DNA of 64,000 bases from Piper betle (taxonomy: Eukaryota > Streptophyta > Magnoliopsida > Piperales > Piperaceae), in contig JAURVB010006679.1 of the NCBI GenBank assembly GCA_033002965.1, positions 1 to 64,000 on the forward strand. The letters are read 5' to 3'. The translations under genes and the position numbers were made by a program. Below are positions 1 through 64,000 of this stretch, piece by piece (within the stretch, counting starts at the first letter, position 1; every line of letters starts with the position of its first letter). Below the pieces are notes generated by a model. It searched no databases. It was given only the letters and a program-made list of their open reading frames with translations, and was not told where the DNA came from.

Positions 1-1
1 A

Positions 2-142
2 ATGACTATAAATAGAGAGCGAAGAACCGGAAGTGTTACACTTGCACCACCTCTACAAGGCTTTGCCCGGGACATGCAAAACATGATTGATGATGCTATA
101 AGAACCGAATCAAGCTTTCCGTCGTGGATCATTCCCTACTAG
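2..142 (+). CDS. Possible 3' end of an unidentified coding region (partial)
   Basis: An open frame of 46 codons runs from the window edge to a TAG stop. The peptide ends in SFPSWIIPY and contains APPLQGFARDMQNMIDDAIR, which is a plausible folded-protein composition and unlike the AT-rich noise around it. I do not recognise the family. It may be the last exon of a gene or transposon lying upstream of the window, or chance. The stretch that follows, to about 1660, shows no gene. Confidence 0.2.
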   Translation: MTINRERRTGSVTLAPPLQGFARDMQNMIDDAIRTESSFPSWIIPY

Positions 143-1660
143 TCGCATTGGGTTGTCGATTTATGGTTGGGAAGTAGCATGGAAGACCTTAGAAGTTTGT
201 TTCTTTAAAAAATAGTCTCCACAAATATTAAAAAAAAGTTTAATTTGAGGTGTGAAGAATGCTGCAATTTGAACAAGATGAGGAGCCCCTCCACGTCAGT
301 CTCTTGTTCTGTTGGTCAAGAGTCGTTCTCATCGTATATATATATATGTATAGCGTTTCTTAGACGAGTGGAATTGGCGTGTTCCAACATTCTTAGGTCA
401 ATTTTGTTAATTAAACCGAAAATATTTTTATAAATACTTTTCTTACAACTAGAGATATGTAATTTTCTTATATTTTTTACTAGGTAATTGTTAAGTTACA
501 TAACCCGTGCCCTAATTAAAATTTATGGATAATGGTTGCTAGTGGAATGTCTTACATCAATAATTAATTTTGCAAGACCCAATCATTAAGAACACTTTTT
601 CAGTGCCCATAAATGCCTTTAAAATGATAATTTTGAATTTAATTGTAGGTATTATAATTGGTATCATCCACGCCTGATTGTGTCTCAAAGCAAATAAAAC
701 TATAAAGACCTATCGGCTGAGTATTGTTTATTAAATTAAGATGATAATATATAAGATACAAGGTCAAGCTATCAGATGTGGTTAAAATTAAGGCCAATCA
801 AATGTCAATTATCATTCACATGTGAGGAGGAAAGAGGATTGAGAACTCTTCCCAGGTGATGAGGGTATTTCCCAAAATATTTTTTTTATCGAGATATGTA
901 AGAAAACGAATGTCAAACATATATTAAGTAATATCATGTTGTACTGAAACACGTCTACTGTGTGCCCTAACCCATGGAATAGAATGAGGCTTTCTTAATT
1001 AGTAATGAAATAATTTATAATTGCCTTACTTTTGTAGTACTTATTAGAACTTGAAATTGATTGTTTTAGTCTTTGATAAAAATAACTAACCCAAATCTTT
1101 AAGGTTATGAACAACTTTTTAAAAGGAGATTGCTCGTCTTATATTGTACTTCTATATACCGCAACTTTTTGTTTTCTTTTTATATATCACAAGACAAGCC
1201 CTTCAAACCCGTCTACTCCTTATTTTATTGCTGTTAATGGTATAGTTACTCTCTTTGATAATTGCAAATTTTTGTGCACTTTTAATTATGAACATTTATC
1301 AAATTAATCAAACCCAGAAAATGCAGAACTAGTTACACTTCGTCAAACCTTAAATTACGCTTTCAAGTCCAGTCTCCCCTCGGAGGTGAACTTATTAGAT
1401 TGTTATAATATAATGAACTACATCTCTTTTGGAGTGAAATGTATTAACCGGCAAAACTCTGCTCTTGTTGCCTCTTGTCGAGATATATTTGTAGCCTAAT
1501 GCAGCTATTAGATGGATTCTTAGAAACCATCATCTTGCTCAATCTGGCCGCCTCTGTATTTTGCCTTCTTTTAGATAATATAGATTTTGATCTAAGACGT
1601 TAATAAAAAAATTTTCTGAGCCAATCGGGTTTCTCTTAGTGGACGTTCTAGACATAAAAA
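143..1660. other. AT-rich spacer, no gene seen
   Basis: The two short open frames here (245-433 and 1107-1307) have no recognisable protein features. A short TA run lies near 336-350. No other structure is apparent. Confidence 0.5.
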
Positions 1661-2054
1661 AAAAGAATATTATCATCCATCACATATAAGGACAAAAATC
1701 CGAGCTTGACATATTCATAAGGATGAGGACCATATAAATGGTGAAAAATGGTGATTGGCATGTAAAACTAATTCTGAGTGCTACTCTTTTGACTTTTGGA
1801 CAGAAATGCCTCACAATTATTCTTAAAACTTTATTGGGTTGATGTCCGCGCGAGGTGAAGGCATTCTTGGACTACATTTTGCTGCAACCAATTCAATATA
1901 TTAAAAAAATTCAATAAAAAATCCATGAATAGTTTGCAGCAAATCTTTTGATGTTTTGTCCAGCTAACAAATTGCCACTTTAAAGTCCAAATTTATCCAT
2001 TTTAGAACATAAATTACAACCATCCAAATTATCCTAAAAAGCTGTGTAAGACAA

Positions 2055-2670
2055 CTAGATAGAGCGAGTTGAGCTCAACTTGTATTCGAACTCGGCTCGA
2101 ATAGTTCGAAATTCGTTTAAACTCGACTAGAGATCGAATAAGTTTTGAATATATATGCTCGAGTTGTACTCAAATATCTTTTATATGTTCGAGCTCGTCT
2201 CTTGCTCGAATATACTTAAACTATTTAATTTTCCTGAGCTCAAACCTAGCTCGTTCGTGAGCTCGAAACCAACTCGATTAAAAGTCAAAAGTCCCTCACT
2301 CAAAAAAATGCAATCAATATGAATTGAACCCACAACCTCGAGGTCATCAACTTAAATACTTACCATCTCAACTATCTCATTACTCTACTATTATATTTTA
2401 TATATATATATATATATATAATATAAAAACTTTATTATTATATTATTTTATCGAGTCGAGTTCGAGTCGAGCCACTAGTTAAGTTCGAGTCGAGCCACTA
2501 GTTAAGTTCGAGTTATAACCGAGTTGAGTCGAGTCGAACACGACCTTGCTTAAGCTCGGCTCGTAAGATTCGAGTTCGAGCTCGAACATTTAAATGTTGA
2601 ATTTCAAGTCGAGTCAAGCTGAGTTGAACGCTAAATGCTCACGAACTAACTCGCTCAATTAGCAACCCTA
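2055..2670. mobile_element. TCGAG-rich non-autonomous element
   Basis: About 600 bp is dominated by short GAGTCGAG / CTCGAGC-type words in both orientations, so the two halves (about 2055-2290 and 2445-2660) are roughly inverted. A (TA)n run at 2396-2424 sits in the middle. The right edge reads in reverse as TAGGGTTGCTAATTGAGCGAG, which resembles the ends of short plant DNA elements. A direct repeat of TTAAGTTCGAGTCGAGCCACTAG occurs near 2476-2510. No protein is encoded. Class II non-autonomous origin is an inference. Confidence 0.4.
2396..2424. repeat. (TA)n microsatellite
   Basis: An uninterrupted TA run lies in the centre of the TCGAG-rich element. Confidence 0.9.
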
Positions 2671-3281
2671 ATAGTTACATGATTTTTCTCTAGTAAATAT
2701 TTTATTTTATTTATTTTTGTCCCACAAAACATGACATTCGCTCGCTTGCACACACCCTAGAAACCATAACCTCCCCACGGCCAGTTCAGCAACCCGTGAT
2801 TTGACACTTGAGTTTGTTTAAAAAAAATGCAATCATCCATCACTTGAATAAACAAAAGCCAAAATAAATACTACCACATAAGGACCACAAAAATGGTTAT
2901 TGTTACCTAAAACTACTAATTAATTAATTTCAAGCTATCTATCCGCGCGCTTAACTTCTCTAAATTATTCACCCATAAAAAACACACTGAATCTAAAAAT
3001 TAAGTAGTGATATCCAATTATACATATCCCAAACCATTAATGAGATATCAACAAGCAGCTTGCAGCAAATTCCTTATTCTTTTTAACTAACAATTCACCG
3101 TGAATAAATCCCAAATATAATAATTTTTTAAATGCAAAACGTAAATTCTAATGATTTACTAGAACTTGACTGAAAGGGTATAGAAAAGAAAAACTCTTAA
3201 TAATTAATTCGTACTTGGATACATACAAATATATATTCATGAATACCATCCCACCAGACTCAACGAGCTAATAGCTACTAA

Positions 3282-3372
3282 TTTCAGGCTCGCCTAGGGT
3301 TTCAAATGTTGAAGTTAAGCTTTATTCCAAAGCTTTATAGCTTTCAGGCTCGCCTAGGGTTTCAAATGTTGA
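3282..3372. repeat. 31-bp direct repeat, 60-bp period
   Basis: The same 31 bases, starting TTTCAGGCTCGCC and ending AAATGTTGA, occur at 3282-3312 and 3342-3372 without a mismatch. The 29 bp between them is unrelated to flanking DNA. This is a recent short tandem duplication. Confidence 0.9.
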
Positions 3373-3985
3373 GACATTAAAAGAAAATGTGCAATCACCA
3401 ATATGATTTATAATTTACTGTGAGAAAAGCCCCACAAATATAACTTGTGACAAATATTAATTTTTTATTGTTTTTGTCACAAATATGCACCGTACAAATG
3501 ACCTCCGTATTGTCAAGAAGGTAAACATTGCGTGACATCATATAACTATATTTTAACATGATCGACTGTGTCGAAATATTTGTTAAGAGGTATTCATGAC
3601 AACCTTCTATGACAATTTTTTGACATATTGTGATAAACACCATGTCGAATTTGACAATTGTCTTTGTCATATCTTAGCCACGTCAAAAAATTATTCCAAT
3701 TATATATATATATAGAAGGTTTGAAGTGCGCTGCCTTGGCTTTTGCAGTACAAGCAGCGCACCTGATTGATAGTTGTTGGATCAAAATCCAACGGCCATC
3801 CGCCCCCCCCCTTCCCTCCGCTCACAGTGCGACCTTCCCGCCCCCGCCGCTACGCCCCCGTCAAGTGCCGCCCACTTCCACCCCCCACCCCTTGCCCGCA
3901 GACCACAGCCCCCCCCCCCCCCTTAAGTCAAGTTTTTATTTAGAAATAATTTTTTTAAATAATAAAATAATTTCGTAATAAAAAT

Positions 3986-4165
3986 TTGACTCGAGTCGGG
4001 ATTGAGTCAAGTTTTTATTATAAAATTATTTTATTTTTAAAAAAATTATTTAATAATATTGACTCGATTCTGGAACGAGTCAAGTTTTTATTTTATGGTA
4101 TTTTATTTTAAAATTTATTTCGTAATATTGACTCGAGTCGAGAGTGAGTCAAGTTTTTATTACCA
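3986..4165. repeat. Three tandem units of about 70 bp with a TTGACTC...GAGTCAA dyad
   Basis: Units begin at 3986, 4059 and 4128 (periods 73 and 69 bp). Each opens with TTGACTCGA, then about ten bases, then GAGTCAAG followed by a T-rich tail. The opening is an inverted repeat that could form a stem. The same dyad recurs at 32809-32837. Confidence 0.7.
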
Positions 4166-4363
4166 AATTGTCATTGTCATTTCCTCCCCTACACCTCTAT
4201 TTTGTCGCGCTACAGCCGATGACCTTGCCGCCTTGGGGGGGAGGGGGGGACAGCGACGCCCAGGGGGGCCACGGCTTTGGGTGGGGACAGGGGGAGTGGA
4301 AGGGGGTGGCCTGTGGGGGGGGGGGGCGGTGGGAGAGAACATCAAATGATTAATGACCTCTGA

Positions 4364-4366
<3 letters not shown>

Positions 4367-4411
<45 letters not shown>
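4367..4411. repeat. (TA)n microsatellite
   Basis: A run of about 22 TA units lies next to a G-rich tract. Confidence 0.95.
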
Positions 4412-4413
<2 letters not shown>

Positions 4414-5399
4414 ACTCCTCACATTAACATGGCCTTTGGTGATTGGGCGACGAGCATGACCTATGCACATGTGGCATCTATTTAAAAACAAAAAATACAA
4501 AAAACGAAAAAATTTCCCATTTTTAAAATTTTTTTTTTACTTTAGTTTAGATTATTATGTGGCTATAATTGTGGCAAAAAAGTTTTTAATAAATTTGACA
4601 CGTAGCCACGTACAAAAACGGTGGCAGTACATTATTTTAATTTAATTTTTTTAAACTGTCGTAATATGACTTGGCAAAAAATGATGGAAAATATTAAAAA
4701 ACAAAATTTAACATTTTTCATCGTTAATGGTGTCAAAATGATTGTAGCCAAGAAATTTTAAATATTTTTTTACATGTTTGTTATAAATTTTATCATGGAG
4801 TTTGCAACGGGAATATCGTGATAATTTAAATTTTAGCAAAGATATTTTGTGTCAAAATGTTGTGCCATTTTTTATTTGAGTATTTTTTATCTTTGAAATG
4901 TAATGTGTCATGAGTAACCGTGACAAAATTTTGCTACATATCTCTCGTGGTAAGTTTTTTTCTATTTTTGATTTTGAAATTGTTTTTATATTGACAAGAG
5001 TTAGCCATGGGATGCCTGTGACAAAATTTTAATATAGATGTGATCCCTTAATAAAAAGTTATATTAAATTTATAACAGCAAAAAATTATAATTTTGCCCA
5101 CAATACGCCATAGACTAAAGTCTATTTAAACTATGGCCCAACAAATAATCTTAAAAACTATGAAACAACAAATACTCTTAAAAACTATGGCCCACGAGGG
5201 GACAGCAATGCCCAGGGGGCCGCGGCCGTGGGTGGGGATAGGGGTGGAAGAGGGGGGAATGCATGTGGGGGTTGCAGCGGTGGGCAGGGGCAAAGGGGGG
5301 GGGCGCGATTGCAGGCGGGAAGGTCATCATGGGGGGCACTGTGAGCGGAGGGAAAGTATGGGGGGTAGGGGGAGGGGAATGCAAAATATTATATCAGAA

Positions 5400-6092
5400 A
5401 ATAAAATTAATTAATATAAAATAAAATAAATGCACTAAAATAAAATATATTAATTAAATAAAATAAATTATCATTTAGATTTATGGTTGGAAATAAATAA
5501 AATAAAATATTTATTATTTATGTCCAAAATTTTTTGGTTATTATATCTTATTTTATATTTTTTTCATTTTTAATTAAATTTAACATTATTTTATTTTATT
5601 TTTTAAATAGTGCATATTAAGCCATCCATTAACTGGTTGAAAGTTTGTCTACTTGTCATTTAATGTCATATATTTAACGGTGTTAGTTTTGAGGGGGTTA
5701 AGTGTTACCTTTTTTAAAATGAGGGAGACAACTCATAGTTGAATTAATGGAAGGGAACAAAATGAAAAATAAATTAATTTATTTAGGAGGGTTATTTGCT
5801 CTAATTTTTTAGCTTTTTACCAAAAATGTACAAATTGTTTTGATATTACCTATTGTTTGAAACATCAAAGTAAATTACCAAATAAGTGGAAATTTAATTA
5901 GAATATCAAACTACCCTTAAGATAAAAAATCTTAAAAAATATAAAAAAAACTTTTCATAAGAGCCGACAAATGGTCGCACCTTAGTGGAGGTAGGCCACC
6001 CCTAACAATGGGGCGGCCCGAGTGTCAGCAATGTGCCGAAGGAGAAATTCAACAAAGGTGGCACAACAAACAACGGTGAGGGTGCCAGTGAG
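5400..6092. other. AT-rich spacer, no gene seen
   Basis: The region is mostly A/T homopolymer-like sequence. At about 5960-6090 there is a GC-richer block (GGGGCGGCCC) broadly like the GC core near 28900-29060, and both have AT-rich left flanks of similar wording. No open frame of interest was seen. Confidence 0.4.
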
Positions 6093-6097
6093 AACAT

Positions 6098-7689
6098 TGA
6101 TAACTCTGTAAAAGAGGTATTATTCTTTGCATTTTATATTGGGTTTTGTCATGTTTTGAGTGATTTTTATTTTAATTTTATCAATTTAAAAGTTTATTAG
6201 ATATTATTAACAATGCGAGAAATTATTGTGATTATGGTGTAAAAAATGCTAATTAATGTTGTTCTAGTAGAGTATAAAAGTTAGAAGACGATCTAGAATC
6301 AATTCGGGGCAAAATCGGGCTAAAAAGTGTAACCTGGAAATTGTAGCGAGTGCTCAAGTGCTGGGAACAGAGCGCTCGAGCGTTAGCCTTTCTGTTAAGA
6401 AGTGTTATGGCTAAGAGCTGAGCGCTCGAGCGCTAGCGGTGGAAAACCTGATTTTTCTGTTATTTTTAGAGATCCTAGTGGACCCCACTTGAAATATTTG
6501 GATGGATCATTTATAAACTTGATTAGGGTTTTAAAAGAAGAAAACAACATTAGACAGCTAAGAGACGGCACGAGAGAAGGAACGACGAAGAATTTAGATT
6601 AGAATAAATAGACGGTTTCTCCAAAAGAGTTTTTTTATTTTGATTTACTTTTTTTTGTAAGTAAATGATTTCTTTCATATCACATATGAATTTCTTGAAT
6701 TTAAGCGAATACTTTATGGAGTAAATTCTTTTCTAGGATTTTCATGAAACCTAGTGCACGGATTAATAAAGGTTATTAATTTTTATCTATGTGATTGTAA
6801 TGTTGAATCATCTATTTTATTCTATTCTTAATGCTATCATTAGACTAGCCATCTATTATTAGATCTAGAGATTTGATTTTGTCTAGAGTTAGAAAGATTA
6901 AAATTTTCATTGAATAAAATATCATTTGTTCATCTGTTTTGGGTGATTCACACGTGAGATAGAAATATACTCATATGTCTTGGGTAACTGTTAAGGGCAA
7001 AACTTAAAGTATCATTTTGCATACATAATTTCATAAAGATATAGGAGTTGGGTGCGAGTGATAAGTTTATAGTGAATCGAGAGATATCATAAAAAATTAA
7101 TTCTCATGGTTAATGATCCAAATGTTCAATTCATAGGTAGAAATTATAATTTTAATTATATAGAGCACTAGGTGAAATTGAAAATCCTAGGTTTGTCATC
7201 TTGATGTTAATATTTGATTTAAATATTATATTTTAGACTAGTTTAATCTTAATTCATAATTTGATCACTCTTTAAATTCATTTCTATTTAAGTATAATTA
7301 ATTAAATTAGTTTTGGCAACTAAAATTTCTAGTAATAATTCATCGTGAGACGATACTTTCTTATCACTTTTATTACTTGATTTGGCACGTGCACTTGCGT
7401 TATAATATCCACATCAAGTTTTTGAGGGCTCGAGCACTCGCTACAGTTTCCAGGTCACACTTTTTGGCCCAATTTCGCCCTGAATTGATTCCAGATCATC
7501 TTCTAACTTTTATACCCTGCTAAAATAACATTAATTAGCAATTTTTACACCAAAATTACAATAAATTTTTGCATTATTAATAATATCTATTAAACTTTTA
7601 AAATAATAAAATAAAAATAAAAATCACTCGAAACATGACAAAACTCAATATAAAATGCAAAGAATAATAACTCTTTTATAGAGTTATCA
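6098..7689 (+). mobile_element. LTR insertion with inverted partial second copy, TSD AACAT
   Basis: The insertion starts TGATAACTCT and ends AGAGTTATCA, and is flanked on both sides by AACAT (6093-6097 and 7690-7694). The part from 6098 to about 7413 reads as one LTR whose end (GTGCACTTGCG...CCACA) is followed by TCAAGTTTTTG, typical of the start of the internal region of plant Ty3/gypsy elements. At about 7425 the sequence switches to the reverse complement of the first 262 bp of the same LTR (7428-7689 against 6098-6360). No protein is encoded. A target duplication around the whole unit shows it integrated in this form. Confidence 0.75.
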
Positions 7690-7724
7690 AACATCTACAT
7701 TGATGACGATGTGAACGGTCATCG

Positions 7725-8485
7725 TTTAACACCCCGATACCGGTTAACCTAAGAACCAGATCAGAAGTGTTATGATTGAGTCAAGACATGTTTAAATCAA
7801 TTAATTTATAAGACATGTATGAGACAACTGACCGAACAAAAGATTGGAAGGCACAACTAATTGCATAGCCAATGCTAAACTAAATATACATGAATACACA
7901 TCAAATCCAAACAAAAGAACGAATGAAAACAACGACGTGATGAGAACAAGTATGTGTAGCATCTATCTGTCCTTCCACCAAAGCTGACCCAATACATAGG
8001 AATACAAGATCTATATATATAATAAGAAAAATGTCAACAACAAGTGTCATTGATCCGGAAAATGACTAGTACAAACTAGCAAATAGAATCTAATATTCCA
8101 CGAGGAAGGAAAACCATATATAATCTCTATGAGAACACTCAAAGGGCATCTACTAAAGAGCCATCAAGTTTCGGACTTGATAGCATCTTGAACTGAACTA
8201 GTGTTATGCCATTATTGACAATAATTAGTCCCGCTCTCGAGAAAAAGCACATATCCTAAGCGGTCTTCAAACCTTTATATAATGTCTGGCCAGGAGCACA
8301 AAGGCTTTATACTCTCAAACAGTCATCTTTAATATCCTCTGATACCACAAGTTTAGACATGTGTTGTACACAACAATACATGTCTACTTTAAGCCTCTCC
8401 AGATATGAGGAAATTCTAAATGTAGAGATGTCAAAATCCCTCTAGAATGGAACAACTCTCTCACTAATTCAGAGCCTGTTGTGAC
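7725..8485 (-). mobile_element. Reverse fragment of the TGTAACACCCC-type long LTR family
   Basis: The left edge TAACACCCCGATACCGG corresponds to the reversed 3' end of this family (compare 52884 onward). At 8430-8485 the words TCAAAATCCCTC, GGAACAAC and TTCAGAGCC are in the same order as at 53100-53145, and are the reverse of GGCTCTGGATTAG...CCATTCCCGAGGG at 34349-34390. The middle is too diverged to align by eye. Confidence 0.5.
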
Positions 8486-8491
8486 CTGCAT

Positions 8492-9985
8492 ATGCACATG
8501 CTCATGGTATATGCAAGGTCAAATTTACCAACTTTTGGCTCACTAAAACAACTGGAGATGGAATTTGTACATAAAACAACTGAGCCACTTGTTCGATTTT
8601 TGAGATTGGTGGATAGTGATGAAAGACCATCAATATCATTTATTTATGATGAAATGCAAAAGGCTATAGAAGAAATAAAAGTGGTACATGGCATGAAAGT
8701 AGAACGATACAAGTTATTTGTTTATATCATTACTAAGAGATGGGCGAATCAATTTTGTCATCCTCTTCATGTTGCATCATATATGATTAATCCTCAAACT
8801 TGTTATCTCCCTGAATCTATCATTGTATGTTCTCATTTGACTTATGTACCTTTATGATTTTTTTAACAATTTTATATTTCTTCTGTTTGACTTGGAATAA
8901 TTTTGTAGCCAAATGAACTATATCGTGCATTCAATGATGTCATTTGTTGTTTGGAACTCGATAACGTAGCTCAATCCATGGCATCTTTGTAGGTCAAAAT
9001 ACTATTAATTTTAATTATATATATTTATGTATAACTAAATATGATTGCTAATTTTGTTTTAATATTTTTAGTGGTCTGATTTTGTATATGCAAAAGGAGA
9101 TTTTGGATATTCTCTTACAATTACCAATAAAGAAGTGCTTCATCTAGGTAAAATCCACATTTCTATATTTCATTTTTATAGCAAGCTTATAAGTAAATCA
9201 ATTTGTCAAATGTAGCATCATGGTGGGAGTAACATGGTATAAGTTGCCTTGAACTACACAAGATAGCTATAAGAATACTTAGTCAAACTTCATCATCATC
9301 GGATTGTTAACATAATTGGAGCACTTTTAACCAAGTACATACCAAAAAAAGAAATCAACTTGCAAGGAAGAGAGTAAATGATCTTGTATATATTCATTAC
9401 AACATGTGGGTAAAAGAAAAAGAGTTGAGATGGAGGCATAAATATGATGCAGTTAGTGAACATTTGAGTTTGGAAGACTCATTAGATGAGTGGGTTAGAG
9501 AACGGGACAACCAATCACCATCGGTATGTTTAAATAAAGCTTACATCATATTTATGATTTTATGTATGATTTTTTTTAGAATTAAAATAAATAGGGTGTG
9601 ATTTTTTTCTATGTAGGATGATTTCTTTGGTACCAATGTTGGCAACAGTGATGGTAAAGACGAAGAGGCCTTTGTAGCAAATCAAAGTGGCAGCACATTG
9701 AAAATTGCAATTGGATCATGTTCTAGTACGTTTGATGGTTTTTCTTTGCCTCCTCTTCCTAGTGGACTTAATGTTGATATTGGTATATCTATTGACTTAC
9801 AACATAATTTGTTTTTGCCTCCTGTACCGAAGGAACTTCATATGAGTAGGAGTTTTATGTCTCTTTTTACGCAGGGGTCTCGTGTTGATGCGGGTGAGAG
9901 CTCTACTCTTCCCATTGGTGATAGTGATTCAGACTCCGAAGATGCTCCATATAATGAATTACATGATTTAGTAATCTCCATGTAA
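8492..9985 (+). pseudogene. hAT-family transposase gene, C-terminal part, decayed
   Basis: The first block (8492-8857) reads like the middle of plant hAT/DUF659-type transposases: PLVRFLRLVDSDERPSISFIYDEM, then RWANQFCHPLHVASYMINP. After about 9213 comes the C-terminal dimerisation region, with WW, LSQTSSSSDC, HNWSTF and RVNDLVYIHYNMW in the expected order. These blocks are separated by gaps that look like introns, with GT at the left and TTTGTAG or TTTTAG at the right (about 8831-8909, 8989-9070, 9147-9212, 9523-9616). The last block (9617-9985) is acidic and ends DSDSDSEDAPYNELHDLVISM. In-frame TAA codons interrupt the dimerisation block (after WWE and before HNWSTF), so no product is expected. 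The N-terminal part, with the zinc finger and first catalytic region, is absent. LTR fragments bound it on both sides. Confidence 0.75.
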
Positions 9986-10029
9986 AATTGTGCTAAACCT
10001 TGATTTTGTGGACTTGTATTAATAACTTG

Positions 10030-10946
10030 TTATTATCATTTGATAGAGCACAAATGATGACATATCAATTACTTCGGGATGCTATCGGGTCTGCAACCCA
10101 GTGGCTCTTCAATAGGTGCCCTTCAGAGAGTTCACGAGAACTATATGAATGTTTTCTTTCACAAGAGAGTTTGTTCTCATAGTCACTTTGATATTAGTTA
10201 TATTTTTAGACTAGTAATACTCGTTATTAACGTGCTTTTATAATATATGTGAGTAATGATCATAAGTTGAATGGACCAACCTGGACGGAGGAGTAGTGAT
10301 GTCTCTTGGATACACGCTTGTCAGATGATAGCATATTTAATATTTTGAGGATGATGTAATGAAATTTAATACTTGATGTAGTGTGATATGATGTATGTTG
10401 TAGTAGAAAGTTTGATAAGAATGACATGTTAATAAATATATTTAGACATTAAATAAGTACAATTAGTAAGTCAATGCCTATAATTAATAAGAAATGTGAA
10501 TAGAATGCATAGATATGTAAGACCCAGTTTACTTAGGTAAGATGAAGGTAAATCAACAGTTGAGTTGAGAATCAATACAGAAATGAATTATACAGTTGAA
10601 TAAATTTATTGTTTGAATATTTTATTAATTATTTATATACATAAACATGTTAATTTGACAGGGTGACCCTTGATTACACTTTTAAGGGAATCTCAGTCTA
10701 TCTTATTTTATGAATTTTATAGATTTTTTTAAGTCGTTTTGGTATGCAAATTAGTTGTCATGTCATCAATATAGTAGTATGTTATGTTTGTTTTTGTACA
10801 TTTATTTATGCATAAAGATTGATATCTTCCATCTCGGGACCCGAGGGTAGATCTACAAAGTTGTGATCGGGTTAGCCGACCTAACCAGGACCGGTGACAT
10901 TTCTATTCGGTTCCCAAGCATGAACCAAATTTGGGGTATTATAAGA
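10030..10946 (+). mobile_element. 3' fragment of the long LTR family
   Basis: GGGATGCTATCGGGTCTGCA near 10077, the CCCAGTGGCTC and CTTCAGAGAG words, the TAGACTAGTAATACTCGTTATTAA region and the terminal CCAAATTTGGGGTATTA follow the same order as 34630-35388 of the complete 3.0-kb copy. It is a diverged, 5'-truncated relic. Confidence 0.7.
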
Positions 10947-12327
10947 TGTGTGTTGAATAAGCCTTCTATTAAAATTAAAAGTTTGTCAATTATTCATCTT
11001 ATTAGACGCCTGAATAGGATATTGCAGCGAGTAAATAAGTTGATTATGAAATGTTCATCAAAGGAGCTAACACGAATTGATTTAAAAATTATTTCGATGA
11101 ACCAACTATTCTTTTTGTGGATAGTAGATAAGCAATTTGACATATTATCATGGTGGAGATTGAACATAGTAAAATAACTAATTCAAACAAAATTGCTCAA
11201 TACGTTTTATTCATTCTTATGTCAATCGTTTCTTCCAAATTGGTATTTAGTATTGGAGAATAAATAATTAGCTCAACTAGGAATAGTCTCAGTTCAAAAA
11301 GACTTAAAGCTTTGAGATGTGTCTAAAATTGTTTGAGGAGTTAATATGAAAGTAATTTATGTTTTATATCTTGTAATTTTTATTTTTGATATATTTTTTA
11401 ATATATGTTCTCTTGCTACTATTTTTTTACTCATAGAGAAACAAATTAGTTCATCATCAAAATTTTTTAGAACAATGAATATTAAAGAATGAGAAGATAT
11501 TATGTCAATAATGAGGATGTGAGAATATCATATTTAATTTTTACTCTTCTAATATTTGTAAAATATTTCTATAAGTAATAAAATTTTTGTATATTTTTTC
11601 ATGAGGTAATTTTATTAGATGAAGAATCAATTACTATAATATTTTATTTTTGAAGTATATGTAATATTGGATTATATTTTGATGTTAAAGATTATTTTAA
11701 AGTTTTTATATATCGATTATCTTTTATTTGATTTGAAAATGTATACGAGCTAAATTTTGAAATTGAAGGCATTCTAACTATATAATAAGTAGGTTGATTT
11801 CATTGTTGATTTGTGTGCATTCTTCTAAATTCTTAAATAAGAAGATGATTATTATCTTTTTTCTATGTAAGTTATTTTGGATTATTTTAAATATTAGATA
11901 TCAATTTTATGTATTAACTTAATTAATTTTAATATATATTATGATTTAATTTTTTTATAGAACATAATATTAATTTCACAACTGTTGAAGGTATTATGTT
12001 ATTGATATAAAATATTAGACACTTGATTGGTCATTCGGTTGGATAAAAAAATATTCACGGTTTGATTTTATTTGGTTAAATTTAGTCGGTAAAATTCGAG
12101 AAAACATATTTCGGACTTCGGTAATTTGAACATCCACGCCTACCCCTACATGTGTCATCGTAGAGGGTGCTTAAATTTAATTAATTGTTTTTTCTATGCT
12201 CGTCTTAACTTTTAATGTGAGTTGTCACATGAACGAGATTAATTATTTCTAAAAACAAATTTATTTTCTTACTTGATATTTTCTAACAACAAAACTTTAA
12301 AGTTGTGGTTTTTGTTAAAAAGGTTGC
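10947..12327. other. AT-rich spacer, no gene seen
   Basis: A frame at 10863-11177 is part of LTR-derived sequence plus spacer and shows no protein signature. At about 12010-12150 the wording GGTTTGATTTTATTTGGTT...CCACGCCTACCCC resembles the end of a short non-autonomous DNA element, but its other end was not found. Confidence 0.4.
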
Positions 12328-12391
12328 ATGATATCAGTGTGGATATTCCCATATCAGCCATGATATCAGTGTGGATATTCCTATATCAGCC
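12328..12391. repeat. 32-bp tandem duplication
   Basis: Two adjacent copies starting ATGATATCAGTGTGGATATTC differ by one base (CCC versus CCT). The boundary is at 12359/12360. Confidence 0.9.
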
Positions 12392-12682
12392 AAGAAGAGA
12401 TCTAGCTACTCATTTAAATCTTGTAATTAAAATGTTTAATATATTTTTATATTTTTTGGTTCAACAAAAATAAAGCCTTGGATGAATCCTTGACTAAAAG
12501 GTTTCAACATAAATTAGAGGAGCAATGACTGTTCACAAGTCATGTCCATCACATTCAAAGGAATTTGCCCATGGACTTTCCTGCTTGACTTGGCTTGGTG
12601 TTATCGCAAAAGTCATGTGGCATGGTAAGATTGACAATGAAGGGCATTTATTATGCATTATTCATGGGATATGACTTCCATT

Positions 12683-12840
12683 GCATCATTTATTGATTAG
12701 GAAAGCAATCGAGGAGCGAAACAACTTAAGTATCCCATGCATCATTTATTAATTAGGAAAGTAATTTCGAAACAACTTAAGTATCCCATGCATCATTTAT
12801 TGATTAGGAAAGTAATTGATGAGCGAAACTAACTTAAGTA
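12683..12840. repeat. Three tandem units of 50-56 bp
   Basis: Units start with GCATCATTTATT at 12683, 12739 and 12790. Each continues with GATTAGGAAAG, a variable stretch, and ACTTAAGTATCCCAT. The middle unit has a small internal deletion. Confidence 0.85.
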
Positions 12841-13319
12841 AATCACTTTTTAAACAAAAAGGAAAAGGTCCCCTCCAGGAGAAGCCCTCCTATGTTATTT
12901 AGGCCATTCGGTGTTAAATTGGCTATCCCACCATCATACAAGGATGCGTTCCCATACATTACATTAGTTTAGTTTTCTAAATTTCGTTATAATATTACAA
13001 AGAGTAAGATATTTCTAGGGACGCCACAAAGAAATCACTGACTATTTCAATTAAAAACAATTAATTGACAAGTGTAAATTCAACAATTGCTTCTAAATCT
13101 CTGGACTTACCATGATTGCTAACAAGTAAAATTTCTATTAGGATGCAAGTTTCATTTCATTCCTAGGTTTGCAGTCCATCCATCCAATCGAAGACTTGGA
13201 ACTTTAAAGAATAATATTGCATTTGACCGTATTAACTTAGCACACGTAAAAAAAGAACTTACCACAACATTGAAAAGACAAGAAAATATTTAATAAGTGG
13301 TACATAAAAAGTAATAAAA
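12841..13319. other. Spacer, no gene seen
   Basis: Nothing recognisable was found in either strand. Confidence 0.4.
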
Positions 13320-14960
13320 TCGAGTAAAATCCAAATCTTTAAGAATTATCAATACTAGCAAATCAAACTTTTATGAGGAAAATTCAAATGTTGAACAGTG
13401 GAACGTTTGTCCTTTCTACTAATTTCAACTTTTTTACATCTAATCCTCAAGCTTTCTTAGCAACGTGCATGACTTGGACTTCTAACTAACCATGGAAGAA
13501 AGCACCCTCAATGACACAACTTGTAATTCTTTTCCACTTGTGTTATCTGTTCCATGCAAATTCAACATACATGTGCCTTTTTTCAAAGAAACAAAAAACA
13601 GAAATTTTCCTTTGGAAAAAGGACGTTATACATCGTATTTTTCTTTAACTCAGACAAAGATATCCATTTAATTTTATTTTTCTTTTGACTACCAAAAAAC
13701 CATTTTATTTTTTAACCTGACTTTTGTACGAATCCTCTCCATATATAAAGAATTAGTAATTGCCGTCAACGAGAGAAGATAAAATACTGCTTACTAGTAT
13801 TTGAACGATTCTTTTTCTTGATTTGATCTTTGGGTTGCACTATACATAGAATGCTGATAATTAGTATGTAGATTTTCAAAAATGACAGTGCTAGCCGAAG
13901 AAAATTCTCAGTAAACTTCTTTTCTAAATGAAAAGGACTCGCATGCAGACATAAAGGTATGCATCTATATATACTAACCGAACTTACTCCGACGAGGGGG
14001 GTTAGAAATCTCGTATTATATCACTTGAAGCAAAAACATGGATTGGTGCATGTCTGATTTTATAATTACTTATGTGACGATCCGATTGAAGTATAAATTA
14101 ATGAACTTAAATGATCCTTTCATGATGGCTAATTCAAATTAAACACCATATGCATATGCTTATGTCCAATAATATATCAGCTCTTGTCCCGATAAGTATT
14201 GACGTGAGATTAATTTTAGAGTTCTTACAATTTTCCCACTTTATAAAATTTTGTCATTAGACGTTTTTTCCCCACAGCTTATGAGCCTAGTCAAAGTCTA
14301 GCCTAGTCTATCCCATCAACCAATACTGTCTCACGACACCATCTATAATGATCCTGGCCGTCTAAGTGAAAATTGTTGGAACTAATTTATCATCCCTTCA
14401 TAAAGGCCAACTTAAATTGTAGATAATATAAACATCTTTACTAATATATCATATCTCATGTGAATGCAAGATTAATTAGTCATTTGTTTGGAAAAGTTTT
14501 TCATGATATTGTCAAGTGTGATATAAGATAGCAGCAATATATATACTAACCTATATTATTCTGTAATGCATGCAAATAGTGCGTTGGTCAATTCAAAATT
14601 AGCAACTTTTCTAAATGTCTATAAATAACTTTTGCATGATTATAAGGGGTCTGGATATTTGGGTGACTCGATATTTCTCCCACGCGAGAGGTATGTTTGG
14701 CACACCCAATGCTTGCCTCCTAGGAAAATGCCTTTGATAGATAGGTTAATTTCTAATTAAAGATGATAATGGTAAAAGTTGACATGCTAGATTAATTTTG
14801 GGTTCTTACATGTGAACTTGTGCCATTATCATCTTCCCATAGAAATTAACCTATCTATGAAAGACATTTTCTTTCAAGGCATGCATTTGGTGTGTCAAAC
14901 ATGCCTCTCACGTGGGCGAAATTGGTAGTCACGCCCAATATGACCCCTTATAATTATGGA
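13320..14960 (+). repeat. Segmental duplication, copy a (partner at 26510-27985)
   Basis: Long ordered similarity to 26510-27985: GACTTCTAACTAACCATGGAA, GCACCCTCAATGACAC, TTTTTCAAAGAAACAAAA and GTCAACGAGAGAAGATAAAA all occur in the same order and spacing. Because the partner lies just downstream of OMT copy 1, this segment may be the former 3' flank of a further OMT copy that is now missing. No gene is encoded here. Confidence 0.8.
14633..14960. repeat. Long imperfect inverted repeat (hairpin)
   Basis: The left arm begins GATTATAAGGGGTC near 14638 and the right arm ends GACCCCTTATAATTAT near 14957. Inside, AGATAGGTTAATTTC (about 14739-14753) pairs with GAAATTAACCTATCT (about 14842-14856), and GCATGCC/CACGTGGG-type blocks pair further out. 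Arms are about 130-150 bp with mismatches. Only one arm survives in the partner segment at about 27680-27815. Confidence 0.75.
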
Positions 14961-15470
14961 ACGACCCACTTATTAATCCAGAGCCCGTGACAACCGCTTG
15001 CGGTGCACGCTAGTCGACTTTTCCTTTGTCTCATATCTCACTAAAAAATCTAAAAAACTATACATATATAGATCTGGGTAGGTATTATAATATAGTAGAC
15101 CCGAAGGCATTATCATTTGGACCTAAGTTTTAAAAAATAAACTCAAAGGATCTTATTCTCATGGGTTATTAATCTAAAAATTGGTACGACTAAATGGCCA
15201 GAGTAGAATGAGATATAATAAAACCACTACTTGACATGTCCGCTTACGTGTTAAATCAAATCACAATAGAGTGAGAAGGTAAAACCAGAAGTAAGTCCTA
15301 AATGGACCTAATAGAAGTTCTAACCGTATCTATGAACTTAGGTGGCGAGCTCCTACTCTGTACCTATACATCAAATCTAAAAACTAACGCCCACTATCTA
15401 AATGATACATTCACAAATGCTAAACAATACACTCATATCAAGCATTCACATTCATTCACCTCCTGATTTC
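14961..15470 (-). mobile_element. Reverse fragment of the long LTR family
   Basis: ATTAATCCAGAGCCCGTGAC at the left and GGTGGCGAGCTCCTACTC near 15341 are the reverse complements of GGGCTCTGGATTAG (34349) and GAGTAGGAGCTCGCCGCC (33976) of the complete copy, in the expected order. The TCTCATGGGTTATTAATC block between them matches the reversed GATTAATAACCC...GATGAGATCC block. Confidence 0.65.
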
Positions 15471-15479
15471 CTAATTTAG

Positions 15480-16660
15480 ATTGTAGTTAATTAACAATTT
15501 ATTATTAATTTACTTAATCAGTTCATTAGTATTTATTTTGTATCATTCAAATCACGCAAATTTATTTTTATTTACAATAAAAATATTTTACTTTGTCAAT
15601 CAATTAAATCTAATATGTTGTAACAATCATTATTAATTTTAAATAATTAGGTCGAAGTTATTTATACCTCGCATCGTCAGTAGTTAGTGATGACTATTGT
15701 TTGTCGTGGGGTTCAGGACTTAAAACTTTGGCACCGGGTGGCATACAAAGTACAATCGAGTTTGACTAGAGGACTCTGGCAAAAATCTAGTGATTTTTGG
15801 TGAATTCCCAAAAATCTGGTTTACCTGTAATTTTTAGGCAATTTTGGCAACGTAGTCTGGGCTGTGGGTCGGCACTAATGCATTGTTCAGCCTAGCCCAC
15901 CAAAATTGTTATATAACACGCCCTAATACATTATTCAGCCTGAAAATAATTTTACTATCAAATATATATAAAAAATAACTGCATATTGTCATATACTCTA
16001 ATAACTTATTTCTTATAATTTTTCTAATATTATCATCATATAGTTGGGTATACTTGACGCTCATCGTTTATAAGGCATGACTGGCCTCGACTAAGGACGT
16101 GTGTTATGAAACTGACTAGGCTTGAACGCATGGTTGAACCAACTGATTCGATAATGTAAAACTCTGACTCGAGCCATAGGTTTTACACATTTCTTGATGA
16201 TTTTACAATCAGTTTGGTCTTGTCCCGGATCGTGTTATGTGTTATATGGTGACTGTTTGCCTAGCCCTAGCCTTTTTCGGTGTTCGGTATGCTCATTTGG
16301 ATGCTATGTGCCCTTGGTTTTTATTTTTGGTTCAATCATGTCGAGTCTAGTTATGTAACGACCTGCCATTTTTTCACAATGCTATGGGCCCAGCTGGCTA
16401 GGCGTTACCCGAAATTAAACCAAACCAACCCTATAATGACCAGCCCTAACCGGTTCGGGCGTTACTCCACAGTCTTGGATCGTTTTCCAAAGCCACATGT
16501 ATAACACAAGAAAATAAAAGGAAGTCTAATTTATTATCCATTCTCCTACCCTAAGTTCGTAAAAGAACCACCAACCATACTTGTAATTTTCCTTAGGTGA
16601 GCTGAAATCAAACACTCTTGATTTGCCTACATACCCATGTCAGGATCAAGCTCAATATAG
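15480..16660. other. Spacer with probable LTR-derived sequence, no gene
   Basis: No convincing frame. Around 16380-16460 the words GGCGTTACCCGAAATTAAACC and CCGGTTCGGGCGTTAC suggest diverged LTR ends. Confidence 0.35.
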
Positions 16661-16668
16661 TTCTATAG

Positions 16669-17014
16669 GCTCTCAGTTCATTCTGAGATTAGGTGGCCTC
16701 CCAGTTCATTCTGAGATTAGGTGGTCTCTCAAGTCATTCTGAGATTAGTCATTATTAGCTGTCAGGCTCATTCTGACATGTACATTTTTGGCTGTCAGGC
16801 CCATTCTAACATGTACATTTTTGGCTGTCAGGCCCATTCTAACATGTACATTTTTGGCTGTCTGGCCCATTCTGACATATCCATTTTAGCTGTCTGGCCC
16901 ATTCTGACATATCCATTTTGGCTGTTTGGCCCATTCTGACATATCCATTTTGGCTGTTTGGCCCATTCTGACATATTCATTTTTGGCTGTCAGGCCCATT
17001 CTGACATATCCATT
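16669..17014. repeat. Minisatellite: 31-bp units then eight 32-33-bp units
   Basis: At 16669-16750 three units share TTCATTCTGAGATTAGGTGG. From 16758 to 17014 eight units follow the pattern GCTGTCAGGCCCATTCTGACATATCCATTTT with substitutions (CAGG, CTGG or TTGG; ATGTA or ATATC). Neighbouring units are most alike, as expected for local expansion. There are no unique spacers between direct repeats, so this is not a CRISPR array. Confidence 0.9.
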
Positions 17015-17271
17015 AACAAAATACAAAACAAACACCCGACCCGAAAGACTCGCAGCAGTTCATACCAAGCAGTCGAGACGAACCCAATGCATAAGATGCA
17101 AGGGATTAACAAAGGTGTCTCTAACAAAACTTTGCATGCAAGAATCCAAATGGAAACAAATAAGATGAGGGATGAAATACACACACAATATTGGGGAGGT
17201 CGTTTGGGACGGTAATGATGCCTAAAATACTCCCTCCTCCTGCATATATATACACTTCAACCATTCCCTCT

Positions 17272-17426
17272 ATTAAATTCTCATACCCCATCATCCATTG
17301 GTATCTCCTAGGTTCAACGAGCCCCTTCATTAAATTCTCACACCCCATCATCCATTGGTATTTCCTAGGTTTAACGAGCCCCTTCATTAAATTCTCATAC
17401 CCCATTATCCATTCATTAATAGCTAT
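17272..17426. repeat. Tandem 57-bp repeat (2.7 copies)
   Basis: Units start ATTAAATTCTCA at 17272, 17329 and 17386. The period is exactly 57 bp, so each reading frame repeats every 19 codons. Open frames therefore run through on both strands (for example SYPIIHWYLLGSTSPFIKF on plus). I see this as a by-product of the period rather than evidence of a protein. Confidence 0.9.
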
Positions 17427-17439
17427 TTTTTAGGTGACC

Positions 17440-20169
17440 TTAAGTCGAACCATGACCGGTCGACTTGATAACCAACCATATCGGTTCATCTATATTTATT
17501 TCATAATATTTAGGTTCGAGTCTTATAATAAAAATCATGGTTTCTACAAGTTAGGCATTAAGACCAAGTTCCTAGTGAGTTTAGATTGCTTTGTCGTATT
17601 TTTGGAACCCATTCAGTCGATCCTGATCTATGTGGGACCCTCAATGTGGTCCCCAAGGTCCCCAGCTGCCTTAGGGTACGAACCCTGAGTATGGCACCTT
17701 TGCCCTCAACCTTTAATGGCTTTATGTTTCTGGTTTGGATGCATTAGTGTTGTCTAGACCCCTTTCGGTTCAAATTTGAACTTTCCCTCTCTTTTGCTCT
17801 GGACACAAAGGCATTAGGCCAGCACCTCTTGCACCCAAATGCGTGACCACATTTGTTTACGGTTCAATTCATGCAACTAACTGACTTGTCTAGCCAATTG
17901 CCTGGCCGTGGTCCAACTTGGTAGAGGCCAGAGACAAGGAGCCAAACCAATGCCTTTGTGCTAGAAACTAGATTTTGGCTATAATTCCAAAGTTTGTACC
18001 CTTCGGCTCCCTTCTGAGTTCCTCCTTCCTCTCTCTCCCTCACACATCCTCCTCAGGCCCTTCCTAGCCTCACCATGCCCTCTCCAAGCGAGCCAAGCCC
18101 TAGGGGTTGTAGGTCTTCTGGATAGAAAGCCACAAGAGACCACCTAGCTTCTTGTGAGGTAAAGGTCTCCCATTTCTCCTCTTTGCTGGATTTTCATATA
18201 TGTTTCATTGCTATGTGTGGTTGTTTGTATTTTTATTTTATTTTTATCATTTATTTCTATTTGTTAGGGGTACTTAAGTTCTAGTTTCATCATTTTTTCA
18301 TCTTCATAAAAATGTTTACGACTTTTGCAGTAAGACATGCATGCTGATATGCACTGTTTCGGCATCTGATGTATCTCATAGATTAAGACTCCATTTTGCA
18401 TTATTTTTTTTATGACGTTCATAATGGGTAGATATTGTTTTGTCTTATTATTCCTTTACAAGCACGTATGGGAGCAACAGTTGGTGAACGATAGCAGCTT
18501 TACTATTTCTTGTAACCAAGTGGCTACTTTCCCCAATTTTTAGACCTTGTGATAGGTCTATTTTGATTGTATCTTTTGCTCTATGTTATATTTATGTGTT
18601 TGTTACAAAATACTAATTCAGCAGAGCTAAATAAATGTCATTAAAGGCTTGAACAAACCCCTAAAACCAGATTATGCATGGTGTGTGATTACTGTGACAT
18701 GTAATGCTCTATGATTGTATGATCTTTTAAGCTTGTTAAAAGACACCAATAAAGTGTGTAAAAATCATATAATGATGCCACTAAGTATTAATGAAAACAT
18801 GTAAAATTTAGGCTCAATTAAGTTTTGTTTAGGTAGTTAATTAATTCAGTTTTATAGAGTAGACAAGAATGTAGGGTGAAACCTTAGTTCCCTAGTTACA
18901 GTTCTAAAATACCAAAACCTAGTTGTTTGACTATAAAATTTCCTCAAAGTTTACCCACACCTTTGGTTACATTCCTATTCCAACACCATAAAATTTGGAA
19001 GCCATAGATTGGGTATATTTTCCTGTATAAATTCCCTTAGCGATGTAGCTCTAGTCAGCCCTAGAAATGTCCATGCCAATGCCTTCTACTTGAATTAGTG
19101 ATCTAAAATTTTGTACGATTATAGTCCAAGGTGTTGGCACCTATTTTACCTAAGCTCATTTGGAGTCTCTAAGCCCATGAATGGTCCAAAGGAAAATTGA
19201 TACTAAACCTAGGAACACTATTTTCAGCACCATAGCCTTGCTTTAGTGGACCTTGTTCATGGTGGTGGCCATGGAGATTTTTTGTATGAACCCTAAGATG
19301 TCAGGGCCCATTTTTTCAAATCTTATGCCATTTGGATACCTTTTGGCCCATCAAAAAAATTATTTGTTTAAATCCATTCGAATAAATCCTCAGTGTGTGA
19401 TTATCCACTAAGTGTACTCGCAACCCTGAACTGTAATCAAATTACCTAATGAAGTTTAATTAGTCATTAAGTAAGATAACTAAGTTAATTAAGTATTTAA
19501 GTGTTGTGCATGTGTTAAGGCCCTACCTCGTTCTACGTGTCGATATGATCCGAGTATGATTCGGATTTCATCTTTTGTTAGGATACCCTAAGTTAGCTCG
19601 CTGAGTTAGGAGGAGGAGCTCCACTCATCCAATTTCATAGTACTCCTCTACTTCATTTCTACTTAACTCCTTCAAGGAGGTTTTTAACAAGTTTTAAATG
19701 TAGGACGATGTCAACAGCAATTTATCGGATTTGACCATCATCAGGACATTTAGCCGAGTTTTCCACAGTTTAATAAAACTTCAAAGCTAAAATCCCTTGA
19801 TTGTTTCAAAAGTGTGATATAGGAATATTACAATACAAGTCCTTGCCCAAGCCTTCTATGTAAGTATATAAGGGTTTACGATTCAGAAAGCAAGAGAGAA
19901 TTCTACAAGTGGTAAGAATTACACTAATATTCTTTTACACTCTAAAGTAGTGCAATATAAAGGGGTCTTCCGTAGCGCAATACATTTTTTAAATTTAAGG
20001 CACTAACTTAACAACTGTTCTAATGTCATCCGAGTACAATGACAGGTGATATAGGAGGATGTGAGGATGCAAGTGTTGTGTTTCAGTATGTCGTCATGCT
20101 TGCTAGCCAGCTTGTTTTATATAAAATATTCTTATTTATTACCTAGTGAGGTTTTTTTGAAGTGTTTAA
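17440..20169 (+). mobile_element. Long LTR family copy, 3' part clear from about 19500
   Basis: From about 19500 the sequence follows the 3' half of the copies at 56892 and 59880: TAGGACGATGTCAACAGCA, a CGGGCCATTTAG-like block, TTTAATAAAACTTCAAAG, GTATATAAGGGTTTACGATTC and CACTAACTTAAC appear in order. The earlier part (17440-19500) is less clear and may contain other elements; at 18000-18165 it has a C/T-rich transcribed-looking block ending in a GTGAGGTAAAG splice-donor-like site. The copy is cut off by the next one, which starts at 20170. Confidence 0.5.
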
Positions 20170-20656
20170 TGTAAAACCCCAGTTTATACTTAGGATTTTA
20201 TCCGCTTATAGGTTGCCCGGTTTGGGCAAGTTTTGAGTCAGTTCGAGCAAGTTTGAGCTAGACCAATTTTAAGAATATGATTATGGGGCGTAGATGGCCA
20301 TATGAGCATGTCATAAATGTTGAGTATGCCCAACATGCATATGATAGATACAGTAGAATACGAGTTATCAGTGTATACATGAGGTATACGAATGACTTTT
20401 TTATGAGATAGCCAAAGTTTTAGGCCTAGATCTAGGCCGTTGCACCGTCTGGTATTCATTTGAGACTTTCTGGGTATTTTATTTGCATGCAGCATAGGAA
20501 TTTTGAATCACTAAATTGTGCCCCTATAGGCCCAACTTAATTGAGTTCACGGTTCAAGGCTCATTTAGCCTTCTTACCTCAATTCCCATTTATATAGTTA
20601 TTTTTAGGACTCAAGTCAATTTTGACTTTGGACGGTCTTAATTCGAGCTTTTCGTC

Positions 20657-20681
20657 TATATATATATATATATATATATAT
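20657..20681. repeat. (TA)n microsatellite
   Basis: A pure TA run inside the LTR copy. The copy at 57380 has only a short TATGTATATTGTATATAC here. Confidence 0.9.
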
Positions 20682-21810
20682 TGCATATACCCATAGGTGG
20701 GTCCTACTAGGCCACAAGTTGATGGACGTTCAAATCATGCCACATGGCCAGATCTAAGCCGTCTATGTCAGTCATCGCTTCACCATGTTGATTTATAGAA
20801 ACTTCCCATGATCTTGAGGATTTCCACCATAATTGCCGCCACCACTTTGGCTCGCTGCCAACGAGACCCTGGTCCTCGTCCGGCCACCGGATGGTACGGC
20901 CATGACTACCTCGTGGCCAGCTATTAGTCCCTCTCCATCGTCACCATTGGTGCCACCACAGTCGCCATCGGCAAATGAGTTTTTATCACTATTCATCACC
21001 ACCGCCACCACCCTTTCGGGCCATTTTTTAGCTCCAACGAGCTACCTTTGGCCAATCCGACCACCTCGATAGCTTCCCCTCGCCACATCTTCATTTTGAG
21101 ACCACCCACAACCACCGCCGTGGCTGCGATCGACCCCGGTGACGTTGTCGTGCCAAGCAGCGATACTGCCCTCTTTTGGCTATTTTTCGGCCAGCCAATA
21201 GCTGGACTCTACTGATCGTTAGCAAAAGCATATCTGCCTTGATGTACCCTGTCAATCATGACTGACGGCGCCCCCAGCAGTGCTGCCGTTAGTGTTTTCT
21301 GGCGACGGGCACCACCTCCCCCCACCCCTTCCCCCATTCAGCCTGTTTACCCGCCTAACCGTTTCACGTCTGGCTAGTCTGTGCCCACGTCCGCCTTCCT
21401 AAGCTGAGTTTGCCTGCTTGTGCCCAAGTCATGTACATCATGTCCGCCCAATTAACCCAACCCATTTTCCAATTAACCTAGATTGAGTTGGTTTAGTTCA
21501 ATTTGCTCTGGTTTACCTCAGTTCGGTTTGGTTCAGCTCAATTTTAACTTGTTTTCGGTCGTTTCTCGACCATATTTTGTAATTTGAGAATCCCAACATT
21601 ATTTGTGATGTATATTGACATGATTTAGCATGATTAGATGTTATGATTATTTTTCTTCATTTATTATTTTATTTAGTTATTTATTTATTCATTATTATTT
21701 ATTTATTTTTATTTATATGTTTATCCTATATGATAAATATTTACATGATTATTTATTACTATTAATATTATATTTACTTATAAATATTAGTCTTATTATC
21801 ATTACTAAAT

Positions 21811-21832
21811 TGTGTGTGTGTGTGTGTGTGTT

Positions 21833-21869
<37 letters not shown>
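21811..21869. repeat. (TG)n(TA)n compound microsatellite
   Basis: About ten TG units are followed by TTTG and about seventeen TA units. The related copy at 61270-61290 also has a TG run in the same place, so it predates the separation of the copies. Confidence 0.95.
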
Positions 21870-21877
<8 letters not shown>

Positions 21878-22317
21878 TATGTGTATGTTATTATTTATTT
21901 ATTTTTAATTATATATTTTTGTATTGTATGACTATAATATTATTAATATTCATGATTAATCAATATTATTTATTTATTTATTTATTCATTATTTATTTAT
22001 TAAATTATCATTTATTTATTTATTTATTCATATGTTTACTAACACAAATATATATTAATACTTACTCATATTTATCCGTATATTTATATAGTATAATTAT
22101 ATTATTATTTTATGATTATAATATTATTCATGTTTATGTATTTACTATTTATGAGTATATTTCTTTGTTTATTTACTTATTTATTATTTATTATTATTAT
22201 GTCTTTATTTTGTACCACGTGTACAAACTATATCAAACCATGCATATGTAGACTCAAAATATTGTAAATATTTAAGTGTCATTACTAGCACTCTAGCTTG
22301 TCAACTACTCTAGCTTC

Positions 22318-22326
22318 TATATATAC
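22318..22326 (+). promoter_or_regulatory. Likely TATA box of OMT copy 1
   Basis: TATATATAC lies 76 bases upstream of the OMT start codon, a normal distance for a plant promoter with a short leader. The LTR copy ends only about 70 bp further upstream, so the original upstream promoter has probably been displaced. Confidence 0.5.
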
Positions 22327-22401
22327 CCATGCAAAAGGCGCCGCTAGATCACCCTCACAAACACTTTTGAAGAGGTGAATATATATTGACACCATCAAGG
22401 G

Positions 22402-25400
22402 ATGGATCACATGAGGAAGCACGAAAGTGTGAACAGCGAGGACACATGGCAGGCGCAGTCCCTGCTATGGAGCACCATCTACAGCTACGTCAAATCCATG
22501 GCCCTCAAGTGCGCCATCCGACTCCGAATACCGGAGATCATCCACAACCATAGCCGCCCCGCCACCCTTCAGGAGCTAATGGCCGCCGTCCCCATCCCCG
22601 CCGCCAAGGCCGACCACGTCCGCCGCCTTATGAGGCTGCTCACCGACTCCGGCATATTCGCGGTAGACGAGAACAGCGCATACGCGCTCACCCCGGCCGC
22701 CCGGCTCCTCTTGCCGGGCCCCGGCGGCACGAGCTTGGCTGTCCTCTCGCTCCTGAGCTTGGAGCCCGCCGTGGTGGACCTGTGGAACCATATAGATGAG
22801 TGGTATAAGGTAGAAGATGAGGCGGTGGTGCCCTTCCAAGTAGCCCATGGAATGAACTCATGGGATTACTTTCGGAGCCAGCCTCGGGTGCTCGGCTTCT
22901 TCAACGACGCCATGGCGGCGGACAGCGACCTCATCATGCAAACCATGGTAGACAACTGCCGCGACGTGTTCCGGGGTCTTCGTTCAGTGATTGACGCCGG
23001 CGGGGGTATTGGCATGGCAGCCAAGACCATTGCCAAGGCCTTCCCAGAGATCGAAGTCACCGTGCTTGACCTGCCGCATGTGGTCGCCGGCTTGCCCGAG
23101 AAGGAGGATGACTCCGGCGTCAAGTTTGTGGCAGGCGACATCTTCAAATCCATTCCCTGCTGACGCAGTGTTCCTCAAGGTAAGTGAATTGGTAAAATGA
23201 TTTCTTTTTATTTGCACTTATTTTTTGCCCTTTCTGTTAAAAAATAACCATTTGTCTGGACAAATTTCGTCGCAATTTTAGTCTAGGACAAACTTATAGG
23301 AGATCTGTATCAATCATGTTGATATATTTTCTTACAAATTTGATTAACCATTGAAATTATTTTCTTTTATTTTTAACATCACTAATTAACAATAGTTAAT
23401 TGTGGAGTGACCGAAAAGGTTTTTATAAGAATCTCATAATTAGTTAGTCCAGACACTCATGCATTAAATACATATTGAAAAAAATAATAAAGCTTATCAG
23501 TTTATACTAATTAGGTCCGACTATTACAATGTTTTAGGTTTGATTAGCATGAGAAACTATAATTACATAGCTAAAATCATGTCTCAACATCTTGTGCGTG
23601 TGTGTATATATATATATATATAATTACGATATATATAATTACGATACGTAGAGCAAGTCAAGTATGGATTGTAACGGTAGATAAATGTTCTTTTTTAATA
23701 TTAATCAAGTCTTGATCAAGGGGCAAGTAATATGACTCTTGGTAATTAGAAGCACCATGCATTCCAAAACCCGACACTCAATGTTCATTCAATTGTTTGT
23801 GTAATTGAGTTGAATTTGCTAGGTTTAAAGGGGTAATAGACTTCAAAATTGTGTGGGAGAATTGTGCCAAATTGAACTTAACAACGATAACATAGATAAC
23901 TTTTATACCACGATAATTTGATACTATATGGCTGGTACATGTAAGGAAGAATTTGATAAAATAAGACTTTATAGGACCTGGTCCTCAACTTGAAAATCTC
24001 TACTAAGAAGCCTCAACTCGGGAGCCTGATCTCAACATGGGAAACCAAAATGCTATAGAGCCATGTATAGATATTGAGGACATCTTCTAGACCTATAGGT
24101 CTATCTGGTATATTCTACTTAACCGCATTCAATGTTAAGTCCTGAACATTCAGCGGGAAGTATTCAAGACTTATTTAGGCTCTTGCTGTTGCATGAACAT
24201 TCTATATTACACATGAGACTTTCCTATCTAGAATCATTCAATTGAGAAACCCCTTAATTATATTCAATATCAAATTAGGTTACTTTTTAAGAGAATCAAG
24301 AGTCCTACAACATGATCAATTCTTCAATACATGAACATATTAAAGATATTGTAGAGTATGTACTCATTATTCTCATTTAAAATTAAAATATTTTGATGCT
24401 ATAATTTGTGTTAGTTCTAATTTTGGTATAGCATTTTTACTGATTTTGGTATAGTTATTTTTTACTAATTTTGGTATAGTTATGGAATAAGAAATGATGT
24501 CGTTTTAAGTATTACTTGACCAGGGACTTTAACATAGCATAGTTTAAAAATTCAAAATTTGGACTCGGCTCTGCACTTATTTATATTATTTTTCAGTTAA
24601 GTAAAAAAATATTATATAAAATTAGCAATTATTACTCTCTGACAATTAAAATTGATAAATGTATAATTTTATCACTTTAAAATATTGATATGCCTAAATT
24701 AAAACAAAACTAAGTTGTTTTAAGAACTTTTTTATTACTTAACTTGGGGAGTCAGTTAGTGAAGCTGTCATTAGATAGTCATCTATGGAGTTTGAATTTA
24801 GAAGCCAAGGAATGAAATCAAGTTGGGGAATTTTTGAAGTCAAAAATGAGTTTTAAAACTATACCATATTGTCATCCATGAAGTCTTCTTACAATCAATT
24901 GTTATCACAGTATTTGATTTAGAATGCCTAAGTGTGAAATCAAATCAAGGAATTTTTTTGTGTTAAAATGAAGTAATTTTAGAAATATTACAACAACTAC
25001 ATAAGAAAACATATGATAAAACTCTTGACTTTATTATAATTGATTGAATGACCAAAATCTATTCAAATTGTCACATCCAAGAATATTAATTAAATATGTT
25101 AAATATTACGCTAATAATGTAAACAAATAATTAATAATATTTTTAAAGTGATTTTAAGAGACTTCAAAGACTTTAATAATATTTTATTAATTGATTTGTG
25201 GAAATAAATAGAAAAAATAATAGTCTTATAAAAACAAAAGTCATTAATGAGTTTCAACTCTTGAGAGGAGTCATTAATTGACCTAATAAATTTGTGGAGT
25301 TAAAGTAAAAATGAGTTTGAAGTAATATTAGTGGAGCTATCATTGGACCACAAGACTAGATTGATTGCTTGATGAATTGATTGATTAAAATGGGCAGTCA

Positions 25401-25712
25401 GTTATTCATAGCTCGACGGATGAGGAGTGTGTAAAAATACTAAAGAAGTGCAAGGAGGCGATTCCGTCAAAGGAGGCCGGAGGGAAGGTGATAATAGTGG
25501 ACATGGTAATCGATCCCAACTGCAGCGATGCTGTGGCAAGAGGAACACAGTTTGCCCATGATGTCCATATGATGGTCGTCTCCATGGGCAAGGAGAGGGA
25601 AGAAGAAGAATTAAAGAAGATTTTTGAAGATGCTGGCTTCTCCGACTACAAGTTAACTCGTGTTTTGGGCTATCGCTACGCGATTGAAGTTTATCCTTCA
25701 GAATTGGACTAG
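22402..25712 (+). pseudogene. Plant class II O-methyltransferase, copy 1 (two exons, frameshifted)
   Basis: SAM-dependent small-molecule O-methyltransferase of the COMT-like family, expected in the cytosol. Exon 1 is 22402-23179 and exon 2 is 25398-25712, with a GT...AG intron of about 2.2 kb at the site usual for this family, just after FLK. Residues about 20-90 form the dimerisation domain (LLWSTIYSYVKSMALKCAIRL, LTDSGIFA). The SAM-binding loop is VIDAGGGIG at 196-204, followed by VLDLPHVV and GDIF. Exon 2 has GGKVIIVDMVI, MGKERE and the family ending RYAIEVYP. With one base corrected the protein would be about 363 residues, the normal length. Two defects show: exon 1 has one base too many (or two too few) at about 23156-23161, giving a TGA before PADAVFLK; and the usual WxLHDW after the intron reads SVIHSS, so the catalytic His stays but the neighbouring Asp and Trp are lost. 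The substrate cannot be predicted. A sequencing error could explain the frameshift but not the motif loss. Confidence 0.85.
23180..25397 (+). other. Intron of OMT copy 1
   Basis: It starts GTAAGT after CTCAAG and ends TGGGCAG before TCAGTTATTCAT. It is AT-rich, with a (TA)n run near 23608-23622. No inserted element with clear ends was recognised. Confidence 0.7.
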
Positions 25713-25840
25713 ATGAAAATGAAATCATCTGCGTTTTTTTACCTTGAGCCACCAGCTTTCCTTGTGGTTATGTTCTTGGATGACGAAGAGAGTGTTTTTT
25801 GTTCATTTTCATGGGCAATTCTGACACAAAAATTGGAACG

Positions 25841-25889
25841 TAAATAAATAAATAAATAAATAAATAAATATATATATATATATATATAT
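25841..25889. repeat. (AAAT)n(TA)n microsatellite
   Basis: Seven or so AAAT units pass into a TA run shortly after the OMT stop codon, so it would lie in the 3' untranslated region. Confidence 0.9.
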
Positions 25890-26509
25890 TTGGCCGTGTT
25901 TTCTATAAATATTTTTGTCAGCATTTTCAGCGCTCAAAAGATTTGTTACACACCTTTCAACATCAAACTTTTATTAACGAGTTCACCAATATTTGTTTTA
26001 GTGCCGAGGAACGTATCTACAGATCAAACACCCAACGATGGCATTTTGCTTGTGCCGATTGCCGTATGATTTTGTAAATTTTATGGCTTATCACTTGTAC
26101 CAAAAATTTAAGCTACTAGAAAGAAAACTATTAATTACTATTTACATTAATACTCCTCTCAAGTGTAAGGCAAATAGACCATTGATAACAAGTTGGAGTA
26201 AATTAAGACTTCTTCGGACAATGGGCACCCTTCAGCTTTGAATATATATATATACCATAAATTTTAATGATTAATAACACATGTTAAAACATAGGCCATT
26301 AAGAAAAACATTTAATATTTACTTCAATATATTTCTACTAGTGTACTTCACCTTGTTAATGACAACTTCCATCCTCGGGACTCTTGCCCGCTTGTTGCAC
26401 ATAGAAAAGTTCCATGGTTAAATGACAATAAATTTTTCGTATAATATTTTTGTTTAGTATTAGAATCGACTCTTCTTGCAATGCTAAAAAGCTTTTTTTA
26501 ATAATTATT
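25890..26509. other. Downstream flank of OMT copy 1, no gene seen
   Basis: AT-rich sequence without a convincing frame. The frame at 26038-26241 has no known domain. Confidence 0.4.
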
Positions 26510-27985
26510 CAGCTTTATATACTTTTAGCTCCAAAAGTTTCCATTCCAATTTATTAGTTGGAATATTCAAAGATTGGACAGTGGAATGTTTGCCCTTTTT
26601 ACTTCTAATTTCAACTTCATAAATCACATCCTCAAACTTTGTAAGCAACTTGCATGACTTGAACTTCTAACTAACCATGGAAAGAAGCACCCTCAATGAC
26701 ACTACTTGTCATTTTTTTCACTTGTGTTATCCGTTCCATGCGAATCAACATACATGTGCGTTTTTTCAAAGAAACAAAACAGAAATGTTCCTTTCGGAAA
26801 AAGGCCGTTGTACATCATATTTTTCTTTAACTCAGATAAAGCTGTCCATTTAATTTTATTTTTCTTTTGACTAAGAAAAACCATCTTATTTTTTAACTTG
26901 ATTTTTGTACTAATACTCTCCATATAAAGAATTCGTAATTTTCGTCAACGAGAGAAGATAAAATACTGCTTACTAGTATTTGAACCATTCTTTTTCTTGA
27001 TTTGATATTTGGATTCTACTATACATTGAATGCTGATCAATAGCATGTAAATTTTCAAAAATGTCAGTGTTAGCCGAAGAAAGTACTCAGTAAACTTCTT
27101 TTCTAAATGAAAAAGACTCGCTTGCAGACAGAAACGTTTATGTCTATGTATACCAACCGAACTTACTCCAATAAGGGGCGGTTAAAAATCGCCTATTATA
27201 TCATTTGAAGCAAAAGCATCCATTGGTGCATGTCTCATTTTATAATTAATTATGTAATGATCCGATTCTAGTATAAATTAATGAGCTTAAATAATTCTTT
27301 CAAAATGGCTAATTCAAATTAAACATTGTATGCATAAGCTTATGCCCAACAATATATCAAATTTAGCCCCAATAAATATTAGACGTGAGATTATTTTTAG
27401 AGTTCTTACAATTTACCCACTTTATAAAATTTTATCATTAAACTCCCCCCCCAACTTATAAGCCTAGTCAAAGTTTAACCTAGTCCATCCCACCAACTAA
27501 TGTTGCCTCGTGACACCATCTATAATGACCTCACCATCTAAGTAAAAATAGATAGAACTAATTAATCAACTCTTCATAATGGTTAACTTAAATTGAAGAT
27601 GATATGAATATCTCTAATAATATATCATATCTTATGAGAATAGATATTAAATCCAAGATTAATTTTGGGTTCTTAAATATTAACTTGTACCATTATCATC
27701 TTCTAGTGGAAATTAACCCATCTATCAAAAACATTTTCTTTCAAGGCATGGGTGTGTCAAACATGCCTCTCACGTGGGAGAAATTTCTAGTCACTCCCAA
27801 TATCCATACCCTTATAATTATGCAAAAATTAATCATAGACATTGAGAAAAGTTGCCAATTTTGAATTGACCAACGCACTATTTGCATACATTACATAATA
27901 ATATAGGTTAATATATATTGCTGCTATCTTATATCACACTTGACAATATCATGAAAAACTTCTCCCAACAAAATGACAATGAGCC
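26510..27985 (+). repeat. Segmental duplication, copy b (partner at 13320-14960)
   Basis: The similarity starts near GGACAGTGGAATGTTTG (26577) and runs through CCATGGAAAGAAGCACCCTCAATGACAC (26676-26703) and GTTAGCCGAAGAAAG (27069). At about 27640 the order changes: one arm of the hairpin of copy a (27680-27815) is followed by the reverse complement of 14490-14630 (27830-27960, with CTTGACAATATCATGAAAAACTT). The ancestral segment therefore held a longer palindrome, of which each copy retains a different part. Confidence 0.8.
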
Positions 27986-27989
27986 CTCG

Positions 27990-30137
27990 ATTCTAAGGCA
28001 AATATGTACCCCCGTCGCTTATTTGCACACCTAATCACGTTGGAATGATTTACATTGTTATAGATTTGGATGATTTTGCGGGGAATTAATTAATGTGATC
28101 ATCTAGTTATGAATGAGCCAATTAGATCACTTTATGATGCTTGGCCATTGAGAACGCCCAGAGATAGGATGTACAGGGGATGCACAGAAGGGAAAGCCAT
28201 TATTTTCTTTATAACTTTTTATCAAAAAAGGTGTTGAAAAAAATCCCCAAGAGTTGGAATATCAGCGATAACGAACACAAAATATGAGAAAATAATGCCC
28301 AAGAAATAAGATAAAATAAAACCACAAAAGAACAGAGATATAACGTGGAAAACCCTCCTCTTCTAGAGAGTCAAAAACTACATGACAATAACAAGCAATT
28401 TACTACTTCAACCAAAGATTACAGCCATTAAACATATAGAGATGTATAAGAAGATTACTCACCCAACCTATATTAAGATTTCTCTTTCTCAATACTCTAT
28501 ATAAGATTAAACTGGTCAATAATATATTTCCCTTTTCTTATCTCTATATCCATTTCTTTTATCCCTCACATCTTGTCTTCTCTTATCTTGACCTTGCTTT
28601 TAAAATAAGGCAAATGAGTTTCTCTTTACAGAGATGAGTTTGAAGCCCTTCATCTTCCATGAAACAACAAACAATTATCACTGTTTGTATTCTAATATTC
28701 TTTTAGTATTCCGAGTGTGACAATGAGCTATATATCATTAATATTCATAATAACAAATATTAACAAAAAGGAGATAATTTTTTATAGTAGTGAAGGTGAG
28801 AGAATTAAAATAAATTACCATGAAAGGGGAAATTTAATTAAAATACTCAAATTACTCTCAAATAAAAAACAAAAGAAAAACTCGAAAAAATTAAGAAGTG
28901 GATGGCGCCGCCTCAAGTGGGCAGAGATCTGGCCACCCACGACAATGGGGCAGCTAGATATGGCTGCCCTTGTCCATGATGGGTGGGTGGGCAGCCAACC
29001 CCGACGATGGGTGGGCAAATCCAGCTAACCCATGGTCGTCGCTGCCCACTTGGGGCTACACCGGTCGTCCCTTAAAAAAGATCAATTTTTTTGGGTTAAT
29101 TGGATATTTTCATTAATTTTTCCTTTTGTAAGAATTTAGTTTAATTCTCCCATCATTATGGAATATGAAAAACGGTCTCCTTTTTTTGGTAAAAAACTCT
29201 TTTCTCTATGATGCCCTCCATTTTCTTCTTTTTGCCAATTTTGCCCTTTTTTCCGGTGTGTGCCACCATGTTGGTCCCTTGCGTGGCATTCCTAATAATT
29301 ACCCCACTTATAATAATAATATTGTGACCTATCCCGAATAAATTTTAATTATATATATATATACTCTCATTAAATAATGAGATAGAATGTAACAATTTAA
29401 TATCTTAGATATACATTGTGATTGACTTTAAATATATATCCTATTTGTATAGAAAGATGAATATTATATAATATTTTTATTATAGTTTTTCAAGATAATT
29501 AAACAAATTCTAATTAGTAGGAAATTAGAAATTAAGGTTAGCAGGATTCTAACCCGTGACCTTTTACCGTGACGAGTTTTATTGTTATTATTTTTTAAGA
29601 AATTAATGTTAGCAAGATTCGAACTTATGACCCTCTTCAAGAGGTATTTTAATTGTATTTTTAGATTTTTCTTTTATATTGATTTTTCGATTCTCCTACT
29701 TTTAATCTTATGCCAATAATGAGTTAGACTTTTATTAAAAAGTAGATAAAGTAACTTGTAACAGAAGACTCCTACAGATTGATATTCCACGACGACTAGC
29801 AGAGACTATATTGTATATCTTAGGTCAATCCTTTGATTCCCAATGGTAGCCAATGAAATTACATAAAAACATATTTTTGAAATATGTAAATTATCCTAAC
29901 ATGACTAAGGGCAGACACATGTAAAGGAGTGGCTTACATGAATACATATACATGGGTTGATGAAATTATTGCACATTCTAGATGAGCTTAGGCTCACTTT
30001 TGTGTATATAAATACTGTTGGGCCCTTTTCAGCCCTTAAAAAGTAACTTGTAACATCCAAAAGAAACTCTCAATAACTATCACGAGCTTCTATTAATAAA
30101 AAATCTAGCTAAATGAATAAGACTTTCTCATTACGGT
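27990..30137. other. Intergenic spacer with weak repeat traces
   Basis: At 28260-28450 the wording ATATAACGTGGAAAACCCTCC is typical of LTR retrotransposon sequence, but no matching ends were found. At 28880-29060 there is a GC-rich block with repeated GGGTGGGCAG words. At 29530-29640 two diverged copies of GTTAGCA(G/A)GATTC(T/G)AAC lie about 75 bp apart. No gene was seen. Confidence 0.4.
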
Positions 30138-30150
30138 ATATATAAGAGAT
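30138..30150 (+). promoter_or_regulatory. Possible TATA box of OMT copy 2
   Basis: GTATATATAAGAG lies about 110 bp upstream of the remains of the start codon. The following leader (AACTTTGAAAGATATATTTGATATCA) resembles that of copy 1 (ACTTTTGAAGAGGTGAATATATATTGACA). Confidence 0.4.
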
Positions 30151-30242
30151 GAACATAAACAGATGTGGGATAAATCTTAACAAATACTACTCATCTACCT
30201 CCTTCATACGGCAACAACTTTGAAAGATATATTTGATATCAG

Positions 30243-30764
30243 GTCATATGAAGAGCAATGAGTGAGTGATCAACAAGGTGGAGACATGGTAGGCGCAGTC
30301 CCTGCTATGGAGCAACATCTACACCTTTGTCAAATCCATGGCTCTCAAGTGCACCATCCGACTCTGCATACTAGAGATCATCCACAACCATGTCCTCATG
30401 CCCGCCGTCCCCATCACCACCACCAAGGCCGACCCCTCCGCCTCCTCATGAGCCTATTCACTGACTCTGACATCTTTGCAGTAGACCAGAATGGTGCATA
30501 CTCGCTCACCCCGGCTTCCTGGCTCCTCCTGCCAGGCCCTGGCAGAACTAGCTTGGCGACCATCTCACTCTTGAGCTTGGAACCAGGCTGGATGGACCTG
30601 TGGAACCATTTAGATGAGTGGTATAAGGTAGACAAAGCTGGGTGTCCAGCTTTGATGTAGCACACAGGATAAGTGTTTGGGACTACCTCCAGGTGGAGCC
30701 TCGGCTGCAAGGCTATTTCAACGACACTGTTAGTGACGAATTGGGACTACCTCCAGGTGGACCC
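30243..30764 (+). pseudogene. O-methyltransferase copy 2, exon 1 (truncated)
   Basis: The DNA follows exon 1 of copy 1 from the start codon region onward (GGCGCAGTCCCTGCTATGGAGCA is shared exactly). Damage is extensive: a Gln codon has become TAG at 30290-30292, roughly 28 bp are missing after the HNH residues (near 30390), two bases are lost near 30435, and another shift follows near 30635. Readable pieces include SLFTDSDIFAVDQNGAYSLTPA, LSLEPGWMDLWNHLDEWYKV and VWDYLQVEPRLQGYFNDTVSDELG. Exon similarity stops at about 30741, before the SAM-binding loop. A 20-bp duplication of exon sequence follows and then GC-rich repeat DNA begins. No product is possible. Confidence 0.85.
30678..30761. repeat. 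20-bp direct repeat at the exon break
   Basis: TGGGACTACCTCCAGGTGGA occurs at 30678-30697, where it is genuine exon sequence, and again at 30742-30761, at the junction with the GC-rich insertion. The second copy looks like filler DNA copied from the exon during break repair. Confidence 0.85.
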
Positions 30765-31760
30765 CGCTCCTTCACCCTTGATGCTGCAGCCACCGTCAAC
30801 CTGCCCCGTCGTTGCCCCGCCCCACCCTCGGCCCACCTCCCCGCGGCCTTGCCCGGCTCGGCCTCCCTGCCAGCCCCGCCCACCCCCCGTTTAGCTCGTC
30901 CCGCCCCTCCCCGCCTCCCCACCCCGTCCCCTCCTCACACCTCTGCCCCACCCCGCCACCCCCTTCCCATTGCCCCGACCCGTCCCCTTGCCAGCCCCGC
31001 CCCGTCCCCCCTCCTTGCAACCTCTAGCCCGCCTTGCCCCCATTCTCGTCGGCCCCGACTGTCCCAGGTGCATGGATGGCTACAAACCAACAGAGCGAGG
31101 GTGGGAGGCAAGGGGCGACGGTGGAGGGAGTAGGCAGAGGTAGACAGACAAAGGGAAGGGGTGGCAACGGGCGCGAAGGGAGAGTAAAGGGTTTTTCCAT
31201 CATTGTAAATGTTTAATTCCCATTCTGACCATGCGTAAATAATTTATTTCATATAAAACCAAGCGTATTTTAGTAATTTATCCAAAACCTATTCCATAAC
31301 CCGATTCGTCACAAATTTTCAATCAGATCGTGCTAGATCCGATTTAAATCTGGTCAATTCCGAGTGGAATCGACCGATTTTTCCATCTATGATTAAAAGG
31401 AAGAAATTTAACCACTCCAATGAATAATAATAATAAAACATTTCCCACATGGTCACAGATTTGAACCTTTTTAACCTCAATTTCTAACTTCTTATAAAAA
31501 AACTAATAATTAAAATACCTCCCACTGGAAGGGGCCACAGGTACAAACTTGGACAACCTTAATTTCTATCTTTTTACTAACAATATTTAGTCTACTTGTC
31601 CTTAAAAATAATATAATAAAAAAATCAAATTATTGTAATTTATCTTCTTATTCAATTAGGATCTATATTTAAAGTCAATCAGAGTTTATATATAAGAGCA
31701 AAAATTAGAATCGGTTTTCAAGGAAGCTCACTAAATCAGATCGAATCGGTCTAAATTGAT
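30765..31760 (+). repeat. GC-rich repeat unit, copy 1
   Basis: An extremely C-rich stretch (30765-31060) is followed by G-rich sequence to about 31190 and an AT-rich tail (31190-31760). The part from about 31040 repeats at 35394-36090 with few differences: CGGCCCCGA, GTGCATGG, CCATTCTGACCATGCGTAAATAATTTATTT and AGGATCTATATTTAAAGTCAA are shared. The C-rich part is like 31990-32390. Long open frames appear in nearly all frames because of base composition and are not taken as genes. Confidence 0.75.
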
Positions 31761-31949
31761 TGAGATCAGTTCAGTTGAATCGGTCCAAATCGATCTAATA
31801 GGTTATATATAATAATTTGACAATTTATAACAAAAATATATAAGAATTAGGTATTGATGTCATTTTCATATTATTGTGCGTATTATATTTTATGATATTT
31901 ATTATACTTTTTGGATTTTTTTTAAAATTATTCGGAATTAGTTATTATT
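31761..31949. other. AT-rich link between the two GC-rich units
   Basis: GAATCGGTC words repeat a few times, and nothing else is recognisable. Confidence 0.4.
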
Positions 31950-32808
31950 TTTTACTTGAGTCGGAGTCGAGTTAACTTTTAACTACAAGAATGCCACCCC
32001 TGACCTCGCTCCTTCACCCCTGCCGCTCCACCATCAACCTCCGCCCGTCGGCCTCGCCCTCCCCTCCTCCCTTGCCGACGCCGCCCCGCCCGGCTTCTCC
32101 CAGCCCTCGCCTCCCCCTACCTGCCCCACCCCTCCCCGCCTCCCCGCGCCGGCCCCGCCCGTCCCCCCTCTCGTGCTCTCTGCCCCGCCCCACCACCCCC
32201 CACCGGCCCCGCCCGTCCCCCCTCCTCACACCTTCGCCCCACCTTGCCACCCCCTTCCCATTGCCCCGACTTTGTCCCCTCGCCGGCCTTGCCCAGCCCT
32301 GCCACCCCCTATATGCCTCGCCCTCGCCCTCGCTCCCTTCAACTCGGCCCCACCTCAGTCCCCTCTCTTGCGCCTACCCCACCTCTCTATCTGTAAAACC
32401 CACGATTCGAGTTAGGGTTTTATATTCAGAACCGGTCGAGTCGACCGTTATTTTTTTGAATTGAGTCAGTTTCAGGACACGTGTACCGAGCCGACGTCGG
32501 TCGCGTGTATGAGCTATGAGGGTCATGCGTACCCAAGTATATGATGATAACGTCATGAATACAGCAGAACAGAATGAGTTATCAGAATATATGAGAGTAT
32601 GCCAGTGATTGTTTTTATTATTTTTACATATAATGGATCGTAGAATTAGTTTTAGGTCGTTTATTGCGTCAGGATGCGTTACGGGCATTTCGGGTGGGTT
32701 GATAGCTCTAGAGCATATCATTATGATTTTTTTATGTTGTTTGATTTTACGGGATTTTTCCCGATTTTTATGAATTTTTTTTAGGATTTAATACGACCTA
32801 GTTATTAT

Positions 32809-32837
32809 ACTTGACTCGAGCCGGAGACGAGTCAAGT
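32809..32837. repeat. Perfect 10-bp dyad inside the 3.0-kb LTR
   Basis: ACTTGACTCG and CGAGTCAAGT are separated by nine bases. The same arms, shorter, form the tandem units at 3986-4165. The sequence just after (TTAATTACAAGTTTGCCACCC) is also shared in part by 31960-31998 (AACTACAAGAATGCCACCC). Confidence 0.8.
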
Positions 32838-34767
32838 CTTAATTACAAGTTTGCCACCCAACCTTTCTTCTCCACGACGACATTTTCTCCCCACGCCCAA
32901 ACCCCGACGCCGCCACTGTGCAGCGTCGCCGCCGCCGCTGTCGGCGCCGCCCGGCCGCCGATCGTCGCCGACCAGCTCCGCCACGGCGTCGCCGTGCCAC
33001 CCCGACCAGCCCCGGCCGCTGCCAGGCCGCCGCAACGTCGGAATCGGCTCGCCTAGCGCCGCGGCACATTTCGGTCGCGTCGCCGATCCCGCCGCCGGCG
33101 ACCGTCGCAGCCGTCATCCAGTGGTCGCCTCAGCACCACCGACCACCCAGCGACCCTCCCCGACCGGAACGGAGGGCATCGCCGCCCTGGCCGGCCGGAT
33201 TTAGTGACCCAACGCCGCCGCTCTGTTTTTGCCGTTTTCCGGCGAGCCGCCGCCTCCATTGGCCACGCTGAGGTCATAGATGAGTCGGGCTCGCCGAGCC
33301 GGTTCCAATGGTACCCTATATGACCCCTATCCAGCTAGTAGACGCCGATGGCGATTGTCGCCGGAAAACCACCGGAAGTCGCCGGAAAACCGCCATTAGC
33401 TGCCGGAAAACCGCCGGAAAAATCGGAATTTCTGGGATTCGCCGGAATCCACCGGATCTTCTGCGGGGCTCACCCAGTGGAGCCCGATCGAACGTCGGAC
33501 GCCGAGGAGCGCCGAATTCGAGCTCCGAGACGCGCGATGGAACCCTAGCCGTCGCCGATTGCCGACGACGTGAGGTATAATTACCTCCGATTGAGTTATT
33601 TAAAATTGAATATGATTGTTAGCATAGCATGCTAGAATTAACTAGTTGTCATGATGAATGTTAGCACAGTATGCTAGATTTGATTAACCGTCATGAGTAA
33701 TGTCTAATTATGAGTAAAGGGATGATTGTATGATTTGAGTGATTGCGAATAAATAGTAAGTGATCTAATGAGAGCATGATAAGTTATTACGACATAACTT
33801 AGAAAAACACGATAAGATTGGTATGAATAGGAGTTAGAATTTCTTTCATAATTATTGTTATATAATTGTTGATTGTTGTGGTAGATGTTGTATTGTGAGC
33901 GTGTTTAATCACAACGAGTTTGATGCATCATTTAGTTAGCGGGCGTTAGTATTTAGTTTTGATGTGTAGGTACGGAGTAGGAGCTCGCCGCCTAGGCGCG
34001 ATGACACGCTTGGAGCTTCTACCAGGTCCGTTTAGGACTCGTCTTGTTTTACGCTCTTCCATTGTATGTTTATTTTATTATTGCAGGGCGGGTTAAGTGG
34101 CGTTTTATTGGATCCCACTTAACTCGGGCCATTTAATCGAATATTTCCGGATTAATAACCCCTCGAGGATGAGATCCCTCGAGGATGATTTCGAAAACAA
34201 GATCCACCACAAGTTGCCTTCGGGCCTATTATATGAATCCCTTCCCAGGCCTATATATATAGTTTTATCGAGTTTTCAGTGAGACGAGAGATGGAGAAAC
34301 CGACTGCACGTACCATGCAGAGGATGCCGTGACAGTCAAAGCGGGCTCTGGATTAGTGCCAGCGGACTGTTCCATTCCCGAGGGATCCTGACAACTCCGC
34401 GTTTGAGTTCCTCACACCCGGAGAACGTGGAGGTTTACGGGTACTGTTTAGTACAGCGCATGTCCGGACTTGTGGTTCAAAGGGTACTAAAGGCGACTGC
34501 CTGAGAGTACTCGGCCTTCGTGCTCAAGGCCAGGAGAAATATGGAGGTAAGGAGAGGGCTTAGGATAAAGTTTCACGAGAAGTACTGAAAAAGAAGTGCT
34601 GAGAGTAGCACAGTACCAGCAGCAGTAAGTTCGGGATGCTACCGGGTCTGCAGCCCAGTGGCTCCTCAGTAGTGCCCTTCAGAGTGTTCTTGAGGAAGTA
34701 TATGTTTGCTTTCAGATGAGAGTTTGCTCTCATAGCCAGTTTGTTATAGTTATTTTATTTTCCGGAC

Positions 34768-34785
34768 CAGTAACGCTTGTTACTG
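34768..34785 (+). other. Conserved stem-loop near the LTR 3' end
   Basis: CAGTAAC GCTT GTTACTG is a 7-bp perfect stem with a four-base loop, followed by a T-rich run. The same place in other copies reads CAGTAACACTTATTACTAA (62361), TAGTAATACTCGTTATTAA (10212) and CAGAAATATTCATTACTGA (59640), so the fold is recognisable across family members. Confidence 0.6.
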
Positions 34786-36090
34786 ACGTTTTTCCTATAT
34801 ATATGTAGGTGATAAGCAGCGGAAGATGGATGGGCCGGCCAGGACGGAGGAGCAATAAGGTCTTCTGCACACACACATTGGGTGATTGAATATTTAATGT
34901 TTTTTTTATGATATTATTTTATGAACATGCTATGAGTAAATGGTTGAGGCATGACAATGAGATGAAATGAAATGATCAGAGTAGCGCAGCAAAAGTATGA
35001 TGGGTTGAAACCCAAGCTTCAGAATGAGTGTATAGTAGATTAGATTCTGTGTGAATGAAATTGTTTGATAGTTGGTTACATATATTTTTATATGTATATT
35101 TGACAGGGTGGCCCCTAATTACATTTTTAGGGGAAATTCTGTCCCTTTTATTTTATAATTTTTACTAATTTTGATTGTAATTGTGTTGGTGTGAAGTTTA
35201 GGTTGCATGTCATCCATGTAGTATCATGTTAGGGTTTTATGAATTTATCCATGCATGACAAGTCGTATCTACATCTTAAGACGCCGAGATTGGATCCGTA
35301 TGAGTTAGGTTCGGGTTAGCCAACCTAACCGGGGCCCCGTAACATGCCGGTTCGGTTCACGAGCGTGAACCGGATTTGGGGTGTTACACTATCGGCCCCG
35401 ATAGTCCCACGTGCATGGGCGGCAGCAAACTAATGGCGGGAGGGTGGAGGCAAGGGACAACAGCGGAGGGCATAGCGGAGGCAGACGGCTAGTGGGAAGG
35501 GGTGGCGGTGGCGGCAGAGGGAGAGTAAGAGGTATTTTTATCATTGTAAACATTTAATTCCCATTTTGACCATGCATAAATAATTTATTTAATATAAAAC
35601 CAAGTGCATTTTAGTAATTTACCCAAAACCTATTCCATACTCGATTCGACGCCAATTTTCAATCGGATTGCGCTTGATCCAATTTAAATCGGTCGATTCC
35701 TAGTGGAATCGGCCGATTTTTTCATCTATGATTAAAAGTAAGAAATTTAGCCACTCTAATAAATAATAATAATAAAACATTTCCCACATGGTCACATATT
35801 TGAACCTTTTTAACCTCAATTTTTAACTTCTTATAAAAAAACTAATAATTAAAATACCTCCCATTGGATAGGGCCACAGGTACAAACTTGGCCAACCTTA
35901 ATGACTATCTTTTTACTAACAATATTTAGTCTACTTGTCTTAAAAAAATAATATAATAAAAAAATCAAATTATTGTAATTTACCTTCTTATTCAATTAGG
36001 ATCTATATTTAAAGTCAACCAGAGTTAATTTCTAACAGCAAAAATTGGAATCGGAATTGGTTATCGAAGGAGTCACGGAATCGGATTAAA

Positions 36091-37241
36091 TCGGTCTCAA
36101 TTATAGTTTATATATCTAAGAGATTAAATTATTATAACCTATCTCATTATTCAATGTGAATTTAAATATAAAATTAAAATTTATTAGTATTACAAATTAT
36201 GCATGACATGATGCTAGAACTTGACCTCAACGCATTAATGTTGACGAATGGTTTTGTTTTATTTTTCAACGTGCATATGATGAAGATGATGGGCATAAAA
36301 CTATAATAGTGTTTTAAGATAAGGTTTTCCTAGATTTTAAATAATAATTTGCGTACTTTTTAAAAAATTCATTGAGAAATCAATTAAAGTAGATGTAGAT
36401 GGTATTATCAAAATAAAGTCGTTTGTAAAGTTTCCGTTGTAAAATCATCATGCTGATTATTTGAATTAAGAAGTTTTTAGAGTCCAAATAGAATTTGAAA
36501 GGTAATTATATATGATTCTATGCTTTAAAGGCAAAAGTAGTAATATTCAACATATAATACATGCTACAATACTTCGTTTCTGTTTGTATCAAAAACTAGT
36601 GTTTGGCTAAAACTTTTGGAAACGATGTGCTAATTTAATAACTGCCAAGGCTGATATTGTTCATCATATGTATTAATTGATTTGCAAAGGAAATATTTAT
36701 TATGAGTGGGTGGCGGTAAGCCTATATCAGCTCTAGTTAATATAAGCCCTCACGTCATAGAGTTGGATGACATGGATAATTTTACTTAAATCAATAAAAT
36801 ATAGTCTTGTAAGTTAAATAAATGATTGAAGTCCTGTGTTTGATCTTAATCACTTCATGTCGCGACTTTTCTACATTGGCCACTAGAGAATGTTGTATGA
36901 TTCCCGATAGAAATAGATGGAAACCGTCACATTGAGAGCTAGAGGAGGGACTAATTCACTTATTGTGATAATCATTACCTCAAGGACTGGACTACCAATT
37001 TATAGAGAAACTCCCACCCTTTAGAAGGGGTGCAATATCCTTGACCCGGGTTAGGGATCCCTAGTGAATAATTGTATCTTTTTATAAAACATACAAATGT
37101 GCAATTGTGATATTTGAACAGAGCTAATGAAAAGCGTCCATGGGTTGCAATTTCCAACAAAGTCATTTTGAGAAGACAGTATTCTTATATCACTTTGAGC
37201 TATTGCTAAAAACAAAATAATTTTTTTATTAGAATGGGCAG
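36091..37241 (+). other. Probable remaining intron of OMT copy 2
   Basis: AT-rich sequence between the GC-rich repeats and exon 2. It ends ATGGGCAG, exactly like the acceptor of copy 1 (TGGGCAG). No gene was seen; the frames on the minus strand between 36975 and 37454 are shadows of exon 2 and its flank. Confidence 0.5.
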
Positions 37242-37527
37242 TTGATTTTGCATAATGGGCTGGCGATGCGTGTGGAAGTACTGTAGAGATACAAAGAGGC
37301 AATTCCGCCAAGGGAGGCTGGAGGGAAGGTGATAATTGTGAACATGGTGGTCGATCACAACTTCAAAGACGTAGCGGCAAGCGAGACACAGTTCGCCTAC
37401 GACCTCGTGATGTTGGTTGCTTCCATGGGAAAGGAGAGGGAAGAAGATTTTCAAAGATGCCGGCTTCTCCGACTACAAGATCACTCCCGCTTTGGGCTAC
37501 CACTACGTGATTGAAGTTTATCCTAAG
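37242..37527 (+). pseudogene. O-methyltransferase copy 2, exon 2 (broken)
   Basis: It matches exon 2 of copy 1 from the splice acceptor to EVYP. The motif after the acceptor reads LILHNG where the family has WxLHDW, so the His is kept and Asp and Trp are lost, by different changes from those in copy 1. Codon 15 is TAG (37284-37286) where copy 1 has AAG. About 14 bp are missing near 37451 (after GKEREE), shifting the frame before AGFSDYKITPALGYHYVIEVYP. The normal stop after EVYP is also absent. With exon 1 it shows that a whole gene stood here before repeats separated its parts by more than 6 kb. Confidence 0.85.
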
Positions 37528-38119
37528 TGCCTATATCTTGTCGTTTACAAGCGTTTAAATTATCGAAGTTGTACTTGCATGAATACTTGACTATCATTGC
37601 ATAAAAATAAAATACTTGATCATGAATAATAATTGATTTTCACGTGCTTACATGCTCTTGATTTTTGTCGCCAGCCTTTAAAATTCATTTACTTACGTCT
37701 TTATTTGCTTGGACGGGTTTGCGCATCTTTGTCACCAATATTAGTTACCATTCCCAAGGAAGAAGTTGCTAAATTAACCATTGATATCATCCCCTTTTAT
37801 GTGCACAATCAAATCTAATGTCAAGTGGGTAGCTAGCTTCAAATTAAATCAATGTTACTCTTTGGTGACAGAGATAAATAATCACTATTAATTTATTTGA
37901 TACAAAATTCAATTTAATTCTGGTGTTGCACATACGAGATTAGTTCCTATTTGTTGAGGGCAAATTAATGACTTGTTTAATTTGGATAAGTGATCAATAC
38001 TGCTAGGACTAAGCATTGTTCGGTAAAGTGACCGGACTGAATTTCATATGAAAGCTTAGTTTGATTGTAAATCGCCTCTGATCTGGACGTACGTATATAA
38101 AATTTATACAAGTGATAGG
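37528..38119. other. Downstream flank of OMT copy 2, no gene seen
   Basis: AT-rich sequence with no similarity by eye to the flank of copy 1. The frame at 37633-37818 has no known domain. Confidence 0.4.
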
Positions 38120-38124
38120 GTACA

Positions 38125-40071
38125 TGTCACAGACGTGATTCATGGGCGTGCCGGGAACTAGGGTTTAGGTGTTGTCCCTAGGTGTCCCGCGTCTATGATG
38201 GGGTAGCGGTGGCTATCCGAGTGGTGGAAACAACATACGGAGGCTAACCTGTGTTGAGTTGCAAGTTGCAAACCGAGGTGCACGAGCTGCTGTGTGATCG
38301 AGCATGGCATCGAGTTACAGCAATGGTGTCGGCACATGGGTCGGTATTGGGTGTACCGAGCATGTGGCCGAGTCCAGGAAGAAACCTCAAGTTGCTGCTG
38401 ATCGGTGTTTGGGTTGGCATATCGAGGTTGTGGTGCAACCGTGGACCGAGTACGCAGCATAGGGTGCCAAGCATTTGCTAGTACCGAGCAAAATAGCGGA
38501 ACCGTGCTGGAAAACTATACCGAGCACTGTAGCGGGCGAGCACGAGGTCGTGCGCGCTACTGTGTGCGTAAGGAGCGACAGTGCATGGGCATGCACGAGC
38601 GGTGGTGCTGGTTCAGGGCGATGTTGGTGGGCCATTGCTGGCAGTTGGTCGGTGAATTGCTGCGGGAGGTTGAGCCATGTCTGGACGGTGCTGGAGTCGA
38701 GCCAGCGGGCACGACGGGATGACCAACAGTGCAGCCAAGACGGTTTGTGATAAACATCCATGGACATTGCTGAGGGTGTATCTTGGTGGAAGATATGATC
38801 CATATCCAGACGTGGAGGCTGCAACAGACTTCTGAAGATAACCACAAGGCCGTTGGGAAGAACCTGGACGTGGTGTACTGCTAGGTTGCTGGATACGGTG
38901 GGGATTGCAGATCTTTGTGGATAAAGATGCTGGCAAATATCCGGAGTTATCTGAAATCAGAAGGGCGTGCATATATATGCATGGGGTTATGCTGAAAAGA
39001 AGGGTGTGTGATTCAGGAGGAATCAGGCCAGATCCAAAGAGAAGACTCTTGAGTTCAGAGTCGGAACTCAGAGAGGAGGACGCTCGGAGGAGGATCGAGT
39101 CTCTGGAGGTCAGTGGATCAGGAGAGATCGAGTCCGGATTGGTTGCTCGAGAGATCTGGAGATCAGGAGATCAGGAGATCAGGAGATTGAGGAGAGATCG
39201 AAAGATTGAGAGGCCAGATTAAGGTGAGACGTGGGACTGAATCAAGAGTGGAATCGAGTCTGGTGAGGAGGAGAGTTCCTGAGATTCCAGTCGTCTTCCT
39301 TGGTGAGAAAACAGCGTGGTGCGGCTGGTGAGAAAGAAGCGTGGAGTTGCTGCAGCCGGTGTTCGTGGTGAGCGCTGAAACTCCATCGGCTTGCTGGAAT
39401 CCAGATACGCGTTGTTAGATCGCTGGTGTTGGCAATCGGGGATAGAGTTACTCGGGGAGTAATTCTGGTGCGCCATTGTATTTGTGGGTACATTGGGCGA
39501 GGCTGTGGGGGCTGTCCACGAGCCGAGCAAGTGCTTGAGAGGAGAATTCGAGTGCTTGTAAAATCCTTATGATCAGGTGAATGATATAAGGTTGGGAAGT
39601 GTTTTCCCGTAATCTGTGGTTTACTTGTTGGCTGTCATTTTAGGCAGGGAACTTCTGTATCCGAGGTCGCGGTCGAGGTTTACAAGGCACGCAGTAGAGT
39701 GGGCTGGTGCTGAGACGAGCAAGGGTAGACGGCACGAACCCATGGCGTGTTGCTGGCCGGGTGATCGGGCAGTGCTGTGTGGAGTGCTGTTTGACTTCTG
39801 GAACAGCCTATCGGCAAGGCGTGTCAGTAGCCAGAAGTGCTGTGTTGGTGTTTGGTGTGGTACCAATACACGGTGATTGAGCGAAGGGTTGAAGGCAACA
39901 ACCTCGGGGGTGTTGAGGTTGGCCGAACACGGGGTTTGGTGTTGGCATGCAGGCTTCCGTAGTCTCTTCATAGCTGCATTCTTGGTGTTAGGCTGGTGTT
40001 CTCGGTTTGAGAATACGCCGCGCGGACTAGTTAGGGCGAAAAATTTTGGTCCTTGAATCAGGCCCGTGACA
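38125..40071. mobile_element. Solo LTR, 1.95 kb, TSD GTACA
   Basis: It starts TGTCACAGACGTGATTC and ends GAATCAGGCCCGTGACA, giving matching inverted ends, and is flanked by GTACA at 38120-38124 and 40072-40076. It is GC-richer than its surroundings, with repeated GTACCGAGCA and AGATCAGGAGATCAGGAGA words (39160-39190). Many open frames appear on both strands but none shows a protein family. Its orientation cannot be fixed without a related full element. No other copy is in the window. Confidence 0.8.
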
Positions 40072-40076
40072 GTACA

Positions 40077-40539
40077 CCACTTTGGCGCAACCGTCCAACC
40101 GAAAACCGATTTAATACTTTTATTAGTTTACTCTATTTGGAACTGCTATAGAATCAAATAAATAAAAAACCAACAAGAAAAAGAAAATGAAGGATGAAAA
40201 TGACAAATTTATGGAAAGGGGTTTTATTCGTAATTTGTGACTTGAGGGAACTATTTTATGTGTTCACTATTTGTGGGTAATGGGTGATCAATTGATGGTA
40301 AATTTAGCACCCTCAAATCGTAAATATATTAAATTATCCCCACAAGTTATAGATTATGAGTAAAAGCCCTTCTTTTCATATATTTCTAAAGAGAAATTGA
40401 AGCCTTGCTTCTAGACCCAAGCACCGTCAACGCTCATCCAAGACTAGAAAAAGTGATACTGAGTGTACATCACTTTTAAGTATCTAATATTTACAATAAC
40501 CAAATCACACGTCCTCCAGTGATGATTTTCAAAAGTACC
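40077..40539. other. AT-rich spacer, no gene seen
   Basis: Nothing recognisable. It separates the solo LTR from the truncated left LTR of the gag-PB1 element. Confidence 0.4.
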
Positions 40540-42381
40540 GGGGGTCTCGTTGGCAGCGAGCCCTGTCAACATTGTCGTGAAGCCTTCTTGTTGTTGTTGC
40601 TGCGAAGCCTCATTGCTGTCCGTGAGGGAGCCGAAGAAAGGTTCGGTTGCTCGCCAAAGTTTTGCCACTGGGTCATCGTGTTGAAGCAGTGTCCCTGGAA
40701 TCCATATCTTTGCCACCTTAAAGTCTGGCTTCCTCGACTACCACCGTGAAAAGAGAATGAAGTGTTGCTACTGGAGTGCATTGAAGCCTTGCAAGTTGAT
40801 GTTTTCCTTTGCTAGGAAGTTCTAAGCCGTAAAATATCAGAGCCCACCGGAGCCCTGTACCATTCCCGCCGACAACGAAGAACACGATAGCATCTTTGTT
40901 TTGCAGGTTCGGCGTCCAATTTTCCAGAAAACCTCGACCTTATTGTATCAGTACAAGACCATTTGCTTGGAGCTTAGAGTGCCCCCGACACAGCACCCCA
41001 CAGATTTTCCGCTGGAGACTCCTACCGTCGCCGGAATTCTGCCAGCAAGCAGCCGATTGGAAAAGTCAGAAAACAGAGTAGCGAAGGTCTGCTTTTGCTA
41101 ATTTTTTTCTACCAACACCGGTCATTCCTAGTGTTGCCGTGAGGTGAAACGTGAAGGCAGAGGAGTGGTCTAGAAACCCAAACTGAGTTTAGCCAAAGAT
41201 CGTCGCTGTAGCCGCCGGGAAAAATCGGGAAGCGAGGAAGTTGTTGGCTAGAAAAGTAAGAAAACAGAGCAGCGAAGATCTGATTTTGCTAATTTTTTAC
41301 CAACACCGGTCATTCCCTGTGTCGCTGTGAGGTGAAACGTGAAGACAGAGGCAAAGTGGGTTTTGCTAAAGTTCATCGCTGTAACCGCTAGGAAAAATCG
41401 GGAAGTGAGGAAGTTGCTGGCCGGAAAAGTAGAAAACAGAGTAGCAAACAATAGATTTCTTGGATTTTTTCTGACCAGCGCCGGTCATTCCCACCCTTCC
41501 GTTCATGATCAAGTGAATATAATGAAATGATATAGAAACCCAAACGGAGATCCACCGGATTTCATTGCTGAGGTCGCCGGAAAAAATTGAGAAGTGACCG
41601 ATTGGAGCAGCGTAGCATAGAAGTGCAGAAAGGTGTCTAACTTTCCGGCCTCTGACCGACCGACCGAAGCCACCACCGACAGTTGAACCACCGTCAAAAG
41701 ACCCATAGGTCTATAATCTATAGTTCTAGGCAATCTCTGCCACCTTCAGCTGCCGGAAGAGGCGCGCGCCGGAGCCACCAAAACCACCGTTGCACCACCG
41801 CTGCAGCTGGGTTGTCGGACCCGTTTACTGCTGACCGCATCCCCTCTTGTCGTGTCTGAGACCAAATTCTTCTCCCCAGTCCACATCCGCAAAGCCAAAC
41901 CGTGACCAGTTAGGAAACCGCGACCCAGATTGGAGCTGGTGTACCGTACACCACCCGTAGACTGGCGCACGTAGAAAGAAAGGAGCGGACGTACGCCATC
42001 CAGTCCGATCCAGCATTTGTTTGGTTTGAACCAACCTGGAATAGCCTGGTTCAGCCTATGAACACTTTAGAAATAATTTGAAGGCCTTCTAGACTGATGA
42101 GGGCAAATTTATCTAAAGGCAGCAAAAATTCACTGTTTTGTGTAACTTGTAAAAATCAAACAAGAAATAGTGGATTGTGAGTACTAATCTCACCATGGAC
42201 TGACTTAGGGATTCAAGTTGAACCTAAGGAACCATGTAACATTTTACTTCATGTGTGTAACATTTTCTATTTCCATCACACTATATCTTTGAGCGGCAAG
42301 GGTGCCTCGGTCCCACCGAACCTTCAAACCCGAATCACGAAAGAACCGATTCGAGGGGGCGGACGATCCCACGCCCGAACA
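40540..42381 (+). mobile_element. Left LTR of the gag-PB1 element (5'-truncated)
   Basis: From about 40575 it matches the right LTR from about 46205 to its end, with scattered substitutions. The first roughly 590 bp of the right LTR, including its TATA box, have no counterpart here, so the promoter of this copy is gone. A 109-bp segment of the right LTR (46370-46478) is also missing, precisely between two TTAAAG words. It ends GCCCGAACA, next to the primer-binding site. The exact left break could not be placed. Confidence 0.75.
41059..41600 (+). repeat. Tandem repeats of about 190 bp within the left LTR
   Basis: Units begin (G)GAAAAGT..AGAAAACAGAG at 41059, 41250 and 41423. Each carries an ACCGGTCATTCC and a GAAAAATCGGGAAG(C/T)GAGGAAGTTG block; the last is degenerate. 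The right LTR has the same arrangement, so the repeats predate the insertion. Confidence 0.8.
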
Positions 42382-42387
42382 TATTTT

Positions 42388-42407
42388 TGGCGACTCTACT
42401 GGGGACC
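42388..42407 (+). other. Primer-binding site
   Basis: TGGCGACTCTACTGGGGACC begins six bases after the left LTR. It starts TGG, as needed to pair with the CCA end of a tRNA. From memory, similar TGGCGACTC..CTGGGGA sites are found in Tat/Ogre-type Ty3/gypsy elements and are usually attributed to tRNA-Arg. The tRNA match itself was not checked. Confidence 0.65.
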
Positions 42408-42455
42408 AGCTAGAAGGTAGCAGTGTCGTTTGAAGATTTGTGCGAGTAAGGAGGA

Positions 42456-44072
42456 ATGGCACCAGAGACAAGGAATGCGGCACGACAAAGAAGTAATAAT
42501 GAGGATAATTCATCCACATCAACTGAAGGTGGGCAACAATTTGAATTAAACATGGAAGCAAGTCAGCACATAGCGGGAAATGTGCGTGAAAGAATCCAAC
42601 AGCTCGAAGCAGTGTTGAATGAAGGAAATGAAGGAGGAATTACTCCAAGAAGAAGCATGTTGAGACGAGAAGATCAAAGTCCAAGAAGCAATGAAGAGAT
42701 AAACCAACCATTAGAAGCTGAACAAGTGCTTTTGACAGCAACAAATCAGCTAAGTGGAGGACAAGTACTGAATCAAGCAATTGAAGAAAGATTCCGCCAA
42801 AGTGAAGAGCGGATGCAACGAATTGAGGATATGATACAACAAGTGCTCGCCCAGATGCAACGGGCTAGTGCTGCAAACGGGAGCTCGTCAAGAAGAGAAG
42901 ACGACCATCCCACACAATGTCCAACAATGGACCAACCCCTGGAGGCTAGACAGATGTCTTCAACCTCTGAAAATCCAATTGTATCTACCTCACTCCCAGC
43001 TACTGGCACAACATTGAGGGATCAAGCTAACATCCCTCACGAAATCAACAATTTGTTTCTCATTTCAAGTACTGAGTCCACCCACCTAACATCTACAACT
43101 TCAACTTCGTTGCCCGAACAGATTTGGATGCAACACTATCCCACTATGCAACCGATTCGGACTGAACATAGTTTACTCCCTCACTCAACATGGTTTCCAC
43201 AACCACCGTATTACCAACCGCCATACCCATACCAGTGGTATAACCCTGCATGCTCCCAACAACTATCTTCTATGGTGTTTCCACCATCAATCACCACCAC
43301 GGTACCCATCCCAACGGTACCGTCAGCAATGCCAATAAGTCAAATGTCAGTTCCTATTACAGATTTACCAGCAAGTCAGCCACAAGCCCAATTGCAAACC
43401 ATGTCAGTAGCACCAATGTCAGACCTTTGTTATGAAGAGTTGAAAGCAGAAATGGATGCACAAGCCGCACTTATCACTGCATTGATTGGAAAGAAAGATA
43501 AAGAATCAAGTGAAGCGACAAAGCGTCTTCAACCATTAGCTGATGAAGTCTACACAGAGGTTTTTCCTGAGAAGTACAAGTGCCCAACCTTCACGAAGTT
43601 TGATGGAGATGGCAACCCTGAAGATCACATCACAATCTTCGAGATTGAGTGTGGAACAATCTCGACAAATGAAAAGTTAAAGTTACAACAATTCCCAGCT
43701 TCTCTCAATGGTAATGCACTTAGATGGTTCAACAATCGCCCACCCAGATCAATCAGATCATGGGAGGAACTCATCGAGCAATTCACAGCTCATTTTCAGT
43801 CAATCGATATCCCGATAAAGATTGAGCATTTAAGGCAATGTCAGAGAAAACCAGGTGAAGAATTTGCTACATATGTAAAAAGATTCAGAAGTCTTTCATC
43901 CCAAATGAAAGAGACTCCAGAGATCAAGGAGCTTGTAAAGATTTGCGCGATGAATGCTGGATCAGCAGCTTGGTTCCTGAGTGCTGCACAATGCAACACA
44001 TTTGAAGAACTCTTTGAAAGGGTGCTGATATATGAGGAACTCAACAGAATTTCTAGCTTCAACAAAGAATAA
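42456..44072 (+). CDS. gag: Gag protein of an LTR retrotransposon
   Basis: A complete 538-residue frame starting with ATG 48 bases after the primer-binding site. Residues 1-150 are polar, with a coiled-coil-like stretch (QAIEERFRQSEERMQRIEDMIQQVLAQMQRA). Residues 150-350 are Ser/Thr/Pro/Gln-rich with a PPYYQPPYPYQWYNP segment. Residues about 365-530 are a Retrotrans_gag domain of plant Ty3/gypsy type: KFDGDGNPEDHITIFE, LKLQQFPASLNGNALRWF, SWEELIEQFTAHF, EFATYVKRFRSL. Gag forms the particle that holds the element RNA. The usual zinc knuckle is not here but in the next frame, which overlaps by 41 nt in the +1 frame. That means either programmed frameshifting or one indel that split a single frame. 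The reading frame is undamaged, which is notable next to the truncated left LTR. Confidence 0.9.
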   Translation: MAPETRNAARQRSNNEDNSSTSTEGGQQFELNMEASQHIAGNVRERIQQLEAVLNEGNEGGITPRRSMLRREDQSPRSNEEINQPLEAEQVLLTATNQLSGGQVLNQAIEERFRQSEERMQRIEDMIQQVLAQMQRASAANGSSSRREDDHPTQCPTMDQPLEARQMSSTSENPIVSTSLPATGTTLRDQANIPHEINNLFLISSTESTHLTSTTSTSLPEQIWMQHYPTMQPIRTEHSLLPHSTWFPQPPYYQPPYPYQWYNPACSQQLSSMVFPPSITTTVPIPTVPSAMPISQMSVPITDLPASQPQAQLQTMSVAPMSDLCYEELKAEMDAQAALITALIGKKDKESSEATKRLQPLADEVYTEVFPEKYKCPTFTKFDGDGNPEDHITIFEIECGTISTNEKLKLQQFPASLNGNALRWFNNRPPRSIRSWEELIEQFTAHFQSIDIPIKIEHLRQCQRKPGEEFATYVKRFRSLSSQMKETPEIKELVKICAMNAGSAAWFLSAAQCNTFEELFERVLIYEELNRISSFNKE

Positions 44073-45471
44073 AGGAGCATCAAGCAATGCAGTCACCGAG
44101 CTTGGTCACATGGATCATGAGTGGAAAGTGAAGACTAAGAATGGAAGTGAAAATCCAAGATATACACCTCGAGAGTCTCGACAACAGCGTGAATGGAGGA
44201 ATATTAAAGATTACACCTTCAACACTGGAGATACTGAGAGATGGTTTGACGTGTTGAAGAGCAAAGGAAAGATCACACCATGGACTCCAAAAAATTTGCC
44301 AAAGCCAGAAGATGAAAAGAACGAAAATTTTTGTCGATTTCACCAGAGGTTAGGTCATTCTACGGTGAAATGTCGAGACATGATGGAGAAGATCCAAGAG
44401 TTACTTGACAAAGGTGATATAAAGTACAAAACTTCAACTGCCAATGTGATGACAATGAGCCACTCATCTTCACTAATGAAGTCTCAAAAGAGAATGGAAA
44501 AGCTAGATGAAGGAAGGAAAAATGAGAAAATGGATGCCCCGATGGTTAAGGTCAACGACATGGAAATGCCACCTGTTTCCACTAAAGAAGTGAAGAAAGG
44601 GTTCCCTACATCTCCAATGATGCATGAGTTTGAAGTTCAAACTGATCAAAAAATAAGACTTTGCGAAGGAAAGGAGCTCGATAAAGAAAAGATAGAAGAT
44701 CAGCTTGTTGTTCAAACAACTTCGACTCAAGAAGAAGTTAAATTGAAGGATTCAATGCAATATGGAAAAACAAAACTTCGCCTGATTTGCAGTTACGGTG
44801 GAAAGATAGCGATCCAAGGAAGGAAGAGACATTACATTGGAGGAAACACACGACTTGTTATAGTGGATCGTGATTGTTCTTATTCAAGTCTTGTTACTCG
44901 AATCAAGAGTACATTTTCTACTAGCAGCCCTTTCATGATCAAGTGTCAGCTACCAGGTGAAAGCTTGAAGTACCCTATCACAATTGCTAGCAATGAAGAC
45001 TTGACAAATATAATCGAAGAGCAAGAGGAGTTCAACACAAACACAAGATCAACTTCTCGCCTTCATTTCTTTGTATTACCGAAGAAATCAAGATCACCAT
45101 CCAACTCGACATTGGACAAGAAGTTGGGGGCGTCAATCGAAATTACTACTCCTAAAAGGTTTAAAAGAGAAGCCAACAGCTCAACAAATAGTACGAGGCA
45201 TCACAAAAGAACAAGGTCTCCTCCATATCATAGAAGGAAAAGAAGACATCATGAGATCTTCTCGCTAGAGAAGCTAGATGCTAAGAAAGAGAAGTCACAG
45301 CTGAGAGTAGAAACGAAATTGTCATTCCCCCATTGCTACCCAAATCTAAAAAGTAAAAGGAAAGAAATATGGATTTGGAGACCACGGTTGTCGAGCAAAG
45401 AAGTCACTCTCCTAAATCAAAATAATGGGCAGTTATCACACAGTGACCCAGAAGGGGTCATCCTAGCTTGA
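44032..45471 (+). CDS. Gag C-terminal region fused to a captured PB1 domain
   Basis: An open frame of 479 residues with three parts. Residues about 10-135 continue gag, with a zinc-knuckle-like FCRFHQRLGHSTVKC (Cys-x2-His-x4-His-x4-Cys) then EKIQELLDKGDIKY, as in Tat-type gag proteins. Residues 136-245 are a charged linker. Residues about 247-350 (44770-45081) read as a plant PB1 domain: KLRLICSYGGKI, then YIGGNTRLVIVDR, SSLVTRIK, IKCQLPGESLKYPI, SNEDLTNIIEE and a last strand LHFFVLP. The first Lys and part of the acidic loop (SNEDL) are kept. PB1 domains join head to tail in kinases and transcription factors. The C-terminus is very basic and Arg/Ser-rich (RHHKRTRSPPYHRRKRRHH). No protease, reverse transcriptase, RNase H or integrase follows before the polypurine tract, so the element depends on others. 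The ATG is probably not the real start; translation likely enters from gag. Confidence 0.8.
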   Translation: MRNSTEFLASTKNKGASSNAVTELGHMDHEWKVKTKNGSENPRYTPRESRQQREWRNIKDYTFNTGDTERWFDVLKSKGKITPWTPKNLPKPEDEKNENFCRFHQRLGHSTVKCRDMMEKIQELLDKGDIKYKTSTANVMTMSHSSSLMKSQKRMEKLDEGRKNEKMDAPMVKVNDMEMPPVSTKEVKKGFPTSPMMHEFEVQTDQKIRLCEGKELDKEKIEDQLVVQTTSTQEEVKLKDSMQYGKTKLRLICSYGGKIAIQGRKRHYIGGNTRLVIVDRDCSYSSLVTRIKSTFSTSSPFMIKCQLPGESLKYPITIASNEDLTNIIEEQEEFNTNTRSTSRLHFFVLPKKSRSPSNSTLDKKLGASIEITTPKRFKREANSSTNSTRHHKRTRSPPYHRRKRRHHEIFSLEKLDAKKEKSQLRVETKLSFPHCYPNLKSKRKEIWIWRPRLSSKEVTLLNQNNGQLSHSDPEGVILA

Positions 45472-45605
45472 GAGCAAAATATTATTCTTCGAAAAAAAAA
45501 CGAAAAAAGGAGAAAATGCAAAAAAAAAAGAAAAAAGAAAAAAGCAAACTATATTTTTTGCCGATTCTTCTTTCCAAGTTTGCGAAAAATCGGCAAGGGG
45601 GCTAA
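45472..45605 (+). other. 3' untranslated stretch with hairpin and polypurine tract
   Basis: A long A-rich run follows the stop. TTGCCGATT (45558-45566) and AATCGGCAA (45588-45596) form a perfect 9-bp stem around a 21-base loop. The second arm runs straight into AAGGGGG (45595-45601), the likely polypurine tract that primes plus-strand synthesis. CTAA separates it from the right LTR. Confidence 0.7.
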
Positions 45606-45834
45606 TGTTTGTACATATTTATCCGAAAAATATTTATATTTATCCGGTTATGTGGATAATATTTATCCAATTATGTGACAATACTCAGCCACTTACGTGG
45701 ATGACTTCCTGCATATTACAAGAGAATTGGTCATACGGTTCCAAAACTGCCGGAGAAAGAATTGCCAGAGGAAGAGGTAGACATTGTTCTACAGCCGTTG
45801 GAGGAAATCTCTCACTCAGGAGTTATCCCAATTC

Positions 45835-45842
45835 TATAAAAG
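45835..45842 (+). promoter_or_regulatory. TATA box in the right LTR
   Basis: TATAAAAG lies 230 bp into the LTR, a usual place for the U3/R boundary promoter. In this orientation a surviving promoter would drive transcription toward 48 kb, out of the element. Confidence 0.6.
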
Positions 45843-46831
45843 CCGGGTGTTATTGCTGAAGCAAGAGGGGCTCGTACGATAAAGAAAAAACTTTTACAGA
45901 GAAAGAAGAAAAGAAGACAGAGCAGGGAAGGAGCCCCTCGCTGGAGATCATCTCCTGACCGTCTCACCATGCGACCCTGTCTCACTAACCAATACATGGC
46001 TTGAAGTACCCTGCCGTCTGCTATTGACTCATCATAGATGAGATCATCAAGAGTTGCCCTATCACCACGCTGCAGCCAATCTACCCAAAGGTTGGTTTTT
46101 CTATTTTGCAGAAAAGAAGCAAGGAATGGAGAAGATTGCCTTTCCCCGTCATGCATGCCTATGACGTCTCCACCCATGAATCCTGATTGCTGCGCCTGCC
46201 AATTGCTGTGAAGCCTTGTTGTTGTTGCTGCTGCGAAGCCTCGTTGCTGTCCGTGAGGGAGCCGAAGAAAGGTTCTGTTGCTCGCCAAAGTTTTGCCACT
46301 GGGTCATCGTGACGAAGAAGAAAGGTGGAGCTTTGAAGCAGTGTCCCTGGAATCCAGATCCTTGCCGCCTTAAAGGTAGAGTCGCTGCCAAGTGCCGTTG
46401 CTGCTACCTACAGAGCAGCCTGGTCAACGCCGCCAAGGAGTCCTCTTGGAGTCACGTTCCTAACTTGCTGCCTTGCTATTAAAGTCTGGCTTCCTCGGCT
46501 ACCACCGTGAAAAGAGAATGAAGTGTTGCTGCTGGAGTACATTGAAGCCTTGCCAGTTGATGTTTGCCCTTGCTAGGAAGTTCTGAGCCGCAAAATATCA
46601 GAGCCCACCGGAGCCCTGTACCATTCCCGCCGACAACGAAGAACAGGATAGCATCTTTGTTTTGCAGGTTCGGCGTCCAATTTTCCGGCGACTTTTCCGG
46701 ACAACCTCGACCTTATTGTATCAGTACAAGACCATCTGCTTGGAGCTCAGAGTGCCCCCGACACAGCACCCCCAAGAATTTCCGCCGGAGACTCCTGCCG
46801 TCGCCGGAATTCTGCCAGCAAGCTGCCGATT

Positions 46832-47405
46832 GGAAAAGACTAGAAGAACAGAGTAGCGAAGGTCTGATTTCGCTAATTTTTTCCGACCAATACCGGTCGT
46901 TCCTAGTGTCATCATGAGGTTCAAATGTGAAGATGGAGAAGTGATCTACAAACCCAAACTGAGTTTCGCCAGAGATCGTCGCTATAGTCGCCGAGAAAAA
47001 TCGGGAAGCGAGGAAGTTGCTGGCTGGAAAAGCAGAAAACAGAGCAGCGAAGGTCTGATTTCACTAATTTTTTCCGACCAACACCGGTCGTTCCCAGTGT
47101 CGCCGTGAGGTGAAACGTGAAGACGGAGGAGTGGTCTAGAAACCCAAAGTGAGTTTCGCCAAAGATCGTCGCTGTAGCCGCCCGGAAAAATCGGGAAGCG
47201 AGGAAGTTGCTGGCTGGAAAGGTCAGAAAACAGAGTAGCGAAGGTCAGTCTCGGATTTCTGTCGTGATTTTTTCTTACCAGCGCCGGTCATTCCCAGCCC
47301 TTCCGTTGTGATCAAGTGAAGATGATGGAATGATATAGAAACCCAAACGGAGATCCACCGGATTTCATCGCCTAGGTCGCCGGAAAAAATTGAGAAGTGA
47401 CCGAT
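46832..47405 (+). repeat. Tandem repeats of about 190 bp within the right LTR
   Basis: Units begin GGAAA(A)..AGAA(A/G)ACAGAG at 46832, 47026 and 47216 (periods 194 and 190 bp). Shared blocks are CGAAGGTCTGATTTC, TTTTTTCCGACCAA, ACCGGTCGTTCC and GGGAAGCGAGGAAGTTGCTGGCT. The third unit degrades after about 100 bp. Confidence 0.85.
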
Positions 47406-48195
47406 CGGAGCAGCATAGCACAAAAGTGCAGAAAAGTGTCCAACTTTCCGGCCTCTGACCGACCGACCGGAGCCACCACCGACAGTTGAACCACCGTCAA
47501 AAGACCCATCAGCGTTCTGTGATCTACAGTTCTGGGCAATCTCTGCCACCTTCAGCTGCCAGAAAAGCTGCCGCCGGAGCCACCAAAACCACCATTGCAC
47601 CGCTGCTGCAGCCGGTGCCCATTTACTGCTGATCGCAGCCGCTCTTGTCATGTCCGAGACCAAATCCTTCTCCCCAGTCCATGTTCGCAAAGCCAGACCG
47701 TGACCAGTTATGACAACCACGACCCGGATTGGAGCTGGTATACTGTACACCACCTGTAGACTGGCGCACGCAGAAAGAAAGGAAGCCAACGTACGCCATC
47801 CGGTCCGATCCAGCATTTGTTTGGTTTGAACCAACCCGGAATAGCCTAGTTTAGCCTATCAACACTCTAGAAATAATTTGAAGGCCTTCTAGACTGATCA
47901 GGGAAAATTTATCTAAAGGTAGCAAAAATTCACTAGTTTTGTGTAACTTGTAAAAATCAAAGGAGAAATAGTGGATTGTGAGTACTAATCTCACCGTGGA
48001 CTGACTTAGGGAGCCAAGTTGAACCCTAAGGAACCACATAAAAAATTTCCTACGTGTCATTTTACTATTTGTAACATTTTCTATTTCCATCACACTATCT
48101 CTTTGCGCGGCAAGGGCGCCTCGGTCCCACCGAACCTTTAAACCCGAATCACAAAAGAACAAATTTGAGGGAGCGGATGATCCCGCACCCAAACA

Positions 48196-48545
48196 TTAAT
48201 AGATTTTGATAATAATATGAGGACCACATAAAGTTAGAATAAAAAAACCAGCATTTTTCACTTGATCCGAGCATGTATCACCATCGATAATATAATCCAA
48301 AATATTAATACTTTAAAACAAAATTATTATACATGAATCATAGTGATAAGTTCTCTTTAGTCAAACATTACCTTCCATATATTACAATACAAAGTACCTT
48401 AAGAAGCCTTCAATGTAGTTTAAACTTTATGAATAAGCCGTCAATGGTTATTTGGGTTCAAACACATATATATTATATATATGTACAAACAAATAGAAGA
48501 GTTTTAACATATAGCATGATATACACATAGCATTACATATCAAGC
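48196..48545. other. AT-rich link, probable 3' end of the copia element
   Basis: It lies downstream (in minus-strand sense) of the RNase H coding end. No LTR with recognisable ends was found. Confidence 0.35.
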
Positions 48546-48990
48546 TTAAAATTTAACAAGTGCCATATGGGCTACATGATCCTTGAACACCTTTGGTGGC
48601 ATGCCTTTTGTCAAAGGAATAACAACCATCAATTCAGCATTAATATGTTCAATGAGCACATCATTCGCTTTAATGCATTTTCTAATGGCTAAATATTTAA
48701 TGTTGTTGTGTTTGCTTCGACTTCTATTTTTTATATTTTTAACAAACACAGCCACTGAATTATCACAATACATCTTCAATGACCTTGAACAACTCAAAGT
48801 CTAGATATGAAACTCTTCAATCATATAGCGTGTAATGTAGCCCCAAAACACGAAATGAACTCGGTTTCCATAGTAGGAGTTGCAACTAAAAAAGCACGTC
48901 TCTATGATACAACCTCGTTAGCAAGCATGAAGATGTATTTATATGTGGATTTACATGAATCAGTGCAACCAACATAATCCAAATTTGAGT
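48546..48990 (-). pseudogene. Ty1/copia RNase H region, decayed
   Basis: Minus-strand peptides in order: YSNLDYVGCTDSCKS (48940-48990), IFMLANEVVS, TMETEFISCFGAT, then MYCDNSVAVFVKNIKNRSRSKHNNIKYLAIR, SIEHI-like IEHINAELMV and PLTKGMPPKVFKDHV. This is the usual C-terminal RNase H of copia pol, including the CDN and TKG motifs. At least two in-frame stops and a frame change near 48800 prevent translation. Confidence 0.85.
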
Positions 48991-49101
48991 ATTCAATGAC
49001 CTCCAAATCAGAAGATCTTTGGTTCCTTAAATGTGCCTCGTAACTTTCTTTCCAACTCTCTAATGTTCAATTGGAGTATTAGTTTGATATGTTTCCAACA
49101 A

Positions 49102-49990
49102 TCAAATAGCAAACGCAATTTCTTGTTTTGTATAGACTTGTACATACATTAGGCTTCTAGCAACCGAGGCATATAGAGTGTTTTTCATTTGTTCCCTGTC
49201 ATGATCATTTTTCAAACATTGATTCAAATTGAAATTGTCTCCTTTTGTTATTGGAGTTACTGAAGGTGTACAATTACTTATTTGAAATATCTCATGAACC
49301 TTATTGATATAGGGTTTTTGAGATAAACCCAAGATACCTTGAGATATATCTCTATGAATCTTATTGACAATAATGTAAGACACTTCACCCATATCCCTTA
49401 TATCAAAATGTTTTAGAGAGAAACTTTTTCACTTCATGTAACAATCTCATATTATTAATTCCAGGTAATATATCATCAACATATAGGACCAGAAATATGG
49501 TCCAATTCCCGCTAACCTTTTGGTATATACATTAATCCTTAATGTTCTCAAAAAAATAAATGAAGATATTACATTATGGAATTTCAAATTCCACTGATAC
49601 AAGACTTATTTCAGTTCATATAATGATTTCTTTAGCTTACAAACAAGATGCTTCCATTGAGGAAAGTTGTTTTCACATCCTTTTGATGTGATTCAAGATT
49701 GAAATGGAGCTACTAATGTCACGATAGTATGATAGGAGTTTTTGTTTGAAAAAGGAGAAAAAGTCTCTCGATAATTGATTCCTTCCTTTCACATGAATCA
49801 TTTAACCACAAGTATTACTTTATAGCATTCAATGTTGCCTAATAAATCTTTTTTAGTTAAGAAAACTCAGTTACAACCAATATCCTTCACCCCATTTGCA
49901 ACCATAGAATCCATCTCAACTTTCATTATGTCCTACAATAATTTTAAATTATTATTATCCATCACTTGTGAAAATGTATAAGAGTTACTT
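49102..49990 (-). pseudogene. Ty1/copia reverse transcriptase region, decayed
   Basis: The 49102-49392 frame holds LGLSQKPYINKV, then KNTLYASVARSLMYVQVYTKQEIAFAI, the C-terminal end of copia reverse transcriptase. Reading further along the minus strand gives CMLMIYYL (the YVDD region, damaged), LKKSLYELKQVLYQWN and, near 49900-49790, DIGCNxVF and KEGINYRETFSP. Several stops and shifts are present, so no enzyme is made. Confidence 0.8.
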
Positions 49991-50500
49991 TTTTCTCCAA
50001 TATTATAGTCAATTGCTTGTAGTAAACAACAAAATCACTAGGTATTGTTATTTTTCTCACTGTAGTTGATCTACTTAATGATTTATCAACATTTTCTGTG
50101 GAGGAGGTTAATTAACTGGTTGCTTAACAACTTGAAGTTATTGATTTTCATCATGAGTAACTTGTTTTACTAGAGCATCTCTAGCCTGACGTGGCTCTCC
50201 ATTGACTATTTGTTCAGCATTACCTAATTAGAATGTATGTAAGTGATAAATAGTATTCTGCTTTCCAATCTTAGAAAACTTTCAATATAATCATCATCGA
50301 AAACTAGCTTTCAATGTAGATCACTCCCACTAATCAAGTCACTTTCAAGAAATTTAGTATTTCTCGATTCCACAATTGTAGTGATATTCAATGGATAATA
50401 AAATCTATACCCTTGTACCTATTGACATAACTAATAAAATACCACTAATAGTCCTTCGGTCTAACTTACTCTCTTGACCACTTTAACCTCGATGGAACAA

Positions 50501-51717
50501 TGTTAAGTGTTTGAAATATATAATATTTCCCCATGTTTTTAATATGATTTTTTACTTCTCGGGTATAAACATTATTAATTTAGTGATATTTTTCATTATA
50601 TTCTAGTTAATTAATATTTTATTAGATATGCTTAATTTTGGTGTTTCAAATGCAGAAAAAGATGAATAAATTAAGCTTTGGATTTGATTGGTCATGACAC
50701 TTGGCCCTACCCAATGGCCACAATTCATGGTGTTCAATGGAGTCGAACAGTTGGAAACTTAAAGGGACATTATAATTAATTAGATTACGTCGATTTGTGA
50801 ACACCCTCTTCGAATTTTTGTATCTCCACTTCTATATAAAGGGGTGGTCATTTGTTGGTATCATATCTCATCTCTTGGCTTCAGAGTGTAGTGAAAGTAG
50901 TAGTTTTAGTTTTGTAATTTCTTTCTTTTCATAATAAAAATTAGTTTCTTTTTATATTGTTTTCTATTTTTATTATGAAGTAGTCTTTATATTTCGTTCA
51001 AAAGAAGAATAGAACTTAACAAGATTTAATTGAATTTATTTCAAACTCTTAAAAGAAGAATAGAACTTAACAAGATTTAATTGAATTTATTTCAAACTCT
51101 ACTCTTTATTCATTCAGATTGTTTGAATTATCATGTTCTTAATGCTAAGAATAGATTGATCACCTATTTCTTAGATTATTAGGTTTAATTAGATTTAGGA
51201 AGAAATTAATTAGATTAATCATTGATAATTCATCATACGACAAGTCTTTTGACTTGTTTGTCGTTGTGGTCAGAAGATACACAACACCGTATGCATTGTA
51301 AGGCAATTTTTAATGCATTATTTTGTTGATTAATCAATTATCACCGGGAGGTAGAAATTGAGGCAAAATAATAGAAGCATGAAGGATTGGGAGCCACCAT
51401 GTCATATAATTATCCTAGATCGACAATCCGAGGGAATAAAAGATAAGAGTAAGATTTGATGAAAATTAAATTCATGTTAAGGGAAATTCGACTCTAGAAT
51501 GAGGTTTATAAGTTTGACTTCGCTTTTAATTTAAAGTTATTACTTAGATTTAGTTAAGTTAGTTATTTTTGTCTTGTTCTTAACTTTATTTTCTTTAATT
51601 AATTTAAGGAAATTCATCTCTTTGTGGGAACGATACTCGAATTTATCATCATACTACTTGTTTCGACCGTGTATACTTGCATGTTATTGAAAATAGTTTA
51701 TTGAAAATAGTCTAACA
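50501..51717 (+). mobile_element. Solo LTR, 1.2 kb, TSD AACAA
   Basis: It starts TGTTAAGTGTTT and ends GTCTAACA, flanked by AACAA at 50496-50500 and 51718-51722. Length is 1217 bp. TATATAAAGG at 50833-50842 is a likely promoter. The 3' end has GGGAACGATACTCG and GACCGTGTATACTTGC, phrases common at the end of plant Ty3/gypsy LTRs. A 48-bp exact direct repeat of AAAAGAAGAATAGAACTTAA... lies at about 51000-51095. A second copy in reverse is at 54438. Confidence 0.9.
50833..50842 (+). promoter_or_regulatory. TATA box in the 1.2-kb solo LTR
   Basis: TATATAAAGG is in a CTTC...GGGG context. The reverse copy keeps TATAAAGG as CCTTTATA at 55221-55228, which fixes the orientation of both. Confidence 0.6.
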
Positions 51718-52039
51718 AACAACCCCAGATATGCATATATATTTCAGACGTGGTTTCCAACCTTAATAACTTAAATGGCATTTTAGAAACAGCCTTAGTA
51801 GGAACCCGATTTAATATATACATTTTAGTTTTGACAGCTTTCTCCACAACGAATGAGGAAGTTTGGAGTTACTAAACATACTCTTCACCATATCCAATAG
51901 AGTTCTATTTTTTCATTTTGCTGCACCATTTTGATCTAATGAGCCGCACATGGTATATGATGAAATAATATCATTCGCTTGAAGAAACTTTGCAAATAGA
52001 CCAGGTTCTTGTCCACCATCAGTCTACCTACTATAAAAT

Positions 52040-52480
52040 TTTCAACTCCCAATCAAATCTCATGATTTAAATTTGTTTATCACATTATTTCTCTACTTCC
52101 GCTTGAAAAACTTTAAAAGCATTCAATGCTTCGTACTTATTATTAAACATGTATAGATCTATATATCGTGAATAGTCGTCGATAAATGAGATGAAGTATT
52201 TTTTACCATAGAAATCCATATCAATATAACATATATCTGTATAAATAATTTCTAATATCTCATAACTCCTCCAAACACCCTTCTTAGACATAATGGTATG
52301 GTTTCCTTTAGTGCAGTCCACACTAGTATCAAAATCCCAAAAATCAAAAGTTTCAAGAATTCCATCATTTATAAGTCTTTTGATTCTTTTGTTTCAGATA
52401 TGCCCCAAAAGTGCAAATCTTGAAATTGATATATTTAAGTTTTTGGAAATGTTTGGAATCATAAAAAGGCCTTTTCTAGA
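52040..52480 (-). pseudogene. Ty1/copia integrase region, decayed
   Basis: On the minus strand: RFALLGHI (relic of the HxxxGHI zinc-binding start), KRLINDGIL, CTKGNHTIMSKKG (the CxxC part), then ILEIIYTDICYI and KYFISFIDDYSRYIDLYMFNNKYEALNAFKVFQAEVEK. The last holds the first two catalytic Asp positions (TDI and DDYSR). A stop lies after GHI and another after EVEK. It belongs to the same element as the reverse transcriptase at 49.1-50.0 kb; the 1.2-kb LTR between them is a later insertion. Gag and the left LTR were not found. Confidence 0.85.
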
Positions 52481-52725
52481 TTAAGTACAAAGTCAAAATT
52501 TAAAACAAGTCTACATGTCCCAACAGCTTCTACATGTGAACGCATCCCGTTGCCAAAATAAATGCCTTGTTCACTTTTAGTCAGTTTTCTTTAGTTTAAG
52601 AAACCCTACACGATATTCGAAACAAAGATTATAGAACCAAAATCAATCCACTAAATGTTTCGTCAAATATCAACTATATTATATTCATAACAAGCAAATT
52701 AGATGAGATTATGTTTTGTAACACC

Positions 52726-52883
52726 CCAATTCGGCTAGAAGGGACAGACCGGATCATGATATTATAATGTGGAAGTTACTCATTGGGCTATTGTGTATAG
52801 ACTTTACGGAAGCGGATCTCAACCTCCGTGGAGGCTTAAGATGGACACCAAACTTGGTGCTCATAGAATGCATGCAGAGTTCG
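52726..52883 (+). mobile_element. Fragment starting TGTAACACCCC, cut by the next insertion
   Basis: TGTAACACCCCAATTCGGC marks an LTR-type end. The fragment runs 158 bp and stops at 52884, where another element with the same kind of end begins. Its remainder was not located. Confidence 0.5.
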
Positions 52884-55800
52884 TGTGATACCCCAATTTC
52901 GGTTCACCTAAAAACCAGATCAAAAATTTCTTGATCGAGTCAAGTCATGTCTAAAGTAGCTAGTCTATAGGGTTTGATCAACAATATAGATCGAAGTAAC
53001 CCTCTATATCCTCCACATCAATCCTGGCCGTGAGTTGCATTGCAATACTCGTAAACCTTCACACTTCTCCGGGCTTGAAAACCCAAAGGTAGAGTTGTCA
53101 AAATCCCTCAGGAATAGAACAGTCGCTTACAAAATTCAGAGCCCGCTTTGACTAACACGGTAGTCGGTTTTCTCCTATCTCATATCTCACCAGAAAACTT
53201 GAGAAAATCATATATAGGCATGAGAAGGGATTTATATAATATGCCCGAAGCTACTTGTGGTGGATCTTGTTTTCAAAATTACACTCGAGAGGTCTCATCA
53301 ATCAAGGGTTATTAATCACGAAAGTAAAATACGTCTAAATCAAGTTAAGTAAGGTCCAATAAACAACCACTTAACACGTCTTGCAATCTGGAAATCAAAT
53401 CAGCAATAAAGTATAACGATAAAAAGTGAGAAGAGTCTTAACGGATCAATGATTTAAGCTTCAAACATGATGTCTCCTCTACAGCGAACTTGGACTCTGA
53501 AACCTAAATCGAAACATACTACTAAGTAAAATATTGACTTTTATATATGATGCATGCTTGTGATGTGTGCTCACATCATTAATACATTGTAATAGAGAAT
53601 ACCACTAAATAAACCTACAACTAAACTACCACACGCAAATTAAGACATAATAAAGGAAATAACTATATAAATAATAAATAATAAATAAATACATACATAC
53701 ACTCATGAATAAATAGATAAATACTAAATACATAAAAATAATCAATCCTCTAATCATAAAATAATAATAACATATACTATATAAATACACGGCTAAATAG
53801 GAATAAATATCACATATACTTGTGTTAGTGAACATATAAATAATTAAATAATTAAATATGTAATCATTCAATAAATAAATAATTAGTTAATTTTAATTAA
53901 TCTTGAATGATAATAATAATATAATATTCATCATAGTTATCCAATTCAAAATACACAATTAAATACAAATAAATAATAACATACATGTAACAAACAAATA
54001 GATAAGTAAATAAATAAACAAATATATACAATTTGATAAACATGAATAAGATTAATATTAATAATTAAATATATCAATAATAATAATAATAATAATAAAT
54101 CATCACATAAGCACTCATCATATACGACAAATATCTAAATAGAAAAATAAACAATAATGAATAAATAAATAAATAAATAAAATCAATCATAACATCAAAA
54201 TCTACTAAATAATATGAATATGCATCTAAACTAATATAGAGGTTCTCGAATTACCAAAAATAGTCGAAAATGAACTAAATTGGGTTTACTCACTGAACCA
54301 AACCGGGTTGGTTGAGTTAACTCAATCTGGGTCAGATAAACTAGTGGGCCTCGGTCCTGGGTTGGCCTGGCTGCTAGACACAGGCAAGGCCTTGAACAAG
54401 TAGGCAAACACGAACGGGTGAACAAGACTTGGATTGGTGTTTAAATAATTTTAATAACGTACAAGTATACACGGTCAAAACAAGTAATATAATGAAAAAT
54501 TTTCAAGTATCGTCCCACGGAGAGATAAATTTACTTATGTTAATAGTAGAAAATAGAACTAAGAGCAAAACATTAACGAAAAGAGATTTTTAGTTTAAGA
54601 TAAAATTCATTCTAGAGTTAAATTTTCCTTAACATAAAATTAATCTTTATCACATCTTACTCTTATCTTCTATTCCCTCGGATTGTCAATCTAGGATAAT
54701 TATATGACTTGGTGGCACCCGCTCCTTCATGTTTCTATTATTTTGCCTCAATTTCTACCTCTCGGTGATAATTAATTAATCAACAAAATAACGCATTAAG
54801 ATTTGCCTTATAATCGCACACAGTGTTGTCTATCTCCCGACCACAACGATAAATAAGTCAGAAGACTTGTTGTATGATGAATTATCAATTACTAATCTAA
54901 TTAATTTCTCCCTAAATCTAATTAAACCTCATGATCTAAGAAATAGGCAATCAATCTACTCTTAGCATTAAGAACATAATAATTCAAACAATCCAATTGC
55001 ATTAAAGAGTAAGAAGTTGAAATGAATTCAATTAAACCATGTTAAGTTCCATTCTTCTCTAGAACAAAATAAAGGACTACACCATAATAAAACTAAGGAA
55101 CATCATGAAAAAGATATGAACTTATATTATAAAAAGCACTAAAAATTACAATAACTAGAAGTACTTAATTCACTAAACTCCTAAGCCAAGAGTTGAGATA
55201 TCAAACAACAAATGACTACCCCTTTATATTGAAGATGAGATACCTAAGAGATACAAGAATTCGAAGAAGGATTCCACAACTCGATGTCGTCTAATCGATT
55301 AAGAAGGATTCCACAACTCGATGTCCCTGACAACGGTGCCAAAGCTATGTATATCTATCCTCATCAAGCTTTGTCAACACCATAAATTGTAGTAATTGGG
55401 TGGGGCCAAGTGCCATGACCATTCAATTCCAAAGCTTAATTTGTTTCATCTTTTTTTGCATTAAAACTCCAAAAATAATCATATCTTATAACATGTTAAT
55501 TAAATAGAATATAACAATAAATATCACCTAATTAATAATGTTTATACCTGGGGAGTACAAAATCACATTAAAAACATGGGTAAATATTGTATACTTTAAA
55601 CACTTAACAATTGGCGTACACGAACGCAGGCTAGCTGGCGCGAATGCAAGAAATTAGTCCAATAGGGCAGGTGGCACCCATTACTGAAATACACCAATGG
55701 CAGCACAATTGCGGTCACTACTGGTTAGGATCGACAGCCTTGACAACAAGGAAGGTGATGGTGGTGGCAATCGGCGGATTCCAGTTGCTAGTGGGCTGAA

Positions 55801-56755
55801 AAACGACAAGAAAATGGGGAGGAATTGCTACAAGTGCGGCAGCGTCGCCAGCGGTGATTACAGCCTCGGTGGTGGTGATAGGTGGTCTCAAAATAAAGAT
55901 CTCAACGAAGGTAATCTATCAGGGTGATCAGGGTGGCTAGAGGTGGCTCATCGGCACCAAAAATGGCCCAAAAGGCTGGGGCGGCGGCAGAAATTGGCTG
56001 CAAAAACTCCGTCGCCGGCAGCGACTGCGGTGACAACGGTGGTCATGAGTGGTACAAATGGAAAGGCGGTTGTGAGTCAGTCCTGGTGGAGTCGGTCCGA
56101 TGGCCAAGGGTGAGCTAGATACTTGCCGGCGGTGAGCTGAAGTGGTGGCATTGCTGGGGTATAAAACTCCAAAAATCATGAAAAATCTCTAAAAGATAAC
56201 TTGGTGGAAGCTAAGGCTGACATGGGCAACTCAGATCTCACCACATGGCACAGTCTGAATGTCCGACAACGAGTGTCCTAGTGGGCCCACCTATGGATAT
56301 ATGCAAAATACATATGCACAGAAAGCTCAAATCAAGACCATCCAAAGTTAAAACTGAGTCGAGTCCTAAAAGCAACTCTAGAGGAAGGAATCGACGCAAG
56401 AAAGCTAAATCGGCTTCATGTCCGCCAAAGTCACACCTACGACTCAATCAATCTGAGCCCATAAGGGCACAATCCTATGATACAAAATCCCTATGATGAA
56501 TGCAAATGAGATACCCTAAAAATCCCAAAAGAATACTAAATAGTGCAACGGCCTAAATCTAGGCCTTCAACCTTATATATACAATGATAACTCATGTTCT
56601 GTTGTAGCCTATTTCAAACTATCATTTGCGTGTCAAATAAACTCGGCCACCATAACATGCTCATATGGTCATCTGGGCCAACTCCTAGCCCTTAGTACAA
56701 AAGCTGAGTATTCTCAAGCATGCCCCTCAAGTACCCTTTAAAACTACAAGTCTTG
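52884..56755 (-). mobile_element. Long LTR family copy in reverse, with a nested solo LTR
   Basis: It starts TGTGATACCCC, the reversed 3' end. Reading in reverse order it has CAGAGCCCGCTTTGAC (53138), TCTCATCAATCAAGGGTTATTAATC (53289), an AAATAAAT-rich tract (53640-54190), GGTTCTCGAATTACC (54240), the GC-rich block (55690-56130), the CACCTATGGATATATGC and AGGCCTTCAACC region, and CATGCTCATATGGTC (56659). The 1172-bp LTR at 54438-55609 interrupts it. Without that insertion it would be about 2.7 kb. The last roughly 100 bp, including the reversed TGTAA end, were not seen. Confidence 0.75.
54438..55609 (-). mobile_element. Solo LTR, 1.2 kb, reverse copy, TSD ATTGG
   Basis: On the plus strand it starts TGTTTAAAT and ends CTTAACA, flanked by ATTGG at 54433-54437 and 55610-55614. 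It is the reverse complement of the family at 50501: AAGCTTAATTTGTTTCATC, GGGGCCAAGTGCCATGACC and CAAGTATACACGGTC all match. Removing it and one ATTGG joins GACTTGG to CGTACACGAACGC, agreeing with the uninterrupted copy at 63860-63885. Confidence 0.9.
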
Positions 56756-56891
56756 ACATGCACTGCATTGCAGTGCCAATAAACCTCCACAATTCTTCGG
56801 GTTTGAAGAACTCAAAGGTGGAGTTGTTAGACTCCCTCGAGAATAGAATGATCGCTCACCAAATCCAGAGCCCACTTTAACTAACATGCCC
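56756..56891 (-). mobile_element. Reverse fragment of the long LTR family
   Basis: TGCATTGCAGTGCCAATAAACC, AATTCTTCGGGTTTGAA and AGAGCCCACTTTAACTAACA repeat, in the same orientation, the sequence at 53034-53157. It ends where the plus-strand copy begins at 56892, so that copy seems to have landed inside it. Confidence 0.6.
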
Positions 56892-59870
56892 TGTAACACC
56901 CCAACTTCAGGTAAGGGTTTTACCCGCTTATAGTTTGCTTGGTTCAGACTAGTCTCTAGTCGATTTGAACGAGCTTGACCCAGAATAATTTTAAGAATAT
57001 GAGTATGAGGCCCAACTGACTATATGAGCATGTTATGAAGGTTGAGTATGCCCGACATGCAGATTATGGTTTAAATTATGATACAGTAGAGCATGAATTA
57101 TCAGTGTACACACGACATATACATATGATTTTTATGAGTTAACCAGGATTTTATGCCTAGATTTAGGTCATTGTAGCATTTAGTATCCATTTGGGATTTT
57201 CAGGGCATCTCATTGCTTGCAACATAGGGATTTTGGATCATCAAATTGTGCCCCCGTGGACCCAACTCGATTGCATTTAGGGTTTCGAGGCTGATTTACC
57301 CTTCTTGCCTCGATTGCCGCCTATAGAGTCAATTTATGGCTCGAGTCAATTTTAACTTTAGACAATCTCGATCCAAGCTTTCCGTCCATATGTATATTGT
57401 ATATACCCATAGGTGGGTCCCACTAGACCACAAGTTGTTGGACATTTAGATCATGCCACATAGCAACATCTAAGCCATCCACGTCACCCTTGCTTTACCA
57501 TGTTATATTTCAAGAAATTTTTCACAATTTTAGAATTTACACCCTTTAGCCCTGCCACCACTTTAGCTCACCGCCTGCTAGTTTCTGCCTCTCCACCAGC
57601 CACTGGATCAGTACGATCGTGATCGTCTCACGGTTGTCTTTCCATTCGTACCACTCACAACCACCGGCGCCGCCGGCGAGGAAGTTTTTGAAGTCAGGTT
57701 TCATCACCGCGCCACTGTTCGGGCCATTTTTCAGCCCTAGCGAGCCACCCCCGACAGATCCAACCACCCACACAGCTTAATCACTCTGACCACGACCGCG
57801 ATTGCCGCCGCCGACATTCCCGCACCTGACAACGACACTGCCCTCCTTCCAGCCATTTTTTGGCTAGCCAATGATCATACTCATCTGATCGACACCACCA
57901 GCAGCTCTGCCTTTGCCCCCTTCGTTGATTTAGATCACTGGTGACCCAGCAGTGCCACAGCCGGCATTTTTTGGCGACAAGCAACAGTCACCCCGGCCGA
58001 CCCATTTGCAAGTCTTCGCATTCGTGTTCATGTCCACGTACTCTCATCTGGGTCCGCCTATCTAGCCCCAGTCTACCAGCCAGTTAGCCCATGTTCAAGT
58101 CTGCCTATCCAGTTCAGGTCGCCCAGCCAACCCAGCCAATTTTCCAAACTGGGTTGGTTTAGGCCATTCGGTTTGGTCTGATTCGGCTTGGTTTGGTAGT
58201 GTTCAGCTCGTTTTTTACTGTTTCTCTACTATTTTTGGTAATTCGAGAACCCTTACATTACTTTAGATGCATATTCACATTGTTAAACATGTATGGATGT
58301 TATTAGTATTTTTCTTTATTTATTAATTATTTTATTTATTTATTCATGATTATTCATTTTTTATTATTTATATATTTCTTGACGATGATGATTGATTATG
58401 TGACTAATTATTGTTATTGATAATGTAAATGTTCATTGATATATATATTTTTTCATGTTTATCTTATTTTAATTAATTGATTGATTATTATTAATTATTT
58501 CTTACTTGTATTATTATTTATACGTATTTAGGCATATGTTCATATATTTAATATTTATATTAATATTCTTCATAATTAACTAATATTAGTCATTTATTTA
58601 TTTTTCTATTGATTTAATTAATTAATTGATTTTTTATTTAATTATTTATATGCATACTAACACGAATATATATGATAGTTACCCGTGTTTAATCGTGTTT
58701 TTATGTTGTATAATAATATTATTATTTTATTGTTAGAGTATTTATGTTCATGTATTTAGTATATATCTAAATATGTATGATTTGATCCCTTGTTTATTTA
58801 TTGATTAATTATTATTATTATTATGCCTCGATTTGCATGCCACATGTTTAGTTATAGGTTTCTTAGCATTGTTTCCTGTATTACGATGTATAAATGATAT
58901 GAACACACACCACGAGCATGCATCATATAAAGATATTAGTATTTTACTTAACAGTGGGTTTCAATATTGGTTACGGAGTCCAAGCTTGCCATAGATGTGA
59001 CGATGTGCTTGGAACTTGGACCACGGGTCAATTGGACTCTCTCTCTAGTTAACTCCTTATGTGTTGAGTTTAGTCATGTTTTATACGTAGGACGACATCA
59101 GTAGCATATCATCAGATCTCTCTGATGTCGGGCCATTTAGCTGTGTTTCTACACATGTTTAATAAAACTACAATGTTGAGATCACTTATTAGTTTTCAAA
59201 CTGAAGCTTGAGAAATATATGATATAAGCCTCTACCCTAAGCATATTGTATAAGTACGTGCATTTTTACAAATTTCACGAATAAGAGAATGAGTGGTACG
59301 GCAATATGTATGGACTACACTAGTACTCATTCAAAGCCTGAGGTAGTGTGGTAATGAGGGTACTGCATAATGTAACACATTTCCAGAATTTGTGGCACTA
59401 ACTTAACTATTTCTTTTGCCACTCGAGTACCATACCGGATGATATGGAAGGTATGAGAGTGTAAGCATTGTATGTATGAAAATGAATATGAACATTAGTC
59501 GTACATGCGAGCCGACACTTGCTTAAGTATGTTTGCTTACCGCTCAATGTGAGGCAATCTTGAAGTTTCATAAGCTTTTGTGGGCAATGGAATACCTATT
59601 TGCCATAATGTATTAGTTATTTTTTGGACCAGAAATATTCATTACTGACAGTTTTTTATAATATATGTAGGTCTTGCAAATCCTAACTAGACATTGGTGG
59701 GAGGACAGACAAACACTACACACACTTGAGCACTACGCAATTATTTACTTTCTTACTTTTATTTATATTCAATGTGTTTTGACATGTATTTAATGGTGGC
59801 TTCTATTCTCATTACACCAAGAAGGTTGTTTCGGTCTATCTTATTGATCAAGTTGTATCGTACCGACCGA
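56892..59870 (+). mobile_element. Long LTR family copy, nearly full length
   Basis: It starts TGTAACACCCCAACTTCAGG. In order it has AAGAATATGAGTATGAGGCCC, CCCATAGGTGGGTCC, a CCACCGGCGCCGCC-rich block (57545-57990), TTTTGGTAATTCGAGAACCC (58232), an ATTTATTT-rich tract (58310-58820), GGTTACGGAGTCCAAGC (58970), CGGGCCATTTAG (59134), TTTAATAAAAC and the 3' hairpin region (59630-59650). The frames on the minus strand at 57546-57984 arise from the GC-rich block and show no family. The true 3' terminus (GGGGTGTTACA) is missing; the copy passes into the next near 59870. Confidence 0.7.
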
Positions 59871-62668
59871 CATGTGTATGATATTTTCAGTTATGATACA
59901 ACATAGCATGAGTTATTAGTGAATACATGATGTATACAGATAATTTGTATGAGTTAGCCAGGGTTTTAGGCCTAGATTTAGGTCATTGTAGCATTTAGTA
60001 TCCGTTTGGGATTTTCATGGTATCTCATTTGCATGCATCATAGAGACTTCAGATGATCGGACTGTGCCCTCGTAGGCTCAGCTTGATTGAGACATAGGTT
60101 TTCACTCAATTAAGTTGATCGAGGCTGATTTAGCTTTCTTGCCTTGATTCCTACCTATAGAGTTACTTTTAGGATTTGACTCAGTTTTGACTTTGGAAGG
60201 TCTTGATTTGAGCTTTCTGTCTATAAGTATCTTGCATATACCCATAGGTGGGCCTCAGTAGGGCACAAGTTGTCGGGCATTTAGATCATGCCACGTGTCA
60301 AGATTTGAGCCATACACATATCCTTAGCTTCACCCATTTATTTCCAGAGATTTCCCACAATTTTGAGGATTTTCACGAGAGCACTACCACCACTTCGGCT
60401 CACCGCTGGCGAGTTTACCTCTTGCCCTCGGCCACCGGACTGACACCCCCATGACCGCCTCGTAGCTGGCTTTTTATTCGTATCATTCACCACCACCGGC
60501 GTCGCCGCGGTCAAGCTCGACGAGGGAGTTTTTCAACTCAATTTCTGTCGCCGCTACCCCCTTTCAGGCCATTTCAGGCACCAGCAAGCCACCTCTGATG
60601 GATCCAACCACCCACGTAGCTTCATATTACCGAGATCTCCATTTTGAGACAACCGACGACGACCACCATAGCCGCAATTGCCACTAGCGATGTCACCACA
60701 CCTGGCGGTGATATCGCCCTCTTTCTGGTCGGCCTCTGTCAATGGCCACCACCATCATGGTCCTCATAACATTGGCCATCCATCTCGACCAAATGCGATC
60801 CCATCTTCGCCACCGTCGGTGTTTTCCGGTCGCCCCACGTTCGGCCTGTTAACTCACTACCCGTGTTCGCCTCCACCAGGCCGTGTCCATGTCCATCAGT
60901 CTTGACCAACCCATCTGACCCAACCCAACAATTTATTTATCTTAGAACAAGTTGACTATGGCCAATTTGGTTCGGTTAAGCTCAGTTGAAATTGTTCAGT
61001 CATTTCAGGCTGTTTTCGTCCGTTCTTCCACCGTTTTCGGTAATTCGAGAACCTCTATTTTATTTTAGATATATATTTACATGATTTAGCATTTTTTGAT
61101 ATTATGATTATTTTTCTTTATTTATTTTTTTATTTATATATTTATTATTATTTTATATCTTATTATTCGTGTATTTATTGATTATAATGCATGTTTATAC
61201 ATTTACTTATTATTATTAATGGTATATTTACTTATTAATATTAGTCTTATTTATGTTTATTAAATTTTATATGTGTGTGTGTGTGTGTTTTTTTTTATTA
61301 TTTATGTTTAATGTGTATTAACTATTTATTTATTTATTTATTTGTATATTTACTAGAGTAAGTAAACACAAGTAGATATGATATTTACACGTGCGTAGTC
61401 GTGTATTTATATAACATAATTATATTATTAGTTTATGATTAGAGTATTAATATATTCATGTATTCATTATTTATTTGTTCATTCATGAGTATAATTGTTT
61501 ATTATTCATTTATTATTTATTCATTAGTTATTTATTAGTTATTTATGTTATTATGTCTCGATTTGTGTGTTTGATGTTTAGTTGTAGGTTTATTTTGCAC
61601 TGTTTTATTTCTTAACATGTATTGATGATAAGAATACATACCACGAACATATATCATATAGAGACATCGGTATTTTATTTTGCAGTGGGTTTTGATGTAG
61701 GTTACGAAGTCCAAGCTTGTGGTAGATGTGTTGATGCGCTTGGAGATTGGACGACAAGTCCATAGGACTCTCTTTCTCTACTTGACTCCCTAGGTGTAGA
61801 GTTTATTCGTGTTTTAGATATAGGACGGCATTGGCAATGTTTTATCGAATCCATTTGATGTCGGGCCATTTAGTCATATTTTCTACACATGTTTATCAAA
61901 ACTACAAGGATGAGATTTCTTGTTCATTTTCAAACTGAAGCTCCAGAAACATCTGCTACAAGCCTCTTTCGTAAGCATATTATATAAGTACGTGCATGTT
62001 TACGGATTTCACGAATAAGAGAGTGAGTAGCATGAAGATATATATAGACCAAACTAGTACTCCTTCAAACCCTAAGCTAGTGTGGTGTATGAGGTTACTG
62101 CGTAAAACGACACATTTCTAGAATTTGTGGCACTAACTTAACTGCTCCTTTTGCCACTCGAGTACCATAGCGGGTGAAATATGGAGGATGTGAGAGCGTA
62201 AGCGTTGTATGCATAAATATGTATATAAGCCGTGCATGTGAGCCAACACTTGTTTAAGTATGTTTGCTTACCGCCTAGTGCAAAGCAATTTTGAAGTGTC
62301 ATATATTTTTGTGGGTAATGAAATAGCCATTTGGCAATTTGTACTAGTTATTTTTTGAACCAGTAACACTTATTACTAACGTTTTTCATATAATATATGT
62401 ACGTCTTACAATCTTGAGTTGATTTTGGTGGGAGGACAGATAAACACTATGCACACTTGACCTCAATGCAGTTATTTTCGTTCTTACTTTCATTTATATT
62501 TAATGTGTTTTGACGCCTATTTAACAATGTCTTCCATTCTTATTACACGAAGAAGGTTGTTTCGATTTATTCTATCAATCGAGCCTTCCATTCTTATTTT
62601 AAACATGACTCAACTCGATTGTAACATTTCTGATTCAGTTCGTAGGTGAACAAAAATCAGAGTGTTAA
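59871..62668 (+). mobile_element. Long LTR family copy, lacking the first 190 bp
   Basis: It begins at ATGATACAACATAGCATGAG, matching an internal point of the preceding copy (57078). It then repeats the same order of blocks: CCCATAGGTGGG (60240), GC-rich block (60365-60890), TTCGGTAATTCGAGAACC, ATTTATTT tract with a TG run (61270-61290), GGTTACGAAGTCCAAGC (61703), CGGGCCATTTAG and the CAGTAACACTTATTACT hairpin (62361). It continues to a diverged 3' end near AGAGTGTTA (62668). Confidence 0.7.
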
Positions 62669-64000
62669 ATATAAGCCCGGGAAGGAATTTATATAATAGG
62701 CCCCGAAGGCTACTTGCGGTGGATCTTATTTTGAAAATCAGACTCTAAAGGTCTCATCCTCGAGGGTTATTAATCACGGAAGTAAAATATGTTAAAATGG
62801 CTTGTGTTAAGTGGGGTGATAAAATAGTCATTTAACACATCTTACAATCTGGAAATCAAATTAACAATAGAGTATAGCGATAAAAAGTGATAAGCGTCCT
62901 AACGGACCTATGGTTCAAGCTCCAAGCGTGGCGTCTCCCCTACAGCAAACTCAGACTCCGAAACCTACATCAAAGCCCACTGGTAACTAAAATACTGATA
63001 TTTCTATATGGTACATGCTCTTTGTGTGTGATCACATCATTAGTACATTTTAATGAAGAAGACCACTAAATAAACCTACAACTAAACATACAACATGCAA
63101 ATTGAGGCATAATAAAGGAAATAACTTATAACAAATAATAAATAAATACATACATACACTCTTGAATAAATAGATAAATAATAAATACATTAAAATAATC
63201 AATACTCTAATCATAAAATAATAATAATAACATATACTATATAAATACACAACTAAACACAAGTAAATATCACATATACTCATGTTAGTAAACATATAAA
63301 TAATTAAATAAATATATACATAATCATTCAATAAATAAATAAATAAATAGATAATTTTAATTAATCATGAATAATAATAATAATATCATAGTCATCATAG
63401 TTATCCAATTCAAAATACATAATTAAATACAAATACATAATAACATACATGCAACGAACAAATAGGTAAATAAATAAATTCAATTCAATAAACATGAATA
63501 AGATTAATATTAATAAGTAAATATATCAATAATAATAATAAATCATCACATAAGCACTCATTATATACCACAAACATCTAAATAAATAGAATAATAAATA
63601 ATAAATAAATAAATAAAATCATTATATAAAAATGTGCTAAATAATATGAATATGTGTCTAAGCTAATATAGGGGTTTTTGAATTACCGAAAATAGTCGAA
63701 AATGAGCTGAACTTGGTTAACTCACTAAACCGAACCAAGGTTCTCGACTTAACTCAGTCTGGGTCATATTAACTGGTGGGCTCAGTCGGCTGGGTTTGTC
63801 TGGGCTGCTAGACATTGACACGGGCTCAAATAAGCAGGCTGACATGAACGAGTGAACAAGACTTGGGTTGGTTGATGCGAACACGGGTAACCAGGTCCAA
63901 CAGGCCGGGCGGCGCCCGTTGTTGGAAAATGCTGATGGCGGCTAGGTTGGAGTCGCTGGTGATCAAGATCGACTGCCCATACAATGAGGAAGATGATGGT
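62669..64000 (-). mobile_element. Long LTR family copy in reverse, running off the window
   Basis: It repeats 53210-54440 in the same orientation: GGAATTTATATAATA, CTACTTGCGGTGGATCTTATTTTGAAA, GGTCTCATCCTCGAGGGTTATTAATCACG, an AAATAAAT tract (63100-63610) and ATTACCGAAAATAGTCGAAAATGAG. It meets the preceding plus-strand copy tail to tail, forming a large inverted repeat. It lacks the solo LTR that interrupts the copy at 54438. Confidence 0.75.

Follow-up and report, generated by a model that had tools for sequence, protein, structure and literature searches.

A Ty3/gypsy LTR retrotransposon family of Piper betle, probably semi-autonomous, with a plant PB1 domain joined to Gag in place of Pol

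LTR elements that code for gag without pol, like the family in this study, were reportedly described as TR-GAG by Chaparro et al. in 2015; to our knowledge, no PB1 has been described in TR-GAG. Together with TR-GAG, the closest precedent is wheat RLG_Quinta, in which GAG is joined to a domain named DUF1. In the RLG_Quinta/RLG_Cereba system, as the accessible part of the report describes it, we likewise find a pol-less Ty3/gypsy element whose ORF is made up of GAG and an extra domain; its primer binding site (PBS), LTR ends and part of its LTR are likewise common to it and a pol-bearing partner, and recombinant GAG variants occur (PMC11302176). The extra domain is described as DUF1, of unknown function, in RLG_Quinta and is PB1 here, and the partner of RLG_Quinta is a CR-domain centromere element, whereas the likely partner here is of the Tat type (PMC11302176). 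RLG_Sabrina_SA and RLG_WHAM, also from wheat, are likewise semi-autonomous and gag-providing, and are thought to be mobilised by a related full element; they keep a protease, and the accessible text mentions no PB1 in them (PMC9744471).

A Phalaenopsis Gypsy element with an AlkB 2-ODD domain belongs to the Tat family (its RT is sister to Ogre) and keeps a captured host domain across its copies; it differs from the present family in having a complete gag-pol and a separate extra ORF (PMC9289625, accessible part). The survey of Gypsy extra domains in 121 genomes in that source does not name PB1 in its main text; because it was anchored on RT, this screen would miss pol-less elements (PMC9289625), and captured-domain surveys of this design would not detect elements of the kind described here. 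In the MULE-derived MUGB genes, PB1 (PF00564) is likewise joined to a transposon-derived protein (PMC3435246, PMC8616336), but these are domesticated host genes derived from a DNA transposon, in which a separate short exon encodes PB1, and not a mobile LTR element (PMC3435246). Maize Bs1 is likewise an LTR element in which pieces of host genes are joined to gag; its three host gene fragments are different ones, and the accessible parts of the sources mention no PB1 in it (PMC7264820, PMC8616336). A review of extra ORFs in plant LTR elements names no PB1 in its accessible part (PMC7264820), and the term is absent from the main texts of PMC11963269, PMC6317226 and PMC6338049. Within the accessible open-licence literature, main texts and not supplements being the scope, we found no description of a gag-PB1 retrotransposon. 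Gag-providing pol-less elements are known; what appears to be new here is a recognisable PB1 assembly module as the extra domain. Since this module appears to be under selection and the genome also holds a candidate helper, one can now test directly why an element that is itself a parasite of a parasite should equip its coat with an interaction domain.

We analyzed a 64-kb stretch of Piper betle DNA, hereafter the window, which carries one copy of the family on the plus strand and no second copy of gag or ORF2. The 5' LTR of this copy (40571 to 42381, located by blastn against the 3' LTR) lacks about 600 nt of its 5' end. It is followed by a PBS, TGGCGACTCTACTGGGGA (42388 to 42405, read from the sequence), which is one base off that of the sampled copies and the partner. 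ORF1 (42456 to 44072) codes for gag with a long N-terminal part and a capsid domain (PF03732 at 43692 to 43913, E 1.8e-13). ORF2 (44032 to 45471) codes for the remainder of gag, a linker, the PB1 domain (44773 to 45078) and an Arg/Lys/Ser-rich C-terminal tail (45097 to 45468) that is common to the two families of copies, A and B, described below. A PPT-like polypurine tract, AAGGGGG, was recognized in the sequence at 45595 to 45601, and the GGGGGCTAA ahead of the 3' LTR is also present in the pol-bearing partner L055. The 3' LTR (TGTTTG...AAACA, from blastn and the sequence) extends from 45606 to 48195. The K2P distance between the two LTRs is 0.110 over 1,799 sites. As a separate observation, the LTRs of family A contain internal tandem units of about 170 to 200 nt that vary between copies (41062 to 41600 and 46814 to 47400 in the window).

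The original prediction placed a zinc-knuckle-like C-x2-H-x4-H-x4-C motif and the PB1 domain together in a frame after gag. The motif was found at 44332 to 44373, in the PB1 frame; families A and B have it too, as does the partner. The zinc region, however, still belongs to gag, and the break between the two frames is a frameshift of this locus only; in other copies the same coding sequence runs as a single frame from gag through PB1. Regulated frameshifting between gag and PB1 was dropped as a candidate because the other copies need no shift.

We searched the region from 42380 to 45605 against Pfam in six frames, with stops as X and at E<=1. Retrotrans_gag and PB1 were above the cut-off, Ty3_capsid and a minus-strand DUF6450 were below it, and no RT, RNase H or integrase was found. 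For these three enzymes, the earlier claim that pol is missing before the polypurine tract stands. For protease, Pfam gave no match in the window copy, L040 or L043, but this negative is weak because pol-bearing L055 also scored none; the absence of protease rests on the corresponding part of L055 having no homology in the gag-PB1 copies.

A plant PB1 domain had been predicted after gag at 44770 to 45081, and the profile search bears this out. PF00564 matched residues 265 to 345 of ORF2 (44824 to 45066) with 37.2 bits (gathering score 23.6; E 2.9e-9), and the plant-type domain, taken as the Pfam core plus the first strand, extends over about 44773 to 45078. The same match occurs in many other copies, and it is above the cut-off in both L040 (34.7 bits) and L043 (35.3 bits). 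The OPCA acidic core of PB1 domains is defined as D-x-D/E-x-D/E (PMC7051960, accessible part). In all seven element rows of our alignment, the first OPCA cluster, EDLD in host proteins, is replaced by ESLK, ESFN, EGFN or ESSM, with both Asp lost, and the second cluster, (D/N)EDL, is retained. Acidic residues in the OPCA block number three to five in the element rows, versus five to seven in 23 host rows. By profile, then, the element domain is a PB1, but one whose acidic face is incomplete.

The basic column of beta-1 is occupied by Arg in families A and B and by Cys in L035 and L036; Lys is described as not conserved in the kinase-class PB1 of plants (PMC7051960, accessible part). At the beta-3 position where most plant-class host rows carry Tyr, the element rows carry Cys. 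The net charge of the PB1 is +6 in family A and 0 to -3 in family B and the other element rows. SYGG-class host PB1s range from -4 to +1, and family B and the other non-A rows fall inside this range; a clearly basic PB1 is found in family A only. A single-sequence structure model of the PB1 was poor (pLDDT 58.6, pTM 0.53). We also noted that the PB1 of L036 (C9310:48422-51640), with its Cys at the basic beta-1 column, is a more divergent element-type domain, 62% identical to that of the window.

The genome searched for copies was the draft assembly of the window itself (527 Mb, 11,211 contigs). Searching it with ORF2 yielded at least 115 matches (89 of 1,061 candidates scored). Copies of family A are mostly 91 to 99% identical to ORF2, and many have single frames of about 1,000 aa running from gag through PB1. 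Family B is about 67% identical to ORF2, with frames of up to 910 to 970 aa, and four further relatives are 62 to 75% identical, with 8 to 16 stops each. We scored 150 of 256 candidates in a PF00564 search and 150 of 1,181 in a capsid search. The original prediction had looked to further copies in the genome, and these were found: gag lay 0.5 to 2.5 kb upstream on the same strand in 89 of the 150 scored PB1 rows. Single open frames of at least 900 aa (900 to 1075 aa) held 45 of the 150 scored rows, every one of them with a scored gag upstream. Rows typed as host genes had no upstream gag (0 of 27), and another 34 of the 150, neither host-typed nor gag-linked, were left unclassified.

A copy on contig C959, the closest relative of the window copy, has the same split frame and matches the window at 37928 to 45948 (98.9%) and 46247 to 50613 (96.8%), flanks included. 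We rejected it as an independent insertion, since matching flanks point to an allele or a segmental duplicate. Our counts are therefore counts of places in the draft assembly, not of independent insertions. No relative was found in protein databases, by sequence in the PDB, or in bacterial and archaeal genome contigs; viral contigs gave one match at 32% identity, and NCBIfam gave nothing above its cut-offs.

Gag-PB1 units have transposed recently. Among six fetched copies (L040 to L045), four have LTR pairs, three of these four have target site duplications (TSD), and the LTR K2P is as low as 0.003. In family A, L040 has LTRs at about 732 to 3133 and 6353 to 8754 (K2P 0.029) and the TSD TATAT, which lies within an AT repeat; L041 has an LTR K2P of 0.017 and the TSD ATAAA. 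The LTRs of both are 2.4 to 2.5 kb long. In family B, the LTRs of L044 are 0.67 to 0.70 kb long (K2P 0.003, TSD CTCTA), and those of L043 have a K2P of 0.007, with no clean 5-bp TSD found. No full LTR pair was found within the stretch examined for L042 or L045. The PBS TGGCGACTCCACTGGGGA is present in L040, L041 and L043 to L045, and also in the partners L054 and L055. Paired TG...CA LTRs, PBS, polypurine tract and 5-bp TSD all occur in L040, L041 and L044; this set is incomplete in the window copy (its 5' LTR is cut), L042, L043 and L045. Pfam analysis of the open frames of L040 and L043 gave gag, PB1 and a sub-threshold Ty3_capsid, and no RT, RNase H or integrase. In L043, a 272-nt stretch adjoins both ends of the B element (2298 to 2569 and 6909 to 7180, in reverse-complement orientation) with 99.3% identity. 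It far exceeds a target duplication and possibly marks an insertion into a tandem repeat.

Two loci, L054 and L055, have a gag of this kind within frames of 1,508 to 1,608 aa that include RT sequence. In L055, Pfam recognized RT and, in a second overlapping frame, rve integrase and two RNase H domains, one of them RVT_3; it found no PB1. RVT_3 occurs besides RT_RNaseH, ahead of rve. The Tat clade of Ty3/gypsy is defined with an additional RNase H domain (PMC6317226, accessible part), and an L055-type relative is likely a Tat-type helper of the gag-PB1 copies, its Tat membership being judged from the second RNase H domain. No whole intact helper was seen, because pol is split over two overlapping frames in L055 and cut off by the contig end in L054.

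The capsid of the partner has an amino acid identity of 0.79 to 0.80 to family A and 0.87 to 0.90 to family B. The partner and family A have 80 to 84% DNA identity over 211 to 394 nt across the LTR 3' end, PBS and leader, and the partner LTR starts with TGTTTGCAC after GGGGGCTAA, like that of family A. Compared with family B (L043), the PBS is identical and the LTR 3' end is alike; LTR matches are short (49 to 106 nt), and the L043 LTR starts with TGTTCG. The same PBS, the same LTR ends and a similar LTR part thus occur in L054 and L055 and in L040 and L041. For the wheat Cereba/Quinta pair, the accessible part of that report likewise uses PBS, LTR ends and LTR part as criteria (PMC11302176). 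Past the zinc motif, identity between partner and gag-PB1 copies drops to background within 40 to 80 residues, well before PB1. Ten of the 150 scored gag rows lie in frames of at least 1,200 aa; none of the ten is linked to a scored PB1 row, and two of them were inspected.

We then placed the element PB1s in a tree of 30 rows, in which L037 was present as an element row only; L032, L034, L038 and L039, whose host-type PB1 is short or decayed, were excluded. The seven element PB1s grouped together at 93/100, just below the 95 mark of the tool. The plant SYGG...GGxTR class joined them at 98/94, apart from the NLP-type and TPR-type domains. A QLP ahead of the OPCA block is described as marking the kinase and kinase-derived PB1 class (PMC7051960, accessible part). 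As originally proposed, the PB1 was apparently captured from the host, presumably from a kinase-class gene: capture fits because the element PB1s group among plant kinase-class PB1s and no PB1 was found in L055. No donor gene was pinned down among the host PB1s of the tree, where the element branch meets two host branches in a three-way fork. The best host identity to the element PB1 was 42% (L018, L024). We also ran the intron-loss test expected to mark RNA-level capture, and it was uninformative: in the host genes nearest to the element PB1 (L018, L024 and L033), a single open frame covers the whole domain.

Taken together, we consider it quite probable that these copies form a pol-less, semi-autonomous, Tat-type Ty3/gypsy LTR family with one long Gag-PB1 in place of Gag-Pol. 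Reverse transcriptase, RNase H and integrase would come in trans from pol-bearing relatives, and Gag-PB1 would co-assemble with the Gag of the partner. The PB1, presumably an ancient capture from a plant PB1 gene of the kinase class, would add a protein-binding face to Gag, and Gag-PB1 may thereby dock, in a one-sided manner, onto another protein, either a host PB1 or the particle of the partner. Docking would be more likely than self-polymerisation of the PB1, because the acidic face is reduced. Canonical head-to-tail PB1 polymerisation, the simplest form of the putative assembly role suggested in the original prediction, appears less likely, the first acidic cluster being broken in 7/7 element rows.

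Selection on the PB1 part was estimated as Nei-Gojobori dN/dS between families A and B, using three pairs with shared members. The original prediction had pointed to this ratio among copies, and for the PB1 we obtained 0.31 (bootstrap interval 0.18-0.55), 0.28 (0.15-0.51) and 0.32 (0.18-0.60). The other segments gave 0.33 to 0.52 (N-terminus), 0.05 to 0.07 (capsid), 0.09 to 0.23 (NC-like), 0.48 to 0.53 (linker) and 0.27 to 0.32 (tail); the constraint on PB1 is no stronger than that on the tail and far weaker than that on the capsid. Within-family comparisons had too few changes for dN/dS. To judge by these ratios, the PB1 cassette is kept under selection inside the element. Since the linker and the tail, which are not PB1 parts, occur in both families, the capture most likely pre-dates the A/B split, and the A/B divergence therefore most likely arose inside the element.

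We considered whether the PB1 could be a chance passenger fragment without function. Plant LTR elements often capture gene pieces, according to the accessible part of a review (PMC7264820), key PB1 residues are altered here, and the PB1 function is only putative. Nevertheless, this explanation is improbable: the PB1 dN/dS of 0.28 to 0.32 has upper bounds of 0.51 to 0.60 between families, the frame of at least 900 aa is preserved in 45 of 150 scored places, and the same PB1 cassette sits on two gag backgrounds.

Between L040 and L043, capsid plus NC show a synonymous difference of 0.681, versus 0.397 for linker-PB1-tail, and none of 5,000 permutations gave a contrast as large. The history of the PB1 cassette therefore seems younger than that of its gags, as would be expected if template switching carried PB1 between gag lineages. 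The breakpoints are not the same in all copies: in L044, an A-like N-terminus precedes a body of the B type, and the NC segment of L045 is nearer to family A than that of L043 (synonymous difference 0.49 versus 0.71). We speculated, tentatively, that the family gained a captured host PB1 at the cost of its enzymes. A bivalent Gag might then dock mixed particles via its basic side onto host PB1 proteins of the kinase class and thereby influence packaging, location or host signalling to the benefit of the element, and the PB1 cassette might itself be a mobile module, template switching carrying it from one gag lineage to another.

Exchange may also have shaped the window copy. Its internal region is at K 0.011 from that of L040, whereas its LTRs are at 0.23 to 0.27 from those of L040; a like contrast is seen between L040 and L041 (internal 0.028, LTR 0.225), and the LTRs hold the variable tandem units noted above. 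The LTR pair therefore does not date the internal part of the window copy. The simplest reading of these distances is a mosaic formed by exchange between copies, with domestication unneeded. On the domestication explanation, the window copy would be a host gene that arose from an old LTR insertion, its gag-PB1 frames being held open by host selection. At an LTR K2P of 0.110, about 6.5 stops and 9 frameshifts would be expected in the two ORFs under neutral decay, yet no internal stop is present in either ORF and at most one frameshift was seen. However, the internal region is only K 0.011 from a complete copy, so that the LTR pair gives no date for it, and the frame is split in the window while many other copies are whole. 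We regard domestication as very unlikely. That the PB1-like segment, coming straight after gag in frame, is a diverged piece of gag or pol, the reading set against PB1 in the original prediction, is hardly credible, given Pfam PB1 matches above the cut-off, the placement in the PB1 tree, and the linker and pol of L055, which have no recognisable homology to it at that place.

Apart from the element, the window contains an O-methyltransferase open frame with dimerisation and methyltransferase domains (22390 to 23163) and, 8 kb on, a decayed partial second copy (30262 to 30660), recognized as an 81% DNA repeat with a sub-threshold dimerisation match. In addition, a tandem array of about nine units of 32 to 33 nt, GGCTGTC(A/T)GGCCCATTCTGACATATCCATTTTT-like, lies at 16720 to 17014.
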